NCBI GenBank assembly: GCA_017642895.1
Contig: JAEPON010000009.1
Coordinates: 62,001-126,000 of the forward strand
Length of the DNA stretch: 64,000 bases
Direction: 5' to 3'
DNA from: Roseitalea sp.
Lineage (GTDB): Bacteria; Pseudomonadota; Alphaproteobacteria; Rhizobiales; Rhizobiaceae
The position numbers were made by a program, and so were the translations under genes. Each line of letters starts with the position of its first letter. Position 1 is the stretch's first letter. The notes beneath the pieces were generated by a model. It ran no database searches and was not told the origin of the DNA. It saw only the letters and a list, made by a program, of their open reading frames with translations. Positions 1-64,000 of this stretch are shown here, piece after piece.

Positions 1-24
1 GCGCGGTCAGCAGCCGGGGCGGCC

Positions 25-576
25 ATGAGCGACACCAACAGCGACGAAGATTGGCCGCCGCAAATCGAACGGCGTGATTTCCTGTTTGTTTCGACGGGCA
101 TGATGGCGGCTGTCGGGACGGCAACCGCGGTGTGGCCATTCATCGACAGCATGAATCCGTCGGCCGATGTTCAGGCACTTGCAACGACAGAAGTCGATCT
201 AGAGCCTATCGCCGTTGGCCAGCGCGTAACTGTGATCTGGCGCGGCCAACCTGTCTTCATCGATCGTCGGACGCCCGAGCAGATCGCGCGAGCCAAAGCC
301 GATGATGGGAGTCCCGACTTGATCGACCCGGCGAGCGACGCTTCACGCGTGCAGGCAGAAGAATGGCTTGTTGTGGTCGGCATCTGCACGCATTTGGGCT
401 GCGTTCCGCTGGGCCAGCGACAAGGCGATCAACTGGGTGACTGGGGCGGTTGGTTTTGCCCCTGCCATGGTTCGCACTATGACACCTCCGGCCGTATTCG
501 AAAGGGACCAGCACCCCGCAACCTCGTCGTCCCACCCTATGAGTTGCGCGACGACGGCACGGTTCTGATCGGCTGA
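25..576 (+). CDS. petA: Rieske iron-sulfur protein (ubiquinol-cytochrome c reductase type)
   Basis: This is a 183-residue Rieske protein of the kind that carries the 2Fe-2S cluster of the cytochrome bc1 complex. The N-terminus has RRDFL (residues 16-20) followed by a hydrophobic segment to about residue 40, as in Tat-exported, membrane-anchored Rieske subunits. Both cluster-binding boxes are present: CTHLGC at 121-126 and CPCHGS at 145-150. Length fits bacterial PetA. Cytochrome b and c1 genes normally follow petA, but here the next genes are a small secreted protein and sigma factors. It therefore looks like an orphan Rieske protein, unless its partners lie upstream of the window. Family call is firm; bc1 membership is inference. 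Confidence 0.9.
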
Positions 577-735
577 AACAACGAACCATCATGAACATCC
601 CGCCGATCTCAATCAGTGAAGGGCGCTGACCATCGACATTTTGCCCGAAGATTGCCACTTTATGTGTGCGTGATCGAAGAATGGCGTAAGCTTATTGTTT
701 CGGCATTGCGCCAACGCGACAAAGACGGCAATTGA

Positions 736-1107
736 ATGTTGAATGGCCGGGTAAATCGGAACGCAAAATACGACGGTGTGGCAGCACACTGGCGATGGGT
801 CGTTCTGGTCCTCGTTCTAATGGCATCGATCATATGGAACGACCCGGCGTTGACGGCCACGCATTCCCCAGAGTTGCCGTGCGCGCAAGCGCTGAATTTG
901 CACGTCGCAGACGATACGGCCCAAAGCGACTCAGGCAACGTTTGCTGCCGTCCGATCGGCACCTGTTCGTTCGCGATACCTGTCTCGCCTCCGGCCATCA
1001 TCATGAAGCCGACTGCGGCTGCGTGGACGCTCCACCGGTCTGAGTTTCATTTGCCGAAACTCGGTTACTCCTACTTTCGGCCTCCCCGTCTCCAAGCCTT
1101 CGCATGA
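736..1107 (+). CDS. small secreted/anchored cysteine-containing hypothetical protein
   Basis: I do not recognise this 123-residue protein. It has a hydrophobic segment at about residues 21-34, followed by a probably periplasmic part with C49, the pair C70-C71 and C77. Its architecture (short N-terminus, one hydrophobic helix, CC pair plus nearby Cys) resembles the small protein at 3534-3863, and both lie beside the cysteine-rich ECF sigma factors. A metal- or redox-related periplasmic role is inference from the cysteines and neighbours. No clear ribosome binding site precedes the ATG, so the start is uncertain. Confidence 0.5.
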   Translation: MLNGRVNRNAKYDGVAAHWRWVVLVLVLMASIIWNDPALTATHSPELPCAQALNLHVADDTAQSDSGNVCCRPIGTCSFAIPVSPPAIIMKPTAAAWTLHRSEFHLPKLGYSYFRPPRLQAFA

Positions 1108-1178
1108 CCACTGCCGAGCGATGCTCGATCCATGATCGTGCTCTGCGTGAACATGAAAGGCTGACCTAATGGAGACCT

Positions 1179-1754
1179 GTGATGCACACGTCCTTGCGAG
1201 AGCCCGCGCCGTGCCGGCGTGACGATGCGATACATGACCGCCTGCTGGAATGCAGACGTGAATTCCTGAACTATTTTCGCCGCCGCCTTGACCGACCCGA
1301 AGACGCCGAAGACGCCTTTCAAGACTTCTGTCTGAAGGTTCTTCGGTCGATAGACCAGTTGGATGACACGACCAAAACGGATGCCTGGCTCCACCGGATT
1401 CTGCGCAACACGCTCACAGACCATTATCGTCGCCGGGCCGCTCGCTTGAGATGCGACGAAGCCTATGGGCGGGAACCGCGACCAGGGTCGCTCGAACTGG
1501 AGCCCATGGACGGCATCGAACCGTCGTGTCGTTGCGTTCGCGAAGGCCTGACAACCCTGCGATTTGACTACGCGGAGATTCTCAGAAGGGTCGATCTTGA
1601 CGAGGAACCGCGTAGCCAAATTGCGGAAGATCTCGGTCTGAGCGCGAACAATGTCGGCGTCCGACTTCATCGCGCGCGTCGAGCCTTGAAAGCCACCATC
1701 AGCGAATACTGTCCGATATGCGCTGATGGTCGGTTCACTGAATGCGATTGCTGA
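1179..1754 (+). CDS. ECF-type RNA polymerase sigma factor with C-terminal cysteine motif
   Basis: 191 residues with a sigma-2 region (about 25-90, including the EDAEDAFQDF stretch) and a sigma-4 helix-turn-helix (about 125-172, ending LHRARRALK). Unusual for an ECF factor, it has C117xC119 just before sigma-4 and C178xxC181-x7-C189xC191 as its last residues. The next gene has exactly the same spacing. CorE-like ECF factors are known to be controlled by metal binding to a C-terminal cysteine-rich tail, and no anti-sigma gene is adjacent, so direct metal or redox sensing is a reasonable inference. GGAG at 1171-1174 serves either GTG 1179 or ATG 1182. Confidence 0.88.
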   Translation: MMHTSLREPAPCRRDDAIHDRLLECRREFLNYFRRRLDRPEDAEDAFQDFCLKVLRSIDQLDDTTKTDAWLHRILRNTLTDHYRRRAARLRCDEAYGREPRPGSLELEPMDGIEPSCRCVREGLTTLRFDYAEILRRVDLDEEPRSQIAEDLGLSANNVGVRLHRARRALKATISEYCPICADGRFTECDC

Positions 1755-1891
1755 GGCGTCTCTCCAGCCTCTCCGCTTATCCATCGGGAGCAGGCATGCG
1801 GCCGGCGCTGGTTTGAAGAAGCTGTCTTGTCCCGTGTTCGGTGTAATGAACAGCGCGTTCATGCGTCAGACATATTCGGAGGACGATAGAT

Positions 1892-2542
1892 TTGGACAAG
1901 AGGCCAGACGGCACGGGACCGCCAGCCAATCAGGTTGCTTCTGATGTTTTCGGGACGCCAGACGCTGCCGTTCGACGTGCGCTCGAAGAAAGTCATCGCC
2001 AATTCTTCGGGTTTCTGCGTCGGCGCATGGGCTCTGTCGACGAGGCCGAAGAAGTGCTTCAGGCGTTCATGATCCGAGCCATCGAGCGATCGGCTCAATT
2101 GAAAGACGTGCAGTCGGTTCGAGGTTGGCTGAGCCGCGTGTTGGCAACCACCATCGTCGACCATCAGCGTCGCGCCGTTCGCCGGCGGCAACGGGAGGCA
2201 GTCATGGATCCGTTGGACATCCAAGAGCTTTCGATAGAGGCGGATTTCGAGATCGATGAGGCAATCTGCAACTGCCTTTACAAGCTTCTGCCCACGCTAA
2301 AGCACGAATATGCCGAGGTCCTTTGGCGGATCGATCTTCTCGAGGAACCGCGGCAACGCGTTGCTACGGAACTCGGCCTGAGTCTCAACAATCTCACTGT
2401 TCGGCTCCATCGCGCTCGTCATGCCCTGAAAAAACGCCTGGAGGAAATGTGTCTGACCTGCCCCATTCACGGTTTTCTGGATTGCAATTGCGATGGTGCC
2501 GCGCGCAAGCGCCGGATCCGGGAAAGGCACCAACAGGCATGA
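1892..2542 (+). CDS. ECF-type RNA polymerase sigma factor with C-terminal cysteine motif (paralogue)
   Basis: 216 residues, clearly paralogous to the preceding gene. It has sigma-2 at about 35-100 and sigma-4 at about 135-182 with the same EEPR and VRLHRAR landmarks. The cysteine pattern is conserved at matching positions: C126xC128 before sigma-4 and C187xxC190-x7-C198xC200 after it, here followed by a 16-residue basic tail. The start is a TTG with GGAGG at 1878-1882, nine bases upstream. With two such factors 137 bases apart and no anti-sigma gene, they probably respond to related signals; which promoters they read is unknown. Confidence 0.88.
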   Translation: MDKRPDGTGPPANQVASDVFGTPDAAVRRALEESHRQFFGFLRRRMGSVDEAEEVLQAFMIRAIERSAQLKDVQSVRGWLSRVLATTIVDHQRRAVRRRQREAVMDPLDIQELSIEADFEIDEAICNCLYKLLPTLKHEYAEVLWRIDLLEEPRQRVATELGLSLNNLTVRLHRARHALKKRLEEMCLTCPIHGFLDCNCDGAARKRRIRERHQQA

Positions 2543-2634
2543 AGATGGGCGGCGTTGTCGGCAACTGGACAAAGACGCGACGCGAGACCGGTTGCGATCA
2601 ATCCAGCGGTCTTTGAAGGCGCTATCGATCAATC

Positions 2635-2829
2635 ATGAAGAAAACCAATGCAAAGGGCGGCGGATTGCTGGGCGAGCGACTGGATGATCGTACCGAGGTC
2701 AAATCGCCCGAAGAGTTCCGCCGGCGCGCGCGGGCCCTTGGGTTTTCCGAGCAGGAGATCGATGTCATGGCCCGGCGCTATGGTTGGGGCAAAGAGGGGA
2801 AGTCCGATGATCCTATGCAGAGCGAATGA
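2635..2829 (+). CDS. small hypothetical protein
   Basis: A 64-residue, charged, soluble protein that I do not assign to a family. A basic N-terminus is followed by a predicted helical segment (SPEEFRRRARALGFSE) and an RYGWG stretch. Codon use looks coding, and the reading frame ends immediately before the cytochrome gene. An alternative cytochrome start at 2826 would overlap its stop, which suggests the two are cotranscribed. Function unknown. Confidence 0.45.
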   Translation: MKKTNAKGGGLLGERLDDRTEVKSPEEFRRRARALGFSEQEIDVMARRYGWGKEGKSDDPMQSE

Positions 2830-2888
2830 AGGGGTCCGCAACGAGACCGGAACGCGGAAGACCGGATTGGTCAAAGATCGGAACTAGA

Positions 2889-3302
2889 ATGATTTGGCGG
2901 ATCACTATTTTGGTGACACTTGCGGCGGTCGTAATTGCGGTCGTCTACTGGCGGTTGGCCGATGGCGGACAACCTCCGTCTGGAGAAGCACTCGCTGACG
3001 TCTTTGTCCCACCTCTGTCAGCCAATGGGACGGAAGGCGAAGCGCTGTTCAACGCAAGTTGCGCCAGTTGTCATGGTACGGCCGCAGCGGGCCGGAACGG
3101 TGTCGCTCCGCCCTTGGTTCACATCATCTACGAGCCAAACCATCACGCCGACGCAGCCTTCGTTCTCGCAATCAGAAACGGCGTACGGGCTCATCACTGG
3201 CGTTTCGGCAATATGCCCCCGGTTGAAGGTCTTAGCGACGAACAGATAGCCAAGATCACCACCTATATTCGTGAGCTTCAGCGGGCCAATGGGATCCAGT
3301 GA
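2889..3302 (+). CDS. membrane-anchored class I cytochrome c
   Basis: A single-haem c-type cytochrome of 137 residues from the chosen start. An N-terminal hydrophobic helix (residues 4-20) acts as signal or anchor, the haem-binding motif is C58-A-S-C61-H62, and M109 in FGNMPP is the likely sixth ligand. The C-terminal helix with ITTYIRELQ is typical of class I cytochromes. The frame extends upstream to ATG 2826, overlapping the previous stop, but that would put 21 charged residues before the helix, so 2889 is preferred. Position between sigma factors and thiol/cell-wall genes suggests periplasmic electron transfer; its partner is unknown. Confidence 0.82.
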   Translation: MIWRITILVTLAAVVIAVVYWRLADGGQPPSGEALADVFVPPLSANGTEGEALFNASCASCHGTAAAGRNGVAPPLVHIIYEPNHHADAAFVLAIRNGVRAHHWRFGNMPPVEGLSDEQIAKITTYIRELQRANGIQ

Positions 3303-3533
3303 GACGCTAGTCCGGTGTTGCCGAAGCTTCATACAACCGTGCCTTGCACGGTGATAAACTCAATTCCCATAAGCAAATGGTCGGCTTAACCGCAATCATT
3401 TGAATGCAAGGCAGCTTTGGCTCAAGCCGATCGGCAAGTTACCATGGAAAAGACTTGATATTCTGCATCAGCTTGTAGCGGAGCCTCCAGGCGTCTTATG
3501 GAAAAAGAAACTGATAAAGTGTAGGCTGAAAGG

Positions 3534-3863
3534 ATGAAGCGCGCCCTGATTTGTCTGGTGATGCTGGCCCTGTTCATTGCGACATCGTCAATGACAGGAC
3601 CGACACATCATGCCGACATGGCGAAAGACAAAGCTGCGGTTACGATGGTGGCCGCCGCGGCCGACACTCTTGCTGATTGTTGCGCAACGGCGGGAGAACA
3701 GCTTCAGCACTCGAAGAGCTCCTGTGCAATCGACTGTCAGACGCCGGTTCTGGCGGTAGAGCCTACGATTGTGAGTATCGCTGCCGACACTGAGAATTGG
3801 CACCCGGCTAGCCGCCTACGGACACTTGCATCCGATCAATTTCGACCTCCGATTGCTGCCTGA
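3534..3863 (+). CDS. small secreted cysteine-containing hypothetical protein
   Basis: 109 residues with a clear signal peptide (basic MKR, then hydrophobic to about residue 17). The mature part contains HHAD and four cysteines: C49-C50, C64 and C68. It starts at an ATG preceded by AAAGG. The family is not recognised. It shares size and CC-plus-Cys layout with the protein at 736-1107, so the two may be distant relatives. Histidines and paired cysteines in a secreted protein next to metal-sensing-type sigma factors point toward metal binding, but this is inference. Confidence 0.55.
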   Translation: MKRALICLVMLALFIATSSMTGPTHHADMAKDKAAVTMVAAAADTLADCCATAGEQLQHSKSSCAIDCQTPVLAVEPTIVSIAADTENWHPASRLRTLASDQFRPPIAA

Positions 3864-4064
3864 TTTTCGCTAACCGGCACCCTGACCGGGTGTCTCGTGA
3901 AATCAGCCAATCGAGTTTTCAATGATCAAGAAGCGTATACTGATGCGCGGCCGAACGGCCCTGGAACCCGACCCCCACATCAAACAGCTGTGCCCTTCAC
4001 GCGCAACCCCATCTGTCAAACCGAAAACCATCCAACATTTGGGTGAGTGGAAAGTGGGGGCGTC

Positions 4065-4808
4065 ATGAAGGCAAATGAAGCTAATCCTCAATCGCCCCTG
4101 TCGGCTGGAAGATCGCTGTCTGACGATCAAACGCTCCTAACACGGAGACGGCTCTTGATGGGTTCAGCATCGATGGCCGGCCTTTTCGTCGCGGGGTGCA
4201 CGACGGTGCCGGAAGAAGTCGCTGCGCCCGCGGTCGCGCCGGCAGAGCCTACGGTGCCGGCGTTCTATGCGTCCATGTATGCAGCCATGCCGAACGAACA
4301 ATTCCCGATACCGGCGGTCGATCTGGCAAGAGTCCCGGAGCGTTTCTGGCGTCGGCAGGTGGACTACCGGACCGAACATCCTGTGGGAACGATTGTGGTC
4401 GATCGGACGACGTTCTTCCTTCATCTTGTGCAGGAAGGCGGCAAAGCGATGCGTTATGGCGTCGGACTGGGAAAAGCGGGATTCTCCTGGTCAGGGACCG
4501 GTGACATTGCATGGAAGCGGCCTTGGCCGACGTGGACACCGCCCGCGGAGATGATCGCCCGTGAGCCGGAACTGGAGCGCTGGAGCGCCGAGAACGGCGG
4601 TATGCCGCCGGGTCTGGACAATCCGCTGGGCGCACGGGCGCTCTACATCTTCGAAGATGGCGTTGACACGCTCTACCGCATCCATGGCTCGCCGGAGTAT
4701 TGGTCGATAGGCAAGGCCGTCTCCAGCGGCTGTGTACGACTGATCAATCAGGACGTCATCGATCTTTATGATCGCGTGCCATCGGGCAGCAAGCTGATCG
4801 TCACATGA
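4065..4808 (+). CDS. L,D-transpeptidase (YkuD family), Tat/lipoprotein signal
   Basis: A peptidoglycan L,D-transpeptidase that would make 3-3 cross-links or attach proteins to the wall. From ATG 4065 it has RRR near residue 29 followed by a hydrophobic stretch and lipobox VAGC (Cys45), so it is probably an exported lipoprotein. The YkuD catalytic signature is present: HGSPEYWSIG at 207-216 and SSGCVRL with catalytic Cys223. An in-frame GTG at 4047 is a weaker start; GGGGG precedes 4065. Its stop is followed by the DsbA-like gene, which suggests one operon. Such enzymes often accompany envelope or metal-stress loci. Confidence 0.88.
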   Translation: MKANEANPQSPLSAGRSLSDDQTLLTRRRLLMGSASMAGLFVAGCTTVPEEVAAPAVAPAEPTVPAFYASMYAAMPNEQFPIPAVDLARVPERFWRRQVDYRTEHPVGTIVVDRTTFFLHLVQEGGKAMRYGVGLGKAGFSWSGTGDIAWKRPWPTWTPPAEMIAREPELERWSAENGGMPPGLDNPLGARALYIFEDGVDTLYRIHGSPEYWSIGKAVSSGCVRLINQDVIDLYDRVPSGSKLIVT

Positions 4809-4882
4809 CCGGCGCCGACACGTTCCGGCGGCCCGCTAGCGCTGCCGGAGTTCAACCACACCTGAACATTGGAAGCAAAATC

Positions 4883-5623
4883 ATGATCAAATCAATCCTC
4901 GCATTCGCCTGTTTCATCGTCGTGATCTTGCCGTTCCAAGCTACCGCGGATGAGTTCGATGGCGACGCCGAAGCACGTATCAAGGCACTTGCTCTTGAGG
5001 CAATTCTCGAGCGGCCCGAAATCATCGAAGAAGCGATTGCACGGCTGCAAGCGTTAGAAGAGGAACGTCGGCTGGCGGCAATTCAGCAGACGCTGACAAA
5101 TCGGCGCGATGATCTGGAATACGATCCCAACGCACCGGTTCTTGGTAACCCCGATGGCGATGTCACCGTGGTCGAGTTTTTCGACTACAACTGCCCCTTC
5201 TGCAAACGTGCTGTCGAGCCGATCAAGGAGTTGCTGGCCACAGACGATCAGGTGCGCCTGGTTTACCGCGAATGGCCAATTCTCGGCGAAGGATCGGTTT
5301 TCGCTGCCCGCGCGGCGCTCGCAGCCCGCGAGCAGGGCAAGTACGAAGAGATGCATTGGGCTTTGATGACAGGCGGGCGCGCCGACGCTCAATCGACGAT
5401 TGCAATAGCGGAGCAACTCGGTCTGGATATCGAAAAGCTGCGCGAAGATATGAATGCCCCAGAAGTCATTGAGCATATCACTTTGTCGATGGAGTTGGCC
5501 GAACAACTCAGCATAACCGGCACACCCAGTTTCGTAGTCGGCAACAATGTGGCCCCGGGTCTGATCCCATTGGCGGAGCTTGAAGAACTCATCCGTGAGG
5601 CACGTTCCGCCGTCAATGAGTAG
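4883..5623 (+). CDS. DsbA/ScsC-like thiol-disulfide oxidoreductase
   Basis: 246 residues from ATG 4883, which follows GGAAG at 4871 and gives a proper signal peptide (residues 1-22, ending QATA). A frame extension to ATG 4805 overlaps the transpeptidase stop but adds a hydrophilic leader, so it is rejected. The mature protein has an N-terminal helical region (about 25-75, rich in Glu/Ala) and a thioredoxin fold with active site C104-P-F-C107 and the cis-Pro loop TGTPSF. The helical extension is like that of ScsC and Com1-type proteins, which act as periplasmic disulfide isomerases or reductases linked to copper tolerance. Specific role is inferred. Confidence 0.85.
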   Translation: MIKSILAFACFIVVILPFQATADEFDGDAEARIKALALEAILERPEIIEEAIARLQALEEERRLAAIQQTLTNRRDDLEYDPNAPVLGNPDGDVTVVEFFDYNCPFCKRAVEPIKELLATDDQVRLVYREWPILGEGSVFAARAALAAREQGKYEEMHWALMTGGRADAQSTIAIAEQLGLDIEKLREDMNAPEVIEHITLSMELAEQLSITGTPSFVVGNNVAPGLIPLAELEELIREARSAVNE

Positions 5624-5778
5624 CTCCGTCCGGCGCTTTTGGATGCAGGGCTGATTATGATCGATCGCGAACACGGCATGGATGGTGGCACCGCCGATGG
5701 TGAGCTGAACAACAGCTCTCGCAGAGAGGAAACTGGCGGTCAAACCGCGTTGCCGTGCTCCTCGGACGATGGTCGATA

Positions 5779-6081
5779 ATGGACGGTGAAGGAACGAATC
5801 CTGAGTTCGACCTGCGGAGCTTGCGCTATGCCGTTCTCGCTGCCGAGCACGGCAGCTTTCGACAGGCGGCCGCTAGCTTGGGCGTCCGCTCGTCGGTTGT
5901 CAGCAAGCGGGTCCGCAGTCTGGAGGACGAGCTGGGTGTCCCGATCTTTGAGCGCCACAGCCGGGGTTTGCGCGTAACTTGGGCCGGCCGCCGCTTCCTT
6001 GATCGTATCGACCTGGTAATGGTCGATCTCGACTATGCGGCAAAGACCGCGCTCAGCGCCGGACGCGGCATGCATGGCTAG
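5779..6081 (+). CDS. truncated LysR-family regulator (DNA-binding domain only)
   Basis: Only the winged helix-turn-helix of a LysR regulator is present, from FDLRSLRYAVL through the SVVSKRVRSLEDELGVPIFER recognition region and about 30 residues of linker helix, stopping where the effector-binding domain should start. Full LysR proteins are near 300 residues; this has about 100. It is either a decayed gene or a stand-alone DNA-binding remnant. ATG 5779 is chosen; an in-frame GTG lies at 5755. It sits at the border between the redox block and the stress island, which suggests a past rearrangement. Confidence 0.6.
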   Translation: MDGEGTNPEFDLRSLRYAVLAAEHGSFRQAAASLGVRSSVVSKRVRSLEDELGVPIFERHSRGLRVTWAGRRFLDRIDLVMVDLDYAAKTALSAGRGMHG

Positions 6082-6155
6082 GCGCCGATGCGATGCTCGC
6101 CTTCGCTGCTTGGTGTGGGTTGTCCGCAAAAACCGGTGCCGCAAGCGTTTCCAAG

Positions 6156-6180
6156 GGAACGGCTTGTCGTTTGTCGCGTT
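6156..6180 (+). promoter_or_regulatory. EcfG promoter of the csbD-like gene
   Basis: GGAAC at 6156-6160 and CGTT at 6177-6180 with a 16-base spacer match the alphaproteobacterial EcfG consensus exactly. The start codon of the CsbD-like gene is 33 bases downstream. Confidence 0.85.
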
Positions 6181-6213
6181 CTGCTTTCGGACATCAACGC
6201 AAAGGAGTTTTCC

Positions 6214-6411
6214 ATGAATTGGGACCAGATCGAAGGCAAGTGGACCGAGTTCAAAGGCAAGGCGCGTCAAAAGTGGGGCGAATTGACCGATGACGAGTTG
6301 GATCAGGTTCAGGGCAATCGCGAGGAACTGGCCGGCAAGATCCAGGCGAAATACGGCAAGACCCGCGAAGAAGCCAAGCGCGAAATCGACGAATGGGCCA
6401 ACTCGGTCTGA
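6214..6411 (+). CDS. CsbD family stress protein
   Basis: A 65-residue hydrophilic protein with the CsbD pattern: MNWDQIEGKW, KGKARQKWGELTDDELD and QVQGNREELAGKIQ. CsbD-like proteins are abundant general-stress proteins of unknown biochemical function. The ATG follows AAAGGAG at 6201-6207, and an exact EcfG promoter lies just upstream, so induction by the general stress response is strongly suggested. A terminator follows the stop, making this a monocistronic unit. Confidence 0.93.
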   Translation: MNWDQIEGKWTEFKGKARQKWGELTDDELDQVQGNREELAGKIQAKYGKTREEAKREIDEWANSV

Positions 6412-6435
6412 TTTCGCCACACAGGCCAAACAGGA

Positions 6436-6458
6436 AGCCGCCCTGGGGGCGGCTTTTT
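6436..6458 (+). terminator. rho-independent terminator after csbD-like gene
   Basis: A perfect 8-bp stem (AGCCGCCC at 6436-6443, GGGCGGCT at 6447-6454) with a 3-base loop, running into five T residues. Confidence 0.88.
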
Positions 6459-6493
6459 GTTGCGCAAACCACAAGGATGCAAGGCTGCCCAGA

Positions 6494-7789
6494 TCAGCCG
6501 GTGGTGTCATCGCGGCCCAGAATCGGTGCAAGCCGTTCTGTCAGGAAATCGCGGTCGGCATCCATCGGATCGGTCCGCTCGAACGAGGCCATCAACAGGT
6601 CTGCGTGATGCTCGAAGATCGGCTCGACCTCTTCGTCGGCAATGTCGTGCAACCGGATGAGCGCGTCGGCAATGTTCTGCAACATCAGGAGGTTGCCAGC
6701 CGCCGCGCGGCGTAGTGGATGAAACGCCGTGTTGACGATATCCTCGACGGTCAGGCCGGGAATGCTGACGCGGACGATGCCGTCCCTGTCGCAGATCAAG
6801 CGGTTGCGCAGCCCCTTGTAGACCGGTGTGACGAAGGCCGCGCTGAGCCGGTCAACGCAGGCGATCGCCGTGAACGTATCGTTGACGCCCGGCGACAGCG
6901 CGCGCAATGCGATTTCCAGCAGCACGCTGATCGCATATTCGATGTCATCGACCGATCCACGCACCGGGGCGAGCGTCACCGAACCGGCGAACGCATCTTC
7001 GATGGCCTCGCGCCGGTCGTCGCCGTCATCCCCGACGATCCCGGCCAGCGCCTGCCCTCGCAGGATGAAGGTTCCCGGCTTATCTGTGATCTCCACGCGC
7101 ACGTCGAACTGGTCGGCCAGGGCCGTCAGGCGCTTTTCGTCGATGCCGACAATATAGCCATTGTCGGCGGCGGTGATCTCGAACGCCGGCGCGTCGCCGC
7201 GATCAAACGACGTGTCCCGGAATTCGTCGTCATTGTCGGCGACGATGCCAGTCAGGCGCTCTTCCAGTTGGGCGGAAATGGCGGCGATCTCCTCGTCGAT
7301 CGTCACGCTGCGCGAGACGGTGTGGACAAAGAAGATCAACTGAAGCACAGCGATGACGGCGAGACAGAATGCGATGGCGATCGAGACGCCCGGCACCGAA
7401 TTCGGCCCTGTCTGGTGCAGGATCGTGAGCGAGAATAGGAACGTGCCGCCCAGCACGCCGGCGGTCACCTGATTGACCCGGTCGCCGGTGAACCGCCGCA
7501 GCAGTCGCGGCGCGATGTTGCCGGCGGCCAGCGTGAACACAACCAGCACCAGCGAATAGACAAGGCTGAGCGTGGTGATCGCCGCGCCGGCGATCGTCGA
7601 CAGGATCGTCACCGCCGTCTCATAGTCGGTCTGGAGGACGAGGTAGAGTTCGATTGCGTCGCTTTGCGCCAGCACCCGGTCCAGCCGCAGCGCGATGAAC
7701 GCGGTCGCCCACAGCGTCAGGGCCAGAGCGCCGGGCACGGTGATCAATCCCCGGACGCTGCCCAGTTGCCTCAATGCCCGTCCAATCAT
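6494..7789 (-). CDS. DUF2254 family membrane protein
   Basis: About 431 residues matching the DUF2254 family: two pairs of hydrophobic segments in the first 150 residues and a long soluble C-terminal part containing the SPGVNDTFTA stretch typical of the family. Function is unknown. The frame is open to 7831, but the minus-strand EcfG promoter has its -10 at 7815-7818, inside that extension. The start is therefore placed at ATG 7789, which has a CAGGAT ribosome binding site. Control by EcfG is expected from that promoter, which overlaps the one for the divergent gene at 7873. Confidence 0.88.
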   Translation of the reverse strand: MIGRALRQLGSVRGLITVPGALALTLWATAFIALRLDRVLAQSDAIELYLVLQTDYETAVTILSTIAGAAITTLSLVYSLVLVVFTLAAGNIAPRLLRRFTGDRVNQVTAGVLGGTFLFSLTILHQTGPNSVPGVSIAIAFCLAVIAVLQLIFFVHTVSRSVTIDEEIAAISAQLEERLTGIVADNDDEFRDTSFDRGDAPAFEITAADNGYIVGIDEKRLTALADQFDVRVEITDKPGTFILRGQALAGIVGDDGDDRREAIEDAFAGSVTLAPVRGSVDDIEYAISVLLEIALRALSPGVNDTFTAIACVDRLSAAFVTPVYKGLRNRLICDRDGIVRVSIPGLTVEDIVNTAFHPLRRAAAGNLLMLQNIADALIRLHDIADEEVEPIFEHHADLLMASFERTDPMDADRDFLTERLAPILGRDDTTG

Positions 7790-7814
7790 CGATCCTGCCA
7801 CCATGTGGCGCAAA

Positions 7815-7840
7815 AACGCGGGAACCCCCACCCCGGTTCC
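7815..7840 (-). promoter_or_regulatory. EcfG promoter of the DUF2254 gene
   Basis: On the minus strand GGAAC (7840-7836) and CGTT (7818-7815) are separated by 17 bases, an exact EcfG match. It overlaps almost completely with the plus-strand promoter at 7821-7846. Confidence 0.85.
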
Positions 7841-7846
7841 CGCGTT
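7821..7846 (+). promoter_or_regulatory. EcfG promoter of the 7873 gene
   Basis: GGAAC at 7821-7825 and CGTT at 7843-7846 with a 17-base spacer. With the opposing promoter it forms a palindrome spanning 7815-7846, so the two polymerase complexes would compete for the same DNA. Confidence 0.85.
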
Positions 7847-7872
7847 GCAAGTGTAAAGCCAGGAGACCTATC

Positions 7873-8178
7873 ATGACAGTGTTGAAGGACATGAACCAGT
7901 CGGACCGCAAACACACCAAGACCGGCTCCGGAGACGACGCCGAGAAGACAGCGCAGTCGATCTCCTCGCAGGACATCAGGGCCGTGGCGATTTCCGCCGA
8001 ACCGGTGGACGAGCGGCTCGCAGCGCTCAGGAGCATGAAGACGGAGCTCGAGGCACGCCTTTCGGCCGATCGCGGCAGCGATCTGGGTCCGCTGGTCGAT
8101 GAAGTCGACAATGCGATAGAGAACCTGTCGAGCGCAGGCGGCGAGGCCGGCGTGCGATCCGCCACGGCGGCCGATTGA
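7873..8178 (+). CDS. small hypothetical stress-regulon protein
   Basis: 101 residues, hydrophilic and mostly helical in appearance, with no recognised domain. It begins at ATG 7873 behind AGGAGA at 7861-7866. The exact EcfG promoter 27 bases upstream places it in the general stress regulon. The next gene starts 36 bases downstream, so the two probably form an operon. Function unknown. Confidence 0.65.
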   Translation: MTVLKDMNQSDRKHTKTGSGDDAEKTAQSISSQDIRAVAISAEPVDERLAALRSMKTELEARLSADRGSDLGPLVDEVDNAIENLSSAGGEAGVRSATAAD

Positions 8179-8214
8179 CCGGTCAACCGCTCCGACCCCA
8201 GGCGAGATACGGAT

Positions 8215-8484
8215 GTGAGCATGGTCTCCGGTCAAAGGCCATCGATCAAGGATGATGAGACCTATGAGGCGCTGCGCGACAAAGGCGCCTCCAAAGAAAA
8301 GGCGGCGCGTATCGCCAACGCACAGGCGGCCGACGACCATGACCCGTCCGCAAAGGGTGGGTCCGCCAAAGCCTATGAGGACTGGTCCAAAGCAGACCTT
8401 TACGATCGGGCGCGGGAACTGGATATCAAAGGCCGATCCTACATGTCCAAGGGCGAACTGATCGACGCCCTGCGCAATCACTGA
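8215..8484 (+). CDS. Rho-N/SAP-like domain small protein
   Basis: 89 residues. The N-terminal half (DDETYEALRDKGASKEKAA) is a motif common in small stress-related proteins of plasmid and rhizobial genomes. The C-terminal half (WSKADLYDRARELDIKGRS, then SKGELIDALR) matches the Rho termination factor N-terminal/SAP-like helix-extended-loop-helix, a nucleic-acid binding fold. Start is GTG 8215, or ATG 8221 two codons later. Probably the second gene of the EcfG-driven operon beginning at 7873. A DNA- or RNA-binding role is inferred from the fold only. Confidence 0.72.
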   Translation: MSMVSGQRPSIKDDETYEALRDKGASKEKAARIANAQAADDHDPSAKGGSAKAYEDWSKADLYDRARELDIKGRSYMSKGELIDALRNH

Positions 8485-8562
8485 CATCGCCAGAACTTGT
8501 CAACGCGGGCACACGAACCACTGCATGTGGGCGCACAGCTTTTGCGGCCGGCTTTCACCCCG

Positions 8563-9552
8563 TCAGCGAAATTCAGTATGGTTGACGGCCAGCCGGTAAC
8601 TAACCGCGTTTTGGTCAACATCGAGTTCAGCGTCGCCGTTCACCGCCGAGGGGACGACCCGCTTCAACACCGTCCGGCTGAACCCTTTTGCCATGTCGTC
8701 GTCAAAGGCGTGGTCGCGCCCGTCTTCTTCCTTCCAACGGATCTCGGCCACGGGTGTCGCGCCGGTTTGTCGAACGATGTCGCACGCGATGTGTATCGTA
8801 CCATCTGCATCGAGCAGTGCGCCGTTGATGAGTGCATCGGTCACCAGTTCGTGCAGCGCCAGACCGATATGGACGGCGGCCGTCGGCGAGAAGGTGGGAT
8901 CGTCGCCGGTGACCTCGATACGGCTTGCACCCAATGGCACGACATCGATCACCTGAAGCTTGACCAGTTCGCGAAACCGCGCACCGCGCCAGTCGCTGTC
9001 GGTCACGGCGTCCTGCGATTTGGCCAACGATTGAACCCTGCCGGTGAATGTCCGCACGAACCCATCAACCGATCGCGACGAGCGTGCGGTTTGGGAGGCA
9101 AGGCTCAGCACCATGGCCAACATGTTCTTGGACCGGTGCGCGACCTCCATCATCAGGTTCTTGAGCGTCTGTTCGCGAATTTTCTCCTCGGTGATATCCA
9201 CCGAAGAGCACAAAAAGCCCGATTGACGCCCCGTTTCATCGTAAGCGGGCCGAACGGTGACCTTCAGGAAGCAATCCTTGCCGTCGGCCGCGACCGACGC
9301 CAGCGTCTGCAACTCCAGGGTAACGGGCTGGCCGGTCCGGCTTGCATCTTCCTTGGCCCTGGCGAACGCCGAAGCGCTTGCGCCGTTGAAGACATCGTCG
9401 TCGCACAGGCCGACCTGATCCGTCCGCGCCCAAACCGACTGATGGTTTTCAAACCATGCGAACCGGCCATCGGCGCCCTGAAAGAAGATCGTGACCGGCG
9501 ACCCTTCCAGCGCGATGGCGAGACTGTTGTGGTCGGGGCGGCGATCGTTCAT
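8563..9552 (-). CDS. PAS-HWE family sensor histidine kinase
   Basis: A cytosolic kinase of about 329 residues. An N-terminal PAS domain (about 10-125, closing with SSVDITEEK) is followed by an HWE-type dimerisation/phosphoacceptor region (EVAHRSKNMLAMVLSLA) and an HATPase region (LALHELVTDALINGALL). HWE kinases are the usual phosphate donors to PhyR. Its location two genes from phyR makes it a candidate general-stress-response sensor. TTG 9564 lies inside the terminator of the upstream gene, so ATG 9552 is preferred. No membrane segments, so the signal is intracellular or a bound cofactor. Confidence 0.87.
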   Translation of the reverse strand: MNDRRPDHNSLAIALEGSPVTIFFQGADGRFAWFENHQSVWARTDQVGLCDDDVFNGASASAFARAKEDASRTGQPVTLELQTLASVAADGKDCFLKVTVRPAYDETGRQSGFLCSSVDITEEKIREQTLKNLMMEVAHRSKNMLAMVLSLASQTARSSRSVDGFVRTFTGRVQSLAKSQDAVTDSDWRGARFRELVKLQVIDVVPLGASRIEVTGDDPTFSPTAAVHIGLALHELVTDALINGALLDADGTIHIACDIVRQTGATPVAEIRWKEEDGRDHAFDDDMAKGFSRTVLKRVVPSAVNGDAELDVDQNAVSYRLAVNHTEFR

Positions 9553-9565
9553 GGAAAAGTCCAAC

Positions 9566-9593
9566 GAAAAAGGGCGGGCTCAAACCCGCCCTT
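9566..9593 (-). terminator. rho-independent terminator after the DUF1328 gene
   Basis: Read on the minus strand, AAGGGCGGG pairs with CCCGCCCTT around a six-base loop (stem arms 9585-9593 and 9570-9578), followed by T residues. It separates the DUF1328 gene from the kinase gene. Confidence 0.8.
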
Positions 9594-9600
9594 GATCAGT

Positions 9601-9768
9601 TTAGCTCGCCTTGCGCAGGAAGCGGAAGGCGAGGCTGACGACGAACAGCACCAGAAACAGGAAAAACAGAATCTGGGCGATACCGGCCGACGCGCCTGCC
9701 ACGCCACCGAAGCCGAGAACGCCGGCAATGAGAGCGATGACCAGAAAAGCGAGTGCCCAACCAAGCAT
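9601..9768 (-). CDS. DUF1328 family small membrane protein (YtjA-like)
   Basis: A 55-residue protein consisting of two hydrophobic helices ([20 protein letters not shown] and [13 protein letters not shown] regions) ending FRFLRKAS, which is the DUF1328 pattern. Such proteins are common in stress regulons; function is unknown. The start codon is preceded by a very strong AAGGAGG ribosome binding site, an exact EcfG promoter lies at 9829-9804, and a terminator follows, so it is a self-contained stress-induced unit. Confidence 0.92.
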
Positions 9769-9803
9769 GATGGTGATCCTCCTTTGTTGCAGATCAACCG
9801 CTT

Positions 9804-9829
9804 AACGGCCGACAATACCAATCGGTTCC
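9804..9829 (-). promoter_or_regulatory. EcfG promoter of the DUF1328 gene
   Basis: On the minus strand GGAAC (9829-9825) and CGTT (9807-9804) are separated by 17 bases, an exact consensus match 36 bases upstream of the start codon. Confidence 0.85.
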
Positions 9830-9850
9830 ATCATTGTGTCACACGGGAGC

Positions 9851-10645
9851 CTAGGCCGCCCTCCTTGACTGCTCGCCGAAAAACAGCGCCTGACTGATCA
9901 GCGCGGACACCATGGGCGGCTGGAACGGCTTTGTCACCAAATAGGCGGGCTCGGGCCGCTCGCCCGTCAGAAGGCGCTCGGGATAGGCGGTGATGAAGAT
10001 CACCGGAACCTCGACGGATCGCAATATCTCGTTGACGGCCTCAAGACCCGAACTGCCATCGGCGAGTTGGATGTCGGCCAGAACAATGCCCGGCCGATCT
10101 TTCTCGAACAGCGCCACCGCTTCGGTATGGGTGCGGGCAATGCCGGTGACCCGGTGTCCGAGATCCTCGACCATCGCCTCGACATCCATCGCAATCAGCG
10201 GCTCGTCCTCGATGATCAGAACGCTGGTCGCCACCTGTCCGGCAATGTCGCGGGCGGCCTGCTCCAGCAATTCGTCCGCGTCCGCGGTCTCGATGCCGAG
10301 TATCTGTGCCGTTTCCTCCGGGGAGAACCCCTCGACGGCGGTCAGCAGAAACGCCTGGCGGGGCATGGGCGCGATGGCCTGCAAGTTCCGTTCGCCACGG
10401 GCCGGCTCGGCCGGTGCATCCGGGTCCGCCTTCAGGTTGACATCAAGCGAAGACCACAAATCAAGGAACGATTTGTACAGTGCGAGCTTTACATCACTGA
10501 GATCGGAAAAAATGGCCCGATCGGCCACCAAGGCCTCCAGCAGAGCGGCGACGTAAGTGTCGCCGGCGCGCTGGGAACCGGTCAGCGCACGCGCGAAGCG
10601 GCGCAGAAGGGGAACATGGGGTGAAATCTGAGAGGCTAGCGACAT
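9851..10645 (-). CDS. phyR: PhyR, general stress response anti-anti-sigma response regulator
   Basis: 264 residues from ATG 10645. The N-terminal half is an ECF sigma-like domain (sigma-2/sigma-4 mimic, ending around EETAQILGIETADADELL). The C-terminal half is a receiver domain with LIIEDEPLIAMD, phosphoacceptor Asp in VLADIQLADG, and the Lys of LVTKPF. Phosphorylated PhyR binds NepR and releases EcfG. The frame is open to 10801, but this adds a non-PhyR leader that runs past the promoter, so it is rejected. An exact EcfG promoter lies at 10711-10687, giving positive feedback, and it is divergent from nepR-ecfG. Confidence 0.97.
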   Translation of the reverse strand: MSLASQISPHVPLLRRFARALTGSQRAGDTYVAALLEALVADRAIFSDLSDVKLALYKSFLDLWSSLDVNLKADPDAPAEPARGERNLQAIAPMPRQAFLLTAVEGFSPEETAQILGIETADADELLEQAARDIAGQVATSVLIIEDEPLIAMDVEAMVEDLGHRVTGIARTHTEAVALFEKDRPGIVLADIQLADGSSGLEAVNEILRSVEVPVIFITAYPERLLTGERPEPAYLVTKPFQPPMVSALISQALFFGEQSRRAA

Positions 10646-10686
10646 GTGTACTCCCTGCCGGCTCACGTGAAGGTGGACAAGCTGGA

Positions 10687-10711
10687 AACGCGAACGCAAG
10701 AAAGCGGTTCC
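10687..10711 (-). promoter_or_regulatory. EcfG promoter of phyR
   Basis: Minus-strand GGAAC (10711-10707) and CGTT (10690-10687), 16-base spacer, exact consensus. It lies back to back with the nepR promoter, the two -35 elements being 10 bases apart. Confidence 0.9.
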
Positions 10712-10721
10712 ATTTTTTTCC

Positions 10722-10746
10722 GGAACTTTTTTGCCGGAGCGGCGTT
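10722..10746 (+). promoter_or_regulatory. EcfG promoter of nepR-ecfG
   Basis: GGAAC at 10722-10726 and CGTT at 10743-10746, 16-base spacer, exact consensus, 33 bases upstream of the nepR start. Confidence 0.9.
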
Positions 10747-10779
10747 TCGGCGTAAATGGACCTGGGAAAGCGATAATCA

Positions 10780-10971
10780 ATGGGCTGGGTAATGCCAACA
10801 TCGAAAGACGAAAAAGCCCGACCGCTCAACGAGATGGCTGTGCGGCAGATCGGGAAGAAACTGCGCGAATCGTTTGACGAGGTCGCCAAGCAGCCGGTCC
10901 CCGACCGGTTCGCGGCCCTCCTGGACGAACTTGAAAAGTCCGAAGGGCAGAAGCAGGACAAGGATCAATGA
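10780..10971 (+). CDS. nepR: NepR anti-sigma factor
   Basis: A 63-residue protein with the NepR core: IGKKLRESFDEV, then PVPDRFAALLDELE, the two helices that hold EcfG and, under stress, PhyR. Length is typical. Start ATG 10780 has GGGAAAG upstream; a second in-frame ATG at 10792 is possible. Its stop overlaps the ecfG start (ATGA at 10968), so anti-sigma and sigma factor are translationally coupled, and the pair shares an EcfG promoter. Confidence 0.95.
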   Translation: MGWVMPTSKDEKARPLNEMAVRQIGKKLRESFDEVAKQPVPDRFAALLDELEKSEGQKQDKDQ

Positions 10972-11516
10972 CGGCTCCTGCCGACTTCAAGACCGATCTG
11001 CTGGGCGCGATCCCCAATCTGCGCGCATTCGCCCTGTCGTTGACCGGAGCGGGTGACCGAGCGGACGATCTCGTGCAGGAAACGCTGGTCAAGGCCTGGC
11101 ACAAGCAGGCAAGCTTTCAGCCGGGCACCAACATCAAAGCGTGGCTCTTCACAATCCTGCGCAACGAGTTCTATTCGCAGATGCGCAAGAAGGGGCGTGA
11201 GGTGTCCGACGCCGAAGGCACGCTGACCGAGGCAATGGCGACCCACCCGGACCAGATGGGCAAGCTCGATCTGGCCGACATGCAGCGGGCGTTGCAGATG
11301 CTGCCCGACGATCAGCGCGAGGCGATCATCCTGATCGGCGCATCGGGCATGAGCTACGAGGAAGCGGCAAAGGTCTGCGGCTGCGCGACAGGCACCGTCA
11401 AAAGCCGTGTCTCGCGCGCGCGAACACGTCTGGCTGAAATTCTAGACGTGGAGGATTCGAACGAATACGGGCCCGACTCCGTCGCCACCCAAGTCTTGGC
11501 ACGGGCGTTGGGCTAG
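10968..11516 (+). CDS. ecfG: EcfG, general stress response ECF sigma factor
   Basis: 182 residues with sigma-2 (about 12-85: DDLVQETLVKAWHK, WLFTILRNEFYSQMRK) and sigma-4 (about 105-160: LPDDQREAIILIGASGMSYEEAA, then GTVKSRVSRAR). Sequence and the nepR/phyR context identify it as the EcfG-type factor that reads GGAAC/CGTT promoters. Its stop codon TAG is part of a CTAG that forms the left flank of the MITE-like element. The response regulator beyond the element ends in the other CTAG copy, so the genes were probably convergent and overlapping at their stops before insertion. Confidence 0.96.
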   Translation: MTAPADFKTDLLGAIPNLRAFALSLTGAGDRADDLVQETLVKAWHKQASFQPGTNIKAWLFTILRNEFYSQMRKKGREVSDAEGTLTEAMATHPDQMGKLDLADMQRALQMLPDDQREAIILIGASGMSYEEAAKVCGCATGTVKSRVSRARTRLAEILDVEDSNEYGPDSVATQVLARALG

Positions 11517-11665
11517 GGTCAGGACCCATTGATCCGGTTGAAATGGCGGTCGAGATGGCAAGCAATACACTCAAAAGCACGAAGAGCGGGGCCCGTCCCC
11601 CGGTCGATCGCTTTGACGCGGCAGGGCGCAACCATATCGACCTGATTAATGGGTTCTGACCCTAG
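11513..11665. mobile_element. 145-bp MITE-like element with CTAG target duplication
   Basis: The core 11517-11661 is bounded by 18-base inverted ends, GGTCAGGACCCATTGATC (11517-11534) and the complement of GATTAATGGGTTCTGACC (11644-11661), identical at 16 of 18 positions. CTAG flanks both sides (11513-11516 and 11662-11665) and looks like a 4-base target duplication, of the YTAR type used by IS5-group elements. No transposase fits in it. On the minus strand it holds an open frame of 38 codons (11635-11519) with C5 and C23xxC26, of unknown meaning. Element family is an inference. Confidence 0.65.
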
Positions 11666-12108
11666 GTCGGCACCTGTTTCGAATTCGACGGGCCTTTCAA
11701 CGCATTTTGAAAGGCCAGGCACACCTCTTCGTCGCCAAACGGCTTTTGGAGAATAGCATCGGCCGACGAAAACAGGTCGTCTTCTTCCAACTGGCTGTCG
11801 GTGGTCATCAGGATCAGCTTGCACGGCGATCCCCGGACGAACTGCGCGATCCGGCGTTTTTCGTCATTGGTCGACCGGTAGTCCACCACGCAGACATCGG
11901 GCAGATGCGCGCAACGATCTGCAAGTTCCATCGCCTCGTGTGCCCGCAGGACTCGCGTCGTCCGGGCGCCCAGTTCCTGGGCGACCTGCTCGACGCTGAC
12001 GGCGATGAGCATCTCATCTTCGATGATGAGCACGCTTTTTCGGTCCAACACCGATGCGATTCCATGATGCACGTTCACAATGGCCAACTTGTACCGGCAT
12101 GGAACCAA
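11662..12108 (-). CDS. stand-alone receiver-domain response regulator
   Basis: A single receiver domain with no output domain: KSVLIIEDEMLIAVSVEQ (acidic pair), the phosphoacceptor Asp in VCVVDYRS, and the conserved Lys in LQKPFGDEE. Such proteins act as phosphate relays or bind partners directly; beside phyR and two HWE kinases it could serve the stress phosphorelay. The upstream end is uncertain: 12108 is a TTG without a clear ribosome binding site, and several internal GTG/TTG codons before residue 25 are possible. Its stop is the TAG of the CTAG bordering the mobile element. Confidence 0.78.
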   Translation of the reverse strand: MVPCRYKLAIVNVHHGIASVLDRKSVLIIEDEMLIAVSVEQVAQELGARTTRVLRAHEAMELADRCAHLPDVCVVDYRSTNDEKRRIAQFVRGSPCKLILMTTDSQLEEDDLFSSADAILQKPFGDEEVCLAFQNALKGPSNSKQVPT

Positions 12109-12158
12109 TCGGGTCTTTTAACTTTGACATATCTGATCAACAATCGAACGGGGAGACC

Positions 12159-12926
12159 ATGAGCACCAAGCCCGATACATCGGCGCCAACCCGCACGCGG
12201 AAGATCCCATGTGAGGATTGTCCATTGCGTCTTAGCGGCCGGTTTCGCGATTTCACCGACCACGAGCTGTCCTTCGTCTCGGGCTTCAAACGTGGCGAAC
12301 TGACCGCCGAGGCCGGATCGACGATTTTCGTCGAGGGCAGCCACAGCCCGCACCTTTACACGGTGATTTCGGGATGGGGCTTTCGCTACAAGATGCTCCA
12401 GGACGGGCGCCGGCAGATCCTGAACTATGTGCTGCCCGGCGATCTGGTCGGCCTGCAGGGCTCCTTGCTGGGCGAGATGGAACACTCGATCGAGTGCCTG
12501 TCGGACATGGTGCTGTGCATGTTCGAGCGCGATCGTTTGGGCGATCTTTACCAATCCAGTCCGACGCTGGCATTCGACATAACGTGGATTGCGGCACGCG
12601 AGGAGCAGATCCTCGACGAGCATCTGCTCAGCGTCGGCCAACGCACTGCGCTCGCGCGCGCGGCCTACCTGTTGGCATTCCTGCACGACCGCGCAAAAAC
12701 CGTCGGGCTGTTCGGCGATGCGCCGGAGATAGCGCCTCTGACGCAACAGCATGTCGCCGACACGCTCGGCCTGTCGCTGGTTCACACCAACAAGACACTG
12801 CGCAAGTTGCAGGAGCAGAAGACCATTTCCTGGAAGGATGCGGGATTTCGGATCACCAACATCGCCAAACTGCGCGAGATCGCCGTCTGGGAGGGTCTGC
12901 CGGAGAGCCAACGGCCGTTCATCTGA
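12159..12926 (+). CDS. Crp/Fnr-family transcriptional regulator
   Basis: 255 residues from ATG 12159 (GGGGAG upstream). It has a cyclic-nucleotide-binding-like beta barrel at about 30-145 (EAGSTIFVEGSHSPHLYTVISG, LPGDLVGLQG) and a Crp-type helix-turn-helix near 200-225 (QHVADTLGLSLVHTNKTLRKL). The N-terminal CEDCPLR resembles the start of FNR/FixK-like proteins, but the full four-Cys FNR cluster pattern is absent. It therefore probably senses something other than oxygen through an iron-sulfur cluster. Targets are unknown. Confidence 0.88.
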   Translation: MSTKPDTSAPTRTRKIPCEDCPLRLSGRFRDFTDHELSFVSGFKRGELTAEAGSTIFVEGSHSPHLYTVISGWGFRYKMLQDGRRQILNYVLPGDLVGLQGSLLGEMEHSIECLSDMVLCMFERDRLGDLYQSSPTLAFDITWIAAREEQILDEHLLSVGQRTALARAAYLLAFLHDRAKTVGLFGDAPEIAPLTQQHVADTLGLSLVHTNKTLRKLQEQKTISWKDAGFRITNIAKLREIAVWEGLPESQRPFI

Positions 12927-12979
12927 CCACGATCATGACGCAACGGGGCGGAGCCCGCGTTCAACGATCGGAAAATGCA

Positions 12980-13011
12980 AAACGCCCGGCGAGCAAATGC
13001 TCGCCGGGCGG
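12980..13011 (-). terminator. terminator of the dps operon
   Basis: A long perfect hairpin (CGCCCGGCGAGC with its complement around a four-base loop), followed on the minus strand by TTTT. It sits downstream of the 13033-13230 gene. Confidence 0.82.
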
Positions 13012-13032
13012 TTGGTTGACGTCAACGCTGCC

Positions 13033-13230
13033 TCAAACCGCGGCGGCACGACCGCCCTTGGGTCCGAAAATGAACCACAGGATCAAGCCGATCACTGGCA
13101 GGACGAGAATGAGGACGGTCCAGAGGGCCTTGGCCCCGGTGGACGCGCTCGATTGAAAGGTGCTGTAAATCGCCCAAACCATGGCGATCAGCAGGATCAG
13201 GCCGAGAAAGCCGCCAACTTCAATTCCCAT
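13033..13230 (-). CDS. PLDc_N-domain small membrane protein
   Basis: 65 residues with two hydrophobic helices (GGFLGLILLIAMVWAIYS and ALWTVLILVLPVIGLILWFIFGP regions), ending in the WFIFGPK pattern of the phospholipase D N-terminal (cardiolipin synthase anchor) family. Only the membrane anchor is present. It follows the dps gene by six bases on the same strand and ends at a terminator, so it is probably the last gene of the EcfG-driven dps operon. Function unknown. Confidence 0.88.
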   Translation of the reverse strand: MGIEVGGFLGLILLIAMVWAIYSTFQSSASTGAKALWTVLILVLPVIGLILWFIFGPKGGRAAAV

Positions 13231-13236
13231 TGTCTG

Positions 13237-13749
13237 TTACTCCTTGTCCGTGATCAGCGACCGCCACATCCACACGACCTGCTCGTGATAGGTCATGCGC
13301 CCGACCAGAAGGTCGTGTGTGACGAAATCGCGTTTGTCTTCAGCCATGTCGGCCGCATCGCGCATCTTTCGGATTGCCGCCTCGTGGTCCTGGATCAGGT
13401 CGGCGACCATGTCGTGCGCCGACCGGGCCGACGCATCCATCGAGACCACGGCCTCTTTCGGGCCGGCTGCATCGGCAATCGGTGCCTTGTGGCCCAGTGC
13501 CCGGATGCGCTCGGCAATCTCATCGGCCGCCTTGAACAGGTTGGTATATTGTTCCTCGGTCATCTCATGGATGGCGTGGAACATCGGCCCGACCACGTTC
13601 CAGTGATAGATGTGCGATTTGATGACCAGATAATAAGTGTCGGTCAGAATCGCCGACAATGCTTGGGCGATCTCCTCGCGCGCGCCATCATCGATGCCGG
13701 TCGATACGTTTTCATTGGCCAGTTCCGGCTTCAGGGCAGCCTGTGCCAT
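13237..13749 (-). CDS. dps: Dps family DNA-binding/ferritin-like protein
   Basis: 170 residues of the Dps type: ILTDTYYLVIKSHIYHWNVVG and HAIHEMTEEQYTNLFKAADEIAERIRALG carry the His/Asp/Glu ligands of the inter-subunit ferroxidase site. Dps oligomers store iron and protect DNA from peroxide. A GGAGG site precedes the ATG. A short frame (13869-13771) and then an exact EcfG promoter (13952-13928) lie upstream, so stress induction is expected. Cotranscribed with the PLDc_N gene. Confidence 0.93.
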   Translation of the reverse strand: MAQAALKPELANENVSTGIDDGAREEIAQALSAILTDTYYLVIKSHIYHWNVVGPMFHAIHEMTEEQYTNLFKAADEIAERIRALGHKAPIADAAGPKEAVVSMDASARSAHDMVADLIQDHEAAIRKMRDAADMAEDKRDFVTHDLLVGRMTYHEQVVWMWRSLITDKE

Positions 13750-13770
13750 CGGATACCTCCAGTATTCGGA

Positions 13771-13869
13771 TCAGTTTTCGGGTTGCACTTCAACGCCGGG
13801 CTCGCCGATGTCGGCGGTCACCGCGTCACGATCAAGAAGGTCGAGAAAGACTGCGCCCTTGCCGTGCAT
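13771..13869 (-). CDS. possible 32-residue leader protein upstream of dps
   Basis: A small frame between the EcfG promoter and dps, encoding an acidic peptide beginning MHGKGAVFLDLLDRDAV and ending VEVQPEN, with stop about 20 bases before the dps start. A strong GGAGG lies upstream but is placed better for an overlapping 20-codon frame starting ATGATG; a TTG five codons before the ATG is another possible start. The peptide looks protein-like, but this may simply be the dps leader. Confidence 0.3.
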   Translation of the reverse strand: MHGKGAVFLDLLDRDAVTADIGEPGVEVQPEN

Positions 13870-13927
13870 GTTGGGATTTGACAACGGTCATCATACCTCC
13901 TTCGTCCGACGTCACGGACAAAGGACA

Positions 13928-13952
13928 AACGCGGGACGCCGCCGACCGTTCC
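13928..13952 (-). promoter_or_regulatory. EcfG promoter of the dps operon
   Basis: Minus-strand GGAAC (13952-13948) and CGTT (13931-13928), 16-base spacer, exact consensus. It starts nine bases past the stop of the phospholipase D-like gene. Confidence 0.83.
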
Positions 13953-13960
13953 CCAATTCA

Positions 13961-15592
13961 TCAGACCATCTGTTCGGGAATGAAGAGATGACGCTTGGCA
14001 AAGCGCCGTGTCTTGTGCAGCGGAAACGGCACCACGCCGGTTCCCTTGGCCCGCGCGCCCGCCGCGCTGCGCTCCAGAGCGTGGTGTCGCCAGCGTGCAA
14101 AGGTACCGGCCGGATCGGTCGCCGGCTCCAGCGTGGCCGCCTCGCCGCCCAGATGTGCCCGCCAAAGCTGCTCGCGGAGCGTACCGGCGAAATCGGCGTC
14201 GCGGGCGACGATGCCGGCTTCGACATCCCATTGCATGGAGCGTCCGTTCAGATTGGCAGATGACACGATCGCGGCGGCATCGTCGGCGACCGCGACCTTG
14301 GAATGCACATAGACCATGGACTTGTTGTGAAGGGCATCGCGCTCGATCGCCTCCTCGCGGGCAAGATCGTTGGTCAGGCTGAACGCGGCGAAACGATCGG
14401 GAAACAGCCGCGTCAAACGGTTCAGCGCACGCATTTGCAGCCATTCGCCGTACCGGTGAACGCCCGAATCGTCTCCTTCATAGGCGATGATGTCCGGCGC
14501 GCCAGGCAACAGCACGATGGCATGGAGATCTGGCCGCTTGCCGAGCGCCGCGACCAGGCCGTCCCGAGTGGCTGACGAGCGAAAGAACTGGGTTTCCAGA
14601 TAGACAAAGTGCCGGGCTTGCTCAAAGAGCTCCAGATGCGCGGCTTCAAGGTCTCGAACATCGGCACGCGGGCCGTATCGCAGCGGATGCCAGCCGGGTT
14701 TGGACATGGTGGTTGCCACCTCGACGGCACCGGCGTCATGTTGCTGCGCGCCATCATGCCCGTGCGCGCCTGCCGGTGCGGCAGGAACGAAGCGGATCGA
14801 TTGAGCCGGGTGCGCGCGCATGAACGCCGGAGCGTGCGAGTGCCCCTGGGTTTGAACCCGTGTCCAGCAGGTCTGGAAATGCGCCGCAAGACGTGCCACG
14901 GCCGGCCCCACGATCTCGACGCTGACATCGTGCCAGGTTTCGGGGGCCGAGCGCCTGTGATCAGGATCGTCATAGCGCCGTTCATCGATGTCCAATCCGC
15001 CAAGGATGGCACGCTCGCCATCCGCGATCAGGAACTTCTGATGCAGTGTTTGGGTGAAGTTGCGGCGCGGGGGCCAGAACGCGGCGTTGGCGCCTTCCGC
15101 CAGACCCGGCGGAAGGGTCCGTCCCTTGGCTTGGAACGCACGCACCGCGTGGCGCTGCTGTCTACGGGCCATCGGCCACACCAGCGTTCGCAGCAGCGCG
15201 CCCGATTGGCCGCCCGGATGGGCGACCAGCATATGCAGATTGTCTTTCAGATCGTCGTCGAGGTCGGCCACCGCGTTTTCCAGATGCCGGATCCGCTCCC
15301 AGACCGCGGCGTGCATGTCGGGTGCGCCCACGGGGTCAAAATCATTGAGCAGGAAGCGGACCCGAACGCCGCGCGACAGAGCATCGGCCAGCAAGGCGCC
15401 CCAATCGGTCAATCGCCGGTCATGCGCGTCCACCGATCGGGTCTTGGTTCGGGGCGAAAAGATGTGCAGCGCCAGATCGAGCCTTTGCCGGGCGGCCAGG
15501 ACCAGCGCCTCCATGGCCGGAAACGCCTGCTCGGCAGTAATCAACGGCACAAGCCGGCCACTGTGATCGGACACGGTATCCTCGCTTTGCAA
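13961..15592 (-). CDS. phospholipase D-like protein (two HKD motifs)
   Basis: About 543 residues with two PLD catalytic motifs: H184xK186xxxxD191 (HQKFLIADGERAILGGLD) and a second near residue 435 (HSKVAVADDAAAIVSSANLNGRS). This is the bacterial phospholipase D/transphosphatidylase layout, acting on phospholipid head groups; substrate and direction are not readable. No signal peptide is evident, so it is probably cytosolic or membrane-associated. Start 15592 is TTG; a GTG at 15574 with GAGG upstream is an alternative. Confidence 0.87.
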   Translation of the reverse strand: MQSEDTVSDHSGRLVPLITAEQAFPAMEALVLAARQRLDLALHIFSPRTKTRSVDAHDRRLTDWGALLADALSRGVRVRFLLNDFDPVGAPDMHAAVWERIRHLENAVADLDDDLKDNLHMLVAHPGGQSGALLRTLVWPMARRQQRHAVRAFQAKGRTLPPGLAEGANAAFWPPRRNFTQTLHQKFLIADGERAILGGLDIDERRYDDPDHRRSAPETWHDVSVEIVGPAVARLAAHFQTCWTRVQTQGHSHAPAFMRAHPAQSIRFVPAAPAGAHGHDGAQQHDAGAVEVATTMSKPGWHPLRYGPRADVRDLEAAHLELFEQARHFVYLETQFFRSSATRDGLVAALGKRPDLHAIVLLPGAPDIIAYEGDDSGVHRYGEWLQMRALNRLTRLFPDRFAAFSLTNDLAREEAIERDALHNKSMVYVHSKVAVADDAAAIVSSANLNGRSMQWDVEAGIVARDADFAGTLREQLWRAHLGGEAATLEPATDPAGTFARWRHHALERSAAGARAKGTGVVPFPLHKTRRFAKRHLFIPEQMV

Positions 15593-15622
15593 TTGCCTCC
15601 AACCAAACTAGGCTGAACCCAT

Positions 15623-16765
15623 ATGGTTCCCAACGGGCGATTGCGCCGGGAACAGGATGACGGAAACAGTCGCTTGACCGACAACAAATCCGATGATGGC
15701 GGCCGGAAGGGTGACGCACCGGTTCCGCCGTCAAGTGACATCGAGCATGTATCGACGGCTTTGGAAAACCTGTCCATCGCGCGGCGGCGTGCGCTGGCGC
15801 TGCACTATTCGGGCATTGCGACATGGGCCTGGGACGTAAGAACCGACGAAGTCGACGCCGATGGCGCTTTCCGTGACCTGTTCGGACTGTCTGGCGGTGT
15901 CGCGTTGACGTCGGCGCTGATCGTCGATCTGATCCACCCCGAGGATCGGCCACGGGTCAGCGAGGCGCTCGAGCGAACCATCAGCACGGGCGAACCCTAT
16001 GAAGAGCGTTTCAGGATCTCGACCGGTGACGGTGATATCCGCTGGCTGCGCGGGATCGGCGAGGCCCATCAGTGCGATGAAGACGGCAAGGCGACGGTTA
16101 TTGTCGGCCTCAACATGGATGCATCTGAAGAAAAGGAGACCGAAGCGCGGCTTATGGCGATCGTCGGCGAGATGCGACACCGCATCAAGAATTCGCTCGC
16201 CATGGTCAATTCGCTTGCTGCCGCAACGGCGCGGGAAAGCGGCGCCATTGACGACTTTGTCGAGAAGTTTCGCGGCCGGATTGATGCCTTGGCCGCAGCC
16301 CAGCGCGCCATCGGAACGACGGGCGACACGCATCTTGTTGACCTGCGCGCGGCGATTGAGGGTGCAATGGCGCCGTTTGTTGCAACAGCCGACTGGCAGC
16401 GTCGTATCACGGTCGATATCGCTGACACCGCCGTGGCGCCATCGCTTGGCCAGGCGCTGGCGCTGACGATCTACGAACTGGCTACCAATGCGATCAAGTA
16501 TGGCGCGCTCTTGTATGATGACGGCACCATCGCGCTCAAATGCTCTTTTTCAGACAACCAACAGGCGCTGGTCATCAGTTGGCGCGAGGCGCACGATGGT
16601 GCGCAGACCGATGTGCGCGCGACCGGCACCGGTTTCGGAACGAGACTGATCGACCGGCTGATCGCGGCCGAAAATGGTGTGATCGACCGACGTCATCTTA
16701 AATCCGGCTATATGGTCGAGCTCACCTTTCCTCTGCCAGCATCTTCGCAACAAGCGCTGCTTTAG
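15623..16765 (+). CDS. PAS-HWE family sensor histidine kinase
   Basis: 380 residues. A PAS fold at about 55-175 (YSGIATWAWDVRTDEV, then VGLNMDASEEKETEA) is followed by an HWE phosphoacceptor region (VGEMRHRIKNSLAMVNSLAAAT) and an ATPase region (LTIYELATNAIKYGALL, TGTGFGTRLID). It is soluble. This is the second HWE kinase near phyR and another candidate stress-response sensor. The first 40 residues are low in structure, so the ATG 15623 start may be early. The stop overlaps that of the convergent gene 16762-17085 by four bases. Confidence 0.87.
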   Translation: MVPNGRLRREQDDGNSRLTDNKSDDGGRKGDAPVPPSSDIEHVSTALENLSIARRRALALHYSGIATWAWDVRTDEVDADGAFRDLFGLSGGVALTSALIVDLIHPEDRPRVSEALERTISTGEPYEERFRISTGDGDIRWLRGIGEAHQCDEDGKATVIVGLNMDASEEKETEARLMAIVGEMRHRIKNSLAMVNSLAAATARESGAIDDFVEKFRGRIDALAAAQRAIGTTGDTHLVDLRAAIEGAMAPFVATADWQRRITVDIADTAVAPSLGQALALTIYELATNAIKYGALLYDDGTIALKCSFSDNQQALVISWREAHDGAQTDVRATGTGFGTRLIDRLIAAENGVIDRRHLKSGYMVELTFPLPASSQQALL

Positions 16766-17085
16766 CCCGACTGCTCACCGATCTGTTCGGTTCCGTCGGC
16801 GGCCACCATGTCGGCGCTGCCGCCAAGCATCGGCTCGACAACCAATTCGCCGTTGGCCGCGAAGAACCAACTGAATGTCAGATCGGATTCCAAGGCCGTT
16901 TGGACAAGCGGAACGCATGTGCCGACCGTTGTCGGATAGTCTTGCACGCGCCTGGCAATCTCCTCGAAATCGGCATGGCAGGCCGCTTCCGTCTGGTAGA
17001 AATCCACCGGCGAAGCCTGCGGACGGCAAACGTCGAGATTGTGTCCGCAACCCATCAGAAACAGAGCGAAAACTGCATTTTCCAT
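16762..17085 (-). CDS. small hypothetical stress-regulon protein, exported or anchored
   Basis: 107 residues with a short hydrophobic N-terminus (MENAVFALFLMGCG), then a region with several cysteines (CGHNLDVCR, ACHADFE, GTCVPL) and an acidic C-terminus. The family is not recognised. AAGGAG precedes the ATG, and an exact EcfG promoter lies 24 bases upstream, which makes the gene credible and places it in the stress regulon. Confidence 0.68.
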   Translation of the reverse strand: MENAVFALFLMGCGHNLDVCRPQASPVDFYQTEAACHADFEEIARRVQDYPTTVGTCVPLVQTALESDLTFSWFFAANGELVVEPMLGGSADMVAADGTEQIGEQSG

Positions 17086-17108
17086 CGCACATCTCCTTTG
17101 CGATGAAA

Positions 17109-17134
17109 AACGGCACCCCCCGCCGTACGGTTCC
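17109..17134 (-). promoter_or_regulatory. EcfG promoter of the 16762-17085 gene
   Basis: Minus-strand GGAAC (17134-17130) and CGTT (17112-17109), 17-base spacer, exact consensus. It is divergent from the PRC-barrel promoter, 24 bases away. Confidence 0.85.
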
Positions 17135-17157
17135 GAAAACGATCGGAAAAAAAGCTG

Positions 17158-17182
17158 GGAACGCTCGCGTATCTGGCGCGTT
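17158..17182 (+). promoter_or_regulatory. EcfG promoter of the PRC-barrel gene
   Basis: GGAAC at 17158-17162 and CGTT at 17179-17182, 16-base spacer, exact consensus, 82 bases upstream of the start codon. Confidence 0.84.
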
Positions 17183-17264
17183 GAAGCCCAGTCCGCCCGG
17201 CCTCACAACCGCGAAATTGCTTCGGCCGGACGGGTGAGTTTTGCAACCCACAAGGGAGACTACC

Positions 17265-18173
17265 ATGCTGAAACGCTTGATGACCACCACGACCGCACTG
17301 GTCGCGCTCGGCGGCGCCACGGCTTTTGCCGCGGAAGCGGGCACGGACGAGACGCGCGGCGTTTTCGACCGTGAGATGGCTGCCGATGCAGCCACCTTTT
17401 ACGACGCCGATTCGGCGCACATGCTCGCCACCAACCTGATCGGTTCGTACATCTACAACGGCTCCGGCGACGAGGCCGAAAGCGTTGGCGATGTCAACGA
17501 TGTCGTCTTTTCGACCGAAGGCGAGGTGATGGCGGTGATTGCCGGTGTCGGCGGCTTTCTGGGCATCGGCGAAAAGGAAGTCGCCATCTCGATCGACCGA
17601 CTGAATTGGCGTACCGGCCCGGACGGCGAGCGCTGGCTGGTCGGCGATCTGACCAGTGAACAGCTCAACGAAGCGCCGGGGTTCGACCGTACGGTGATCA
17701 CCAATCGCGAGCAGGCGATGATGACCGACGACCGCAAGCCCGCGGACGAAACCATGGCGGCGGCTGATGCCAATACCGAAGCCGACACCATGACCGGAAC
17801 GGAAACGGCGGCTGACGGTGATCGCACCTATGTGCCGCTCATCGAGACCTCTTTCGAGGCGGACCGTCTGATCGGCATGGATGTTCATGGCGCCAACGAC
17901 GAAGATGTCGGCGAAGTCGGAGACGTGCTGATCGGCGGCGACGGCGAAGTGCAGGCCGTGATCATCGATGTGGGCGGCTTCCTCGGCCTCGGCGAGAAGC
18001 CGGTTGCCGTATCGCTCGACAACATGATGATCGCCCGGGCCGACGATGCGTTCGACTGGTCGGTGATCAAGACCAGCCTGACTGCCGAGCAGCTCGAACA
18101 GCACCAGGCGTTCTCTCGTTCCGAGTATGAATCGGATCCCGACGCAGTGATCCTCGTCACTCCGGCAATGTAA
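17265..18173 (+). CDS. exported protein with two PRC-barrel domains
   Basis: 302 residues with a signal peptide (MLKRLMTTTTALVALGGATAFA). Two PRC-barrel repeats follow: about residues 55-125 (GDVNDVVFSTEGEVMAVIAGVGGFLGIGEKE) and about 205-270 (GDVLIGGDGEVQAVIIDVGGFLGLGEKP). The linker is acidic and Thr/Ala rich. Such secreted PRC-barrel proteins are common in rhizobial stress regulons; their role is unknown. The ATG has AAGGGAG upstream; an earlier in-frame ATG at 17241 is rejected. EcfG promoter upstream, terminator downstream. Confidence 0.88.
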   Translation: MLKRLMTTTTALVALGGATAFAAEAGTDETRGVFDREMAADAATFYDADSAHMLATNLIGSYIYNGSGDEAESVGDVNDVVFSTEGEVMAVIAGVGGFLGIGEKEVAISIDRLNWRTGPDGERWLVGDLTSEQLNEAPGFDRTVITNREQAMMTDDRKPADETMAAADANTEADTMTGTETAADGDRTYVPLIETSFEADRLIGMDVHGANDEDVGEVGDVLIGGDGEVQAVIIDVGGFLGLGEKPVAVSLDNMMIARADDAFDWSVIKTSLTAEQLEQHQAFSRSEYESDPDAVILVTPAM

Positions 18174-18182
18174 CCGAAAAGG

Positions 18183-18213
18183 ACCGCGCCCCGTCCGGCG
18201 GGGCGCGGTTTTT
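18183..18213 (+). terminator. rho-independent terminator after the PRC-barrel gene
   Basis: A perfect 10-bp stem (ACCGCGCCCC at 18183-18192, GGGGCGCGGT at 18200-18209) followed by five Ts. The AI-2E gene starts five bases later, so it probably relies on readthrough or an unseen promoter. Confidence 0.87.
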
Positions 18214-18217
18214 GCTG

Positions 18218-19375
18218 ATGATCGCATATGACAGTCTCGTGTTCCGGTCGCTTGCGACGATTGCGCTTCTGATCGCCATCGTCGCGGCCCTGTCTTTGGC
18301 CAAGGCTGTTTTCATCCCCATCTTCGTCGCGCTTTTGCTGGCGATCCTTTTGCACCTGCCGCTGGCCGCCCTGCAGCGCGCCGGCCTGCCCCGCTTTGCC
18401 TCCGCTGGCGTCATGGTGGTTGTCCTGTGTGCAGTGCTGGTCCTGTTTGCGCTGTTTGTATCGGCGCCGGCCCGCACACTTATTGATGATTATCCGCAGA
18501 TGCTGGGCGAATTGCGGGGCAAGGTGTTCAGCCTTCAGACGTCTCTTGCGGAGGCGCAGAAGGTCGGCGAGGCCATCGTCGATGTGGGCAAGGAGGTGGG
18601 CGACGCGCTCGAAGGCGGTCCGGCCGAGGTCGAGCAGGTGGTGGTGCGCGAGGGCAATCTCTGGATGCAGATGGCCTCGGGGTTCGCCGGCGGCATCGGC
18701 ACGATCGTGGTGACCCTGACGATTTTCGGCTTCATCTTTGCCATTCGCCGCCCGTTTCTGACGCTGGCGACCATCCCGTGTGGCACCATGGCATCCAAGC
18801 TGCGCGCCGCGCGTATCTGGAAAGGTGTCGAAGGGGATGTCAGCCACTATTTCTTTGTTACGACCTTGATCAATATCGGCCTGGGCACGGCGGTCGGGCT
18901 TGTGCTTTGGGCGCTCGGCGTGCCGATGCCGATCTTCTGGGGGTTCGTCGTCGGCGTTCTCAACTACATGCCGTTCGTCGGCCCGACGATCGGTTCGGGC
19001 CTTCTCCTGGCGGTGAGCGTCGTCCAGTTCGACACCGTGTTCCAGATGTTGGTGCCGGCGGCTGCCTATCTGGCGATCAACTTCATCGAAGCCAATTTCA
19101 TCACGCCCAACCTGGTCGGGCGCCGGGTCAACATCGCGCCGCTGGCGATCATCCTGTCGTTGCTGTTCTGGGGCTGGTTGTGGGGCTTTGTCGGTCTTTT
19201 CATCTCGATCCCAATGCTCGTCGTGCTCAATGCCGTTGCCGAACGCATCGACGGTCTTTCGGCGCTCAACCGCATGCTGACGCCGCGTGCCCGACGCGAC
19301 AATCGCTTCACCGCAAGATTGCAGGGAACTCAATCGCATGAAGCGCGTTTAAGCCCTGAAAGGAGGGTCCTATGA
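18218..19375 (+). CDS. AI-2E family transporter (PerM/UPF0118)
   Basis: About 385 residues with roughly eight hydrophobic segments in the family layout: two N-terminal pairs, a helical soluble stretch (about 95-160), then a C-terminal membrane bundle containing GVLNYMPFVGPTIGS and FITPNLVGRRVNIAPLA. Members export autoinducer-2 or act in ion/alkali tolerance; substrate here is unknown. TTG 18212 lies in the terminator T-run, so ATG 18218 is used. Its stop overlaps the next ATG (ATGA at 19372), making it the first of four coupled membrane-stress genes. Confidence 0.88.
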   Translation: MIAYDSLVFRSLATIALLIAIVAALSLAKAVFIPIFVALLLAILLHLPLAALQRAGLPRFASAGVMVVVLCAVLVLFALFVSAPARTLIDDYPQMLGELRGKVFSLQTSLAEAQKVGEAIVDVGKEVGDALEGGPAEVEQVVVREGNLWMQMASGFAGGIGTIVVTLTIFGFIFAIRRPFLTLATIPCGTMASKLRAARIWKGVEGDVSHYFFVTTLINIGLGTAVGLVLWALGVPMPIFWGFVVGVLNYMPFVGPTIGSGLLLAVSVVQFDTVFQMLVPAAAYLAINFIEANFITPNLVGRRVNIAPLAIILSLLFWGWLWGFVGLFISIPMLVVLNAVAERIDGLSALNRMLTPRARRDNRFTARLQGTQSHEARLSPERRVL

Positions 19376-19722
19376 CCGCAACCGCTACCAAATCGACAGG
19401 CCGAAGCAAGACACGCAACGGAGCATCGACGGCAAAAACCGACAATCTGGGCGATGAGATCGCCGCATTGCGCGAAGAGGTGGCCGCCGTGACCGACCGT
19501 TTGAGCAAAGTGGCTGGCGCCGGCGTGCGCGAAGCCAAGCAGCGCGGCGACGAATCCGCCATTGCGCTGCAGGAGACGAGTAATCAGCTCATCGACGACC
19601 TGACCCGTCAGCTCAACGACATCGAGGTCAAGGCCGGGACGGCGGTTCGCAAGAATCCCGTTCAGGCGCTGGGCATCGCCGCCGGCATCGGCTTCCTCGC
19701 GGCCATCCTGATGCGCAGGTAA
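19372..19722 (+). CDS. DUF883 (ElaB/YqjD-like) protein
   Basis: 116 residues: a Ser/Thr/Lys-rich N-terminus, a long amphipathic helix (about 30-90) and a C-terminal hydrophobic anchor (NPVQALGIAAGIGFLAAIL, then MRR). This is the ElaB/YqjD tail-anchored pattern; the E. coli homologues bind ribosomes at the inner membrane in stationary phase. Translationally coupled to the AI-2E gene and two bases before the next gene. Confidence 0.85.
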   Translation: MTATATKSTGRSKTRNGASTAKTDNLGDEIAALREEVAAVTDRLSKVAGAGVREAKQRGDESAIALQETSNQLIDDLTRQLNDIEVKAGTAVRKNPVQALGIAAGIGFLAAILMRR

Positions 19723-19723
19723 C

Positions 19724-20149
19724 ATGCTCACCGCGCTGACCACCATCTCACAACTGACCGCAGTCGACTTCAGGCGCCGCAAGCAGCGCTGGACGTCGGC
19801 GGCGGCGCTTTATGCGGTCGGCGGCATCGCCGGCCTTTTTGCCGTCGGCTTCGGCGCGGCCGCGGGGACCGTGGCGATCGCGCGAACCTACGATCTTCTG
19901 GTCGCGCTCGTCATCATGTCCGCCATCTTCCTGGCGATCGCGGCGCTGGCCATTATCGTCAATGCCGTCCTCGCCGCACGCGCCCGTCGCCGCCATTCGC
20001 GATCCGCGGCCGTCAAGAGCGCGGCGCTTGCCACGGGCCTTGTCGCCATGCGCCGCTCGGGCACGACGGCGCTTCCGCTCATCGCCGCGATCGCGGGCCT
20101 GGTTCTGGCCGGCCGACTGCTCGGCGACGATGAAGCGAGCGACGCATAA
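19724..20149 (+). CDS. phage-holin-like/YqjE-type membrane protein
   Basis: 141 residues with two central hydrophobic helices (AALYAVGGIAGLFAVGFGAA and LVALVIMSAIFLAIAALAII regions) and a third weaker one near the C-terminus. Size and position directly after an ElaB/YqjD-like gene match the yqjD-yqjE arrangement, where the second protein belongs to the holin-like DUF1469 group. Assignment to that exact family is inference. Role probably in the membrane stress module. Confidence 0.65.
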   Translation: MLTALTTISQLTAVDFRRRKQRWTSAAALYAVGGIAGLFAVGFGAAAGTVAIARTYDLLVALVIMSAIFLAIAALAIIVNAVLAARARRRHSRSAAVKSAALATGLVAMRRSGTTALPLIAAIAGLVLAGRLLGDDEASDA

Positions 20150-20175
20150 ACCAATAGCATACATTGGAGGGACCA

Positions 20176-21087
20176 TTGGAAGACCAGGGCAATACCGAGG
20201 TCGTCGGCGCTCTGTCCGACGAAGTTGACAATGCGTGGAGCACGCTTGCCACTCTGGTGGACGGGTTCTTCGCCATGCTCCCGAAGCTTGCGATCGCGCT
20301 TGTCGTGTTCACGCTGTTCTACGTCGTGGCGATGGGTGTTCGCCGTATCGTGCGGCGGGTCGCCAGCACCAAGAACCATCAAGGCTTGGGCAATGCACTT
20401 GGCCGGCTGGCCCATCTTGGCGTCGTCTTTGCCGGTTTTCTCGCCGCCGTCGGCATCATCGCGCCAAGCGTCGGCGCGGCCGAATTGCTGTCGATCCTCG
20501 GGGTCGGCTCGGTTGCGATCGGTTTCGCCTTTCGCGACATATTGCAGAACTTCCTCGCCGGCATTCTCATCTTGTTGCGCGAACCGTTCAGCAAGGGCGA
20601 CTGGGTGCAGCTTGGCGACCATGAGGGTATCGTGACGGCGATTTCCACACGCTCGACATGGATCCGCACGTTCGACGGCCGCGACATCGCCATTCCCAAT
20701 GGCGAAGTGTTCACCAATGCCATGACCGTTGTCACGCGCACGCCGACCATCCGCGCACAATATGAATTCGGGGTTGCCTACGACACCGATCTCGATCGGG
20801 CGATGGAGGTGATCCTGGATGCCGTCCGTGCGTTCAGCACGGTGCTTGACGATCCGGCACCCGATGCCGGCGTTGCCGATCTTGCTGGCTCGTCGGTCAA
20901 CATCCGCGCTCGCTGGTGGACGACCAATGATGATTTCTACCGGACCAAGCTCGATGTGATCAAGGCGGTCAAGGAAGCGCTTGATGAAGCGGGTATCGAC
21001 ATCCCGTTCCCCCAGCGCCAGCTTCTGTTCGATGCCAAGGAGCTGCTGCCGGTCACAGAGCGCTCACACAGCCAGGCGGCCGAGTGA
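20176..21087 (+). CDS. MscS-type mechanosensitive ion channel
   Basis: About 303 residues: a short N-terminus, transmembrane helices at about 30-55 and 80-105, then the pore helix and beta domain (LLSILGVGSVAIGFAFRDIL, NFLAGILILLREPFSKGDWV) and the RTFDGRDIAIPNGEV segment of MscS. It would release solutes on osmotic downshock. The TTG at 20176 has GGAGGGA at the right distance; an in-frame TTG at 20164 does not. Last gene of the 18218-21087 unit, followed by a terminator. Confidence 0.92.
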   Translation: MEDQGNTEVVGALSDEVDNAWSTLATLVDGFFAMLPKLAIALVVFTLFYVVAMGVRRIVRRVASTKNHQGLGNALGRLAHLGVVFAGFLAAVGIIAPSVGAAELLSILGVGSVAIGFAFRDILQNFLAGILILLREPFSKGDWVQLGDHEGIVTAISTRSTWIRTFDGRDIAIPNGEVFTNAMTVVTRTPTIRAQYEFGVAYDTDLDRAMEVILDAVRAFSTVLDDPAPDAGVADLAGSSVNIRARWWTTNDDFYRTKLDVIKAVKEALDEAGIDIPFPQRQLLFDAKELLPVTERSHSQAAE

Positions 21088-21137
21088 GGCCGGGAGGCGC
21101 TGCTGTTCCCACAAATCCGGCTTGAACCGGAACAGAA

Positions 21138-21174
21138 AGAACCCGCGTGGCGCATGGTCCTCGCGGGTTCTTTT
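21138..21174 (+). terminator. rho-independent terminator after mscS
   Basis: A perfect 10-bp stem (AGAACCCGCG at 21138-21147, CGCGGGTTCT at 21162-21171) with a 14-base loop, followed by TTTT. Confidence 0.85.
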
Positions 21175-21231
21175 CTTTTCGGTGTGGGAATTTGAAAATC
21201 TGCGCGGCACCGTCGTGCGCCGGCATGTGGT

Positions 21232-21399
21232 TCAGTGCGTGGCGATCAATACGGCGATCAGGATGAAGATGATCGCGACACACTGGATGAGCCCGCCTTC
21301 GGCGAGGCGGTCGGCGCGCGTTGCTTCGTCGTTGCGCGATGGCGTGACGGCGACCGATTCCACGGACGACAAGGGTGGCAAGGGCGACCCGTTTTTCAT
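21232..21399 (-). CDS. 55-residue tail-anchored hypothetical protein
   Basis: A short protein with a hydrophilic N-terminus (MKNGSPLPPLSSVES) and a C-terminal hydrophobic helix (CVAIIFILIAVLIATH), suggesting a tail-anchored membrane peptide. Its ATG overlaps the stop of the DUF2383 gene (ATGA at 21399-21396), good evidence for translational coupling and that it is real. No family recognised. Confidence 0.6.
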   Translation of the reverse strand: MKNGSPLPPLSSVESVAVTPSRNDEATRADRLAEGGLIQCVAIIFILIAVLIATH

Positions 21400-21875
21400 G
21401 ATCCCACACCGTCCCTATCGAGCTGCATGCCGTTCAGTTCGGCCAATTCCGCTTCGATCCTGTCGCGCTGGCTGATCAAGACACGGCGCTCGTCATCGGC
21501 CCAGTGCGTTTGCTCCAGCGCACGGTCAATCTGCTCAAGAACGCGCTTTTCTCCGTCGATCAGGCCGGGGATGATATCGGTGCCCAGCCCGTCGATCATG
21601 CCGCGAGCGGCCATCACCGACCGGTGGACCCATGACAGCCAGGATCCGTCGGGATCGGGCTCGCCGTTATGGGCGACGAGGATGCGCGCCGTCTGTTCGG
21701 CAAAATGGCGGTGCATGTCCGACAATCGGCGCAGGACGGGCTTTATTGTCTCGTCGGCGTTTTGAAGGCCCGCATCATAGCCGTTGGCGGCGTCCGTGTG
21801 ACGCACCTGAAGGGTCGCCAGTTCGGATAACCGCTCATCTTGCCTGATCTTCGGGTTTTGCAGGGACTGCAACAT
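21396..21875 (-). CDS. DUF2383 (ferritin-like) protein
   Basis: 159 residues, all-helical in appearance, with regular His/Glu/Asp-containing helices (ATLQVRHTDAANGYDAGLQ, LSDMHRHFAEQTARIL) of the DUF2383/PA2169-like ferritin-fold family. Members are small four-helix proteins of unknown function, often stress-related. The frame is open upstream to 22169 but only this part is protein-like; ATG 21875 is chosen. Coupled to the small tail-anchored gene downstream. Confidence 0.75.
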   Translation of the reverse strand: MLQSLQNPKIRQDERLSELATLQVRHTDAANGYDAGLQNADETIKPVLRRLSDMHRHFAEQTARILVAHNGEPDPDGSWLSWVHRSVMAARGMIDGLGTDIIPGLIDGEKRVLEQIDRALEQTHWADDERRVLISQRDRIEAELAELNGMQLDRDGVGS

Positions 21876-21903
21876 GCGGTGACAGCCTTTCGATTGACGG
21901 AAA

Positions 21904-21935
21904 GCAAAAGCCGACGGGGTGCTGGCCCCGCCGGC
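21904..21935 (-). terminator. terminator after the DUF992 gene
   Basis: Read on the minus strand, a 10-bp stem with one mismatch (arms 21935-21926 and 21919-21910, six-base loop) is followed by TTTTGCTTT. Confidence 0.75.
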
Positions 21936-21952
21936 GATCGACGATTTTCTGA

Positions 21953-22432
21953 TCAGTTCAGAATGACCTCGGCAAGGCCAACGGCGACATTGACGCCCTC
22001 GGACACCGAGATGCTGACGGGCTGGAGCGCGAAGGAGGTTTCCGAGCCGCCGACCAGCACATTGGCGCCGAGACCGGCGGCGAAGGCCGCCGATGCGGTG
22101 GCGCCGGTATAGGTTCCCGACAGCGCGCGGGGTTCGTAAACGTCGTTCTCGGCTGCCACCACGGTCCACAGGATGACCGCTTCGCCCGTCACGCCGATAT
22201 CGATGCCATATTTGTTGATGACGCCGGTGTAGGTTTCCTCGGCGAAACTGTCATTGGCCGGCGTGAAGGTGCACGAAAGGTCCTTGGACGAACCGAAAAT
22301 GAAGCCGGTCCCGTCATCGACCTGGCAGACCAGTTGGCCCAGTTGCACACCGGCCTCCTGGGCGGCGGCGGGGCTGGCAGCGATGGCGGCAGCGCCGATG
22401 GCTGCGGCAAGTGTCGCGCGTTTGAATGGCAT
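21953..22432 (-). CDS. DUF992 family exported protein
   Basis: 159 residues with a signal peptide (MPFKRATLAAAIGAAAIAA, cleavage after PAAA). The mature part matches the DUF992 layout: VQLGQLVCQVDDGTGFIFGS, LSCTFTP and a glycine/alanine-rich beta region ending GLAEVILN. Two conserved cysteines probably form a disulfide. Function unknown; common in Hyphomicrobiales. AAAGGAC precedes the ATG. A near-match to the EcfG promoter (GAAAC, 16 bases, CGTT) lies at 22502-22478 but is not exact. Confidence 0.87.
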   Translation of the reverse strand: MPFKRATLAAAIGAAAIAASPAAAQEAGVQLGQLVCQVDDGTGFIFGSSKDLSCTFTPANDSFAEETYTGVINKYGIDIGVTGEAVILWTVVAAENDVYEPRALSGTYTGATASAAFAAGLGANVLVGGSETSFALQPVSISVSEGVNVAVGLAEVILN

Positions 22433-22661
22433 TGGACATGTCCTTTCCCGTTGGCGAAGGTTCCCTTCGCAAGGACAAACGCGTGACCGAGGAATCGGTT
22501 TCATCGTTGCAGTCGAACGCGCGACGGACCCCCAGCCGACGCGTCCGGCGTCGCGCCGGGTGTCTTCGGCGTCATGACCAGTTCATCTGTTTAGGAAGTT
22601 TCAATTCTTCAACTATAGAGTGCGAGCCCAGGGGGTAGTTTCATGAATTTCGGAAAATATT

Positions 22662-25600
22662 TTGACACAACCAGCACTTTTGCCGCCCGATGAAGAACAA
22701 CGCCTGGCGGCCCTGCGCCGCTACGCCATCCTCGATACCGCTCCCAACGAGACCAGTTTCAAGCGCATAGTTGACCTTGCCGCGCGCCAGTTCGACGTTC
22801 CGATCGCGCTGGTCTCGCTGGTCGATGCGGACCGGCAATGGTTCAAGGCATCGTGTGGTCTGGACGCCTCCGGCAGCGGACGCGATGTTGCGTTTTGCGC
22901 GCATGCCATCCTGTCTGACGATGTTCTTTACGTGCCCGATGCACGAGACGATGCGCGGTTTGCCAACAATCCGTTCGTCACCGACGGGATCAAGATCCGG
23001 TTTTATGCCGGCGCGCCCCTGATCACGCCGGAGGGCTACAAGCTGGGCACGCTGTGCTTGATCGACGACAAGCCGCGACACGATTTCAGCACGCAAGACC
23101 AGGCATTGCTGACCGACCTTGCCGCCATTGTCGCCGACCAGATCGAAATGCGCTACGCCGCCGGCAACGTCCTGACGGAAATCGAGGGACGCATCCAGGC
23201 CGAAGACGATCTGGCGATCGCCGAGCATCAACTCAAGCTCTTCTTCGAGCATGCGCCGGTTTCGGTGGCGATGCTCGACCGTGACATGTGCTACATGGGC
23301 GCCAGCCGGCGCTGGCGTGAGACATTCCAAATCGGCGATGCCGCCATTGCGGGTAAGGGCCATTTCGAGTTGCTCAACCATCTGCCCGGGCACTGGCGCC
23401 AGGCGTATGAGAAATGCCTCTCCGGCGATGTGCTCGACCTGGCTGAGGACCGGTTGTCGAAGGCCGACGGCGGATTTCACTGGGTTCGCCACCAGGTTCG
23501 ACCGTGGATAAGGCGCGACGGAAGCATTGGCGGCGTGATCGCTTTCGTCGAGATCATCGACGAGCAGAAAAAGGCCGCAAGCGATCTCGAACACAATCGC
23601 CGCTTCCTGCAATCGGTGCTCGACAACATCAAGGACGGCGTCGTTGCCTGCGATGGCGCAGGGCATTTGTCGCTCTTCAACGCGGCGACCAAACGGTTCC
23701 ATGGCCTCGACAGTCAACCGATTCCGCCTGAGCAATGGACCGAGCACTACGATTTGTATGAAGCCGATGGCATCACGCCGCTCACCATGGAGCGGGTGCC
23801 ATTGTTCCGCGCGCTCAACGGTGAAACTGTGACCGGCCAGGAGATGGTCATCGCACCGAAGAACGGGCCGAAGCGGCGCCTGGTCACCGACGCGGTGGCA
23901 ATGCACGATTCCCAGGGCGACAAGATGGGCGCGATGGCATCGATGCATGATGTCACCAATGAGCGCCTCGCAGAACAGCGCTGGCACGAGGCCGAACAAC
24001 GCTACCGCGCCATCTTCAACCACACATTCCAGTTCTGCGGTCTGCTCGACCTTGAGGGAACGCTGCTCGAGGCGAACGACACGGCCATCGATTTCGCGGG
24101 TCTGACACGCGCCGATCTGGTTGGGCTGCCGTTTTGGGAATGTCATTGGTGGCAGGTCGGCGATGAAACCAAGACCCGGTTGAAGCGTGCCATCAAGCAG
24201 GCGCGAAATGGCCGGTTTGTGCGTTATGAGGTGGTGGTGCAGGGGGCTGGCGGCCGGCGCGCGCCGATCGACTTCTCGCTCAAGCCCGTGTCCGATGACG
24301 AGGGACGGATTGTCCAATTGATCGCGGAGGGTCGGGACATTTCGGACAAGCGGGAGACCGAAACCTCCCTGCGGCTGATCACCGATAACGTGCCGTTTCT
24401 GATCGGATCGGTGGACGCCGATCTCAAATACCGTTTCATCAACAAGACCGGTGCCCAGTGGCTGGCCCGCTCCCAGGACGAGATCGTCGGCGCCAACGTC
24501 GCCGAAATTTTCGGGGCCGACGGCGTTGCGCCGATCACCGAGCTCATTGAACGGGTCCGGGTGGAGGGCTCGGTTCGCTTCGAGCGGAAGGTCCGTTATC
24601 CGGACGGCCAGGAACGCGCCATTGAAGGCGCCTATGTGGCGCTGGAAACCGCCGATGGCGACTATGACGGGTTCATCGGGCTTGCCATGGACATGACCGG
24701 CCGCCAGCGCGCCGAAGACGCCTTGCGGCAGAACCAGCGCGAACTGGAACTCATTCTCAACAACGTTCCGGTCCGCATCTTCTACAAGGACGACAAGAAC
24801 CGGATATTGCGCCTGAACAAGACGGCGGCCGACTCAATAGGCCTGAGCGTCGCCGAGGCTGAGGGCGCCGACACCTATGATCTGTTCCCTGAAATGGCGA
24901 AGAAGTATCATGATGACGATCTCGCCGTTATCGAATCCAATACGCCGACACTGGGCATCGTCGAAAAATATGCGCCCCGTGAGGGCGATCCGAGTTGGGT
25001 ACGGACCGACAAGGTGCCTTACACCGACCCGGACACAGGGGAGCGCTCGATCTTCGTGGCCGCCTCCGACATCACGTCCGAAAAGGAAGCCGAGGAGGCG
25101 CTGAAGGCGAAAGAGGAGCGCTATCGCCGTCTCTACAACAACACGCCCGTGATGCTGCATTCGATCGATGCCGAAGGCCGGCTGTTGAGTGTCAGCGATT
25201 TCTGGCTCGAGAAGCTGGGCTATGGCCGAGACGAGGTGATCGGACGCAAGTCGACAGATTTCCTGACGCCGGAATCGCAAAGCGTTTCAGAGCACGTCCT
25301 GGCGGACTTCATGTGCACGGGCCTTTGCAAGGACGTCGAGTACCAGATGGTCTGCAAATCCGGTGCGATCATTGACGTGTTGCTTTCGGCGATCGCCGAG
25401 CGCGACGATACCGGCGCCTTCATCAATTCGCTGGCCGTGATGACCGACATCACCGACCGGAAGCAGGTCGAGCGCCAATTCGTCCAGGCCCAAAAAATGG
25501 AGACGGTCGGACAATTGACCGGCGGCCTCGCCCACGATTTCAACAATCTGCTTGGCGTGGTCATGGGCAATTTGCAACTGATCGAGCGCAAGCTGGTCGA

Positions 25601-26648
25601 TGACGAAAAGGCCGCAAAGCGCATCGCCGCCGCCCTGACGGCTGTCAACAAGGGCGCCGAACTGACACGCCGCCTTCTGGCTTTCTCGCGCCGGCAGAAG
25701 CTTGAGACCGAGACCTTCGATCCCAACCCGTTGATTGAATCCATGAGCGCCCTTCTGCAACGCACACTCGGCGCTTCGGTTTCTCTGCAATGCAGCTTGG
25801 GCGAGGATGTGGCGGCCGTCATGACCGACCCCGCACAGTTGGAATCGGCGCTTTTGAACCTTGCCATCAACGCGCGTGATGCAATGCCTGGCGGGGGCAG
25901 CCTGACCATTGAGAGTTCCAACATCCGGCTCGAGGCCGGCTATGCCGACCATGAGGGGATTGAGCCGGGCAACTACGTCCTGATCGCGGTCAGCGACACG
26001 GGAAAGGGCATTGAAGCCGACCAGCTCGAACGCGTCTTCGAGCCCTTCTTCACCACCAAGGATGTAGGCAAGGGTAGCGGGCTGGGCTTGAGCATGGTTT
26101 ACGGCTTCATCAAGCAGTCGGGCGGCCATGTGCGCATTTACAGCGAAGTCGGCCGCGGCACGACGGTGCGAATGTATCTGCCGGTGGGCGAAGATGGAGC
26201 CGTTCCGGTGCTTGGCAACGGGCTGAACGAGCCTACCGAGGATGCACTCTCGGGCAGCGAGACCATTTTGGTGGTCGAGGATCAGGATGAGGTTCGCGAC
26301 ATCGCGGTCGCACTTCTGGAGGACCTTGGCTACGCGCTTCGGCAGGCACGCGACGGCCGTCAGGCGCTGGAGATCCTTGAGTGTGATCGGGACATCGATT
26401 TGCTGTTCACCGACATCGTCATGGCCGGCGGTATGGACGGCACGCAACTGGCAAGTGCGGTATCCGAACGCAGGCCCGGCCTGCCGGTCGTCTTCACAAC
26501 GGGATATGCCGAAGCGGCTGTCCTGCGCGACGGCGATGTGAAGGCGGCAACCAACCTTGTCACAAAACCCTACAACCGAACCGAACTGGCCAAGAAGATC
26601 CGGGCGGCGCTGGATGCGGCCGGCGACCAGACGCCAACGGCTGCATGA
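22662..26648 (+). CDS. GAF/multi-PAS hybrid sensor histidine kinase with receiver domain
   Basis: A soluble 1,328-residue hybrid kinase. An N-terminal GAF domain (about 10-165) is followed by about six PAS repeats to residue 935 (landmarks FEHAPVSVAMLDRD, SVLDNIKDGVVACD, AIFNHTFQFCGLLD, ITDNVPFLIGSVDAD, LNNVPVRIFYKDD, LYNNTPVMLHSIDAE). Then come HisKA with the phospho-His in LAHDFNNLL (about 957), HATPase (NAINARDAMPGG, DTGKGIEAD, GSGLGLSM) and a receiver domain with Asp1251. Start is TTG 22662. The next gene overlaps it by four bases and carries a receiver domain, so it is the likely phosphorelay target. No membrane segments. Confidence 0.92.
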   Translation: MTQPALLPPDEEQRLAALRRYAILDTAPNETSFKRIVDLAARQFDVPIALVSLVDADRQWFKASCGLDASGSGRDVAFCAHAILSDDVLYVPDARDDARFANNPFVTDGIKIRFYAGAPLITPEGYKLGTLCLIDDKPRHDFSTQDQALLTDLAAIVADQIEMRYAAGNVLTEIEGRIQAEDDLAIAEHQLKLFFEHAPVSVAMLDRDMCYMGASRRWRETFQIGDAAIAGKGHFELLNHLPGHWRQAYEKCLSGDVLDLAEDRLSKADGGFHWVRHQVRPWIRRDGSIGGVIAFVEIIDEQKKAASDLEHNRRFLQSVLDNIKDGVVACDGAGHLSLFNAATKRFHGLDSQPIPPEQWTEHYDLYEADGITPLTMERVPLFRALNGETVTGQEMVIAPKNGPKRRLVTDAVAMHDSQGDKMGAMASMHDVTNERLAEQRWHEAEQRYRAIFNHTFQFCGLLDLEGTLLEANDTAIDFAGLTRADLVGLPFWECHWWQVGDETKTRLKRAIKQARNGRFVRYEVVVQGAGGRRAPIDFSLKPVSDDEGRIVQLIAEGRDISDKRETETSLRLITDNVPFLIGSVDADLKYRFINKTGAQWLARSQDEIVGANVAEIFGADGVAPITELIERVRVEGSVRFERKVRYPDGQERAIEGAYVALETADGDYDGFIGLAMDMTGRQRAEDALRQNQRELELILNNVPVRIFYKDDKNRILRLNKTAADSIGLSVAEAEGADTYDLFPEMAKKYHDDDLAVIESNTPTLGIVEKYAPREGDPSWVRTDKVPYTDPDTGERSIFVAASDITSEKEAEEALKAKEERYRRLYNNTPVMLHSIDAEGRLLSVSDFWLEKLGYGRDEVIGRKSTDFLTPESQSVSEHVLADFMCTGLCKDVEYQMVCKSGAIIDVLLSAIAERDDTGAFINSLAVMTDITDRKQVERQFVQAQKMETVGQLTGGLAHDFNNLLGVVMGNLQLIERKLVDDEKAAKRIAAALTAVNKGAELTRRLLAFSRRQKLETETFDPNPLIESMSALLQRTLGASVSLQCSLGEDVAAVMTDPAQLESALLNLAINARDAMPGGGSLTIESSNIRLEAGYADHEGIEPGNYVLIAVSDTGKGIEADQLERVFEPFFTTKDVGKGSGLGLSMVYGFIKQSGGHVRIYSEVGRGTTVRMYLPVGEDGAVPVLGNGLNEPTEDALSGSETILVVEDQDEVRDIAVALLEDLGYALRQARDGRQALEILECDRDIDLLFTDIVMAGGMDGTQLASAVSERRPGLPVVFTTGYAEAAVLRDGDVKAATNLVTKPYNRTELAKKIRAALDAAGDQTPTAA

Positions 26649-27895
26649 GGCAGATGATGATGACCAACAAAGATCGTATCCTGATCGTCGATGATGAAGC
26701 CGACATTCGCGACCTGTTCCGCGATGTCGCCGAAGAGTGCGGTTATGAGGCTGCCGAAGCAGGCAACCGGGACCAGTTTTGCGCCGCGCTGACCGATTTC
26801 CAGCCGACTTTGGTGCTTCTTGACCTGACCATGCCCGACGGCGACGGGGTCGAACTTCTGCGCGAAATGGCCGACCGGACAAGTCAGGCGGGTGTGATCC
26901 TGGCGAGCGGCCGGGACAAGCGCGTCCTGTCCACATCGGAACGGTTGGGGCGCAGCCTCGGGCTGACGATGCATCCGCCGCTGCAAAAACCGATCGATGT
27001 TGTCGCGCTGGAAAATGCTCTGACGACATGTCGTTCCGTGGTTGCGGAACAACAGGTCCGCGACGCCCATCCGGCCCGCCCGCCGCTCGAACCGGTCACC
27101 GTTGTCGAGCTGGCAGATGCGATCGAAAATGGTCAGCTCGAACCGTTCTTCCAACCCAAGGTCGATCTCCTGTCCGGCATGGATTTTCCGATCATCGGCG
27201 CCGAAGCGCTGGTGCGCTGGAACCACCCCCAGCGTGGTCTGGTGCCGCCGGACGCATTCATTCCGCTGGCCGAAGAAAACGGCCTGATTGGCGCACTGAC
27301 CCAGTGCGTTCTGACGCGTACGATCGCGCATCTGCGGCAATGGTTGGATGCCGGTATCGCGGTGCCCGTCTCGGTCAACCTGTCGCCCAACCAGCTCACC
27401 GACCTGTCGTTGCCCGACCACATCGCCGATCTTCTTGCGGACGCCGGTGTTTCACCGTCTCTTCTGATCATCGAAATCACCGAGCAGGCCGCCATGGCCG
27501 ATATCGGCCTTGCGACCGACATCCTGACCCGGCTGCGGCTCAAGGGCATTGCCGTTTCGCTTGACGATTTCGGCGCGGGATACTCGTCGCTCGTGGAAAT
27601 CTACCGGCTGCCGCTCAGCGAAATGAAGTTTGACCGCTCGCTGATCGTCGACATTGACCGGGACGAGGATGCCCGCACGGTCGTCAAGGCGCTGGTGCCG
27701 CTGGCCCGCGCACTGGATCTGACGGTGTGCGCCGAGGGTATCGAAACGGCCAAGTCGGCCGCCTTTTTGCAGGCAATTGGCTGCCACCGGGCACAGGGCT
27801 ACCATTTCAGCAAGCCGGTTCCCGCCGATGCCTTCACGGCGCTGCTGATGGACCAGCAACTCGGCGGCAAGACGGTCAGCGCCGCGATGTCCTAG
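26645..27895 (+). CDS. response regulator with EAL (c-di-GMP phosphodiesterase) output
   Basis: 416 residues: a receiver domain at about 8-125 (ILIVDDEADIRDLF, phosphoacceptor Asp60 in LLDLTMPDGDG, Lys in LQKPID) and an EAL domain at about 145-400. The EAL motif set is intact: EALVRW, VSVNLSPNQL, EITEQAA, DDFGAGYSS, FDRSLI, AEGIET and GYHFSKP, so cyclic-di-GMP hydrolysis is likely. It is coupled by ATGA overlap to the hybrid kinase, and a PilZ c-di-GMP receptor gene is the convergent neighbour. Confidence 0.93.
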   Translation: MRQMMMTNKDRILIVDDEADIRDLFRDVAEECGYEAAEAGNRDQFCAALTDFQPTLVLLDLTMPDGDGVELLREMADRTSQAGVILASGRDKRVLSTSERLGRSLGLTMHPPLQKPIDVVALENALTTCRSVVAEQQVRDAHPARPPLEPVTVVELADAIENGQLEPFFQPKVDLLSGMDFPIIGAEALVRWNHPQRGLVPPDAFIPLAEENGLIGALTQCVLTRTIAHLRQWLDAGIAVPVSVNLSPNQLTDLSLPDHIADLLADAGVSPSLLIIEITEQAAMADIGLATDILTRLRLKGIAVSLDDFGAGYSSLVEIYRLPLSEMKFDRSLIVDIDRDEDARTVVKALVPLARALDLTVCAEGIETAKSAAFLQAIGCHRAQGYHFSKPVPADAFTALLMDQQLGGKTVSAAMS

Positions 27896-27955
27896 AACGC
27901 GGTTTCAAAGCCGACATGATGAAAGGGACAGCTTTGGGGTGGCGAACGTGCCGCC

Positions 27956-28342
27956 TTAATGACTGTCCAGCCAGTCGAGCGCAGCGTTCATGTGCGTGTT
28001 GCGGGCATGGTCGGCGATGTTGCGCACTGTGTCGGCGCTGATATCGCGCGGAAACTGGGCGTGGACCCGGCCGGGCGAACGGCCGGCGACATAACAGGTC
28101 AATCGTTCGCCGATGTCCGAAAATTCGACATAAAACCACTCCGGTATGGTATCGCTGGGCGCAGCTTCGATCGCAATACCGCCCTGCGAGATGTCCAGAA
28201 CCATCACTTCCGGGCCGTCCAGTCCGCGCAGGGTGGACTCGTGGGTGAACAGGGCCCGCGCCGGCGCCTTGACCGGAAAACGCTCATGCTTCCGGACATG
28301 GGATCGGTTCTGGTAGTGCAATGCTGCTGCAGTCTCGCTCAC
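27956..28342 (-). CDS. PilZ domain protein
   Basis: 128 residues, essentially one PilZ domain. The c-di-GMP binding elements are visible: an arginine-rich RKHERFPV near residue 17 and DISQGGIAIEA near residue 50. It would be an effector for c-di-GMP controlled by the convergent EAL protein 60 bases away. Start ATG 28342. A near-match to an EcfG promoter (AGAAC, 17 bases, CGTT) lies at 28401-28376 on this strand but is not exact. Confidence 0.88.
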   Translation of the reverse strand: MSETAAALHYQNRSHVRKHERFPVKAPARALFTHESTLRGLDGPEVMVLDISQGGIAIEAAPSDTIPEWFYVEFSDIGERLTCYVAGRSPGRVHAQFPRDISADTVRNIADHARNTHMNAALDWLDSH

Positions 28343-28710
28343 GGACGGGGCTCCTTGCTGTGATCTCGACTATGTAACGTTGGCGCCGACCATTCGGTTC
28401 TATCCGCGCTCGAGGCGTGGTTACTTCAAGATTAAAGGTTCTGCGCACTGTCTGGCCGGACTTGCCGGACGCGCGAACGGTCAGCGGCCGTGCTTTCCCA
28501 GATCAATGCCGGGCTGCAGCCGCCTATCAAACCCCGATGGAAAAACTGACCAACAACGCCGCGTCAGCGCCAGAGACCCTTGCGGTCTCAGCGCTGCCGC
28601 TCAGGGCAATCACACAACCGGAAGATTCAAGATCAAACCGGCCCTAACCACGGCGAAAGGTCAGGCAAGACCAAACCAGGTCAGTCTTGGCGAGGAAACG
28701 GAACACGGGC
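28343..28710. other. gene-free stretch between signalling block and catabolic region
   Basis: 368 bases without a credible gene on either strand. It must hold the pilZ promoter at its left end and the 3' end of the aldolase transcript at its right. A short repeat-like CCGGACTTGCCGGACG and a small GAGACC/GGTCTC hairpin are visible but nothing assignable; no tRNA or integrase trace. Confidence 0.5.
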
Positions 28711-29355
28711 TCAATCATAGTGCAGTTTCCGCGCCTGATCCCGGTATTCCTCGAATTCGGCTGGTGTTAGCAACACCGGTTCGCCGGCCTGCCGGGCAAG
28801 AAGATATTGGTAGGCGAGTATTTCAACGCGATGGGCAAACAGGATCGCCGTGTCCAGGGAACAGCCCCAGGCAATTGCACCGTGGTTGGCGAGCAGGCAG
28901 GCCTGACGATTGGTCAACGCCCCGACGACGTTCTGGGCCAAAGTGGGGCTGCCAAAGACCGCATAGTCCGCACATGGAATGTCTATCCCGCCAAAGGAAC
29001 CGATCAGATAATGGAAGCCCGGTATTGGTTTGCGGCAACTCGCAAGGGCGACACATGCACTTGAATGGGTGTGCACCACGGCCATGGATTCGGGTTTGGC
29101 CTGATAGATGGCCAAATGCATGAACAGTTCGCTGGACGGCCGCCCACCGCCAACTGCCCTGCCATTCCTGTCGGTACAAACAAAAGCTTCCGGCTCGACG
29201 TGCGGCCCTGCGGCCCCGCTTGGCGAAATCAGGATAAGATCACCGCACCGGGCGCTGATGTTGCCGGAAGCTTGTTGCGTTAGTCCGTGTTCATGCAGAT
29301 ACCGGTAGCTGCGCGTGAGTTGCTGGCGGACAAGCGGTTCGTTTTCAGCTGTCAT
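28711..29355 (-). CDS. otnC: class II aldolase/adducin family protein, likely 3-oxo-tetronate 4-phosphate decarboxylase
   Basis: 214 residues with the class II aldolase fold: ASGNISARCGDLILISPSGA near the N-terminus, the metal-binding VVHTHSSACVALA, and ANHGAIAWG. Next to an OtnK-type kinase this fits OtnC, which decarboxylates 3-oxo-tetronate 4-phosphate to dihydroxyacetone phosphate. The frame is open to 29496, but ATG 29355, overlapping the kinase stop by 11 bases, gives the normal family length. Third gene of a minus-strand operon. Exact substrate is inferred from context. Confidence 0.82.
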   Translation of the reverse strand: MTAENEPLVRQQLTRSYRYLHEHGLTQQASGNISARCGDLILISPSGAAGPHVEPEAFVCTDRNGRAVGGGRPSSELFMHLAIYQAKPESMAVVHTHSSACVALASCRKPIPGFHYLIGSFGGIDIPCADYAVFGSPTLAQNVVGALTNRQACLLANHGAIAWGCSLDTAILFAHRVEILAYQYLLARQAGEPVLLTPAEFEEYRDQARKLHYD

Positions 29356-30661
29356 CGCTTGTCCGCCTGAACATCCTGACAAGATCGTGGAATATGGTCT
29401 CGTCGCCCATCTTGCCAGCCTTGAAATAGCAGCAAAGCCGCTGATCCGGTTCACTGACACACAGGCCGCCAGGAACATCGGGGTGCGGATAAACACTCAT
29501 TGCCAACAATCCGAGCGTCTTGGCCACTGCGCCGGATGTTTCTCCTCCAGCGACGATGAAACGGTTCACGTCGAGTTTCAGCAATTGCGCAGCCAGTTCA
29601 CTGCACAAACGTTCGCCCAGCATTCTGGCATTGTCCACGCCAAACCGGGATTGGATCCGCTCCACGCTTTCCGGTTGGTCAGCGATGCTCACCGCAATCG
29701 GGCCTTGCGACAGCTCTTCCCTTGCCCAGGTAACCGCACTTTCTAGAACCGCACTGAAATCATCGGCCGCGTCGTTCAATTTGAGGCGCATGACGGGGTG
29801 CCTTTCCTCAAACCGCTCGAGCTGCCGCAACGTTGCACCCGCGCAACTGCCGGCAATTATCGCGGTATTTCCAGGCGGCAACGATGGCAGGTCTGCCACT
29901 GCCCGACGCTCGCCTGTCTGCAGCGCCGGCAAGGTGGCCAGCAGCGTGTCGCCGCCGGTCATGGCCGGCCATCCCCGTGTGACGTCGGCGCATGTGGCAA
30001 CATCGTTTTCATCGATGGCATCGAAGAAGAAGCAGGTCGCGCCCTGCCTGTGCGCTTGGTCGATGAAGCAGCGAGTCTTCTCGACCCCTTGTGTAAGGAT
30101 GTGATGGGAAACGAGCGCGACCTTTTGTTCGGTCTGCCGCTGCAGTACCGCGACGAGATCAGGATCCGGCATCGGCGTGATTGGGTCAAACCGCTTGCTG
30201 GAATTGCACAAAAGTTCCGACCCAAGAAAAATGTGGCCTTGATAGATCGTCACGCCACGCGGCGGAAATGCCGGGCAAAAGCCCAAACGGTCGGCTGCGG
30301 TGTGCCGCATCAGAGCGTCCGCACACGGACCGATGTTGCCGTTGTCGGTTGAATCGAATGTTGCGCAATATTTGTAGATGATGTGCTTTGCGCCCTTCTC
30401 GGAGAGCGCTTTCTGGGCTTCGTCAAACCATCGAACGGCCTCTTGCGCGGGTTTGAGGCGAAATTGACCGGCAACAACGCAGGCGGCGGCATTGCAATGA
30501 TCATCGACACCTGCGGGCTCGGTGACAACAGGGCAGGGGATACCCTGATCGATCAGCGAGGCTGCGACAAGAACGCCGCCAGTTAGATCGTCAGCTATGA
30601 TGCCGGTCGTCAGGGCAGTGTCCGGGCCCCAGTCGCCTGATCGTTCACTGCGGTCACTCAT
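29345..30661 (-). CDS. otnK: four-carbon acid sugar kinase family protein (OtnK-like)
   Basis: About 438 residues with the DUF1537 kinase landmarks: GIIADDLTGGVLVAASL at the N-terminus (substrate side), IIAGSCAGATLRQ mid-protein and VAGGETSGAVAKTLG near the C-terminus (ATP side). The family phosphorylates C4 acid sugars such as 3-oxo-tetronate. The usual ADDLTGA..TA pattern is slightly altered here (GGVLVA), which may mean a different substrate. ATG 30661 overlaps the aminotransferase stop (ATGA), so the genes are translationally coupled. Confidence 0.85.
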   Translation of the reverse strand: MSDRSERSGDWGPDTALTTGIIADDLTGGVLVAASLIDQGIPCPVVTEPAGVDDHCNAAACVVAGQFRLKPAQEAVRWFDEAQKALSEKGAKHIIYKYCATFDSTDNGNIGPCADALMRHTAADRLGFCPAFPPRGVTIYQGHIFLGSELLCNSSKRFDPITPMPDPDLVAVLQRQTEQKVALVSHHILTQGVEKTRCFIDQAHRQGATCFFFDAIDENDVATCADVTRGWPAMTGGDTLLATLPALQTGERRAVADLPSLPPGNTAIIAGSCAGATLRQLERFEERHPVMRLKLNDAADDFSAVLESAVTWAREELSQGPIAVSIADQPESVERIQSRFGVDNARMLGERLCSELAAQLLKLDVNRFIVAGGETSGAVAKTLGLLAMSVYPHPDVPGGLCVSEPDQRLCCYFKAGKMGDETIFHDLVRMFRRTSDDS

Positions 30662-31923
30662 CCACAAACGTCCGCGACAGCTTTGAAACCTGCGTTCGTT
30701 CCTTCGAGGGCACGATCAATATCCTCAGTGTTGTGCGCTGCCGACAGGAACATGTTGTGCCAGGGATGAAGATAAACGCCGTGCTCAAGTGCCGTCGTCG
30801 TGAAGAGGTAGCCTTTTTCCAACTCATCATCGTTGTCGAACAGGACGAGCGGCATCTGGGCCGGGCCAGTCTGGCGAATGCCGATCCCGTGTGTTGCTGC
30901 CTGATCAGCGATGCCGTCACGCAGCTTTTGGCCAAGCCGGGCCATGTGGGTTACCGCATCGAGCCGTCGCAGCTTTTGCAGCGTTGTCATGGCGGCCACC
31001 ATTGGCGCCGCTGCATACCAAAACGATCCTGTGACATACACGTTTTGTACCGCTTCGCGCAGCCATTCCCTGCCTGTTATCGCGGCAATCGGGTGGCCGT
31101 TGCCGAGCGCTTTGCTCCACGCAGACAAGTCTGGCTGCACGCCAAGCGGTTCCCAGCTGCCACCAAGATTCAGGCGAAAGCCGGCGCGGACATCGTCGAG
31201 AATGAGGACCGCGTTGTTGCGGTCCGCCATGGCACGGACGGCGCCTGCAAACTGGCTGGTCGGCATCTCCTGATCGACGCGCGCATCATGTCGAAACGCG
31301 CTCGCGATGATACCGGCCAAATCGTTCCCGGCTTCCTCTGCCGCTGCTTCCAGTGAGGCAACATCGTTGTAAGCGTAACAGATGAGATGGGCCCGGTCCT
31401 CTGCGACAACACCGCCCGGCCAGGGCGTGCACCAAGGAACGGCACCGTGATAAGCACCAGTTGCGACAAGGATTTTGCGTTTCTTGGTCGCGGCCCGCGC
31501 GATCGACACGCAGGCGGTCGTCGCATCAGTTCCGTTCTTGGCAAACATGGCCCAGTCAGCTGCCGGGATCATTTCAACCATCAGTTCGGCCAGATCGACC
31601 ATGGCCTCGCCGGGACCGTTGGCTATGCCCATTCTGACTTGTTGTGCGTTCACCGCAGATTCGACGTCTGGATCATTGTAGCCGAGTATCATGGGGCCGT
31701 AAGCACACATGAAGTCGATATAGGTGTTGCCGTCTACATCGGTCAGGCGCGTTCCTTCCGCCGATTTGAAGAACTGAGGAAAAGCCGGTGGCAAGCGCTT
31801 GGCGCTCATGTGGCCCCACATGCCGCCTGGAATGACTCTCGCCGCCCGGCTGCGCAGTGCGAGATCGTGCGGCATCGGTTTTGGCGGGGTCCGGTTCTGG
31901 AATACCGCTTGCGTCTCTGACAT
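30658..31923 (-). CDS. class III PLP-dependent aminotransferase (GSA-aminomutase-like)
   Basis: 421 residues of the aspartate aminotransferase fold, class III: NTYIDFMCAYGPMILGYNDP, VSIARAATKKRKILV, GAYHGAVPWCT, ILDDVRAGFR (cofactor Asp) and WSKALGNG with the PLP lysine. Closest in look to glutamate-1-semialdehyde aminomutase, but the context is catabolic, so it probably removes an amino group from a substrate feeding OtnK. It is the first gene of the operon and divergent from a GlxA-type regulator 140 bases away. Substrate unknown. Confidence 0.87.
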   Translation of the reverse strand: MSETQAVFQNRTPPKPMPHDLALRSRAARVIPGGMWGHMSAKRLPPAFPQFFKSAEGTRLTDVDGNTYIDFMCAYGPMILGYNDPDVESAVNAQQVRMGIANGPGEAMVDLAELMVEMIPAADWAMFAKNGTDATTACVSIARAATKKRKILVATGAYHGAVPWCTPWPGGVVAEDRAHLICYAYNDVASLEAAAEEAGNDLAGIIASAFRHDARVDQEMPTSQFAGAVRAMADRNNAVLILDDVRAGFRLNLGGSWEPLGVQPDLSAWSKALGNGHPIAAITGREWLREAVQNVYVTGSFWYAAAPMVAAMTTLQKLRRLDAVTHMARLGQKLRDGIADQAATHGIGIRQTGPAQMPLVLFDNDDELEKGYLFTTTALEHGVYLHPWHNMFLSAAHNTEDIDRALEGTNAGFKAVADVCG

Positions 31924-32063
31924 GCCTCACTTCCTTTTGGATCAGGTCAGCGCGGCCGCCAGCCCTTCGGATGTCTGCTCGTTCGCAAGTGAGTGTCACC
32001 GAAACCCGGTTGGCGATTTTGCACTAGATGCAATAAAACCGTCTGGTTGCGAAAGCTCTTGTC

Positions 32064-33128
32064 ATGCCTGACCTCAGCACAGTGCGGCCTGCCGCCATTC
32101 CCGTCAGTGGACGTATCGAGAGCACCGATGCAGCCAGTTCCCCGCTGCGTGCGCGACGTGTGGCGATTTGTTTGTCGGCGGGAATGTCGCTGTCGTCGGC
32201 GTTGATCGCTTGCGCCCCGATGCGTGCCGTCAATTCGGTTCGCGGCGGTGTCTACTATGACATCGTGATGGTTGGCCCGCTGTCCGAACCAGTCCCCACC
32301 GGCATCGGCATCGTTGTTGAGCCGACCGTCAGCTTCGATGATGATCTCATGTTTGATTTGGTGGTGGTTGTCTCGGCCTACGACCAATCAGAAGACTATA
32401 AAAGGTCTTTGCTGCGCTTCCTCAGGCGGCAAGCCCTGCACGGAGCGGAAATCTGCGGCATCGACATGGGGGTGGTCCTTGTTGCCGAGGCCGGATTGCT
32501 GGTCGATCATCGCGCTGCGGTTCACTGGGAGGTGGTTGACGCAGTTGCCGATCGCTTTGCGTCCGTTGAGTTTTGCGACGACGTTTATGTCATTGACAGA
32601 AACCGGTTCAGTTGTGGTGGCCACATGGCGTGCAAGGATCTCTTCCTTGCTGTAATCGAACGGCATCACGGCGCAGATGTTGCCAAAGCGGCAGCCAACA
32701 ACATGCAGGGCGGCCCGTTGCGACCGGCCGACACCCGGCAGAGCAACCCGCTGAGTTGGGATCCGACGATCTGCAATCCACACCTGCGGCAAGCTATCGA
32801 CATCATGCAGGAAAATGTCGAAGAACCACTGGCTGTTCCGAGTATTGCCGGTCAGATCGGCATTTCAGTAAGACAATTGCAAAACCTCAGCCGGCAGCAC
32901 TTCGGCGAAACCCTGTCCGAACGCTATCTTGCGATCCGGCTGAATGCGGCGCGCTACATGTTGATGTATGGTGATATGTCGATCACCGGGGTCGCGATTG
33001 CGAGCGGCTTCAGCTCGTCCGCCATCTTCTCGCGTGCCTTTCGCAGGCGATTCAACATGACGGCGAGCCAGTACCGCAGCGATTTTAAAAGCAGATTTTC
33101 CAGGCCCTATTTTGTGTCGAGCAGTTGA
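32064..33128 (+). CDS. GlxA-family AraC-type regulator (copy 1)
   Basis: 354 residues: an N-terminal DJ-1/PfpI-like (class I glutamine amidotransferase-like) domain at about 30-215 and a C-terminal AraC helix-turn-helix pair at about 245-340 (VPSIAGQIGISVRQLQNLSR, MSITGVAIASGFSSSAIFSRAFRRRF). GlxA-type regulators usually control use of amines or amino acids. It is divergent from the aminotransferase operon, so control of that operon is the natural inference. A second paralogue follows. No good ribosome binding site precedes ATG 32064. Confidence 0.88.
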   Translation: MPDLSTVRPAAIPVSGRIESTDAASSPLRARRVAICLSAGMSLSSALIACAPMRAVNSVRGGVYYDIVMVGPLSEPVPTGIGIVVEPTVSFDDDLMFDLVVVVSAYDQSEDYKRSLLRFLRRQALHGAEICGIDMGVVLVAEAGLLVDHRAAVHWEVVDAVADRFASVEFCDDVYVIDRNRFSCGGHMACKDLFLAVIERHHGADVAKAAANNMQGGPLRPADTRQSNPLSWDPTICNPHLRQAIDIMQENVEEPLAVPSIAGQIGISVRQLQNLSRQHFGETLSERYLAIRLNAARYMLMYGDMSITGVAIASGFSSSAIFSRAFRRRFNMTASQYRSDFKSRFSRPYFVSSS

Positions 33129-33340
33129 TGTCTATTTGGTTGTTCCGACGGTCACCAGTATTGAATTGCCCTCAGCCGGCCGCCATCAGCGTGAGGCAGT
33201 TTTCAACGTTATTCGCGACCGTGGCAGTCTCGGTCAGCCGATTATCTGCGGTTCGCACCGGTTACAGGAGATGGGCTGACGAGACGCGTCCTTTTTGACG
33301 GCTTGACCTACAATGTTGCGAACCGGTTCAATCAGTGATC

Positions 33341-34369
33341 ATGGAACCTCGCCAAACGATCTCGGTGGTGCGCAGAGCCGACGGCGGCCCGAAGCAAAAG
33401 CGCATCGGCATCGCCGTCAGCCCGCGATCGGCGATGACCGCACTGCTTCTGGCATGCGAACCGATGCGTGCAGTCAATCGTTTTTTTCAAAGCCCGGTCT
33501 ATGACCTGGTCTTTGTCGCCGCGTCGTTGGCATCCGTTCGCTGTGATGAGGGTATGATCGTCAAACCTGCGGCGACATTCGATGAAATCGATATCGACTT
33601 TGATCTGGTTGTCGTAGCTGCGCCGCCCGGCTGGAGTAGACAGGCTTCGCTGCTGCGATGGCTACACCTGCACGCGCAACGTGGGGCAGACCTGTGCGGG
33701 CTTGCAGGCGGCGTCTTGTGCTTGGCACAGGCTGGTTTGTTGGACGGTTATCGTGCGGCCGTTCACATATCGCAACGCGCCATTGTAGTCGATCGATGCA
33801 AACGGGTTCGAGTGACCGACAGCGTTTATTCGGTCGACGGAAACCGGCTGACAAGCGCCGGTGATATGGCGACCAACGATCTCTTTCTCACCGTGATCGA
33901 GCGCGACCATGGAGTTGAAATGGCCCGTTTTGCCGAAGCGGATATCATTTCGCCGCCAGCGCGCCCACCAGGAACACTTGGAGTACCATCGGCGAGACAG
34001 ACACAAACAAACCAACACCATCACATCCGGTGGGCGCTGGAACTCATGGAGGCCAACGTCGGCAAACCCCTGAGCATTCAGGAGATTGCCGACCAACTGG
34101 GCGTTTCGGTGCGGCAATTGCAATTGCTGAGCCGGAGGCACTGCGACGAGACGTTATCAAATCAGTATCTTGATGTTCGGCTGAACGCTGCGCAGCACAT
34201 GCTGATGTACAGTGACAAATCGATTGTCGAGATCGCCGCCGAGACCGGTTTCAGTTCGACGTCGACGTTTGGCCGTGCGTTCAAGCGCAGGTTGCGAACG
34301 AATCCCGGTCGCTTTCGTGCGTCACACGGCCGTGCCGGCTCACAACCATTGGTGGAGAGGGGGCCGTGA
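33341..34369 (+). CDS. GlxA-family AraC-type regulator (copy 2)
   Basis: 342 residues, paralogous to the preceding gene over its whole length: PfpI-like domain with LLACEPMRAVNRFF and AGLLDGYRAAVHI, then an AraC domain (IQEIADQLGVSVRQLQLLSRR, SIVEIAAETGFSSTSTFGRAFKRR). ATG 33341 or the in-frame GTG 33335 could start it. The 212-base gap before it is free of genes. Two diverged sensors next to one operon suggest either two inducers or subfunctionalisation after tandem duplication. Confidence 0.87.
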   Translation: MEPRQTISVVRRADGGPKQKRIGIAVSPRSAMTALLLACEPMRAVNRFFQSPVYDLVFVAASLASVRCDEGMIVKPAATFDEIDIDFDLVVVAAPPGWSRQASLLRWLHLHAQRGADLCGLAGGVLCLAQAGLLDGYRAAVHISQRAIVVDRCKRVRVTDSVYSVDGNRLTSAGDMATNDLFLTVIERDHGVEMARFAEADIISPPARPPGTLGVPSARQTQTNQHHHIRWALELMEANVGKPLSIQEIADQLGVSVRQLQLLSRRHCDETLSNQYLDVRLNAAQHMLMYSDKSIVEIAAETGFSSTSTFGRAFKRRLRTNPGRFRASHGRAGSQPLVERGP

Positions 34370-34474
34370 GCACGTGCAATGCGCCGCGCTCACCAAAGGT
34401 GCCTGTCATGCCGCTGCTCTCGGGCGGCTTGTAGCCATATCGAAAAGGGAGTCTCGCAAGCGTTTTTCTGATGT

Positions 34475-34508
<34 letters not shown>

Positions 34509-34584
34509 GATGAATACTGATCTTGCGGTATCTGAGCGGCAGCCGAAACTGTCTCCATGGTTTGATCGGGCTGTTTGCCAATCA

Positions 34585-35265
34585 TCAAGTCTGATCCGCA
34601 AAGCGACGCCGCGATGCAAGAACGTGCTCGCGCATGGCGGTTTCGGCAGCTTTCGGATCGCTTGCTGCGATTGCTTCGAGCAGCCGTCCATGTTCGGTGT
34701 TGGCTTCAGACGTGGCGCGCGCATGGAAGTGCAGCCTGAACAAATGAACATGTGTATTGAGACGCGCCAAGGCTTCATGAACCAGCTCGTTGCCCGAGTT
34801 CTGAGCGATCAGGTCATGAAACTGCCCGTCAAGACTGGCGAACGCCCCATAACCATCGGGAGTGCTGGCATCGACATCTCTCATGCTCGCGTCGAGTGCC
34901 TGGAGCTGGGCAAACTGGTCGTTGGTAACGTTTGTCGCGGCCATTGATGCCGCATATGGTTCCAGCAACAGTCGCAGATCATAAAGGTGAGCGAGCCTTG
35001 CCCGGTCGATCTGGTTCGCGGCGCTGTATCCGATCAGATGGGTCTTCACCACAAGTCCCTGCGCTTCCAGCCGGGACAAGGCCTCGCGGATGGGCGTATG
35101 AGAAATCCCCATCTCCCGAACCAGATTGTCGATCGATATCCGCGCTCCAGGCGGGATGTTTTGCGACATCAATTGGGCATAGAGCCTTTCATGGACTTCA
35201 TCCGCCAATCTGGCAGGCCGTCTGATCTTCGGGCCGTTGCGCTTCTGATCCTCGGGTTCCGGCAA
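34585..35265 (-). CDS. GntR-family regulator, FCD (FadR-type) subfamily
   Basis: 226 residues: a GntR winged helix at about 20-85 (DEVHERLYAQLMSQNIPPGARISI, LVREMGISHTPIREALSRLEAQGLV) and an FCD helical effector domain at about 95-215 with metal-ligand type residues (LDGQFHDLIAQNS, HVHLFRLHF, EHGRLLEAI). FCD regulators respond to organic acids or sugar acids. It is divergent from the three-dehydrogenase operon starting at 35349, its probable target. Palindrome-like sites at 35322-35346 lie between them. Confidence 0.92.
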   Translation of the reverse strand: MPEPEDQKRNGPKIRRPARLADEVHERLYAQLMSQNIPPGARISIDNLVREMGISHTPIREALSRLEAQGLVVKTHLIGYSAANQIDRARLAHLYDLRLLLEPYAASMAATNVTNDQFAQLQALDASMRDVDASTPDGYGAFASLDGQFHDLIAQNSGNELVHEALARLNTHVHLFRLHFHARATSEANTEHGRLLEAIAASDPKAAETAMREHVLASRRRFADQT

Positions 35266-35321
35266 TTTTTCTCATCCTCGCTTGACTTCATGCAAGCTAT
35301 ACAAATAGCTTCCGATATACA

Positions 35322-35346
35322 ATCCGATAGGATATAGGATAAATCC
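35322..35346. promoter_or_regulatory. putative GntR operator, TAGGAT-type repeats
   Basis: Two overlapping near-palindromes, ATCCGATAGGAT (35322-35333) and GGATAAATCC (35337-35346), lie in the divergent intergenic region just before the dehydrogenase start. A related perfect palindrome precedes the other GntR-linked operon at 39876-39887. Confidence 0.45.
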
Positions 35347-35348
35347 TG

Positions 35349-36359
35349 ATGCTTGTTCCGGCTGACGAGGTTGCTCAAACCGCCCTGCGCGCATTGTCCG
35401 CTGTCGCGCCGCCTGAGCATGCCAGAGATCAGGCCGATCATCTGATTGAAGCTGAACTGCGGGGCATTTCTTCTCACGGAATTCTACGACTTCCCCGGAT
35501 CCTGCGCCGCATATCGAACAAGGTCGCAGATCCGGGTGCGACCGGAGACCATGTCTGGAGAAGCGAAGGTTTCCTTGCGGTCGATGGCCAAAAAGGACTG
35601 GGGCCCGTTGTGGCGCTGCGCGCGATCGATGCGCTCGAGCAGCGTGTCAAACAGACTGGAATAGCAGTCGCTGCCATCAACAACTCAAACCATATCGGAA
35701 TGCTCGGATATTACGCCGAGCGCGCCGCGCGCCGTGGTCATTCGATGATCATCCTGTCGACCAGCGAAGCGCTGGTCCACCCTTGGGGCGGGAGGAGGGC
35801 CATGATCGGTACCAACCCGATCGCCATCGGTCTCCCAATTGGCCGTGAAGAGATATTCATGATGGATACCGCTACCGGCGTTGTGTCGATGGGGGAGATT
35901 CACGACAGGGCAAATCGAGGAGAACCGATCCCCATCGGTTGGGCCGTCGACAAAGAGGGTAATCCCACAACGGACGCCAGTGCGGCGAAGTCGGGTGCGA
36001 TTGCGCCGTTTGGTGGCGCCAAGGGCTACGCGCTGGGGCTGGCGTTCGAGCTGCTGGTCACAAGCCTCGCCGGGGCTGCAGTGGGGCGACGGGTTGTCGG
36101 AACACTCGATGATGATCGCATTTGCAACAAGGGCGACCTCATCATTCTGATCGACGGACCTTCCACAGACCTTCGTGCCTATCTGGAGGCGCTGCGTTCG
36201 GAGGAGCCGGCGGATGGCTTTGCTGAAGTCATCATTCCCGGTGAGCGCGGTCGTGAGGCGCGAGCGCAGCGGCTTCGTGACGGAATAGAGGTGCCGGATC
36301 AGTTGTGGCGGGAAATCTGCGGCTTTGACGGCGTCGCGACCGGAGGGTTGAAAAAATGA
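35349..36359 (+). CDS. malate/lactate dehydrogenase (Ldh2) family oxidoreductase
   Basis: 336 residues of the NAD(P)-dependent Ldh2/MdhII/ureidoglycolate dehydrogenase family. Family marks are SSHGILRLPRILRRI with the catalytic His, NNSNHIGMLGYYAERAA, and MIGTNPIAIGLP. These enzymes oxidise 2-hydroxy acids such as malate, lactate, sulfolactate or ureidoglycolate. The stop overlaps the next start (ATGA at 36356). First gene of a three-gene oxidoreductase operon divergent from a GntR regulator. Substrate not readable. Confidence 0.9.
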   Translation: MLVPADEVAQTALRALSAVAPPEHARDQADHLIEAELRGISSHGILRLPRILRRISNKVADPGATGDHVWRSEGFLAVDGQKGLGPVVALRAIDALEQRVKQTGIAVAAINNSNHIGMLGYYAERAARRGHSMIILSTSEALVHPWGGRRAMIGTNPIAIGLPIGREEIFMMDTATGVVSMGEIHDRANRGEPIPIGWAVDKEGNPTTDASAAKSGAIAPFGGAKGYALGLAFELLVTSLAGAAVGRRVVGTLDDDRICNKGDLIILIDGPSTDLRAYLEALRSEEPADGFAEVIIPGERGREARAQRLRDGIEVPDQLWREICGFDGVATGGLKK

Positions 36360-37585
36360 CCGTCAAGGACGCAATTGGCGTGATGCGAGCGCCCGATCAT
36401 CTGGTCTTCGGAGTTGGGCAGCGCAAAGCCGTGGCTGACTATGTGGCGGCGCTGGGCCGGTCTGCACTTCTTGTCACCGATGAGCGAATGGCCGCTGATC
36501 CCGAATTCGGCAAGATGCGTTCAGCCATTCTAGCCCAAGGCGTTGCAATCGATGTGTTTGCCGGTGTCGAGCCGGAACTTCCGGTCGCCTGCGTTAAAGA
36601 AGCTGCAAAGGCTGGTAAGGCAGTGGATGTTGTCGTGGGAATTGGCGGCGGCAGTTGTCTGGATGCTGCCAAATGCACTGCCCTTCTTGCACAACACGGG
36701 GGCAGCCCGTCAGACTATTACGGGGAGTACAAGGTTCCCGGGCCGATACATCCCGTGATTGCGGTTCCGACGACGGCCGGGACCGGGTCCGAAGTCACCC
36801 CCGTTGCTGTGGTCGATGACCCTGAACGGGCATTGAAGGTCGGAATATCCAGTCCTTACCTTATCCCCGCCGTCGCGATCTGTGACCCTGAACTGACATT
36901 AAGTTGCCCACCCGGACTGACCGCAGCGTCGGGCGCTGACGCCCTCACACACGCGATCGAGGCATTCACTGCGCTGCGCCGACCGGCGGATGACCGTTTG
37001 TCTGTCGATCATGTCTTCGTGGGCAAAAACACGTTCAGCGATATGCATGCGCTTGAGGCGATCCGGTTGATCGGGGGGCACCTTGTGCGTGCGGTCGAGA
37101 ACGGTTCCGATCTGGAGGCGCGCACGCAGGTGATGCTGGGCTCAACCTTGGCCGGGTTGGCCTTCGGCGCAGCGGGAACAGCAGCAGCGCATGCGATCCA
37201 GTATCCTGTTGGAGCACTGACGCACACCGCGCACGGACTTGGTGTCGCAACGCTCCTTCCTTACGTGATGAACTGGAACCAACCGGCATGCGGAGACACT
37301 TATGTCGCGGTGGGCCGGGCGTTGGGGGTGTCCGGCAGTTGCACCCCTGACGCTGCAATTGCGGCTGTTGCTGACCTTTTCGATCGCATCGGCATTCCGA
37401 AGACTCTGGCCGAACTTGGCGTCAGCGCGGACAGCCAGGCGGAAGTGGTTCGACTTTCACTGAGCGTTGAAAGACTGATCAAGAACAATCCGCGCCCGTT
37501 GGATGAAAAAGGAATGGTGGAATTGGTTGGCGATGCCCTTCAAGGCCGCCGAACAAGACATGCCATAGAGGAGAGAGCCGAATGA
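36356..37585 (+). CDS. iron-containing alcohol dehydrogenase
   Basis: 409 residues of the group III alcohol dehydrogenase family: NAD-binding VVGIGGGSCLDAAKC, PTTAGTGSEVTPVAV, metal ligands in GADALTHAIEAFTAL and in HTAHGLGVA. It would interconvert an alcohol and an aldehyde (or hydroxy acid and semialdehyde). It is coupled by ATGA overlaps to the genes on both sides. An aldehyde dehydrogenase directly follows, suggesting alcohol to aldehyde to acid oxidation. Confidence 0.93.
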   Translation: MTVKDAIGVMRAPDHLVFGVGQRKAVADYVAALGRSALLVTDERMAADPEFGKMRSAILAQGVAIDVFAGVEPELPVACVKEAAKAGKAVDVVVGIGGGSCLDAAKCTALLAQHGGSPSDYYGEYKVPGPIHPVIAVPTTAGTGSEVTPVAVVDDPERALKVGISSPYLIPAVAICDPELTLSCPPGLTAASGADALTHAIEAFTALRRPADDRLSVDHVFVGKNTFSDMHALEAIRLIGGHLVRAVENGSDLEARTQVMLGSTLAGLAFGAAGTAAAHAIQYPVGALTHTAHGLGVATLLPYVMNWNQPACGDTYVAVGRALGVSGSCTPDAAIAAVADLFDRIGIPKTLAELGVSADSQAEVVRLSLSVERLIKNNPRPLDEKGMVELVGDALQGRRTRHAIEERAE

Positions 37586-39057
37586 ATGCTCCAGATCAGA
37601 ACATGGCGCATGAGCAAAACACCGGGGCGCAATACCGCAAGCTGTGGATTGCGGGTGACTGGCGCCAAGGACAAGGGGGATACCCGATCCCGGTGATCGA
37701 CCCGTCTACCGGCAGAGAGATCGGGCACGTCGACGATGCATCCGTTTCCGATGCGCTGGAGGCGGTCAGCGCTGCGCAGGACGCTCTGGCCAGTTGGTCC
37801 GCCACGGCACCACGAGAGAAATCGGAGATACTGCGCCGGTGCTTCGACATCATGATGCAGCGCAAGGCCGAGCTTGCGCATCTGATCAGCTTGGAGAACG
37901 GCAAATCGCTGAAAGACGCTCAAGGCGAAGTCTCCTATGCAGCCGAATTCTTCCGCTGGTTCGCCGAAGAGGCGGTTCGGCTCAATGGTGAACTCAACAC
38001 CGCACCTTCTGGGTCGAACCGGATCATCGTGATCCATCAGCCCATCGGGGTATCGCTACTGATCACGCCGTGGAATTTTCCGGCTGCCATGGCGACCAGG
38101 AAGATTGCGCCGGCGCTTGCGGCTGGTTGCACATGTGTTCTGAAGCCCGCGACCGAAACGCCGCTCACTGCCTATGCGCTCGCCGACATCTGTACGGAGG
38201 CCGGCGTGCCCTCTGGAGTGATCAATGTGCTGACGACGGCAAGGGCAGGAAAGACCGTCAGCGCGATGCTTCATGATCCGCGGATTCGAAAACTGTCGTT
38301 CACCGGCTCCACCGAAGTCGGAAGGCTGTTGCTGCGGGAAGCGGCAGATTGCGTTGTGTCCTGCTCGATGGAACTGGGTGGCAATGCCCCGTTTGTGGTG
38401 TTTGAGGACGCCGATATCGATGCCGCCGTCGAAGGTGCCATGATCGCGAAGATGCGCAATGGGGGAGAGGCATGCACGGCCGCCAACCGTTTCATCGTGC
38501 ATTCTTACGTTGCCGAACACTTCTCAAAAGCCCTGTCCGAGCACATGTCCGCGTTGAAAGTCGGACCGGGATATGATGCGCAGAGCGACTGCGGCCCATT
38601 GATCAATGCCGAAGCGGTTGAACGGATGGGAGAGCTTGTCGCGGACGCTGTTCAGCGTGGAGCACGTGTGTTGACTGGGGGGCGTGCCGCTGACGGACAA
38701 GGCTTCTACTTCCCGCCAACTGTTCTCACCGATGTGGCCAAAGATGCCGAAATCGGCTCGGTCGAGATTTTTGGTCCTGTCGCTCCGATTGCGACGTTTA
38801 CGACCGAAGAAGAAGCCATCGAGATGGCAAACGACACCGAGTATGGATTGATTTCCTATATCTATACCGGCGACTTTGCCAGAGGTCTTCGCGTTTCAGA
38901 AAAAATGGAAAGCGGCATGGTGGCGCTGAACCGGGGACTGGTTTCCGATCCGGCCGCGCCTTTTGGTGGGTCAAAGCAGAGCGGTCTCGGCCGTGAGGGT
39001 TCGCACCACGGCATACGGGAGTTTTGCGAAGTGAAGTACATTGCGGCGAGTTGGTAG
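37582..39057 (+). CDS. NAD(P)-dependent aldehyde dehydrogenase (succinate-semialdehyde dehydrogenase type)
   Basis: 491 residues with the full aldehyde dehydrogenase set: [33 protein letters not shown] cofactor loop, catalytic Glu in [10 protein letters not shown] and catalytic Cys in [11 protein letters not shown], ending [24 protein letters not shown], the pattern typical of GabD-like enzymes. Start ATG 37582 has GAGGAGAGAG upstream and overlaps the previous stop. Probably oxidises a semialdehyde made by the alcohol dehydrogenase. Confidence 0.93.
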
Positions 39058-39074
39058 CAACACGGCTTCCAAAG

Positions 39075-39094
39075 CGATCAGGTCTTACTGATCG
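39075..39094 (+). terminator. stem-loop after the dehydrogenase operon
   Basis: CGATCAG (39075-39081) pairs perfectly with CTGATCG (39088-39094) around six bases, 17 bases past the stop codon. There is no T-run, so it may be a weak or rho-assisted terminator. Confidence 0.35.
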
Positions 39095-39161
39095 TGCCTG
39101 TCTTGGCATGTCAGGCGGGCTGCGGTAGCGTAATGACGTGCCGCCCATCCTCGGAAAGGTC

Positions 39162-39830
39162 ATGGATAAGCCTGTCAAATCCACCGGTCCTGGGGCGCTC
39201 CCGCATTATACCCGCATCAGGGATCAACTTCGTAGCGACATCGTCGACGGTCTTTTCAAGGGCGACGAGCGTCTCGTCTTGGCTGGACTTTGCGAGCGCT
39301 ACGGTGTCTCGATGCCCCCCATCCGCGAAGCGTTGAACCAGCTTCAGGTCGAAGGCCTCGTTGTTATCGAACCCAACCGTGGCGCCCGCGTTCGCGAAAT
39401 CACCTCTGATTTTATAAAAGATATATTTGATATCCGTATTCTCCTTGAGCCTGCGCTTCTGGTTCGCAGCCTACCATCACTGACTGAAGCCGACTTTTCA
39501 GACCTCTTTGAGATACAAGAGCAATTTGAGGAAGCCATCTCGCAGGGCGACCGCAGCAGGATGCTTGCCGGCAATGACAGGTTTCACCACCGAATCTATC
39601 GCGTTGATCCCAACCGTGAAGCGATACGCCTGATGCGGCAGCACGATGCGGTCATTGGAACCATGCGGCGGCGCTTTGGTTACAAAGCTGATCGGCTCGA
39701 GCAGATCATTTACGAGCATCATGCTATTTTGAGGGCTTGCCGAAATCGCGATGCTGATCTGGCGGCCGCCATTGCCACAAGTCACATCCGAAATTCCGTC
39801 ACAGACCTGATCGACCTTACAGCTTCTTGA
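39162..39830 (+). CDS. GntR-family regulator, FCD subfamily
   Basis: 222 residues from ATG 39162, which has GGAAAGG upstream; the frame is open a few codons further to 39138. Winged helix at about 15-80 (ICERYGVSMPPIREALNQLQVEGLVVIEPN region) and an FCD domain behind it (AGNDRFHHRIYRV, YEHHAILRACRNRD). It lies directly upstream of, and on the same strand as, the enolase/ABC operon, with a perfect palindrome (39876-39887) in between, so it is the likely regulator of that operon. Confidence 0.91.
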   Translation: MDKPVKSTGPGALPHYTRIRDQLRSDIVDGLFKGDERLVLAGLCERYGVSMPPIREALNQLQVEGLVVIEPNRGARVREITSDFIKDIFDIRILLEPALLVRSLPSLTEADFSDLFEIQEQFEEAISQGDRSRMLAGNDRFHHRIYRVDPNREAIRLMRQHDAVIGTMRRRFGYKADRLEQIIYEHHAILRACRNRDADLAAAIATSHIRNSVTDLIDLTAS

Positions 39831-39875
39831 ACGACGTCGCTTCCCGCGCATTGCGGAAAGGTCTCGAAGAATCCG

Positions 39876-39922
39876 ATCCTATAGGATTTTTGTTGACATC
39901 GCGCGTCTTTCATTATTTTATA
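39876..39922 (+). promoter_or_regulatory. promoter and palindromic operator of the enolase/ABC operon
   Basis: A perfect 12-base palindrome ATCCTATAGGAT (39876-39887) sits five bases upstream of a consensus -35 TTGACA (39893-39898), followed after 17-18 bases by an AT-rich TTTATA (39917-39922) serving as -10. The next start codon is 38 bases downstream with GGGAGGAG as ribosome binding site. Confidence 0.6.
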
Positions 39923-39960
39923 AAATCTGAGAAAAATCTGCTTCAGGGAGGAGCGCAGCC

Positions 39961-41154
39961 ATGGGCCATCAGGCAGTCATGGCTCGACCGGAGAAAGCCG
40001 TCTCCGGAAAGGCGGATCGCATCAAAAAAGTCGAAGTCACGCTGTTTTCCTACTCGATGGAAAACGTTGCGTATGGCGGTGTCGATCTTCGCGGCGCAAC
40101 CTCCGAACGACTGCGTCTGGCTGTTCAGATCTGGACAGAGGGCGGAGCAACGGGCTCCTATGTTGGTGGGCAGGCCAACTCACACGCACAATCGGTTCAG
40201 TGCGCAAGGGCTCTGTTGGGTCAGGACGCTTTCGCACGAGAAAGCGCCTATGAACGTCTGCGCCGGCGGCTGCGCAAAGAAGATCGGATGGGTGCAGGCG
40301 TAATAGACTGTGCCTTGTGGGACTTGGCAGGTCGTGCCTTTGGGCTGTCGGTGGCCGAGATGCTGGGCGGCTCCAAGACAAAAGTGAAAGCTTACGCAAG
40401 CACATGGTTCGGCGGCCAGGGCGGGGGACTGGCCTCGCCGGAAGCCTATGCCGAGTTTGCTGAAGAGTGTTTTGAGTTGGGATACCGCGCTTTCAAGATG
40501 CATGGTTGGACCGACGGCGGCACCCAGCAGGATATTGCGGCGATCCGAATGCTCGGCGACCGGGTCGGTAAGAAAATGGCGCTGATGCACGACAGCGCCT
40601 GCTCGTTTCGCACCTTTGCCGACGCGCTGGCGGTGGGCAGAGCCTGCGATGATGCCGGCTTCTTCTGGTACGAAGATCCCTATTCTGATGGCGGCCTGTC
40701 TGCACACGCCCACAGGCGCCTGCGCGAGATGATCAAAACACCGCTTGTGATCGGTGAGCATCTGCGCGGTCTGGAGCTGCACGCCAATCTGGTGCTGTCG
40801 GACGGTACGGATTTTGTTCGGGCCGATCCTGACTTTGACATGGGTATCACGGGCACGATGAAACTGGCCCGTTTTGCCGAAGTCATGGGGCTCGACGTTG
40901 AGCTGCATGCTCCAGGGCCCGCTCATCGCCACTGTATGGCGGCGATCCGCAACACGAATTTCTACGAACTGTCGATGGTCGGGCCGTCCAGAGGCAGCTT
41001 CAACGCGCCTGTATATGCCTGCGGTTACTCCGATGAACTCGATGCCGTTGGACCTGACGGCACGTTCCCGGTTCCAGACGGTCCCGGTCTTGGCGTGACC
41101 TACGACTGGGACCGGATCAGGGCCTCTGCGGTCGATACGGTCATTGTTGAATAG
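39961..41154 (+). CDS. enolase-superfamily dehydratase (mandelate racemase-like), copy 1
   Basis: 397 residues with the MR/muconate-lactonizing fold. The capping domain takes the first ~140 residues. The barrel has FKMHGW (likely base on strand 2), metal ligands in MHDSAC, FFWYEDPYSD and IGEHL, and a His-rich ELHAPGPAHRH near strand 7. Family members dehydrate or racemise sugar acids. The KxK typical of the MR subgroup is KMH here. About three quarters identical to the next gene in the barrel. First gene of a seven-gene operon with a peptide-type ABC importer. Substrate unknown. Confidence 0.88.
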   Translation: MGHQAVMARPEKAVSGKADRIKKVEVTLFSYSMENVAYGGVDLRGATSERLRLAVQIWTEGGATGSYVGGQANSHAQSVQCARALLGQDAFARESAYERLRRRLRKEDRMGAGVIDCALWDLAGRAFGLSVAEMLGGSKTKVKAYASTWFGGQGGGLASPEAYAEFAEECFELGYRAFKMHGWTDGGTQQDIAAIRMLGDRVGKKMALMHDSACSFRTFADALAVGRACDDAGFFWYEDPYSDGGLSAHAHRRLREMIKTPLVIGEHLRGLELHANLVLSDGTDFVRADPDFDMGITGTMKLARFAEVMGLDVELHAPGPAHRHCMAAIRNTNFYELSMVGPSRGSFNAPVYACGYSDELDAVGPDGTFPVPDGPGLGVTYDWDRIRASAVDTVIVE

Positions 41155-41162
41155 AGCTGTGA

Positions 41163-42371
41163 ATGGCTGATCTCCTTGAAGCGACAAACCACCGTGTGCG
41201 CCATCGCCGGAAGGGCGCCGCTATTTCGAAGGTCGAATTGTTCCTGTTTCATCAGGACATTCGCGACGTCTCGTTTGAGGCCAGTCCTGGTGGCATTGAC
41301 ATGCCCGACGCCGCCAGCCGGCAACTTCGGTTCGGTGTCACCATAACGACCCGGGACGGACGGCACGGCGAGTATATTGGCGGCCGCTCCAACATCTGGA
41401 TGCAGGCGCGTTTTCTTGCTGAGCGGATGCTGGGGATGAACGCATTTGGACGGGAGCAAATCTACGAGCTTTCGCGACGCGATCTGCGCAAAGAAGACCG
41501 GATCGGTGCTTGTGCGTTTGACAATGCTCTTTGGGACCTTGCCGGCAAAAGCGCAGGCGTTCCGGTGGTCAAGTTGCTCGGGGGTGACGTTGAAAGCCGG
41601 CTGCCGGCCTATGCCAGTACATGGTTTGGCGGCGAGGAGGGCGGTCTTTCCACGCCTGACCAGTTCGCGGACTTTGCCGAGGAATGTCTGGAGCTTGGTT
41701 ATCGCGGGTTCAAGATGCATGGCTGGACCGATGGCGATACGCAGCGCGATATCGCGGCCATCGGCGAACTTGGTCGGCGCGTGGGCGGCAAGATGGCGCT
41801 GATGCATGATAGCGCCTGCCATTTGAAAACGTTCGGTGATGCTTTGCTCGTGGGTCGAGCGTGCGACGAGGCCGGCTTTTTCTGGTTTGAAGACCCTTAT
41901 TCAGACGGCGGGCTGTCGGCCCATGCGCATCGTCGCCTCCGCCAGATGATCAAAACACCGATCCTGCTCGGCGAGCATGTGCGCGGCGTTGAGGCCATGG
42001 CCAACCTTGTAGCGGCTGATGGCACCGATTTCGTCCGCGCTGATCCGGATCTGGACATCGGAATAACCGGCACGATGAAACTTGCCGCATTGGCCGAAGC
42101 GTTCGGCCTCGATGTGGAGTTGCATGGGGCCGGTCCGGCCCATCGCCACTGCATGGCGGCGATCCGCAACACGAATTTCTATGAACTCGGCCTTGTCGGA
42201 CCATCAAGAGGCGGGCCGCTCACTTCGATATATGCGTGCGACTATTCGGACGCTTTGGATGCCGTCGGTGATGACGGCTGCTTCGCCGTGCCAAACGGAC
42301 CTGGCCTCGGTGTTGCTTACAACTGGGAGCACGTGCGGGCGAACCTCGTCGAGCACGTCGTTGTCCAGTGA
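41163..42371 (+). CDS. enolase-superfamily dehydratase (mandelate racemase-like), copy 2
   Basis: 402 residues, a tandem paralogue of the preceding gene. The active-site segments are almost unchanged: FKMHGWTDG, LMHDSAC, FFWFEDPYSDGGLSAHAHRR, LLGEHVRG and ELHGAGPAHRHCMAAIRNTN. The N-terminal capping domain, which sets substrate specificity, is the most divergent part (compare residues 20-60), so the two may act on related but different acids. It starts nine bases after the first copy. Confidence 0.88.
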   Translation: MADLLEATNHRVRHRRKGAAISKVELFLFHQDIRDVSFEASPGGIDMPDAASRQLRFGVTITTRDGRHGEYIGGRSNIWMQARFLAERMLGMNAFGREQIYELSRRDLRKEDRIGACAFDNALWDLAGKSAGVPVVKLLGGDVESRLPAYASTWFGGEEGGLSTPDQFADFAEECLELGYRGFKMHGWTDGDTQRDIAAIGELGRRVGGKMALMHDSACHLKTFGDALLVGRACDEAGFFWFEDPYSDGGLSAHAHRRLRQMIKTPILLGEHVRGVEAMANLVAADGTDFVRADPDLDIGITGTMKLAALAEAFGLDVELHGAGPAHRHCMAAIRNTNFYELGLVGPSRGGPLTSIYACDYSDALDAVGDDGCFAVPNGPGLGVAYNWEHVRANLVEHVVVQ

Positions 42372-42391
42372 TCATAAGAGGAGGAAGTGCA

Positions 42392-43981
42392 ATGCTTCAC
42401 TACGGCAGTCGTATCTTGAAAGCCGCAGCGGTAGCCCTGATCATGTCGGGGACTCCCGCTTTGGCCGACGAAATTCTCGATGTCAGGTTGGGCGGACGCG
42501 ACATTGGCTCGCTGGATCCGGCAAAGACAAAGACCGGCGATGATGAGTTTGTCGCGCTGCAGATTTTCAACTCGCTCGTGGCGCCACCGCGTGGCACGCT
42601 GAACATGGCGTTGGACCAGCTGCAGCCTCAACTTGCCGAGCGCTGGGAGATTTCCGACGACAAGAAGACTTGGACGTTTTACCTCCGCCCGGGTGTGAAA
42701 TGGCAAAAGGGCTATGGCGAAGTCAGCGCCGAGGACGTGAAGTTCTCCTATGAGCGCCAACTTGATCCGGATCTGGGCGGTGTGCACGGCGCAAGCTTCA
42801 AGGACATCGATACGATCGAGGTCATTGATCCGCTGACGGTTCGGTTCAACCTCAAACAAGGCAACGCATTTTTCCATGCTCAGGCTTTGACGCCAGGCTT
42901 CGGTCGTTTCATCGTGCCCAAGGCGGCGGTGGAAGAGCTGGGAGAGGATTTCGACACCAACCCGGTCGGCAGCGGGCCGTTTGAAATGGTCGAATACCAG
43001 CCGCAGGAAGGCATCACGTTGAAGGCCCATGAGGACTACTTCCTCGGTCGCCCGCCCATGGAAGAACTCCACTTCCACTATATTCCCGACAACAACGCAG
43101 CGACGATCGCATTCATCGGTGGCGAGTTGGATCTGACCAGCGGACAGCGGACGCCGGAATGGGTTGATCAGGTGACCAAAGCCGTGCCGGATGCCCAGCT
43201 GATTGCGCTTTCGCCTGGCAGCCTTCAGTTCCTTCATCTCAACATGACGGTGCCACCACTCGATGATGTTCGTGTTCGAAAGGCGTTGGCCTACGGTATC
43301 GATCGGAGCGCCTGGGCCAAGGTGTTCGGCGAGATCAGCGGTCCGCTGGAAACGATCGTTCCGCAGTCATTTTACGGCGCGATCCCGTTAGATATGGTGC
43401 CAGAAGATCTGCGTTATGAGTACAACCCCGAAAAGGCAAGGGAGCTGCTTGCCGAGGCAGGTTTTCCGGATGGGTTTTCGATCGATGCGATCATCAGCGA
43501 GCGTGACGACTATCTTACCAACATGCTGATGGTGCAGGACATGGTCCGCGCGATCGGCGTGGAGATCAATCTCCAGGTCAGCGACCATGCGACCTATCAT
43601 GCCAACCTCAGAGAGGACAGAGGGACAATTGTCGAGCTTTCGACCGGCATCGCGCCGTCGGCGCCAGCGGTGATCAACGAGTTCCTCCACTCGGCGGCTG
43701 CGGTTGGCAAACCGTCTGCATTGCGCAACTTCTCCCACTATGGTGATGTCGGCGGTAGCGTGGACGAGTTGGTCGAAGCGGCTGTTTCAGAAACCGATAC
43801 ACAGAAACAGTTGGAGCTGCTTTACGAAGCTCAGCTCCAGATCCTGCGCGATGTACCGGTTATTCCCAAGCAAACCGCGCGCCTGGTTTCGGTAGTGCAG
43901 GGGGAAATCGACCTTGGCTACGAACCCGTTGGCGGTTTTGGCCAGCATGAGTTTGCCACGGCTCGGCGCGTCGAAAACTGA
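42392..43981 (+). CDS. ABC transporter substrate-binding protein, family 5 (peptide/opine type)
   Basis: 529 residues from ATG 42392 (AGAGGAGG upstream; the frame start 42368 is too early). Signal peptide of about 24 residues (MLHYGSRILKAAAVALIMSG). The body follows the SBP_bac_5 pattern: LAERWEISDDKKTWTFYLRP, SAEDVKFSYERQL, NPVGSGPFEMVEYQP and VRKALAYGIDR. With the two permeases and two ATPases downstream it forms a full Dpp/Opp-type importer. Context with sugar-acid dehydratases suggests the cargo is not a plain dipeptide. Confidence 0.93.
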   Translation: MLHYGSRILKAAAVALIMSGTPALADEILDVRLGGRDIGSLDPAKTKTGDDEFVALQIFNSLVAPPRGTLNMALDQLQPQLAERWEISDDKKTWTFYLRPGVKWQKGYGEVSAEDVKFSYERQLDPDLGGVHGASFKDIDTIEVIDPLTVRFNLKQGNAFFHAQALTPGFGRFIVPKAAVEELGEDFDTNPVGSGPFEMVEYQPQEGITLKAHEDYFLGRPPMEELHFHYIPDNNAATIAFIGGELDLTSGQRTPEWVDQVTKAVPDAQLIALSPGSLQFLHLNMTVPPLDDVRVRKALAYGIDRSAWAKVFGEISGPLETIVPQSFYGAIPLDMVPEDLRYEYNPEKARELLAEAGFPDGFSIDAIISERDDYLTNMLMVQDMVRAIGVEINLQVSDHATYHANLREDRGTIVELSTGIAPSAPAVINEFLHSAAAVGKPSALRNFSHYGDVGGSVDELVEAAVSETDTQKQLELLYEAQLQILRDVPVIPKQTARLVSVVQGEIDLGYEPVGGFGQHEFATARRVEN

Positions 43982-44003
43982 CCAGCGCTCAACAATAACA
44001 GTT

Positions 44004-44029
44004 CCCGGATCGCTTGTGGGCGATCCGGG
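44004..44029 (+). other. intercistronic stem-loop between binding protein and permease genes
   Basis: A perfect 10-bp stem, CCCGGATCGC (44004-44013) with GCGATCCGGG (44020-44029), six-base loop, no T-run. In binding-protein operons such hairpins typically protect the upstream mRNA segment and lower expression of the permeases; that role is inferred here. Confidence 0.65.
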
Positions 44030-44050
44030 GTATCGCGGACCGGAACGCCA

Positions 44051-44983
44051 ATGCTGGGTTTTGTATTCAAACGCACCGGCGATGCCCTTCTAACGGCATT
44101 TCTTGTCTTCACCTTCGTGTTCTTTGCGATGCGATTGTTGCCCGGTGACCCTGTCGTTGCAATGCTGGGTGATCTTGCGGGCGAAGAAGTCATCGCCAAT
44201 GTCCGGCGATCGCTGGGTCTCGATCAGCCGTTGCTCGTTCAGTATGGCAACTTCCTCTGGGACCTGCTGCACTTCGATCTCGGAACATCGCTCATCAACC
44301 GCGCCTCCGTTGGCGAGTTGATGGCGTACAATCTGCCTTACACGCTGATGTTGACCCTCGCTTCCACGATCATCGGTATCGCGATAGGGTTGCCGCTGGG
44401 CGTTGTCTCGGCGATGCGGGCCGGACAAGCGACAGACCACACTACACGCATTGTCGCCCTGTTCGGCTCGGCGTTGCCGGACTTTTATGTCGGTGTTGTT
44501 TTCCTCCTTTTCTTCGGCCTCAGTCTGGGCTGGTTTCCGCTGCTTGGGGGCGGAGACTCTCCCTTTGACCTGCACCACCTCGCAATGCCGGCGATGGCGT
44601 TGGGAATGCTCAAGGGCTTTGCCTTTGTCCGCCTGACGCGAACTGCGGTTCTGGATGTGGCCAGCAAGGACTATGTGCGCACAGCGCGTGCTCTCGGCCT
44701 GCCTGGCCGCGACATCATCTGGCGCCATATCCTGCGCAATGCGATGATCCCGATCACCACCCATTTGTCGCTGTCCATCGTGGCCACGCTTGGCGGCACG
44801 ATTGCGCTTGAACTCGTCTTCAACCGGCCTGGTGTCGGGCAACTGCTGGTCGGCGCGGTGTCCTCGCGGGATTACACGCTCATTCAGGGCGGTATCGTCA
44901 TTCTCTCGCTGCTTGTTGTTTTCGTGAACTTCGTCACGGACCTGCTCTACGCGGTGATTGACCCACGCGTGAGGGCTGGCTGA
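44051..44983 (+). CDS. ABC transporter permease (DppB type)
   Basis: 310 residues, six transmembrane helices. The N-terminal LLTAFLVFTFVFFAMRLLPGDPV segment is diagnostic for the DppB/OppB family, and the EAA-type coupling loop reads ARALGLPGRDIIWRHILRNAMIP. It forms the membrane channel with the next gene product, whose ATG overlaps its stop (TGATG at 44982). Confidence 0.94.
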   Translation: MLGFVFKRTGDALLTAFLVFTFVFFAMRLLPGDPVVAMLGDLAGEEVIANVRRSLGLDQPLLVQYGNFLWDLLHFDLGTSLINRASVGELMAYNLPYTLMLTLASTIIGIAIGLPLGVVSAMRAGQATDHTTRIVALFGSALPDFYVGVVFLLFFGLSLGWFPLLGGGDSPFDLHHLAMPAMALGMLKGFAFVRLTRTAVLDVASKDYVRTARALGLPGRDIIWRHILRNAMIPITTHLSLSIVATLGGTIALELVFNRPGVGQLLVGAVSSRDYTLIQGGIVILSLLVVFVNFVTDLLYAVIDPRVRAG

Positions 44984-45795
44984 TGCTTGACCGTTTCTTC
45001 ATCCGCTTTTCCCTCGTCTTTCTGGGTGCGTTGGCCTGTGTTGTCGTCTTCGCCGACGTTATTCAGCCTCATGATCCGTTGGCGCAGGATTTTCTGAACC
45101 GCTCGGCCGGGCCCAGCGCGGAGTATTGGCTGGGCACCGACACGCTGGGGCGCGATGTGCTGTCGCGCATCATCGAGGGAGCCCGGCTGTCCATGATTAT
45201 CGGCATTGCTTCACCGCTCATCGCCGCGGTGATCGGCATCAGCATGGGAACGACTGCTGCCTATTTTGGCGGTTGGGTGGAGCGGGTGATCACCCGTGTC
45301 ACCGATATGATGATGTCCTTTGACCCCTTGCTGCTCGGCGTGCTGATCGTGGCGCTGTTGGGGCCGGGGCTGCAGAACCTTGCGGTAGCGATCGCCTTTG
45401 CGCTGGTGCCTTCCTTCATTCGATTGTCGCGAGGATCGACTTTGGCGGTTCGTCAGGAGGCGTATGTGGATGCGGCGATTGCGATGGGACGAAACACGAC
45501 GGGCACCATCCTGCGCCACGTGCTGCCGAACATTTCCGGCCCGCTGATCGTGATGACAACCATTTGGGTTGGCACCGCGATCCGCCTTGAAGCAACGTTG
45601 AGCTTCATCGGGCTTGGCGCGCAGCCGCCGATGCCTTCCTGGGGCAACATTGTCCGTGAGGGCGTGTCGGACATTTTTGGTTCACCCCTACCGGCTTTGT
45701 TTGCGGGCTTGGCCATCACGCTGACCGTGCTCTCCTTCAACGTGTTGGGTGATGCGCTGCGCGACTGGCTTGATCCTGAAAGACGCAACCAATGA
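44983..45795 (+). CDS. ABC transporter permease (DppC type)
   Basis: 270 residues, DppC/OppC type: N-terminal helix, HDPLAQDFLNR, GTDTLGRDVLSRII and the coupling loop AAIAMGRNTTGTILRHVLPNI. Overlaps both neighbours (TGATG at the start, ATGA at 45792), so subunit synthesis is coupled. Confidence 0.94.
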   Translation: MLDRFFIRFSLVFLGALACVVVFADVIQPHDPLAQDFLNRSAGPSAEYWLGTDTLGRDVLSRIIEGARLSMIIGIASPLIAAVIGISMGTTAAYFGGWVERVITRVTDMMMSFDPLLLGVLIVALLGPGLQNLAVAIAFALVPSFIRLSRGSTLAVRQEAYVDAAIAMGRNTTGTILRHVLPNISGPLIVMTTIWVGTAIRLEATLSFIGLGAQPPMPSWGNIVREGVSDIFGSPLPALFAGLAITLTVLSFNVLGDALRDWLDPERRNQ

Positions 45796-46766
45796 CTGCG
45801 CCTTTGCTTTCTGTTGAAGGGCTCCGTCTGGCTTTCGGGACCGGTGAGGATGCGATTGAAGCGCTGCGTGGCGTCGACATTTCAATCGGCCCCGGTGAGT
45901 GCCTGGGGCTGGTGGGCGAATCCGGTTCGGGCAAGAGCCTGACCGCCTTCACCACGATGGGATTGCTGCCCACACAGTCCCAAGTCGTCGCTGGCCGGGT
46001 GATGTTTGCCGGACAAGATCTGCTGCAGAAGAGTGAGCGGGAGTTGGAGCAGCTGCGCGGCAATGACCTTTCCATGATTTTCCAGGAACCGATGACGGCG
46101 CTTAATCCCGTCATGCATGTCGGTGAGCAGATCGCTGCCCCCCTGCGTCGCCATCTGGGCCTGTCGCGTAAGGCGGCGCGGACGCGGGCGATCGAGCAAC
46201 TGGATCTGGTTGGCATTCCGGATCCGCACGCCCGCGTCGACAATTTTCCGCATGAAATGTCTGGCGGTATGCGGCAGCGCACCATGATCGCAATGGCCCT
46301 TGCCTGCGACCCCAAACTGCTGATCGCGGATGAGCCGACGACGGCGCTGGACACGACGATCCAGGCCCAGATCATCGAACTGCTCAATGGGCTTCGAAGA
46401 GAACTGGGCCTTTCGATCCTGATAATCACCCATGACCTTGGTGTCATTGCCGAAATGGCCGACCGAGTAGCGGTCATGTATGGCGGTCGAGTGGTTGAGG
46501 AGTCCCCAGTGGACAAGCTTTTCGACGAACCGCTGCACCCCTACAGCAAGGGTCTGCTGCGTTCCACCCCGGATATCGACATGCCGGTCGCGCGGCGCCT
46601 TGCGACCATTTCCGGGGCGGTCCCACATGTGACGGAGCTGCCATCCGGCTGCACATTTCATCCACGCTGCCCCGATCGGCTGGAGATTTGCAGCAAGGAG
46701 GCTCCTGAGGAGAAATGCGTCGGCGCGGGCCGACGGGTGGCGTGCTGGGCGAGGGATGTGTCGTGA
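45792..46766 (+). CDS. ABC transporter ATP-binding protein (DppD type)
   Basis: 324 residues: Walker A GESGSGKS, signature SGGMRQR, Walker B LLIADEPTTALD, H-loop ITHDLGV, and the C-terminal oligopeptide-transporter extension with GCTFHPRCPDRLEIC, whose cysteines resemble the Fe-S binding tail known in DppD-like subunits. Pairs with the next gene product. Confidence 0.95.
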   Translation: MTAPLLSVEGLRLAFGTGEDAIEALRGVDISIGPGECLGLVGESGSGKSLTAFTTMGLLPTQSQVVAGRVMFAGQDLLQKSERELEQLRGNDLSMIFQEPMTALNPVMHVGEQIAAPLRRHLGLSRKAARTRAIEQLDLVGIPDPHARVDNFPHEMSGGMRQRTMIAMALACDPKLLIADEPTTALDTTIQAQIIELLNGLRRELGLSILIITHDLGVIAEMADRVAVMYGGRVVEESPVDKLFDEPLHPYSKGLLRSTPDIDMPVARRLATISGAVPHVTELPSGCTFHPRCPDRLEICSKEAPEEKCVGAGRRVACWARDVS

Positions 46767-47761
46767 CAGAAGAGCCGATTCTGAAGCTCGAACGTTTGCA
46801 AAAGGTGTTTGGTGGCAAGATCCACGCCGTTGACGGTGTCGATCTCGAAGTGCGCAAGCGGGAGACACTCGCGCTGGTGGGCGAATCTGGATGCGGCAAG
46901 TCGACCGTCGCGCGTCTGGCATTGCGGCTGACTGCGCCCACGGCCGGCACAATCGCTTTTGAGGGCCGCGACATCACCAAGCTGCCGCAATGGAAGCTGA
47001 AGTCCATCCGCAGAAGGCTCCAATTCGTCTTTCAGGACCCTTACTCCTCACTAGACCCGCGTGTTACAGCCGGTGCTTCCATCACCGAACCAATGTTTGT
47101 GCACGGCCTTGTGGGCTTCGGCGCCAAGCGCAAGGCGAAAGCCGGCGAATTGATGGAAAAGGTGGGCCTGTCGGCGAGACATGTGGACCAGTGGCCGCGT
47201 CAATTCTCCGGTGGTCAGCGCCAGCGGCTGGGCATTATTCGTGCCTTCTCAGTGGAGCCGCATCTCATCGTTGCCGATGAGCCTGTTTCAGCGCTGGATG
47301 TCTCGGTGCGCTCACAGGTGATCAACCTGCTTCAGGATCTGCAGGAAACAGTGGGCACGGCCTATCTGTTCATCTCCCATGACATGGCGACGGTGAAGCA
47401 TATCGCGGACCGGGTGGCGGTGATGTATCTGGGCCGGATCATGGAAACCGCGCCCAAGGAGACCTTTTTCAGCGCCCCCCACCATCCCTATTCGCAAGCG
47501 TTGCTCTCGGCGGTTCCTTCCTCGCATCCGCGCCGCAAACGGCAAAGAGTGGTGCTCCCCGGTGATCCGCCTTCGCCGGCCAAAACCCCGTCCGGCTGCC
47601 GGTTCCACCCCCGCTGCCCTATGGCAGTGGACCGGTGCCGCAATGAGGTGCCTGAACTGCGCGCGATTGGCAAAGATCATCAGGTGGCCTGCCACTTCGC
47701 TGCCCCGAACCCGTTGAATGTGAACGAGCTTCTACCCGCTGGATCGACGGCAACGGCCTAA
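46763..47761 (+). CDS. ABC transporter ATP-binding protein (DppF type)
   Basis: 332 residues from GTG 46763, which overlaps the previous stop (GTGA); an open frame from 46715 is upstream noise. Walker A GESGCGKST, signature FSGGQRQRL, Walker B LIVADEPVSALD, and a C-terminal CRFHPRCPMAVDRC extension. Last gene of the 39961-47761 operon; no clear terminator follows. Confidence 0.95.
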   Translation: MTEEPILKLERLQKVFGGKIHAVDGVDLEVRKRETLALVGESGCGKSTVARLALRLTAPTAGTIAFEGRDITKLPQWKLKSIRRRLQFVFQDPYSSLDPRVTAGASITEPMFVHGLVGFGAKRKAKAGELMEKVGLSARHVDQWPRQFSGGQRQRLGIIRAFSVEPHLIVADEPVSALDVSVRSQVINLLQDLQETVGTAYLFISHDMATVKHIADRVAVMYLGRIMETAPKETFFSAPHHPYSQALLSAVPSSHPRRKRQRVVLPGDPPSPAKTPSGCRFHPRCPMAVDRCRNEVPELRAIGKDHQVACHFAAPNPLNVNELLPAGSTATA

Positions 47762-47842
47762 GGTCACTGTTGTTGGGTGTTGGCGATGGGAAGGTCGTTG
47801 ATCAAGCGAGAGCTCTCAACGCCACGGGTGGGTGGGCCGTTG

Positions 47843-47898
47843 TGGCAGGCCACTATCGCCATATTGGCTTTTGACCGGCGCGCAGCCGGACTGTCTTG
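47843..47898 (+). promoter_or_regulatory. duplicated promoter/operator module, copy 1
   Basis: A 38-base block (47843-47880) is identical to 57378-57415. It contains an imperfect palindrome, GCCACTAT and ATATTGGC around CGCC (47848-47867), abutting a -35 TTGACC (47870-47875). After 17 bases, -10 TCTTGT (47893-47898) is conserved between the copies even though the spacer is not, which supports a real promoter. It lies about 55 bases before the first binding-protein gene. Confidence 0.6.
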
Positions 47899-47951
47899 TG
47901 TGAGCGCGCCCGGAGCCAAAGCGCAATGTCGGGTTTTTGGGAGGAAATCGT

Positions 47952-49265
47952 ATGCAGCTACCAGCTATGAAATCACTCGGGGCCGGCGTGGCGGTTCTGG
48001 CGATTGTCTGTGGTGCCAGTGCTGGTCTTGGTCGCTCGGCCTGGGCGCAAGACGGGATCAGTGGAGAGGTGTCTTTCGCCTGGTGGGGATCGCAAAGGCG
48101 CAACGAGGCTGTCATGGGCGTTGTGACGGCCTATGAGGCTGCTTATCCCGAGGCCAAAATTTTGCCCCAGCCCACCGATTTTTTCAATCATTGGGACCGT
48201 GTGACGATACAGGCCGCAGCCGGCCGGCTGCCCTGCGTGCCAATGATGCAAACACGATACCAGACACGGTATGAAAATCTGGGTGCTCTGCTGGCGCTCG
48301 ATCCATTGATCGAAGAAGGCAAGATCGATGTTTCAGCCATTCCCGAAGATGTGGTCGAGGGTCACCGGAGCGCGGACGGCAACCTTTATGTGCTTCCGGT
48401 TGGCCTTTGGTTCGAGACGTTCCAATACAACTGGCCAAAGCTGGAGCCAACCGGCGTTGAGGAGCCGGCCAATGATTGGACCTACGAGCGTTACGTCGAA
48501 TGGGCCGCCCAGGCACGCCAGAAACTGGATGATGATGTCTATCCATTAACGCAGCTTGGCGGCGAGATTCTTCAGTTCCAGCAATACGCCCAAAGCCGTG
48601 GCGAAGACCTATTCGAGGGCAGTGAGCCTGGTTTCAGCGCTGAGACACTGGCCGATTGGTTCAAACTGTGGGATCGAGCGCGTGAGGAGGGCCTGACGCC
48701 GTCTATGCCCATGAGCGCTGAAGAATCAGGCCAAGCCGTTCAGTCCTTCATGGCGCAAGGGATTACGCTTTCCCGAACCGATGGCGATGTAACCGCTTCG
48801 GACTTGCAGGCAACACTGGATGCTGCTGAAGGCGGTACAGTCCGACAGGTCAAACCGCCGAACGGCAACAACCCACTGACCTCAGGCAGCAACTCGCTGG
48901 CGATCTCGGCCAATTGTGACAATGTCGATGCCGCCGCCGCCTTTCTCAACTTTTGGCTCAATGATGAGGATGCAGGCGTTGAAATGCGTTCGCGGGCAGG
49001 GTTGACCCCAACCGCGACCCTACTGGAAGCGCAGGCCGCCGATCCAGCGTCTCCATCAACTCTCATTGATCGGATCACCATGTATACGGGCTTCGCCGAG
49101 ACCTATGGCGTCAACATTGATGTCTGGCCGGACAATACCCAGCACATGGTCCAAGAGTTCAAGAAACTCTACGAACAGGTCGGCTTTGAACAGATGGAGC
49201 CTGAAGAGGCAGCGACCTCTTTCTTTGAGGAGGTTCGGCGTTCGCTTGAAGAGGTCAATAACTGA
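47952..49265 (+). CDS. ABC transporter substrate-binding protein, family 1 (carbohydrate type), copy 1
   Basis: 437 residues with a signal peptide (MQLPAMKSLGAGVAVLAIVC) and a family 1 sugar-binding fold: GEVSFAWWGSQRRNEAVMGVV, NLYVLPVGLWFETFQYNW, and a C-terminal NIDVWPDNTQHMVQEFKKLYEQ. Start ATG 47952 follows GGGAGGAAA. It is a close duplicate of the protein at 57485-58792. The two permease genes follow directly; the ATPase is 10 kb away behind the second copy. Probable glycoside or sugar-acid importer. Confidence 0.93.
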   Translation: MQLPAMKSLGAGVAVLAIVCGASAGLGRSAWAQDGISGEVSFAWWGSQRRNEAVMGVVTAYEAAYPEAKILPQPTDFFNHWDRVTIQAAAGRLPCVPMMQTRYQTRYENLGALLALDPLIEEGKIDVSAIPEDVVEGHRSADGNLYVLPVGLWFETFQYNWPKLEPTGVEEPANDWTYERYVEWAAQARQKLDDDVYPLTQLGGEILQFQQYAQSRGEDLFEGSEPGFSAETLADWFKLWDRAREEGLTPSMPMSAEESGQAVQSFMAQGITLSRTDGDVTASDLQATLDAAEGGTVRQVKPPNGNNPLTSGSNSLAISANCDNVDAAAAFLNFWLNDEDAGVEMRSRAGLTPTATLLEAQAADPASPSTLIDRITMYTGFAETYGVNIDVWPDNTQHMVQEFKKLYEQVGFEQMEPEEAATSFFEEVRRSLEEVNN

Positions 49266-49287
49266 ACCTAACCAAGGGACCGCTTCG

Positions 49288-50229
49288 ATGCCCCGGCCGA
49301 CGACCAAGATGCCTTCGCACGCGCGACGTATCCGGCTGAGTTCCCGCGCACGCGAGAGTATCATCGGTTACCTGTTTCTGGCTCCATGGATCGTCGGATT
49401 TGTCCTGATCACGCTGGGACCGATCTTGGCGTCCCTTGCCCTGTCGTTCACTGATTTCAGCGGTTCGTTCGATCGAATGAGGTGGGTTGGGTTTGACAAC
49501 TACATCCGGATGTTCACATCCGACCGAGCATTTTGGGGCTCGCTGAAGGTGACATCGCAGTATGTTTTCATCTCCGTCCCCATTTTGCTGATGTTTGCGC
49601 TGGCAGTCGCGATAACGCTCAATCGCGGGCTGAGTATGCTCGGCATTTATCGAACGATCTTCTACCTGCCTTCCCTGATCGGGACCAGCGTGGCCATCGC
49701 GGTTCTCTGGCGCTACGTGTTTGGCGAACACGGCCTGGTCAACCATGTCCTGGCAGTGTTCGGTATCGAGGGTTTCAGTTATATCGGTGACCCTCGAACA
49801 GCACTCGGAACGATCATTGTTCTGAACGTTTGGACGTTCGGCGCACCCATGGTCATCTTTTTGGCCGGGCTTCGCCAAATTCCTTCCGAGCTCTATGAGG
49901 CCGCCACGATAGATGGCGCCAGGAACTGGCAGCAGTTCTGGCATATCACCCTTCCGTCGCTGTCCCCCCTGGTCTTCTTCAACGGCGTTCTCAGCATGAT
50001 CGGAGGGTTCCAGGCCTTCACGCAGGTGTACGTGGTCAGCGACGGCACGGGCGGGCCTGCCGGATCAACGCTGTTTTATACGCTTTTGCTCTACCAGCGC
50101 GCCTTCACGCAACTGCAGCTCGGATATGCCTCGGCAATGGCATGGGTGCTGCTCCTCATGATCGCGGCCATCACGGCTCTGTTCTTCCTTAGCGCGCGCT
50201 ATTGGGTTCACTATGGAGATGAACAATGA
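49288..50229 (+). CDS. carbohydrate ABC transporter permease (MalF/UgpA type)
   Basis: 313 residues from ATG 49288 (AAGGGAC upstream), six transmembrane helices, with YLFLAPWIVGFVLITLGPILASL near the start and coupling loop YEAATIDGARNWQQFWHITLP. The longer frame from 49066 overlaps the binding-protein gene and is rejected. Stop overlaps the next ATG. Confidence 0.94.
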   Translation: MPRPTTKMPSHARRIRLSSRARESIIGYLFLAPWIVGFVLITLGPILASLALSFTDFSGSFDRMRWVGFDNYIRMFTSDRAFWGSLKVTSQYVFISVPILLMFALAVAITLNRGLSMLGIYRTIFYLPSLIGTSVAIAVLWRYVFGEHGLVNHVLAVFGIEGFSYIGDPRTALGTIIVLNVWTFGAPMVIFLAGLRQIPSELYEAATIDGARNWQQFWHITLPSLSPLVFFNGVLSMIGGFQAFTQVYVVSDGTGGPAGSTLFYTLLLYQRAFTQLQLGYASAMAWVLLLMIAAITALFFLSARYWVHYGDEQ

Positions 50230-51143
50230 ACGGCCCGGGTCCGGCGCAGGCTCGGATTGCCGAAACGGTGTCTCGCGGTTCTCCCAGCAAGAGCAGGGTT
50301 CACCGGCTGCCCAACAATATCCGGGCGATGATTGCCCATACCGGACTGCTCGGTACCAGCTTCATCATGATCTATCCGCTGCTGTGGCTGACCGCATCAG
50401 CGTTTCGGGCGCCGGAATCGATCTTTGTTTCACCGGGGCTCTGGCCAGGCGAACATTTCACACTGGACAATTTCTCAACTGGTTGGCGAGGCTTGGGCTT
50501 TGTCGACTTCACCACCTATTTCACCAACTCGTTTATCATCACCGGTCTCAGTGTTCTGGGTAACATCTTCTCGTGTGCGCTTGCCGGCTACGCCTTCGCA
50601 CGACTGAGATTTCCGTTCCGACGCACCTTGTTCGCCCTCATGCTGTGCACCATCATGTTGCCGCTGCATGCGCTGCTGATACCGCAGTACATTTTGTTCA
50701 GCACGCTGGGTTGGCTTGACTCCTTTCTTCCCCTCGTCGTGCCAAAATTCCTGGCCACCGAGGCGTTCTTTGTCTTCCTGTTTGTTCAGTTCTTCCGGGC
50801 AATCCCGCGTGAGCTTTCAGAAGCGGCGCGGTTGGACGGTTGCGGACACTTCCAGATCTTCCTGCGCATTTTTGTTCCGCTCTCGCTGCCGGCGATAGCG
50901 ACCACCGCTGCGTTTTCGTTCATCTGGACCTGGAATGATTTCTTGCAGCCGCTGATCTACCTCAACAGCCCTCAGAACTACACGGTGCCGATTGGCCTCT
51001 CGCTATTTCTGGACTCCACATCCGAGTCCAATTTCGGCGCGCTGTTTGCGATGTCTCTCGTATCTCTGCTTCCGGTCATCGGCTTTTTCCTTTCGTTCCA
51101 GCGCCTGCTGGTGGCGGGCATCGCGACAACCGGTCTGAAGTGA
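50226..51143 (+). CDS. carbohydrate ABC transporter permease (MalG/UgpE type)
   Basis: 305 residues, six transmembrane helices, coupling loop SEAARLDGCGHFQIFLRIFVP, and the C-terminal FLSFQRLLVAGIATTGLK typical of MalG-like proteins. Forms the channel with the preceding gene product (ATGA overlap at 50226). Confidence 0.94.
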   Translation: MNGPGPAQARIAETVSRGSPSKSRVHRLPNNIRAMIAHTGLLGTSFIMIYPLLWLTASAFRAPESIFVSPGLWPGEHFTLDNFSTGWRGLGFVDFTTYFTNSFIITGLSVLGNIFSCALAGYAFARLRFPFRRTLFALMLCTIMLPLHALLIPQYILFSTLGWLDSFLPLVVPKFLATEAFFVFLFVQFFRAIPRELSEAARLDGCGHFQIFLRIFVPLSLPAIATTAAFSFIWTWNDFLQPLIYLNSPQNYTVPIGLSLFLDSTSESNFGALFAMSLVSLLPVIGFFLSFQRLLVAGIATTGLK

Positions 51144-51163
51144 GAGGCCAACGGAGAAGCAAG

Positions 51164-51982
51164 ATGACTGAAGTGATCGTACCAGAAATACCTCCGGTGA
51201 TGCCCGGACGATTTGCCGGTCGCACCGCAGTGGTCACCGGCGGCGCGTCGGGTATTGGTCGAGCCTGCGTCGACCGGTTCGCCCGAGAAGGCGCACGGGT
51301 TGTCGTCATCGATCGCAATCGGGCTGCCGCCGATGAGGTCTTGGCCGCGATGCATGAACAGAAGCTGGATGTTCGCTTCCAGGAGCTCGATCTCTCCGAC
51401 GAAGAGGCAACGCGCCAAGCGGCCGAGACACTGGCGCGCGATCTGGGTGAGGTTCATGTTCTGGTGAACTCCGCCGGCATTGTTCATGTCGGGGGGCAGC
51501 AGAGCAGCCCGTTCGTCGAAAACGGGCTCAAAGGCTGGGACCTCCTCGTCAACGTCAATCTGAAGGCGATTGCCATTCTGGTGCACGGCATGCTGCCGGC
51601 TTTGACGAAAAACGGCGCTTCCATTGTCAACGTGTCATCGGAGTCGGTCTTCAAGGCGCGATCCTACAAGTGGATCTATGACATGACCAAGACCGGGTTG
51701 TTGTCTGTGACCCGTTCGATGGCCGCTGCGCTCGCCGACAACAATGTGAGGGTCAATGCGGTCACGCCGGGCGGGACAATAACCGAAATGCACACAAATG
51801 ACGCGGCTGATCCCATCGCAAGGCGCGAGGAAATGGAAAAGCTGAAGACGCCCTGTCTGCTCGGCAGGTTGGCGCAGCCCCACGAGATCGCCGCCGCCAT
51901 CGCATTCCTTGCCAGTGATGACGCGTCGTACATCACGGCAACGACGCTTCAGGTGGATGGTGGCCTGCAGAAGCTTTCATGA
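51164..51982 (+). CDS. short-chain dehydrogenase/reductase (SDR)
   Basis: 272 residues of the classical SDR family: cofactor motif TGGASGIG (25-32), VNSAG (101-105), and catalytic Ser159-161 with Y172xxxK176. The acidic residue after strand 2 (VVVIDRNRAA) suggests NAD(H). Start ATG 51164 behind GGAGAAG. In an operon with the sugar permeases and a Gfo/Idh/MocA enzyme, it probably oxidises an imported polyol or sugar. Substrate unknown. Confidence 0.92.
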   Translation: MTEVIVPEIPPVMPGRFAGRTAVVTGGASGIGRACVDRFAREGARVVVIDRNRAAADEVLAAMHEQKLDVRFQELDLSDEEATRQAAETLARDLGEVHVLVNSAGIVHVGGQQSSPFVENGLKGWDLLVNVNLKAIAILVHGMLPALTKNGASIVNVSSESVFKARSYKWIYDMTKTGLLSVTRSMAAALADNNVRVNAVTPGGTITEMHTNDAADPIARREEMEKLKTPCLLGRLAQPHEIAAAIAFLASDDASYITATTLQVDGGLQKLS

Positions 51983-52001
51983 AAGGCGGAAGGACAAGGA
52001 G

Positions 52002-53033
52002 ATGACAAGCAGTACAACCATCGGAGTCGGGCTGATCGGCCTTGGCAACAGTGGATGGTACTACCATGCCCAAGGAACCTTCAAGGACCATCCGCGCTAC
52101 GAGCTCGTGGCTGTTTCAAGCCGGACAGCCGCACGTACTCACGCTGCCGCCAAGCAGTTTGGAGCAACGCCTTATGACGACTGGCGTGCGCTCATCGACG
52201 ATCCCAAGGTACAACTGGTTGTCATCGCCACGCCACATGATCTGCATCATGTGATGACCCTGGCGGCCGCTGCTGCCGGAAAGCATGTGGTTGTCGAAAA
52301 GCCGATGGCGAAGTCCACGGCGGAGGCGACCGAGATGATCGCTGCCGCCGAAAGCGCTGGCGTTGTGCTTTCGGTGTTCCAGAACCGTCGATGGGAATTG
52401 CAGTACCAGCGCATTTTGCAATTGATCCGCGATGGATCGATTGGTGACGTTTGGCGCGTCGAGGAGCGCCGTATGCATCGTGGCAAGTATGTCGCGGCAG
52501 GACCGGCTTCGCCACACAGCGGTTCCGATCTTGCGGCTTGGGCGCACACGGAAGTCGGTGGCGGCGGTGTGACCTATCTGATCTCGCCGCACCTGATCGA
52601 TCACCAGATCCACCTGTTCGGGAACGCACCACTCGACGTTTCGGCGGTGATGCACACCTATCCGTCCGACGTGGTTGAGCACTATGTCGACATTCACATG
52701 ACCTTTCCGGGCGGGGTGCTGTCGCGCATCGAAGTCTTTCGGGAAGCCGTCGATGAACTGCCGTCCTGGGTAGTGCTCGGAGATAAGGGCACGATTGTCG
52801 GCAAAGATCTGCGCAGCCTGGACATTCACCGGCCCGGTCAGCCCACCGAGATCATCCAGGACCTCCCGCTGCTTCGCGAGTGCGATGGGTTCTATGACGA
52901 GCTCCATTCAGCCATCACCGAAGGCGCTCCACCGCCCGTCGACCCGCGCGACAGCGCGATAGGGGTTCGGGTCATCGAGCTGGCTCATGTATCGGCGCGG
53001 GCCGGCGGCGAACTGCAACGGTTGGGAGCTTAG
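52002..53033 (+). CDS. Gfo/Idh/MocA family oxidoreductase
   Basis: 343 residues from ATG 52002 (AAGGAG upstream). N-terminal Rossmann fold with GVGLIGLGNSGWYYHAQG and the VVEKPMAKS catalytic-lysine motif, then the C-terminal alpha/beta domain (GGGVTYLISPHLIDHQIHLF). These NAD(P)-dependent enzymes act on sugars, inositols and their acids, often in catabolic operons with SDRs and sugar ABC transporters. Confidence 0.92.
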   Translation: MTSSTTIGVGLIGLGNSGWYYHAQGTFKDHPRYELVAVSSRTAARTHAAAKQFGATPYDDWRALIDDPKVQLVVIATPHDLHHVMTLAAAAAGKHVVVEKPMAKSTAEATEMIAAAESAGVVLSVFQNRRWELQYQRILQLIRDGSIGDVWRVEERRMHRGKYVAAGPASPHSGSDLAAWAHTEVGGGGVTYLISPHLIDHQIHLFGNAPLDVSAVMHTYPSDVVEHYVDIHMTFPGGVLSRIEVFREAVDELPSWVVLGDKGTIVGKDLRSLDIHRPGQPTEIIQDLPLLRECDGFYDELHSAITEGAPPPVDPRDSAIGVRVIELAHVSARAGGELQRLGA

Positions 53034-53077
53034 GGCGGCTGCCTTTTGATGCGCCGACAACCACGGAGGAACCTCAA

Positions 53078-53494
53078 ATGCACAACCTGAATCCCAAGGA
53101 CTTTACGACCGATGTTTTTGACTGGGGGCGCATCAAGTGGCGCGTCAGCCCAGATATCACTGAGGGTGGCGCAAGCATGACGGTTGGTGATGTCATGCTG
53201 TTTCCCAACAAGGGACACGATCGGCACAATCATCCGGACGACGATGAGATGATCTATGTCCTTTCCGGTCATGGTCGGCAAATGATCGACGACAGGGAAC
53301 CGTTCGATGTTGCCGCGGGCGACATGTTCTACATTCCGCGCACAGTCTACCACTCTACTTTGAATACTGGCTGGGCGGCATTGCAGTTGCTGGTCGTCTA
53401 CACCCCGGGTGGTGCCGAGCGGGCACTGCGCCAGTTGCCAGACTATTGGCAGGCTCCTGTCGGCAAGGTGCCGGCCGTCGGAAATCTCGGCTGA
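53078..53494 (+). CDS. cupin domain protein
   Basis: 138 residues, single cupin barrel with metal ligands in DRHNHPDDDEMIYVLSGHG and the second motif GDMFYIPRTVYHSTLN. Small cupins in sugar operons are often isomerases, epimerases or binding proteins. It starts 44 bases after the oxidoreductase gene and lies 19 bases before the UPF0261 gene. Specific reaction unknown. Confidence 0.88.
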   Translation: MHNLNPKDFTTDVFDWGRIKWRVSPDITEGGASMTVGDVMLFPNKGHDRHNHPDDDEMIYVLSGHGRQMIDDREPFDVAAGDMFYIPRTVYHSTLNTGWAALQLLVVYTPGGAERALRQLPDYWQAPVGKVPAVGNLG

Positions 53495-53513
53495 TTCTTC
53501 GGGGAGCGATCAC

Positions 53514-54755
53514 ATGTCCAACGTCGTGATGCTGGGCACATTCGACACCAAAGGCACCGAGTTCGCATTCGTCCGCGACCGGCTGCTGAATGGTGGTGTT
53601 GACGTCACGATGGTGGACGTTGGCGTGCTGGCTGCGCCAGACATGTCGGTTGATGTGAGCCGCAACGCTGTGGCCGAGGCCGCCGGCTGCTCGGTCGATG
53701 AGTTGGCAAATGCTGGCGACCGGGGAGCAGCCATGATTGCCATGGCAAAAGGAGCGCGCCGTGTCATTGCCGACCTGTTCAAGAAAGGTCGCATCGACGG
53801 AGGCATAAGCCTTGGGGGAACCGGAGGGACATCCATCGCCGCAGAGGCGTTCAGGAGCCTACCTTTCGGCGTGCCAAAACTGATCGTGTCCACCGCTGCG
53901 TCAGCCGACACGAGTGCCTATGTCGGCGAGACCGATCTCGTGCTGTTCCCCAGCGTTGCCGACATAGCCGGCATCAATCGTATCACGGCACGGATTTTGT
54001 CCAACGCCGCAGCCGCCCTTGCGGGAATGGTGCTGGCCAAACCGGTGGTTGCCAGCGTGGATCGGCCATTGATCGCCGCCAGCATGTTCGGGGTCACCAC
54101 GCCTTGTGTCACCCATGGTCGCCAACTGCTCGAAAAGGCCGGCTACGAAGTCGTCACCTTCCACATGACCGGAACCGGTGGCAGGGCCATGGAAGCGTTG
54201 GCGGACGGCGGCTTGCTGAGCGGCCTTTACGACATCACAACGACCGAACTTGCTGACGAGCTGGTCGGCGGCGTGTTCTCGGCCGGGCCCGGTCGGTTGA
54301 CCGGATCGACACTGAGCGTCGTGCCGCGGGTCGTCTCGCTTGGTGGTCTCGACATGGTCAATTTCGGGCCGATGCACACTGTTCCAGAACCCTTCAGGAA
54401 GCGGAAACTTCACGTTCACAATTCGAGCATCACACTGATGCGAACCGATCCGCTGGAGTGCCGCGAGCTTGGCAAAAGACTGGCTCAACGTGTCTCGCGC
54501 CTTGGTGGACCATGCACCGTTTTGATGCCGCTGCTCGGAATATCTGAAATCGCGGTGGGGGGGCATGTCTTTCATGATCCGGAAGCTGACGAAGCGCTGT
54601 TTGAAGCCGTCCGCAACCATCTTGACCATGACCGCGTGAAGCTGGTGGAGATGGAAACAAACATCAATGATCCACGGTTTGCTGATCGCGCGTTTGCCGA
54701 GTTGCAGCTTCTGCTGGATTGCACCAACAAGGAACAAGTCCAATGGCAAGAATAG
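53514..54755 (+). CDS. UPF0261 / Tm-1-like ATP-binding domain protein
   Basis: 413 residues from ATG 53514. Matches the UPF0261 family: [20 protein letters not shown] at the start, [50 protein letters not shown]-like middle, and [18 protein letters not shown]. In plants this domain is the N-terminal half of Tm-1, the tomato tobamovirus-resistance protein, where it binds ATP. Its natural function in bacteria is not known. Its 3' end overlaps the next gene by 13 bases, and that gene encodes the counterpart of the Tm-1 C-terminal half. Confidence 0.9.
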
Positions 54756-55594
54756 CCCGATCGAAGATTCTTGACCATCTGAGGTCAAAAGTTGCAGCAA
54801 GTGTTCCTATCGTTGGCGGTGGCGCTGGCACGGGCATCACGGCAAAGCTTCAGGAAGATGGAGAGGTTGACCTTCTCATAATCTACAATTCCGGTCGTTA
54901 TCGCATGGCCGGCCGTGGGTCGCTCGCGGGACTGCTTGCCTACGGCAATGCAAACGACATCGTGTTCCAGATGGCACGCGAGGTGCTGCCGATCGTCAAG
55001 CACACGGCCGTCCTCGCAGGCGTGAACGGCACCGATCCCTTCTATGATCCGGATGTGTTTTTGCCGGAGCTTGCCAGACTTGGCTTTTCGGGTGTTCAGA
55101 ACTTTCCCACTGTCGGACTGATCGACGGCATCTTCAGAGCAAATCTGGAAGAAACGGGAATGGGCTACTACAAAGAAGTGGAGATGATCGGAAAGGCCAG
55201 GGAACTGGATCTGCTGACCGCACCATATGTCTTCTCCAGAGAAGACGCGGAGTCCATGACCGAAGCCGGCGCCGATCTGATCGTCTGCCACCTTGGCCTG
55301 ACGACAGGCGGCCAGATTGGTGCCCATACGGTTTTGACACTTGATGATTGCGTCGAGCGGATTATCGACTGGGCCGCCGCCGCCCGGCGCGTTCGGTCAG
55401 ATATTATTGTCCTTTGTCACGGCGGCCCCATAGCGGAGCCGGCCGACGCGCAGCACATTCTGCATCGAGCCGAAGGGGTCGACGGTTTTTTCGGAGCCTC
55501 CTCCATGGAACGCTTGCCCGTCGAAACAGCTGTTAAGGAACGTGCGCGCCAGTTTCTGAGCCTTTCGCTGCCGCAGGTCTCACGATCAGCTTGA
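54743..55594 (+). CDS. phosphoenolpyruvate hydrolase family / TIM-barrel protein (Tm-1 C-terminal type)
   Basis: 283 residues with a TIM-barrel pattern: [58 protein letters not shown] and [15 protein letters not shown]. This is the family labelled phosphoenolpyruvate hydrolase-like, equivalent to the C-terminal domain of plant Tm-1. ATG 54743 lies inside the end of the UPF0261 gene, so the two halves are translationally coupled. True substrate unknown; context points to sugar or sugar-acid catabolism. Confidence 0.88.
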
Positions 55595-55909
55595 CGTTTT
55601 TTGGGATTGAAGCAGACCGGCTCTTTTGTGAATTTGGTTTATCAGAAAAGTTTGAGCCCGATCGAAACGCGTCAGGCACCATCATCGGCATGTCTGAGCG
55701 GGGCTTTCGTCTGACAGGAGCCGCAGAGCACGCCATGTATTTGGCGTCTGCGCGATCTGCGGCAAAATGTATGATGCAGCGTTGTTCAAAGGAGCTGTCC
55801 ATCTTGCCTCGGCGAACCGTTTTGGAGCCAGCTGTTTCTCCTAGCGCCTCCATTTTGTTGACTTTCTTCAACACGCTGTGGTGATCTTCGATCGAGGGGG
55901 CAGTGCTGT
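55595..55909. other. unexplained 315-base stretch before the MocR gene
   Basis: An open frame at 55591-55884 on the plus strand and an opposing one exist, but neither resembles a protein I know and neither has a good start. An inverted repeat GTTGA/TCAAC (55857-55872) lies 38 bases before the MocR start and could be its operator. No terminator seen for the preceding operon. Confidence 0.45.
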
Positions 55910-57319
55910 ATGGGAGAGCTGATCAATTCGCATCGGCTGGCCAGGTTGCTTGGCCCTTGGGACTGTTCGGACGGAACGCTGTCCAACAGTCTGGCCTCGG
56001 GCCTGCGCCTTCTCATTGTGAACGGTCAGCTTCCCGCCGGGAGTAGACTGCCATCCGAACGCAGTCTCGCGGCGACGATGGGGTTGGCCAGAACAACAGT
56101 CGGGGCAGCATTCGATGAACTGCGTTACGATGGTTCCCTGAGCAGCCGCACCGGTATCGGCACTTTCGTTTCGTCTGCTGGCCGGACTGCCAGCGCGCGC
56201 GGCGATGCAAGACTCCAGTCGTTTCTGGAGCCGGGCATCGTGGGGAGAGTTGATCTCCGCAGCGCTGCTGACCAAGCCTTGCCAATGGTGGCTGAAGAGT
56301 TGGGCCGTCTGTCGGCTGAGGATTTCGAACCGCTGCTGGACAATCACGGCTACTTCCCAGAGGGGCTTGCGGAGCTGCGTGAGGCGATTGCGGGCTATTA
56401 CCGTGCCGATGGGCTTGAAACCTCTGCCGAGCAGGTGATGGTGACCGCGGGGGCTCAACAAGCGGTTCATATCATCACCAGAAGCCTTATCGAAGTCGGT
56501 GATGTCGTTTTGGTCGAAGAGCCCACTTATCGCGGTGGAATTGAATCGCTGCGTGCGGCTGGCGCACGGCTCGTTTCGGTTCGGAGCGGCGACAAGGGTT
56601 TGGACGTCGAGCAGTTTGCCGAAGTGCTTGAAAGACAAAGACCGAAGATGGCACTTATTTTGTCGACCGTTCACAATCCAACCGGGTCCTGCTTGGAAAA
56701 TGACAAGCGCGCGGAAGCCGCCATGCTTGCAGAACAGTACGGCGTGACGATCATTGACGATGCCTCGACCACCGACACCTTGTGTCGAGACGAGCGGCCG
56801 CTCCCAATCGCCGGTTTTTGCAAGGATACGATTACCGTAGGTTCTGCGAGCAAGCTTTTTTGGGGTGGTTTGCGGGTTGGTTGGATACGCGCCCAAACCG
56901 GTGTTCTGACGTCTCTGGTGGCTGCCAAAAGCGCTGAGGATCTCGGAACGTCGATCCCTTCGCAGATCGTCACCGAACGGCTTCTAAAGAGGCTGCAGGA
57001 GGCGCGTGGCCAAAGGCGCGCGCTTCTTGAGGACAGGCTGACGGATGCTTTGGCCTGCCTGGACTGTTTGCTGCCCAATTGGCATGTGCACCCAACTCAG
57101 GGTGGTGCGTCCCTTTGGGTTCGGCTCCCAGGTGGTCGTTCATCACTGGCATTTGCGGAGCAGGCAAGGCGTGCGGGCGTTGATCTTCTGGCCGGCCCAA
57201 CGTTCAGCGTCCTGAACGAATGCGATGACCATATCCGGATCGCCATCTCGGCCCCGCCAGAGATGCTGGAGACGGGCTTGCTGAGGCTTTCTCGCGTTTG
57301 GCACGATTGGGCCGGCTGA
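55910..57319 (+). CDS. MocR-type regulator (GntR helix-turn-helix fused to aminotransferase-like domain)
   Basis: 469 residues: a GntR winged helix at about 20-85 (GQLPAGSRLPSERSLAATMGL, TTVGAAFDELRYDGSL) and a fold-type I aminotransferase domain with MVTAGAQQAVHIITRSL, ILSTVHNPTGSC, IIDDASTTDTL and the PLP lysine in GSASKLFWGGLR. MocR proteins usually sense PLP adducts or amino compounds. Located between the Tm-1 pair and the second binding-protein gene, it may control one or both SBP promoters. Targets are inferred. Confidence 0.92.
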   Translation: MGELINSHRLARLLGPWDCSDGTLSNSLASGLRLLIVNGQLPAGSRLPSERSLAATMGLARTTVGAAFDELRYDGSLSSRTGIGTFVSSAGRTASARGDARLQSFLEPGIVGRVDLRSAADQALPMVAEELGRLSAEDFEPLLDNHGYFPEGLAELREAIAGYYRADGLETSAEQVMVTAGAQQAVHIITRSLIEVGDVVLVEEPTYRGGIESLRAAGARLVSVRSGDKGLDVEQFAEVLERQRPKMALILSTVHNPTGSCLENDKRAEAAMLAEQYGVTIIDDASTTDTLCRDERPLPIAGFCKDTITVGSASKLFWGGLRVGWIRAQTGVLTSLVAAKSAEDLGTSIPSQIVTERLLKRLQEARGQRRALLEDRLTDALACLDCLLPNWHVHPTQGGASLWVRLPGGRSSLAFAEQARRAGVDLLAGPTFSVLNECDDHIRIAISAPPEMLETGLLRLSRVWHDWAG

Positions 57320-57377
57320 AGCGGCCTGATACTTCATTCAAATTACGAATCCCGAAAGATGGTTCGCTGTGCCCGGC

Positions 57378-57433
57378 GGCAGGCCACTATCGCCATATTG
57401 GCTTTTGACCGGCGCGGTGCCGGGTTGTCTTGT
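57378..57433 (+). promoter_or_regulatory. duplicated promoter/operator module, copy 2
   Basis: The 38-base block 57378-57415 is identical to 47843-47880. The palindrome lies at 57383-57402, -35 TTGACC at 57405-57410 and -10 TCTTGT at 57428-57433. It lies 51 bases before the second binding-protein gene. Confidence 0.6.
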
Positions 57434-57484
57434 GTTCGGGCGTTCAAAGCGAGCGCGCGGTGGCGGATTTTGGGAGGAAATCGC

Positions 57485-58792
57485 ATGAAACTACCTGCAA
57501 TGAAATCACTTGGAACCGGCGTGGCGATTCTAGCGATTACCTGTGGAGCTGGTTTCGGCCTTGACTCAAAAGCCTCGGCGCAAGACGGGATCAGCGGCGA
57601 GGTGTCCTTCGCCTGGTGGGGCTCCGAAAGACGCAATCGTGCCATTATGGGCGTTGTAACTGCTTACGAAGAAGCGCATCCCGGCGTCTCAGTTCTCCCA
57701 CAGCCGACCGAGTTCCTCAAGCACTGGGACCGTGTGACCATCCAGGCCGCGGCTGGCCAATTGCCTTGCGTTCCGATGATGCAGACCCGCTATCAGGTGC
57801 GCTATGAAAATTTGGGCGTTCTGTTGCCGCTCAACCCTATGATCGAAGCTGGACAGATCGATATCTCGGCGATTCCCGAAGACGTGATCGAGGGGCATCG
57901 CAACGCCGATGGAAACATCTATGTGCTGCCGATAGGCCTGTGGTTCGAGACCTTCCAGTACAACTGGCCGAGACTGGAACCAACCGGGGTCGAGAAGCCG
58001 GCGAACGATTGGACCTACGAGACCTATATCGACTGGGCTTCCAAAGCACGACCGAAACTCGAAGAGGACGTCTATCCACTCACATTGCTCGGTGGTGAAA
58101 TCCTTCAGTTCCAACAATATGCGCAGGGGCGTGGCGAAGACCTGTTCAAAGAAGGTGAACCTGGTTTCAGTGCGCAGACGTTGGCCGATTGGTTCAAGTT
58201 ATGGGATCGGGCACGTGAAGAAGGGCTCACGCCGAGCATGGCAACAAGCGCAGAGGAGCCACCCGCGACCGTTCAGTCCTATATGGCGCAGGGTATCACG
58301 CTTTCCAGGACTGGTGGCGATGTGACCGCATCCGAGTTGCAGTCGGCGCTTGATGCTGCCGATGGTGGCTTTGCTCTTCAGGTCAAACCACCGAACGGCA
58401 ACAATCCGCTGACCTCAGGCAGCAACTCGCTGTCTATTGCAGCCAATTGCGACAATGTGGATGCCGCTGCCGCTTTCATCAACTTCTGGCTTAACGACGA
58501 GGATGCCGGCGTTGAGATGCGTTCGCAAGCGGGGCTGGCGCCGACGATGACGCTTCTGGAGGCGCAGGCGGCCGATCCCGATTCTCCACCCACGCTGGTT
58601 GACCGGATCAACATGTATATGGGTTTTGCCGAGACCTATGGCGTCAACATCGATGTCTGGCCCGACAATACCCAGCATCTGATCAACGAGTTTACCGGCC
58701 TTTATGAGCAGGTTGGCTTCGGACAGATCGCGCCTGACGAAGCGGCCGAGCTTTTCGTTGAAGACGTCCGCCGCGCACTCCAAGAGCAGTAG
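57485..58792 (+). CDS. ABC transporter substrate-binding protein, family 1 (carbohydrate type), copy 2
   Basis: 435 residues with signal peptide (MKLPAMKSLGTGVAILAITC) and the same landmarks as copy 1: GEVSFAWWGSERRNRAIMGVV, NIYVLPIGLWFETFQYNW, NIDVWPDNTQHLINEF. Most differences are conservative and scattered, so this is a fairly recent duplication with some divergence. GGGAGGAAA precedes ATG 57485. The ATPase gene follows 214 bases later. The two copies probably share one permease/ATPase set and differ in ligand affinity or range. Confidence 0.93.
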   Translation: MKLPAMKSLGTGVAILAITCGAGFGLDSKASAQDGISGEVSFAWWGSERRNRAIMGVVTAYEEAHPGVSVLPQPTEFLKHWDRVTIQAAAGQLPCVPMMQTRYQVRYENLGVLLPLNPMIEAGQIDISAIPEDVIEGHRNADGNIYVLPIGLWFETFQYNWPRLEPTGVEKPANDWTYETYIDWASKARPKLEEDVYPLTLLGGEILQFQQYAQGRGEDLFKEGEPGFSAQTLADWFKLWDRAREEGLTPSMATSAEEPPATVQSYMAQGITLSRTGGDVTASELQSALDAADGGFALQVKPPNGNNPLTSGSNSLSIAANCDNVDAAAAFINFWLNDEDAGVEMRSQAGLAPTMTLLEAQAADPDSPPTLVDRINMYMGFAETYGVNIDVWPDNTQHLINEFTGLYEQVGFGQIAPDEAAELFVEDVRRALQEQ

Positions 58793-59006
58793 ACAACCCG
58801 AAACGGCGACAGCTTCTTGGATGCCATCTCCTGCCTCTTCCGACCCATGTCTGGAGCAAATGGCAGGGGTGGCAGACACGGCAAAACACGGGTCGGTTTC
58901 GTGTACAGCGTACGCGCGGCCCCCGACAAAAGATGGCTCAGTTTATCTCCCTTCCGATTGCCAAAACTGAGGGGCAGCGGTGCAAAGATCAGGACGAACG
59001 CGGGAC

Positions 59007-60110
59007 ATGTCAGAACTGGCGCTGAGATCTGTATCCAAGAGCTTTGGAACCGTTGAAGTCATCAAGGGGATCGACCTTGAGATCAAGCACGGCGAGTTTG
59101 TTGTCTTTGTCGGCCCGTCGGGGTGTGGGAAGTCGACCTTACTGCGGATGATCGCTGGACTTGAGGAAATTACCGAAGGCGACCTCGTCATCGGTGGAGT
59201 TGTGTGCAACGAGATCGAGCCCCGCGACCGCGGTGTCGCCATGGTCTTCCAGAATTATGCGCTCTATCCTCATATGAGCGTTTACGACAATGTAGGTTTT
59301 GCTCTGAAGATGAGCAAAACACCCAAAGCCGAGCGTGACAAAAAGATCCGCGAGGCGGCGCGCATTCTACAGATGGAGCATCTGCTTGAACGAAAACCGA
59401 GGCAGCTCTCGGGCGGCCAGCGCCAACGTGTCGCCATCGGTCGCGCGATCGTGCGACAACCCGATGTTTTTCTTTTCGACGAACCACTGTCCAATCTTGA
59501 CGCTTCGCTTCGAGTGAGCATGCGGCAGGAGCTTTCGAGGCTTCACAACGAATTGGGCGCCACCATGATCTACGTGACACACGATCAGGTGGAAGCGATG
59601 ACCATGGCCGACAAGATCATGATCCTCGACGCGGGCAAGGTGCAGCAATATGGCTCGCCGATTGAGCTCTACGCCAATCCAACAAACATCTTTGTGGCCG
59701 GGTTTATCGGGTCTCCGGCGATGAATTTCCTTGATGTCACAGTCAAGTCTGCCCAGGGGGAGGGGGTCGTGGTTCAGGCGGATGGAATTGACGATGTTGC
59801 GGTATCATTGCCGGCAGGTTCAGGAGATGTCCAAACCGGACAGGCGCTGAAGCTGGGGGTGCGACCTCATGCTCTGGAACGCGATGAGACTGGCCCGATA
59901 ACGGGGGTTGTCGAGTTGGTAGAGCGGCTTGGGCACGAGACGATCGTCAACTTCAAACTCAGTTCGGGCGAATCTTGGATGGCCGCATTGGATGGCAATG
60001 TAACACTTGAACTTGATCAGCCTGTTGCCTTTCAGGTCGGTCAAGACAGCTGCCTGCTTTTTGACCGTGGCGGCAATAACGTCCGCGCAAGCGCTCGCAT
60101 GTCTGTTTAG
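59007..60110 (+). CDS. carbohydrate ABC transporter ATP-binding protein (MalK/UgpC type)
   Basis: 367 residues from ATG 59007: Walker A GPSGCGKST, Q-loop FQNYALYPHMSV, signature LSGGQRQRV, Walker B VFLFDEPLSNLDA, H-loop VTHDQVEAM, then the C-terminal regulatory OB-fold domain (MNFLDVTV, LGVRPHAL). The only ATPase for the 49288-51143 permeases in view, so it probably energises that importer. No T-run terminator follows. Confidence 0.95.
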   Translation: MSELALRSVSKSFGTVEVIKGIDLEIKHGEFVVFVGPSGCGKSTLLRMIAGLEEITEGDLVIGGVVCNEIEPRDRGVAMVFQNYALYPHMSVYDNVGFALKMSKTPKAERDKKIREAARILQMEHLLERKPRQLSGGQRQRVAIGRAIVRQPDVFLFDEPLSNLDASLRVSMRQELSRLHNELGATMIYVTHDQVEAMTMADKIMILDAGKVQQYGSPIELYANPTNIFVAGFIGSPAMNFLDVTVKSAQGEGVVVQADGIDDVAVSLPAGSGDVQTGQALKLGVRPHALERDETGPITGVVELVERLGHETIVNFKLSSGESWMAALDGNVTLELDQPVAFQVGQDSCLLFDRGGNNVRASARMSV

Positions 60111-60242
60111 GACGCATATCGGTCATCGGCACTTGCGGCTTCGGCCAAGAAGATGAGAGCGATCCGGATCATGGTGGCCGGCCGGCTTGCTTGGGATACT
60201 CGAGTACGCCAGGAACAATGGCCCGCCCCATGTCAAATATCG

Positions 60243-60965
60243 CTACCTGGTTGAGGGCGCTTCGGTACCTTCGACAAGTTCGTCCAGGATAGCTTTGCAT
60301 TTATTGCCGAGGTGTTGTCCCAAGAGGATCGGAAGGTTTTCCTTGTCACGCTTTTGGAGCGCCTCGAGAATCTGTTCATGTTCGCGCATTGCTTCACTCC
60401 ACCGATCGCGCCGTTTGGTCCGGTTCGCGTGATAGCGTGCCCGCTCGACCCGCGTCGCGAACCTCGAATGGGCCTCAATCAGAGTGGTGTTCCGAGTCGA
60501 AGCCAGAATCGCCGCATGAATCGCCTGATTGCATTCAAAGTAGTCCGGAAGGTCGCGTCGCATGTATGCGGAGTACATCCGATAGTGCAGCTTCTCAATT
60601 TCAGCGATTTCGCCATCCGTGATCCGTTCACACGAGAGCTGGCCGGCGAGCATCTCGAACCCCTGGAGCACCTCGAAGACTTCGCACAATTCTTCGGGTG
60701 TGATCTGCCGCACTCGAGCGCCTCTGTTCGGAAGCAACTCCACCAAGCCATCTGACGCAAGTACCTTGAGTGCCTCCCGGAGGGGCGTGCGGGACACGCC
60801 GAGGCGTTCACAGAGTTCGCGCTCGGGAATGCGATCCCCTTCCTGGAGCATGTCACCGACAAGGTAAGCACGAAGATAATGGAGCAACTCATCGTGCAGC
60901 GATTTCGAATTATCCATGACGTGCTCAGGCTGTACAGCGTGCCGTTCTGAATTCATTTCCTGCAT
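60243..60965 (-). CDS. GntR-family regulator, FCD subfamily
   Basis: 240 residues: winged helix at about 25-90 (QEGDRIPERELCERLGVSRTPLREALKVLASDGLVELLPN region) and FCD domain behind it (FECNQAIHAAILASTRN, REHEQILEALQKRD). GGAGGGG precedes the start. It is divergent from the TctCBA operon, its likely target, with a 233-base intergenic region between. FCD regulators of Tct systems typically respond to carboxylates. Confidence 0.91.
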   Translation of the reverse strand: MQEMNSERHAVQPEHVMDNSKSLHDELLHYLRAYLVGDMLQEGDRIPERELCERLGVSRTPLREALKVLASDGLVELLPNRGARVRQITPEELCEVFEVLQGFEMLAGQLSCERITDGEIAEIEKLHYRMYSAYMRRDLPDYFECNQAIHAAILASTRNTTLIEAHSRFATRVERARYHANRTKRRDRWSEAMREHEQILEALQKRDKENLPILLGQHLGNKCKAILDELVEGTEAPSTR

Positions 60966-61103
60966 AGTGCCCCTCCAGCATCGTCATCATTGGCCGGCCT
61001 CATGCTAGCTCTCGCGGTATCAATGGCCAAGAGACTCTGTTCTCATATGGCCTATTTGGTTGATTGTAGCACGAATTTGGCGAGAAAAGCACATTTTTCA
61101 GAT

Positions 61104-61132
61104 TTGGTTTGTCATAATTGCATTAATATGTA
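61104..61132 (+). promoter_or_regulatory. putative sigma-70 promoter of tctCBA
   Basis: TTGGTT (61104-61109) and TATGTA (61127-61132) with a 17-base spacer, 66 bases before the tctC start, in an AT-rich stretch unlike the surroundings. Confidence 0.4.
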
Positions 61133-61198
61133 ACGCTTCTTCCTCTAGAATGTATGCAGAATGGGCAGACCGCCCTGAACCGACAGGAGAGGCCAAAG

Positions 61199-62188
61199 AT
61201 GAGACTTTCAAAACATACTGTGGCGTTCGGTACATTGCTGCTTGCTGTAACCGTTGCGGCTCCCGCCACCGCCCAGGACTTCCGCCCAGAGAGCGCTGAA
61301 TGCATCGCACCGGCGAAGCCCGGAGGAGGATGGGATCTAACCTGCCGGGCGACGGCCAGGCTGCTCACGGAATTCGATCTGATCGACAGCCCCATGCAAG
61401 TGCGCAACATGCCCGGCGGCGGCGGCGGGGTCGCGTTCATGTACACCGTTGGAGAACAGGGGGAGAATGACGACCTCCTTGTCGCGGCAAGCGGTGGCAC
61501 AACGCTGATGCTGGCACGCGGCGAGCTGCCTGATGTGACTTCGCAAGACGTTCGCTGGGTAGGCGCAATGGGCGCAGACTTCCCGGTGATTGCGGTGCGT
61601 GCTGACGCACCGTGGCAGACCTTGGAGGAATTCCTCCAACAGCTTCGCGACGATCCGCGCAGCATCGTTATGGGGGGCGGCAGCGCCATTGGCGGTACCG
61701 ATCACATTCGTCCGCTGCAACTTGCGCGGGCGGCGGGTATCCAGGACGTTCGTAATCTTCGCTACATCTCGTTTGAAGCGGGCACTGCGGTGACGGAGCT
61801 GCTCGCCGGACGGAGCCATGTCTTCACTGCTGGTGTGTCCGAGATCGCGCCGCAATTCGAGGCCGGCGAAGTCCGGATCCTGGCGGTCATGGCTCCGGAA
61901 CGCCTCCCAGGCGAGTTCAGCGAGATCCCGACCGCGACCGAGCAGGGCTATGACGTGGTCGGTCCGAACTGGCGGGGGTTTTACGCACCTTCAGGAATGT
62001 CCGACGAAGCCTACGACTTCTGGGTTGGTGTACTGGAGCAGATCGAGACCTCGGATGAATGGGCCGACGTCCGGCTGCAGAACGGGCTGGCGCCGCTATG
62101 GATGGCGGGACAGGAGTTTGACGACTACGTGAACTCAGAAGTGGCGACGTTCATCGAGTTCGCGACCGAACTCGGCATCATTGAATGA
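61199..62188 (+). CDS. tctC: tripartite tricarboxylate transporter substrate-binding protein
   Basis: 329 residues from ATG 61199 (GGAGAGG upstream). Signal peptide of about 26 residues (MRLSKHTVAFGTLLLAV, ending PATA). The TctC pattern is visible: CIAPAKPGGGWDLTCRATARLL, NMPGGGGGVAF, and VVGPNWRGFYAPSGM. It captures a carboxylate in the periplasm for the TctAB membrane pair. A C8-C-type cysteine pair (ECIAP, LTCRA) is present. Substrate not readable. Confidence 0.94.
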   Translation: MRLSKHTVAFGTLLLAVTVAAPATAQDFRPESAECIAPAKPGGGWDLTCRATARLLTEFDLIDSPMQVRNMPGGGGGVAFMYTVGEQGENDDLLVAASGGTTLMLARGELPDVTSQDVRWVGAMGADFPVIAVRADAPWQTLEEFLQQLRDDPRSIVMGGGSAIGGTDHIRPLQLARAAGIQDVRNLRYISFEAGTAVTELLAGRSHVFTAGVSEIAPQFEAGEVRILAVMAPERLPGEFSEIPTATEQGYDVVGPNWRGFYAPSGMSDEAYDFWVGVLEQIETSDEWADVRLQNGLAPLWMAGQEFDDYVNSEVATFIEFATELGIIE

Positions 62189-62625
62189 CCGATCGCATTT
62201 CAGGGCTGTTCTTGCTGGGCGTCGGCGTCGCATTTGCGATCGCCGCGCTCCAACTCAGAACGGGCTTCACTTCAGACAATCTCGGCCCCAAAGCCTTCCC
62301 TTTGATCCTCGCAGGAGGCCTCGTCTTTCTCAGCATTTGCCTGCTCCTGCGACCCGGTCGGGGTTTTCGGCCAAGTTGGCCGTCACGATCGGTGGCACTG
62401 GGTCTGTTTTTGGCACTGCTTTCACTCGTCCTCTACGCCAATTTGATCTTGTGGCTGGGTTTTCTTGTCAGCACGGCTCTCGAGGTTTTTGTGCTTTGCC
62501 TGCTCTATCAGGCGCGTCCGCTGCCCGCCGCTGTCGCCGGCGTTCTCACCTCATTGGCGCTGTTCGGCTTGTTCGATTGGCTTCTGGGGCTGCCACTGCC
62601 GAACGGCACGCTGTTCGCAGGTTGA
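62185..62625 (+). CDS. tctB: tripartite tricarboxylate transporter small membrane subunit
   Basis: 146 residues, four hydrophobic helices, with GPKAFPLILAGGLVFLSICLL typical of TctB. The ATG overlaps the tctC stop (ATGA), so translation is coupled. Confidence 0.92.
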   Translation: MTDRISGLFLLGVGVAFAIAALQLRTGFTSDNLGPKAFPLILAGGLVFLSICLLLRPGRGFRPSWPSRSVALGLFLALLSLVLYANLILWLGFLVSTALEVFVLCLLYQARPLPAAVAGVLTSLALFGLFDWLLGLPLPNGTLFAG

Positions 62626-62628
62626 CCG

Positions 62629-64000
62629 ATGGATGCACTGTTCCAACTTGCTGACGGGTTTGCCTATGTTTTCCAGTGGCAAAACCTTCTGATCGTCCTT
62701 TTGGGCTGCGTCATGGGCACGATGATCGGGATGCTGCCTGGTCTGGGAGGGTCCAACGCAATCGCTGTTCTTCTGCCGCTCGTCTTCGCACTCGGGTTGG
62801 AGCCGGCAGCAGCCCTAATCCTCTTTGCGGGAATCTACTATGGCTCCGAATACGGGAATTCGATCTCGGCGATCCTGCTGAACATACCCGGAACGTCCGG
62901 TGCCGTGGCCACGACCTTTGACGGGCACCCCATGGCTCGCGACGGGCGAGCCGGGACGGCACTTGCAATGTCGGCGGTGGCCTCTTTCGTGGGCGGCACG
63001 ATCAGTGTTGTGGGGCTTATGGTTTTCGCACCGCTCCTTGCGCGATGGGCACTTCATTTTGGCCCGGCCGAATATTTCGTCCTGATCGTTTTTGCGCTCA
63101 CAATGGTCTCCGCCCTATCGAAAGGCGATGCCCTCAAAGGGCTGATTTCCGCGATCCTGGGATTGATGGTCGCCACGATTGGTCTGGACCCCAATGGTTC
63201 GACGGCTCGGTTCACCTTCGGATCGGTGAAGCTCTATGATGGGGTCGACTTTGTTGTTGCGATGATCGGTCTCTTTGCCATCGGCGAAGTGTTGATGACG
63301 CTGGAGCGCGTTCGGCAGCGTGATCAACTGGTGACCCTCGTATCGAGGGCCAGCATCAAGCTGTCCGAGATCAAGAAGACCGTCGGTACAATGCTGCGAA
63401 GCTCGGCAATCGGCTTTTTCATCGGCACCCTTCCCGGTGCCGGAGCAACGATCGCCAGCTTCCTCTGTTACATAATGGAAAAGACCTTGACAGGCAGCCG
63501 TGGGACATTCGGAGATGGTGACATCCGCGGTGTTGCCGCGCCGGAATCGGCCAACAACGCGGCGGCGAGCGGGGCCTTCGTACCGCTGTTGACTCTCGGC
63601 ATTCCGGGCAGTGCGACCACGGCTATCATCCTCGTCGCACTGGTGGGACTGAACGTGCGACCCGGCCCTCTCTTGATCGGCAGTAATCCGGAGATTTTCT
63701 GGGGGCTCGTCGCATCGATGTATGTCGGAAACCTGATGCTTCTCGTTTTGAACCTGCCGCTGGTTGGCCTGTTCGTCCGGGTGCTGATGATTCCCCGTTG
63801 GGCGTTGATGCCGGTCGTCGTGGTCGTGAGTTTTGTCGCCATATACTCACTCAACAACAGTTCCTTTGATTTGCTCGTCATGACCGGGCTTGGAATCGGC
63901 GGGTACCTGATGCGGAAACTCGGCTTTCCCATCGCACCCGCAGTTCTCGGTCTCGTCCTGGGCAACCTCCTCGAAGTCAACCTGCGTCAGGCCATTGCTC
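62629..64000 (+). CDS. tctA: tripartite tricarboxylate transporter large membrane subunit (cut by window end)
   Basis: 457 codons visible of a protein normally near 500 residues; no stop before the window end. TctA landmarks are present: MGTMIGMLPGLGGSNAIAVLLPL, FAGIYYGSEYGNSISAILLNIPG, FFIGTLPGAGATIASFLCY and GVAAPESANNAAASGAFVPLLTLGIPGS, the two duplicated glycine-rich transport motifs. Starts at ATG 62629, three bases after the tctB stop. Confidence 0.95.
   Translation, partial: MDALFQLADGFAYVFQWQNLLIVLLGCVMGTMIGMLPGLGGSNAIAVLLPLVFALGLEPAAALILFAGIYYGSEYGNSISAILLNIPGTSGAVATTFDGHPMARDGRAGTALAMSAVASFVGGTISVVGLMVFAPLLARWALHFGPAEYFVLIVFALTMVSALSKGDALKGLISAILGLMVATIGLDPNGSTARFTFGSVKLYDGVDFVVAMIGLFAIGEVLMTLERVRQRDQLVTLVSRASIKLSEIKKTVGTMLRSSAIGFFIGTLPGAGATIASFLCYIMEKTLTGSRGTFGDGDIRGVAAPESANNAAASGAFVPLLTLGIPGSATTAIILVALVGLNVRPGPLLIGSNPEIFWGLVASMYVGNLMLLVLNLPLVGLFVRVLMIPRWALMPVVVVVSFVAIYSLNNSSFDLLVMTGLGIGGYLMRKLGFPIAPAVLGLVLGNLLEVNLRQAIA

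Follow-up and report, generated by a model that had tools for sequence, protein, structure and literature searches.

Genes and promoter-like sites around phyR and ecfG

Within the window (the whole 64,000-nucleotide stretch of DNA that was analyzed), the gene phyR (9851-10645, minus strand) lies divergent to the anti-sigma factor gene nepR (10780-10971, plus strand) and the sigma factor gene ecfG (10968-11516, plus strand). The predicted PhyR protein combines a sigma-like domain with a receiver (PhyR_sigma2, PhyR_sigma-like and Response_reg in Pfam) and scores above the cut-off for PRK09191, the PhyR family of NCBIfam. NepR matches PF18557 with 52.8 bits (cut-off 25.7), and scores below the cut-off of the NCBIfam model "anti-sigma T factor NepR" (36.9 vs. 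100). EcfG has Sigma70_r2 and r4_2 domains by Pfam and exceeds the cut-off of the NCBIfam model PRK12547, which we take to be EcfG-linked. Homologs of ecfG were detected in 116 of 121 genomes of the family (E ≤ 0.001), and the best matches are in the canonical range.

Both transcription units of this switch are preceded by an exact match to GGAAC-N16/17-CGTT with a spacer of 16 (here called an EcfG-type site): one at 10687-10711 on the minus strand, 42 nt before phyR, and one at 10722-10746 on the plus strand, 34 nt before nepR-ecfG. Each is present in four of four congeners. The original prediction placed nine such sites within positions 6156-17182, and all nine are there; it missed a tenth, at 19325-19349 on the plus strand. 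The gene names that it proposed agree with Pfam and NCBIfam.

On the plus strand, a site with a spacer of 16 (6156-6180) occurs 34 nt before a csbD-like gene (6214-6411; CsbD, PF05532), and is exact in all three congeners that have csbD. A gene for a small DUF1328 membrane protein (9601-9768, minus strand) has a site with a spacer of 17 (9804-9829, minus strand) at 36 nt, exact in all four congeners. The dps unit, on the minus strand, has its site (13928-13952, spacer 16; retained in four of four congeners) 44 nt before the first ORF, at 13771-13884. This 37-amino-acid ORF was considered as a new small protein and rejected, as comparison with the four congeners, in which it is intact (53 to 64 amino acids), indicates a remnant. 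Thus, the dps unit does bear a site, as was claimed, but it opens with a broken small ORF. The ORF is followed by the ferritin-like gene dps (13237-13749, named by Pfam and NCBIfam) and, as last gene, one for a PLDc_N small membrane protein (13033-13230) with a terminator-like hairpin at 13010-12983.

The gene at 16762-17085 (minus strand; hereafter the 16762 gene) encodes a 107-amino-acid protein with four cysteines and no match in Pfam or NCBIfam. Its site (17109-17134, minus strand, spacer 17) is 24 nt away, and is exact in three of four congeners with one mismatch in the fourth. AlphaFold2, given four sequences, yielded a best model with a mean pLDDT of 68.2 (the other four models ranged from 34 to 55), for which Foldseek returned no match in the PDB at E ≤ 0.001. 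A further site (17158-17182, plus strand, spacer 16) is located 83 nt before a gene that a family search identified as coding for a double PRC-barrel protein (17265-18173, plus strand). The tenth site falls within the last part of the AI-2E gene and precedes a DUF883-like gene by 23 nt, a distance also found in congeners G151 and G153. This gene (19372-19722) probably forms a single plus-strand unit (19372-21087) with a holin-like gene (19724-20149) and a gene at 20176-21087 that is presumably MscS-like; the Pfam scores of the DUF883-like and holin-like genes are weakly below the cut-offs. The two remaining sites overlap within a palindrome, described below.

In reports on EcfG1-PhyR-TcrY of Rhizobium etli and RpoE2-RsiA1-RsiB1 of Sinorhizobium meliloti (PMC3892343, PMC3616915), the same switch genes appear in the same divergent layout and are autoregulated, and the R. 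etli promoter, GGAAC-N16-CGTT, equals the window motif. The window differs from these loci, as described there, in having ten exact sites in 13 kb, in the csbD, DUF2254, dps-unit, PRC and DUF883 genes that adjoin the switch, in a nested palindromic promoter, and in an HWE kinase with degenerate ATP-binding motifs. Among the neighboring gene types, csbD and mscS are direct targets of the general stress response in Sphingopyxis (PMC7083833), and reports on Sphingomonas (PMC6599016) and S. meliloti (PMC6180224) count PRC-barrel genes among those that depend on EcfG/RpoE2.

Site density, conservation and the predicted regulon

Dinucleotide shuffles of the window gave a mean of 1.16 matches to GGAAC-N16/17-CGTT and a maximum of four, compared with ten in the real sequence. 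The motif is not enriched genome-wide, because the 4.33-Mb genome holds 62 matches versus 98 for the reversed control pattern. This imbalance favors the view that a number of sites in the cluster match by chance in a GC-rich genome, and that the true local regulon consists of phyR, nepR-ecfG and one or two neighbors. However, ten of the 62 matches fall in 13.2 kb, and at least nine sites per 11 kb would have a Poisson probability of 3e-14 at the rate taken from outside the cluster; an equal density in other parts of the genome, which would have contradicted the original prediction, was not found in the genome-wide scan. Moreover, all ten cluster sites end 23 to 83 nt ahead of a start codon on the same strand. 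By comparison, 36 of the 52 exact matches elsewhere lie inside predicted genes and 16 outside them, and 11 of the 52 come within 150 nt of a start, against an expectation of about four (7.9% of strand-positions). Genes for this comparison were predicted with a home-made caller trained against the other five frames; its start codons are approximate. It chose some internal starts (nepR, Crp and HWE2); measured from its nepR start, the site distance is 88 nt instead of 34 nt. Outside the cluster, seven exact matches are both intergenic and no more than 150 nt from a start, so that the cluster does not make up the entire predicted regulon.

Most sites are retained at orthologous genes in the four congeners, even where the islands have been rearranged and gene order is shuffled, which also argues against chance matches. 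Conservation is incomplete, with inexact sites in some congeners, which again favors chance matches: an exact site is kept at three of five copies of the 7873 gene (7873-8178), two of four copies of the DUF883 gene and three of four copies of the 16762 gene. Inexact sites in the window itself include a one-mismatch GGAAC-N16-CTTT at 34 nt from a Crp-like gene, which is not conserved in any of the four congeners, and a one-mismatch GGAAC-N-AGTT at the PLD gene (14 nt in the window, 34 nt in G151 and G153, with another variant in G099); neither was assigned.

Sixty ecfG loci from the family contain 310 sites compared with 22 matches to the control pattern; three of the loci lack a site. These loci, two of which are shorter than 20 kb, were drawn from 114 genomes with an EcfG match (G000 and G099 excluded), and mostly represent the best-scoring matches rather than a random sample. 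A site directly precedes PhyR at 36 of 60 loci and NepR at 27 of 50. DUF1328 (42 of 45 loci with a homolog), DUF883, PRC and the 16762 gene (22 of 31) also recur with a site; homologs were called leniently (at E ≤ 1e-3, in a search of few proteins), and the 31 homologs of the 16762 gene alone were inspected singly. In contrast, no homolog of DUF2254, the 7873 gene or dps in the 60 loci (two, one and six, respectively) has a site directly upstream, an observation that favors chance matches at these genes. Of the 310 sites, 39 are more than 200 nt from any predicted gene, and 47 precede genes that lack a homolog in the window. Overall, we consider it very improbable that chance explains several sites of the cluster.

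Clustering around ecfG is thus a trait of the wider family and is not special to this genome. A search of titles and abstract openings, mostly outside the subscription literature, found no report of such family-wide clustering, which is weak evidence of novelty. Because promoters cluster around ecfG in many family members, a site near ecfG can place genes of unknown function in the regulon as candidates. The proposal that regulators and many putative targets are physically clustered is borne out by the sequence. Assignment of individual genes to the stress regulon held to different degrees: the sites of DUF1328, the 16762 gene, PRC, DUF883 and csbD, conserved in the genus and family, support their placement in the predicted regulon, and those of DUF2254, the 7873 gene and the dps unit have support within the genus only. 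DUF1328, DUF883 and the four-cysteine family of the 16762 gene are therefore testable candidates for stress-regulon membership.

These data lead us to conclude, with a probability of roughly 0.9, that the locus is the known PhyR-NepR-EcfG general stress response system of a Roseitalea/Oceaniradius-like alphaproteobacterium, whose ten predicted EcfG promoters would drive the switch and its neighbors. By analogy with characterized members of this family, stress would lead to phosphorylation of PhyR, which would then bind NepR and thereby free EcfG. EcfG would guide RNA polymerase to GGAAC-N16/17-CGTT promoters, and the promoters of phyR and nepR-ecfG would provide feedback. The driven neighbors would be csbD, DUF2254, the 7873 gene, DUF1328, the dps unit, the 16762 gene, PRC, and DUF883 with the genes that follow it; a stress function of these targets is likewise presumed. 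The same motif was tied to EcfG1 by experiment in R. etli (PMC3892343). EcfG may not be the only sigma factor on which these promoters depend, because S. meliloti RpoE6 and similar related ECF factors share part of the promoters (PMC6180224). In summary, a stress switch sits amid about a dozen genes with its predicted promoter, and this arrangement recurs in related bacteria.

A palindrome with two nested EcfG-type sites

Between DUF2254 and the 7873 gene lies a perfect palindrome of 32 bp with 11-bp arms (7815-7846) that contains two nested, divergent EcfG-type sites, each with a spacer of 17. The minus-strand site (7815-7840) is 26 nt before the DUF2254 membrane protein gene (6494-7804, minus strand), whose start must be at about 7789 or 7804, because the GTG at 7831 falls inside the promoter. 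The plus-strand site (7821-7846) is 27 nt before the 7873 gene (plus strand), which encodes a 101-amino-acid protein that has no match in Pfam or NCBIfam and has homologs in the four congeners. The second gene of the 7873 unit is probably a DUF7218/Rho_N-like gene (8215-8484, plus strand), which has no site of its own.

The element is a perfect mirror image and might act as a promoter in both directions. Its CGTT boxes are separate and 24 bp apart, and the GGAAC boxes are nested, so each 11-bp arm would supply the -35 box in one direction and the -10 box in the other. In Escherichia coli, bidirectional promoters likewise consist of symmetrical DNA to which polymerase binds in two orientations (Warman et al. 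2026, PMC12825309), and therefore one binding should exclude the other. Those promoters share a symmetrical -10 element, and their starts are commonly 10, 18 or 23 bp apart. Unlike them, the window palindrome has no shared symmetrical -10 element; it has separate nested -35 and -10 boxes, would use an ECF sigma factor, and has predicted starts an estimated 45 bp apart. We give even odds to the hypothesis that the palindrome forms a single two-way EcfG promoter with a geometry that was absent from the other genomes searched. A single EcfG-polymerase would then fire DUF2254 or the 7873 gene but never both together, and two stress outputs would be coupled through one site.

The inverted repeat is perfect and has a T-rich tail on the minus strand, so it might instead serve as the operator of a repressor or form a terminator/attenuator hairpin, and a terminator scan does list terminator-like hits at these positions. 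However, both arms agree exactly with a -35/-10 spacing of 17, and the genes on both sides start 26 to 27 nt away. Also, since the palindrome sits between divergent genes, EcfG transcripts would begin beyond the hairpin. Finally, a 7873 homolog in G099 is preceded by an exact site of the ordinary kind and lacks the palindrome. We therefore regard an operator or terminator as distinctly unlikely.

The palindrome was found in only three congeneric genomes: that of the window, G151 and G153. It is absent from 150 other family genomes, G099 included, and from 396 other genomes of the order, some of which were also in the family sample; G151 and G153 belonged to neither sample, and G152 was searched within its 40-kb stretch. 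The putative two-way promoter seems to have originated in this genus. No report of such a palindrome was found among the titles and abstract openings that were searched, which mostly lay outside subscription papers. If its predicted function is correct, the palindrome is a compact natural case for studying polymerase competition on a symmetrical alternative-sigma promoter.

HWE kinases and a lone receiver

Two HWE kinases and a lone receiver were proposed to complete the signaling path, a role that is uncertain. Neither HWE2, a PAS_3-HWE kinase (15623-16765, plus strand) that keeps the H-, N- and G-boxes, nor the lone receiver (11662-12078, minus strand) has an EcfG-type site with zero or one mismatch. 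Single-domain receivers such as SdrG and MrrA also occur in a general stress response setting (PMC5964349), and the window receiver differs from them, as described there, in having neither a FATGUY motif, PFXFATG(G/Y), nor an EcfG-type site. The corresponding residues are MTTD in the window and three congeners and VTTD in G152.

HWE1, a PAS_4-HWE kinase (8563-9564, minus strand), lies 37 nt behind DUF1328 on the same strand, and could accordingly be an active, EcfG-induced sensor kinase with positive feedback onto PhyR. In other species, HWE/HisKA2 kinases provide input to the pathway (PMC5964349). In the family, a site directly precedes 15 of 46 HWE1-like genes in the vicinity of ecfG, although the HWE, REC and Crp homologs counted there may be generic family members. 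This reading is weakened by a hairpin and by motif changes. A terminator-like hairpin (9593-9570) separates HWE1 from DUF1328, and hairpins occur at the same junction in G151, G153 and G099. In addition, HWE1 looks degenerate: in the window, G151 and G153 the H-box histidine is kept, but aspartate replaces the N-box asparagine and the G-box has changed. The DUF1328-linked copy in G099 has arginine in the N-box, and a second G099 copy and the G152 homolog keep asparagine. We therefore consider an active, EcfG-induced kinase in such a feedback loop unlikely.

A phosphotransferase or phosphatase role like that of the kinase-derived PhyT might suit HWE1 better. The PhyT/PhyP protein of Sphingomonas melonis (PMC5898713) is, like HWE1, encoded at the phyR locus; it has a conserved histidine and a degenerate catalytic domain, which suggests it as a putative model for the role of HWE1. 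PhyT is membrane-anchored, whereas HWE1 has a PAS_4 domain.

Predicted EcfG-type promoters in the window and genome

An exact pattern scan of the window for GGAAC-N16/17-CGTT, the predicted EcfG-type promoter, returned ten matches, whereas shuffled windows averaged 1.16 and never exceeded 4. Nine matches fall within 6156-17182, where the original prediction had placed nine exact sites proposed to define a compact general stress regulon (PhyR-NepR-EcfG). That observation is correct, although one further site, at 19325-19349, was not listed. The system itself is already known, the pattern is wider than was claimed, and one promoter is unusual. All ten sites are followed by a start codon on the same strand, at a distance of 23-83 nt.

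The window corresponds to positions 62001-126000 of contig 15. The whole 4.33-Mb genome contains 62 matches and 98 matches to a control, the same pattern read backwards. Because the control is more common, the motif is mostly background genome-wide. The exception is the cluster, in which ten of the 62 matches are concentrated in 13.2 kb, a clear excess over background (Poisson P = 3e-14 for at least nine sites in 11 kb, given the rate in the genome outside the cluster). Among the 52 exact sites elsewhere, 36 lie within predicted genes and 16 do not; 11 are at most 150 nt from a start, against an expectation of about four. Of these 11, seven lie between genes, and a few additional EcfG promoters therefore probably exist elsewhere in the genome. 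One stretch of contig 30 (394100-401000) carries two exact sites, one located 32 nt before a gene that we take to resemble those for diacylglycerol kinases, and is possibly a second small stress cluster. A PhyR-like receiver gene is present between these two sites.

Matches to Pfam and NCBIfam in the window include regulators and signaling proteins (PhyR, NepR, an ECF sigma factor, two HWE kinases, a weak receiver, and a Crp-like regulator), as well as CsbD, DUF2254, DUF7218, DUF1328, PLDc_N, a ferritin-like Dps, a PLD protein, a double PRC-barrel protein, and an AI-2E transporter. DUF883 and holin matches fall just or well under Pfam cut-offs. Two genes named by coordinate, the 7873 gene (7873-8178, plus strand) and the 16762 gene (16762-17085, minus strand), encode proteins with no family match in either database.

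Conservation of sites in the genus and family

A scan of genome contigs identified three close loci (a Phyllobacteriaceae MAG, Oceaniradius stylonematis StC1, and Roseitalea sp. MMSF_3546) and one remote match. Stretches of 35-40 kb from four congeners were compared, with one-mismatch sites also scanned and tblastn applied in G151. PhyR identity to the window is 93% in G151, 91% in G153, 75% in G099, and 73% in G152; exact sites number 9, 11, 14, and 11, respectively, and control matches 0, 2, 0, and 1.

All four congeners have exact sites upstream of DUF1328, phyR, nepR-ecfG, and the dps unit; such sites are also found before csbD in three of three, DUF2254 in two of two, and the PRC-barrel gene in one of one (a remote 29% match in G099 was left out of this count). 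The 16762 gene has an exact site in three of four congeners and a one-mismatch site in G099, DUF883 has exact sites in two of four and one mismatch in the remaining two, and the 7873 gene has exact sites upstream of three of five copies. The 23-nt distance of the tenth site is the same in G151 and G153. Gene order is shuffled in G099 and G152, yet most sites remain beside their genes. A one-mismatch site, GGAAC-N16-CTTT at 12101-12125, lies 34 nt upstream of the Crp-like gene and is kept in none of the four congeners.

In the nepR promoter of the window, a run of six T's directly follows GGAAC (10727-10732). The run recurs in G151, G153, and the phyR-linked nepR of G099, and is absent from the nepR-ecfG promoters of G152 and G099. 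Besides the nepR-ecfG pair, both G099 (L092/L093) and G152 (L096/L097) carry a second NepR-like gene divergent to phyR.

The surroundings of ecfG in 60 family genomes (1.185 Mb) contain 310 sites versus 22 control matches, and 252 of these sites are at most 150 nt before a predicted start. At least one site is present in 57 of the 60 loci, and at least five within 11.1 kb in 33. In 15 of these genomes, picked among the denser loci, whole-genome counts are 68-141 for sites versus 17-170 for controls, so the ecfG neighborhood is far denser in sites than the rest of the genome.

Within the 60 loci, direct upstream sites occur at homologs of DUF1328 (42/45), the 16762 gene (22/31), PhyR (36/60), NepR (27/50), DUF883 (31/52), PRC (25/42), AI-2E (13/20), and CsbD (5/5), and at HWE1-like (15/46), Crp-like (6/24), and lone receiver (1/15) genes. 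None was found in these loci at homologs of DUF2254 (n = 2), the 7873 gene (n = 1), dps (n = 6), or DUF7218 (n = 2), or at HWE2-like genes (n = 26). Given these counts, site clustering around ecfG is a family trait. The proposed assignment of neighboring genes to the stress regulon is supported by sequence comparison in both genus and family for DUF1328 and the 16762 family, the predicted recurrent members, and in this genus only for DUF2254, the 7873 gene, and dps. In R. etli, the ecfG1-phyR region is termed highly conserved by its authors, who mapped an EcfG1-dependent RNA there (PMC3892343).

A nested palindrome at 7815-7846

At 7815-7846, two divergent sites overlap within an inverted repeat whose 11-bp arms match perfectly, such that each arm combines one promoter's -35 box with the complement of the other promoter's -10 box. 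The arms in G153 and G151 are identical to those of the window (22/22), and the 10-bp center has one difference in G153 and four in G151. Identical arms around a varying center are suggestive rather than decisive, because the flanks are likewise well conserved in these close species. The palindrome was not found in 150 other genomes of the family or 396 others of the order. Two other overlapping pairs among the 60 family loci have another geometry, one explained by the self-complementarity of the boxes. In bidirectional promoters of E. coli, as described in PMC12825309, both directions share a single -10 element, and the spacing between their starts is commonly 10, 18, or 23 bp; the predicted palindrome promoter therefore lies outside that class. 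Mutual exclusion at this putative two-way promoter should nonetheless work as it does in E. coli.

Signaling genes and the dps unit

The kinase HWE2 (15623-16765, plus strand) keeps the H-, N-, and G-boxes, which are functional motifs of HWE kinases. HWE1 (8563-9564, minus strand) keeps the His, but its G-box is altered. In place of the N-box Asn, the window's HWE1 and those of G151 and G153 have Asp, and the G099 copy linked to DUF1328 has Arg. The Asn is retained by G152's HWE1 homolog, by the second copy in G099, and by 14 sequences from the family. The Asp and the change in the G-box, shared by three species of the genus, suggest that HWE1 has lost kinase activity. A terminator-like hairpin (9593-9570) separates DUF1328 from HWE1, and hairpins are also present there in G151, G153, and G099 (with a weak T-run in G099), so HWE1 probably receives readthrough at most. 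PhyT of Sphingomonas, described as a kinase-derived phosphotransferase encoded at the phyR locus (PMC5898713), provides a functional precedent for HWE1 rather than a proven relation. The lone receiver (11662-12078, minus strand) keeps its phosphorylation residues, lacks in alignment the SdrG/MrrA motif as presented in PMC5964349, and has no EcfG-type site detected upstream.

The first ORF after the dps-unit promoter (13771-13884, minus strand) is the counterpart of a 53-64-aa protein in the four congeners that, as judged by eye, has one apparent membrane segment. Alignment to G153 and G151 reveals a 59-nt gap that eliminates this segment and shifts the frame, and the ORF is thus a deletion remnant. 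Behind it, dps and PLDc_N are intact, and a terminator-like hairpin ends the unit.
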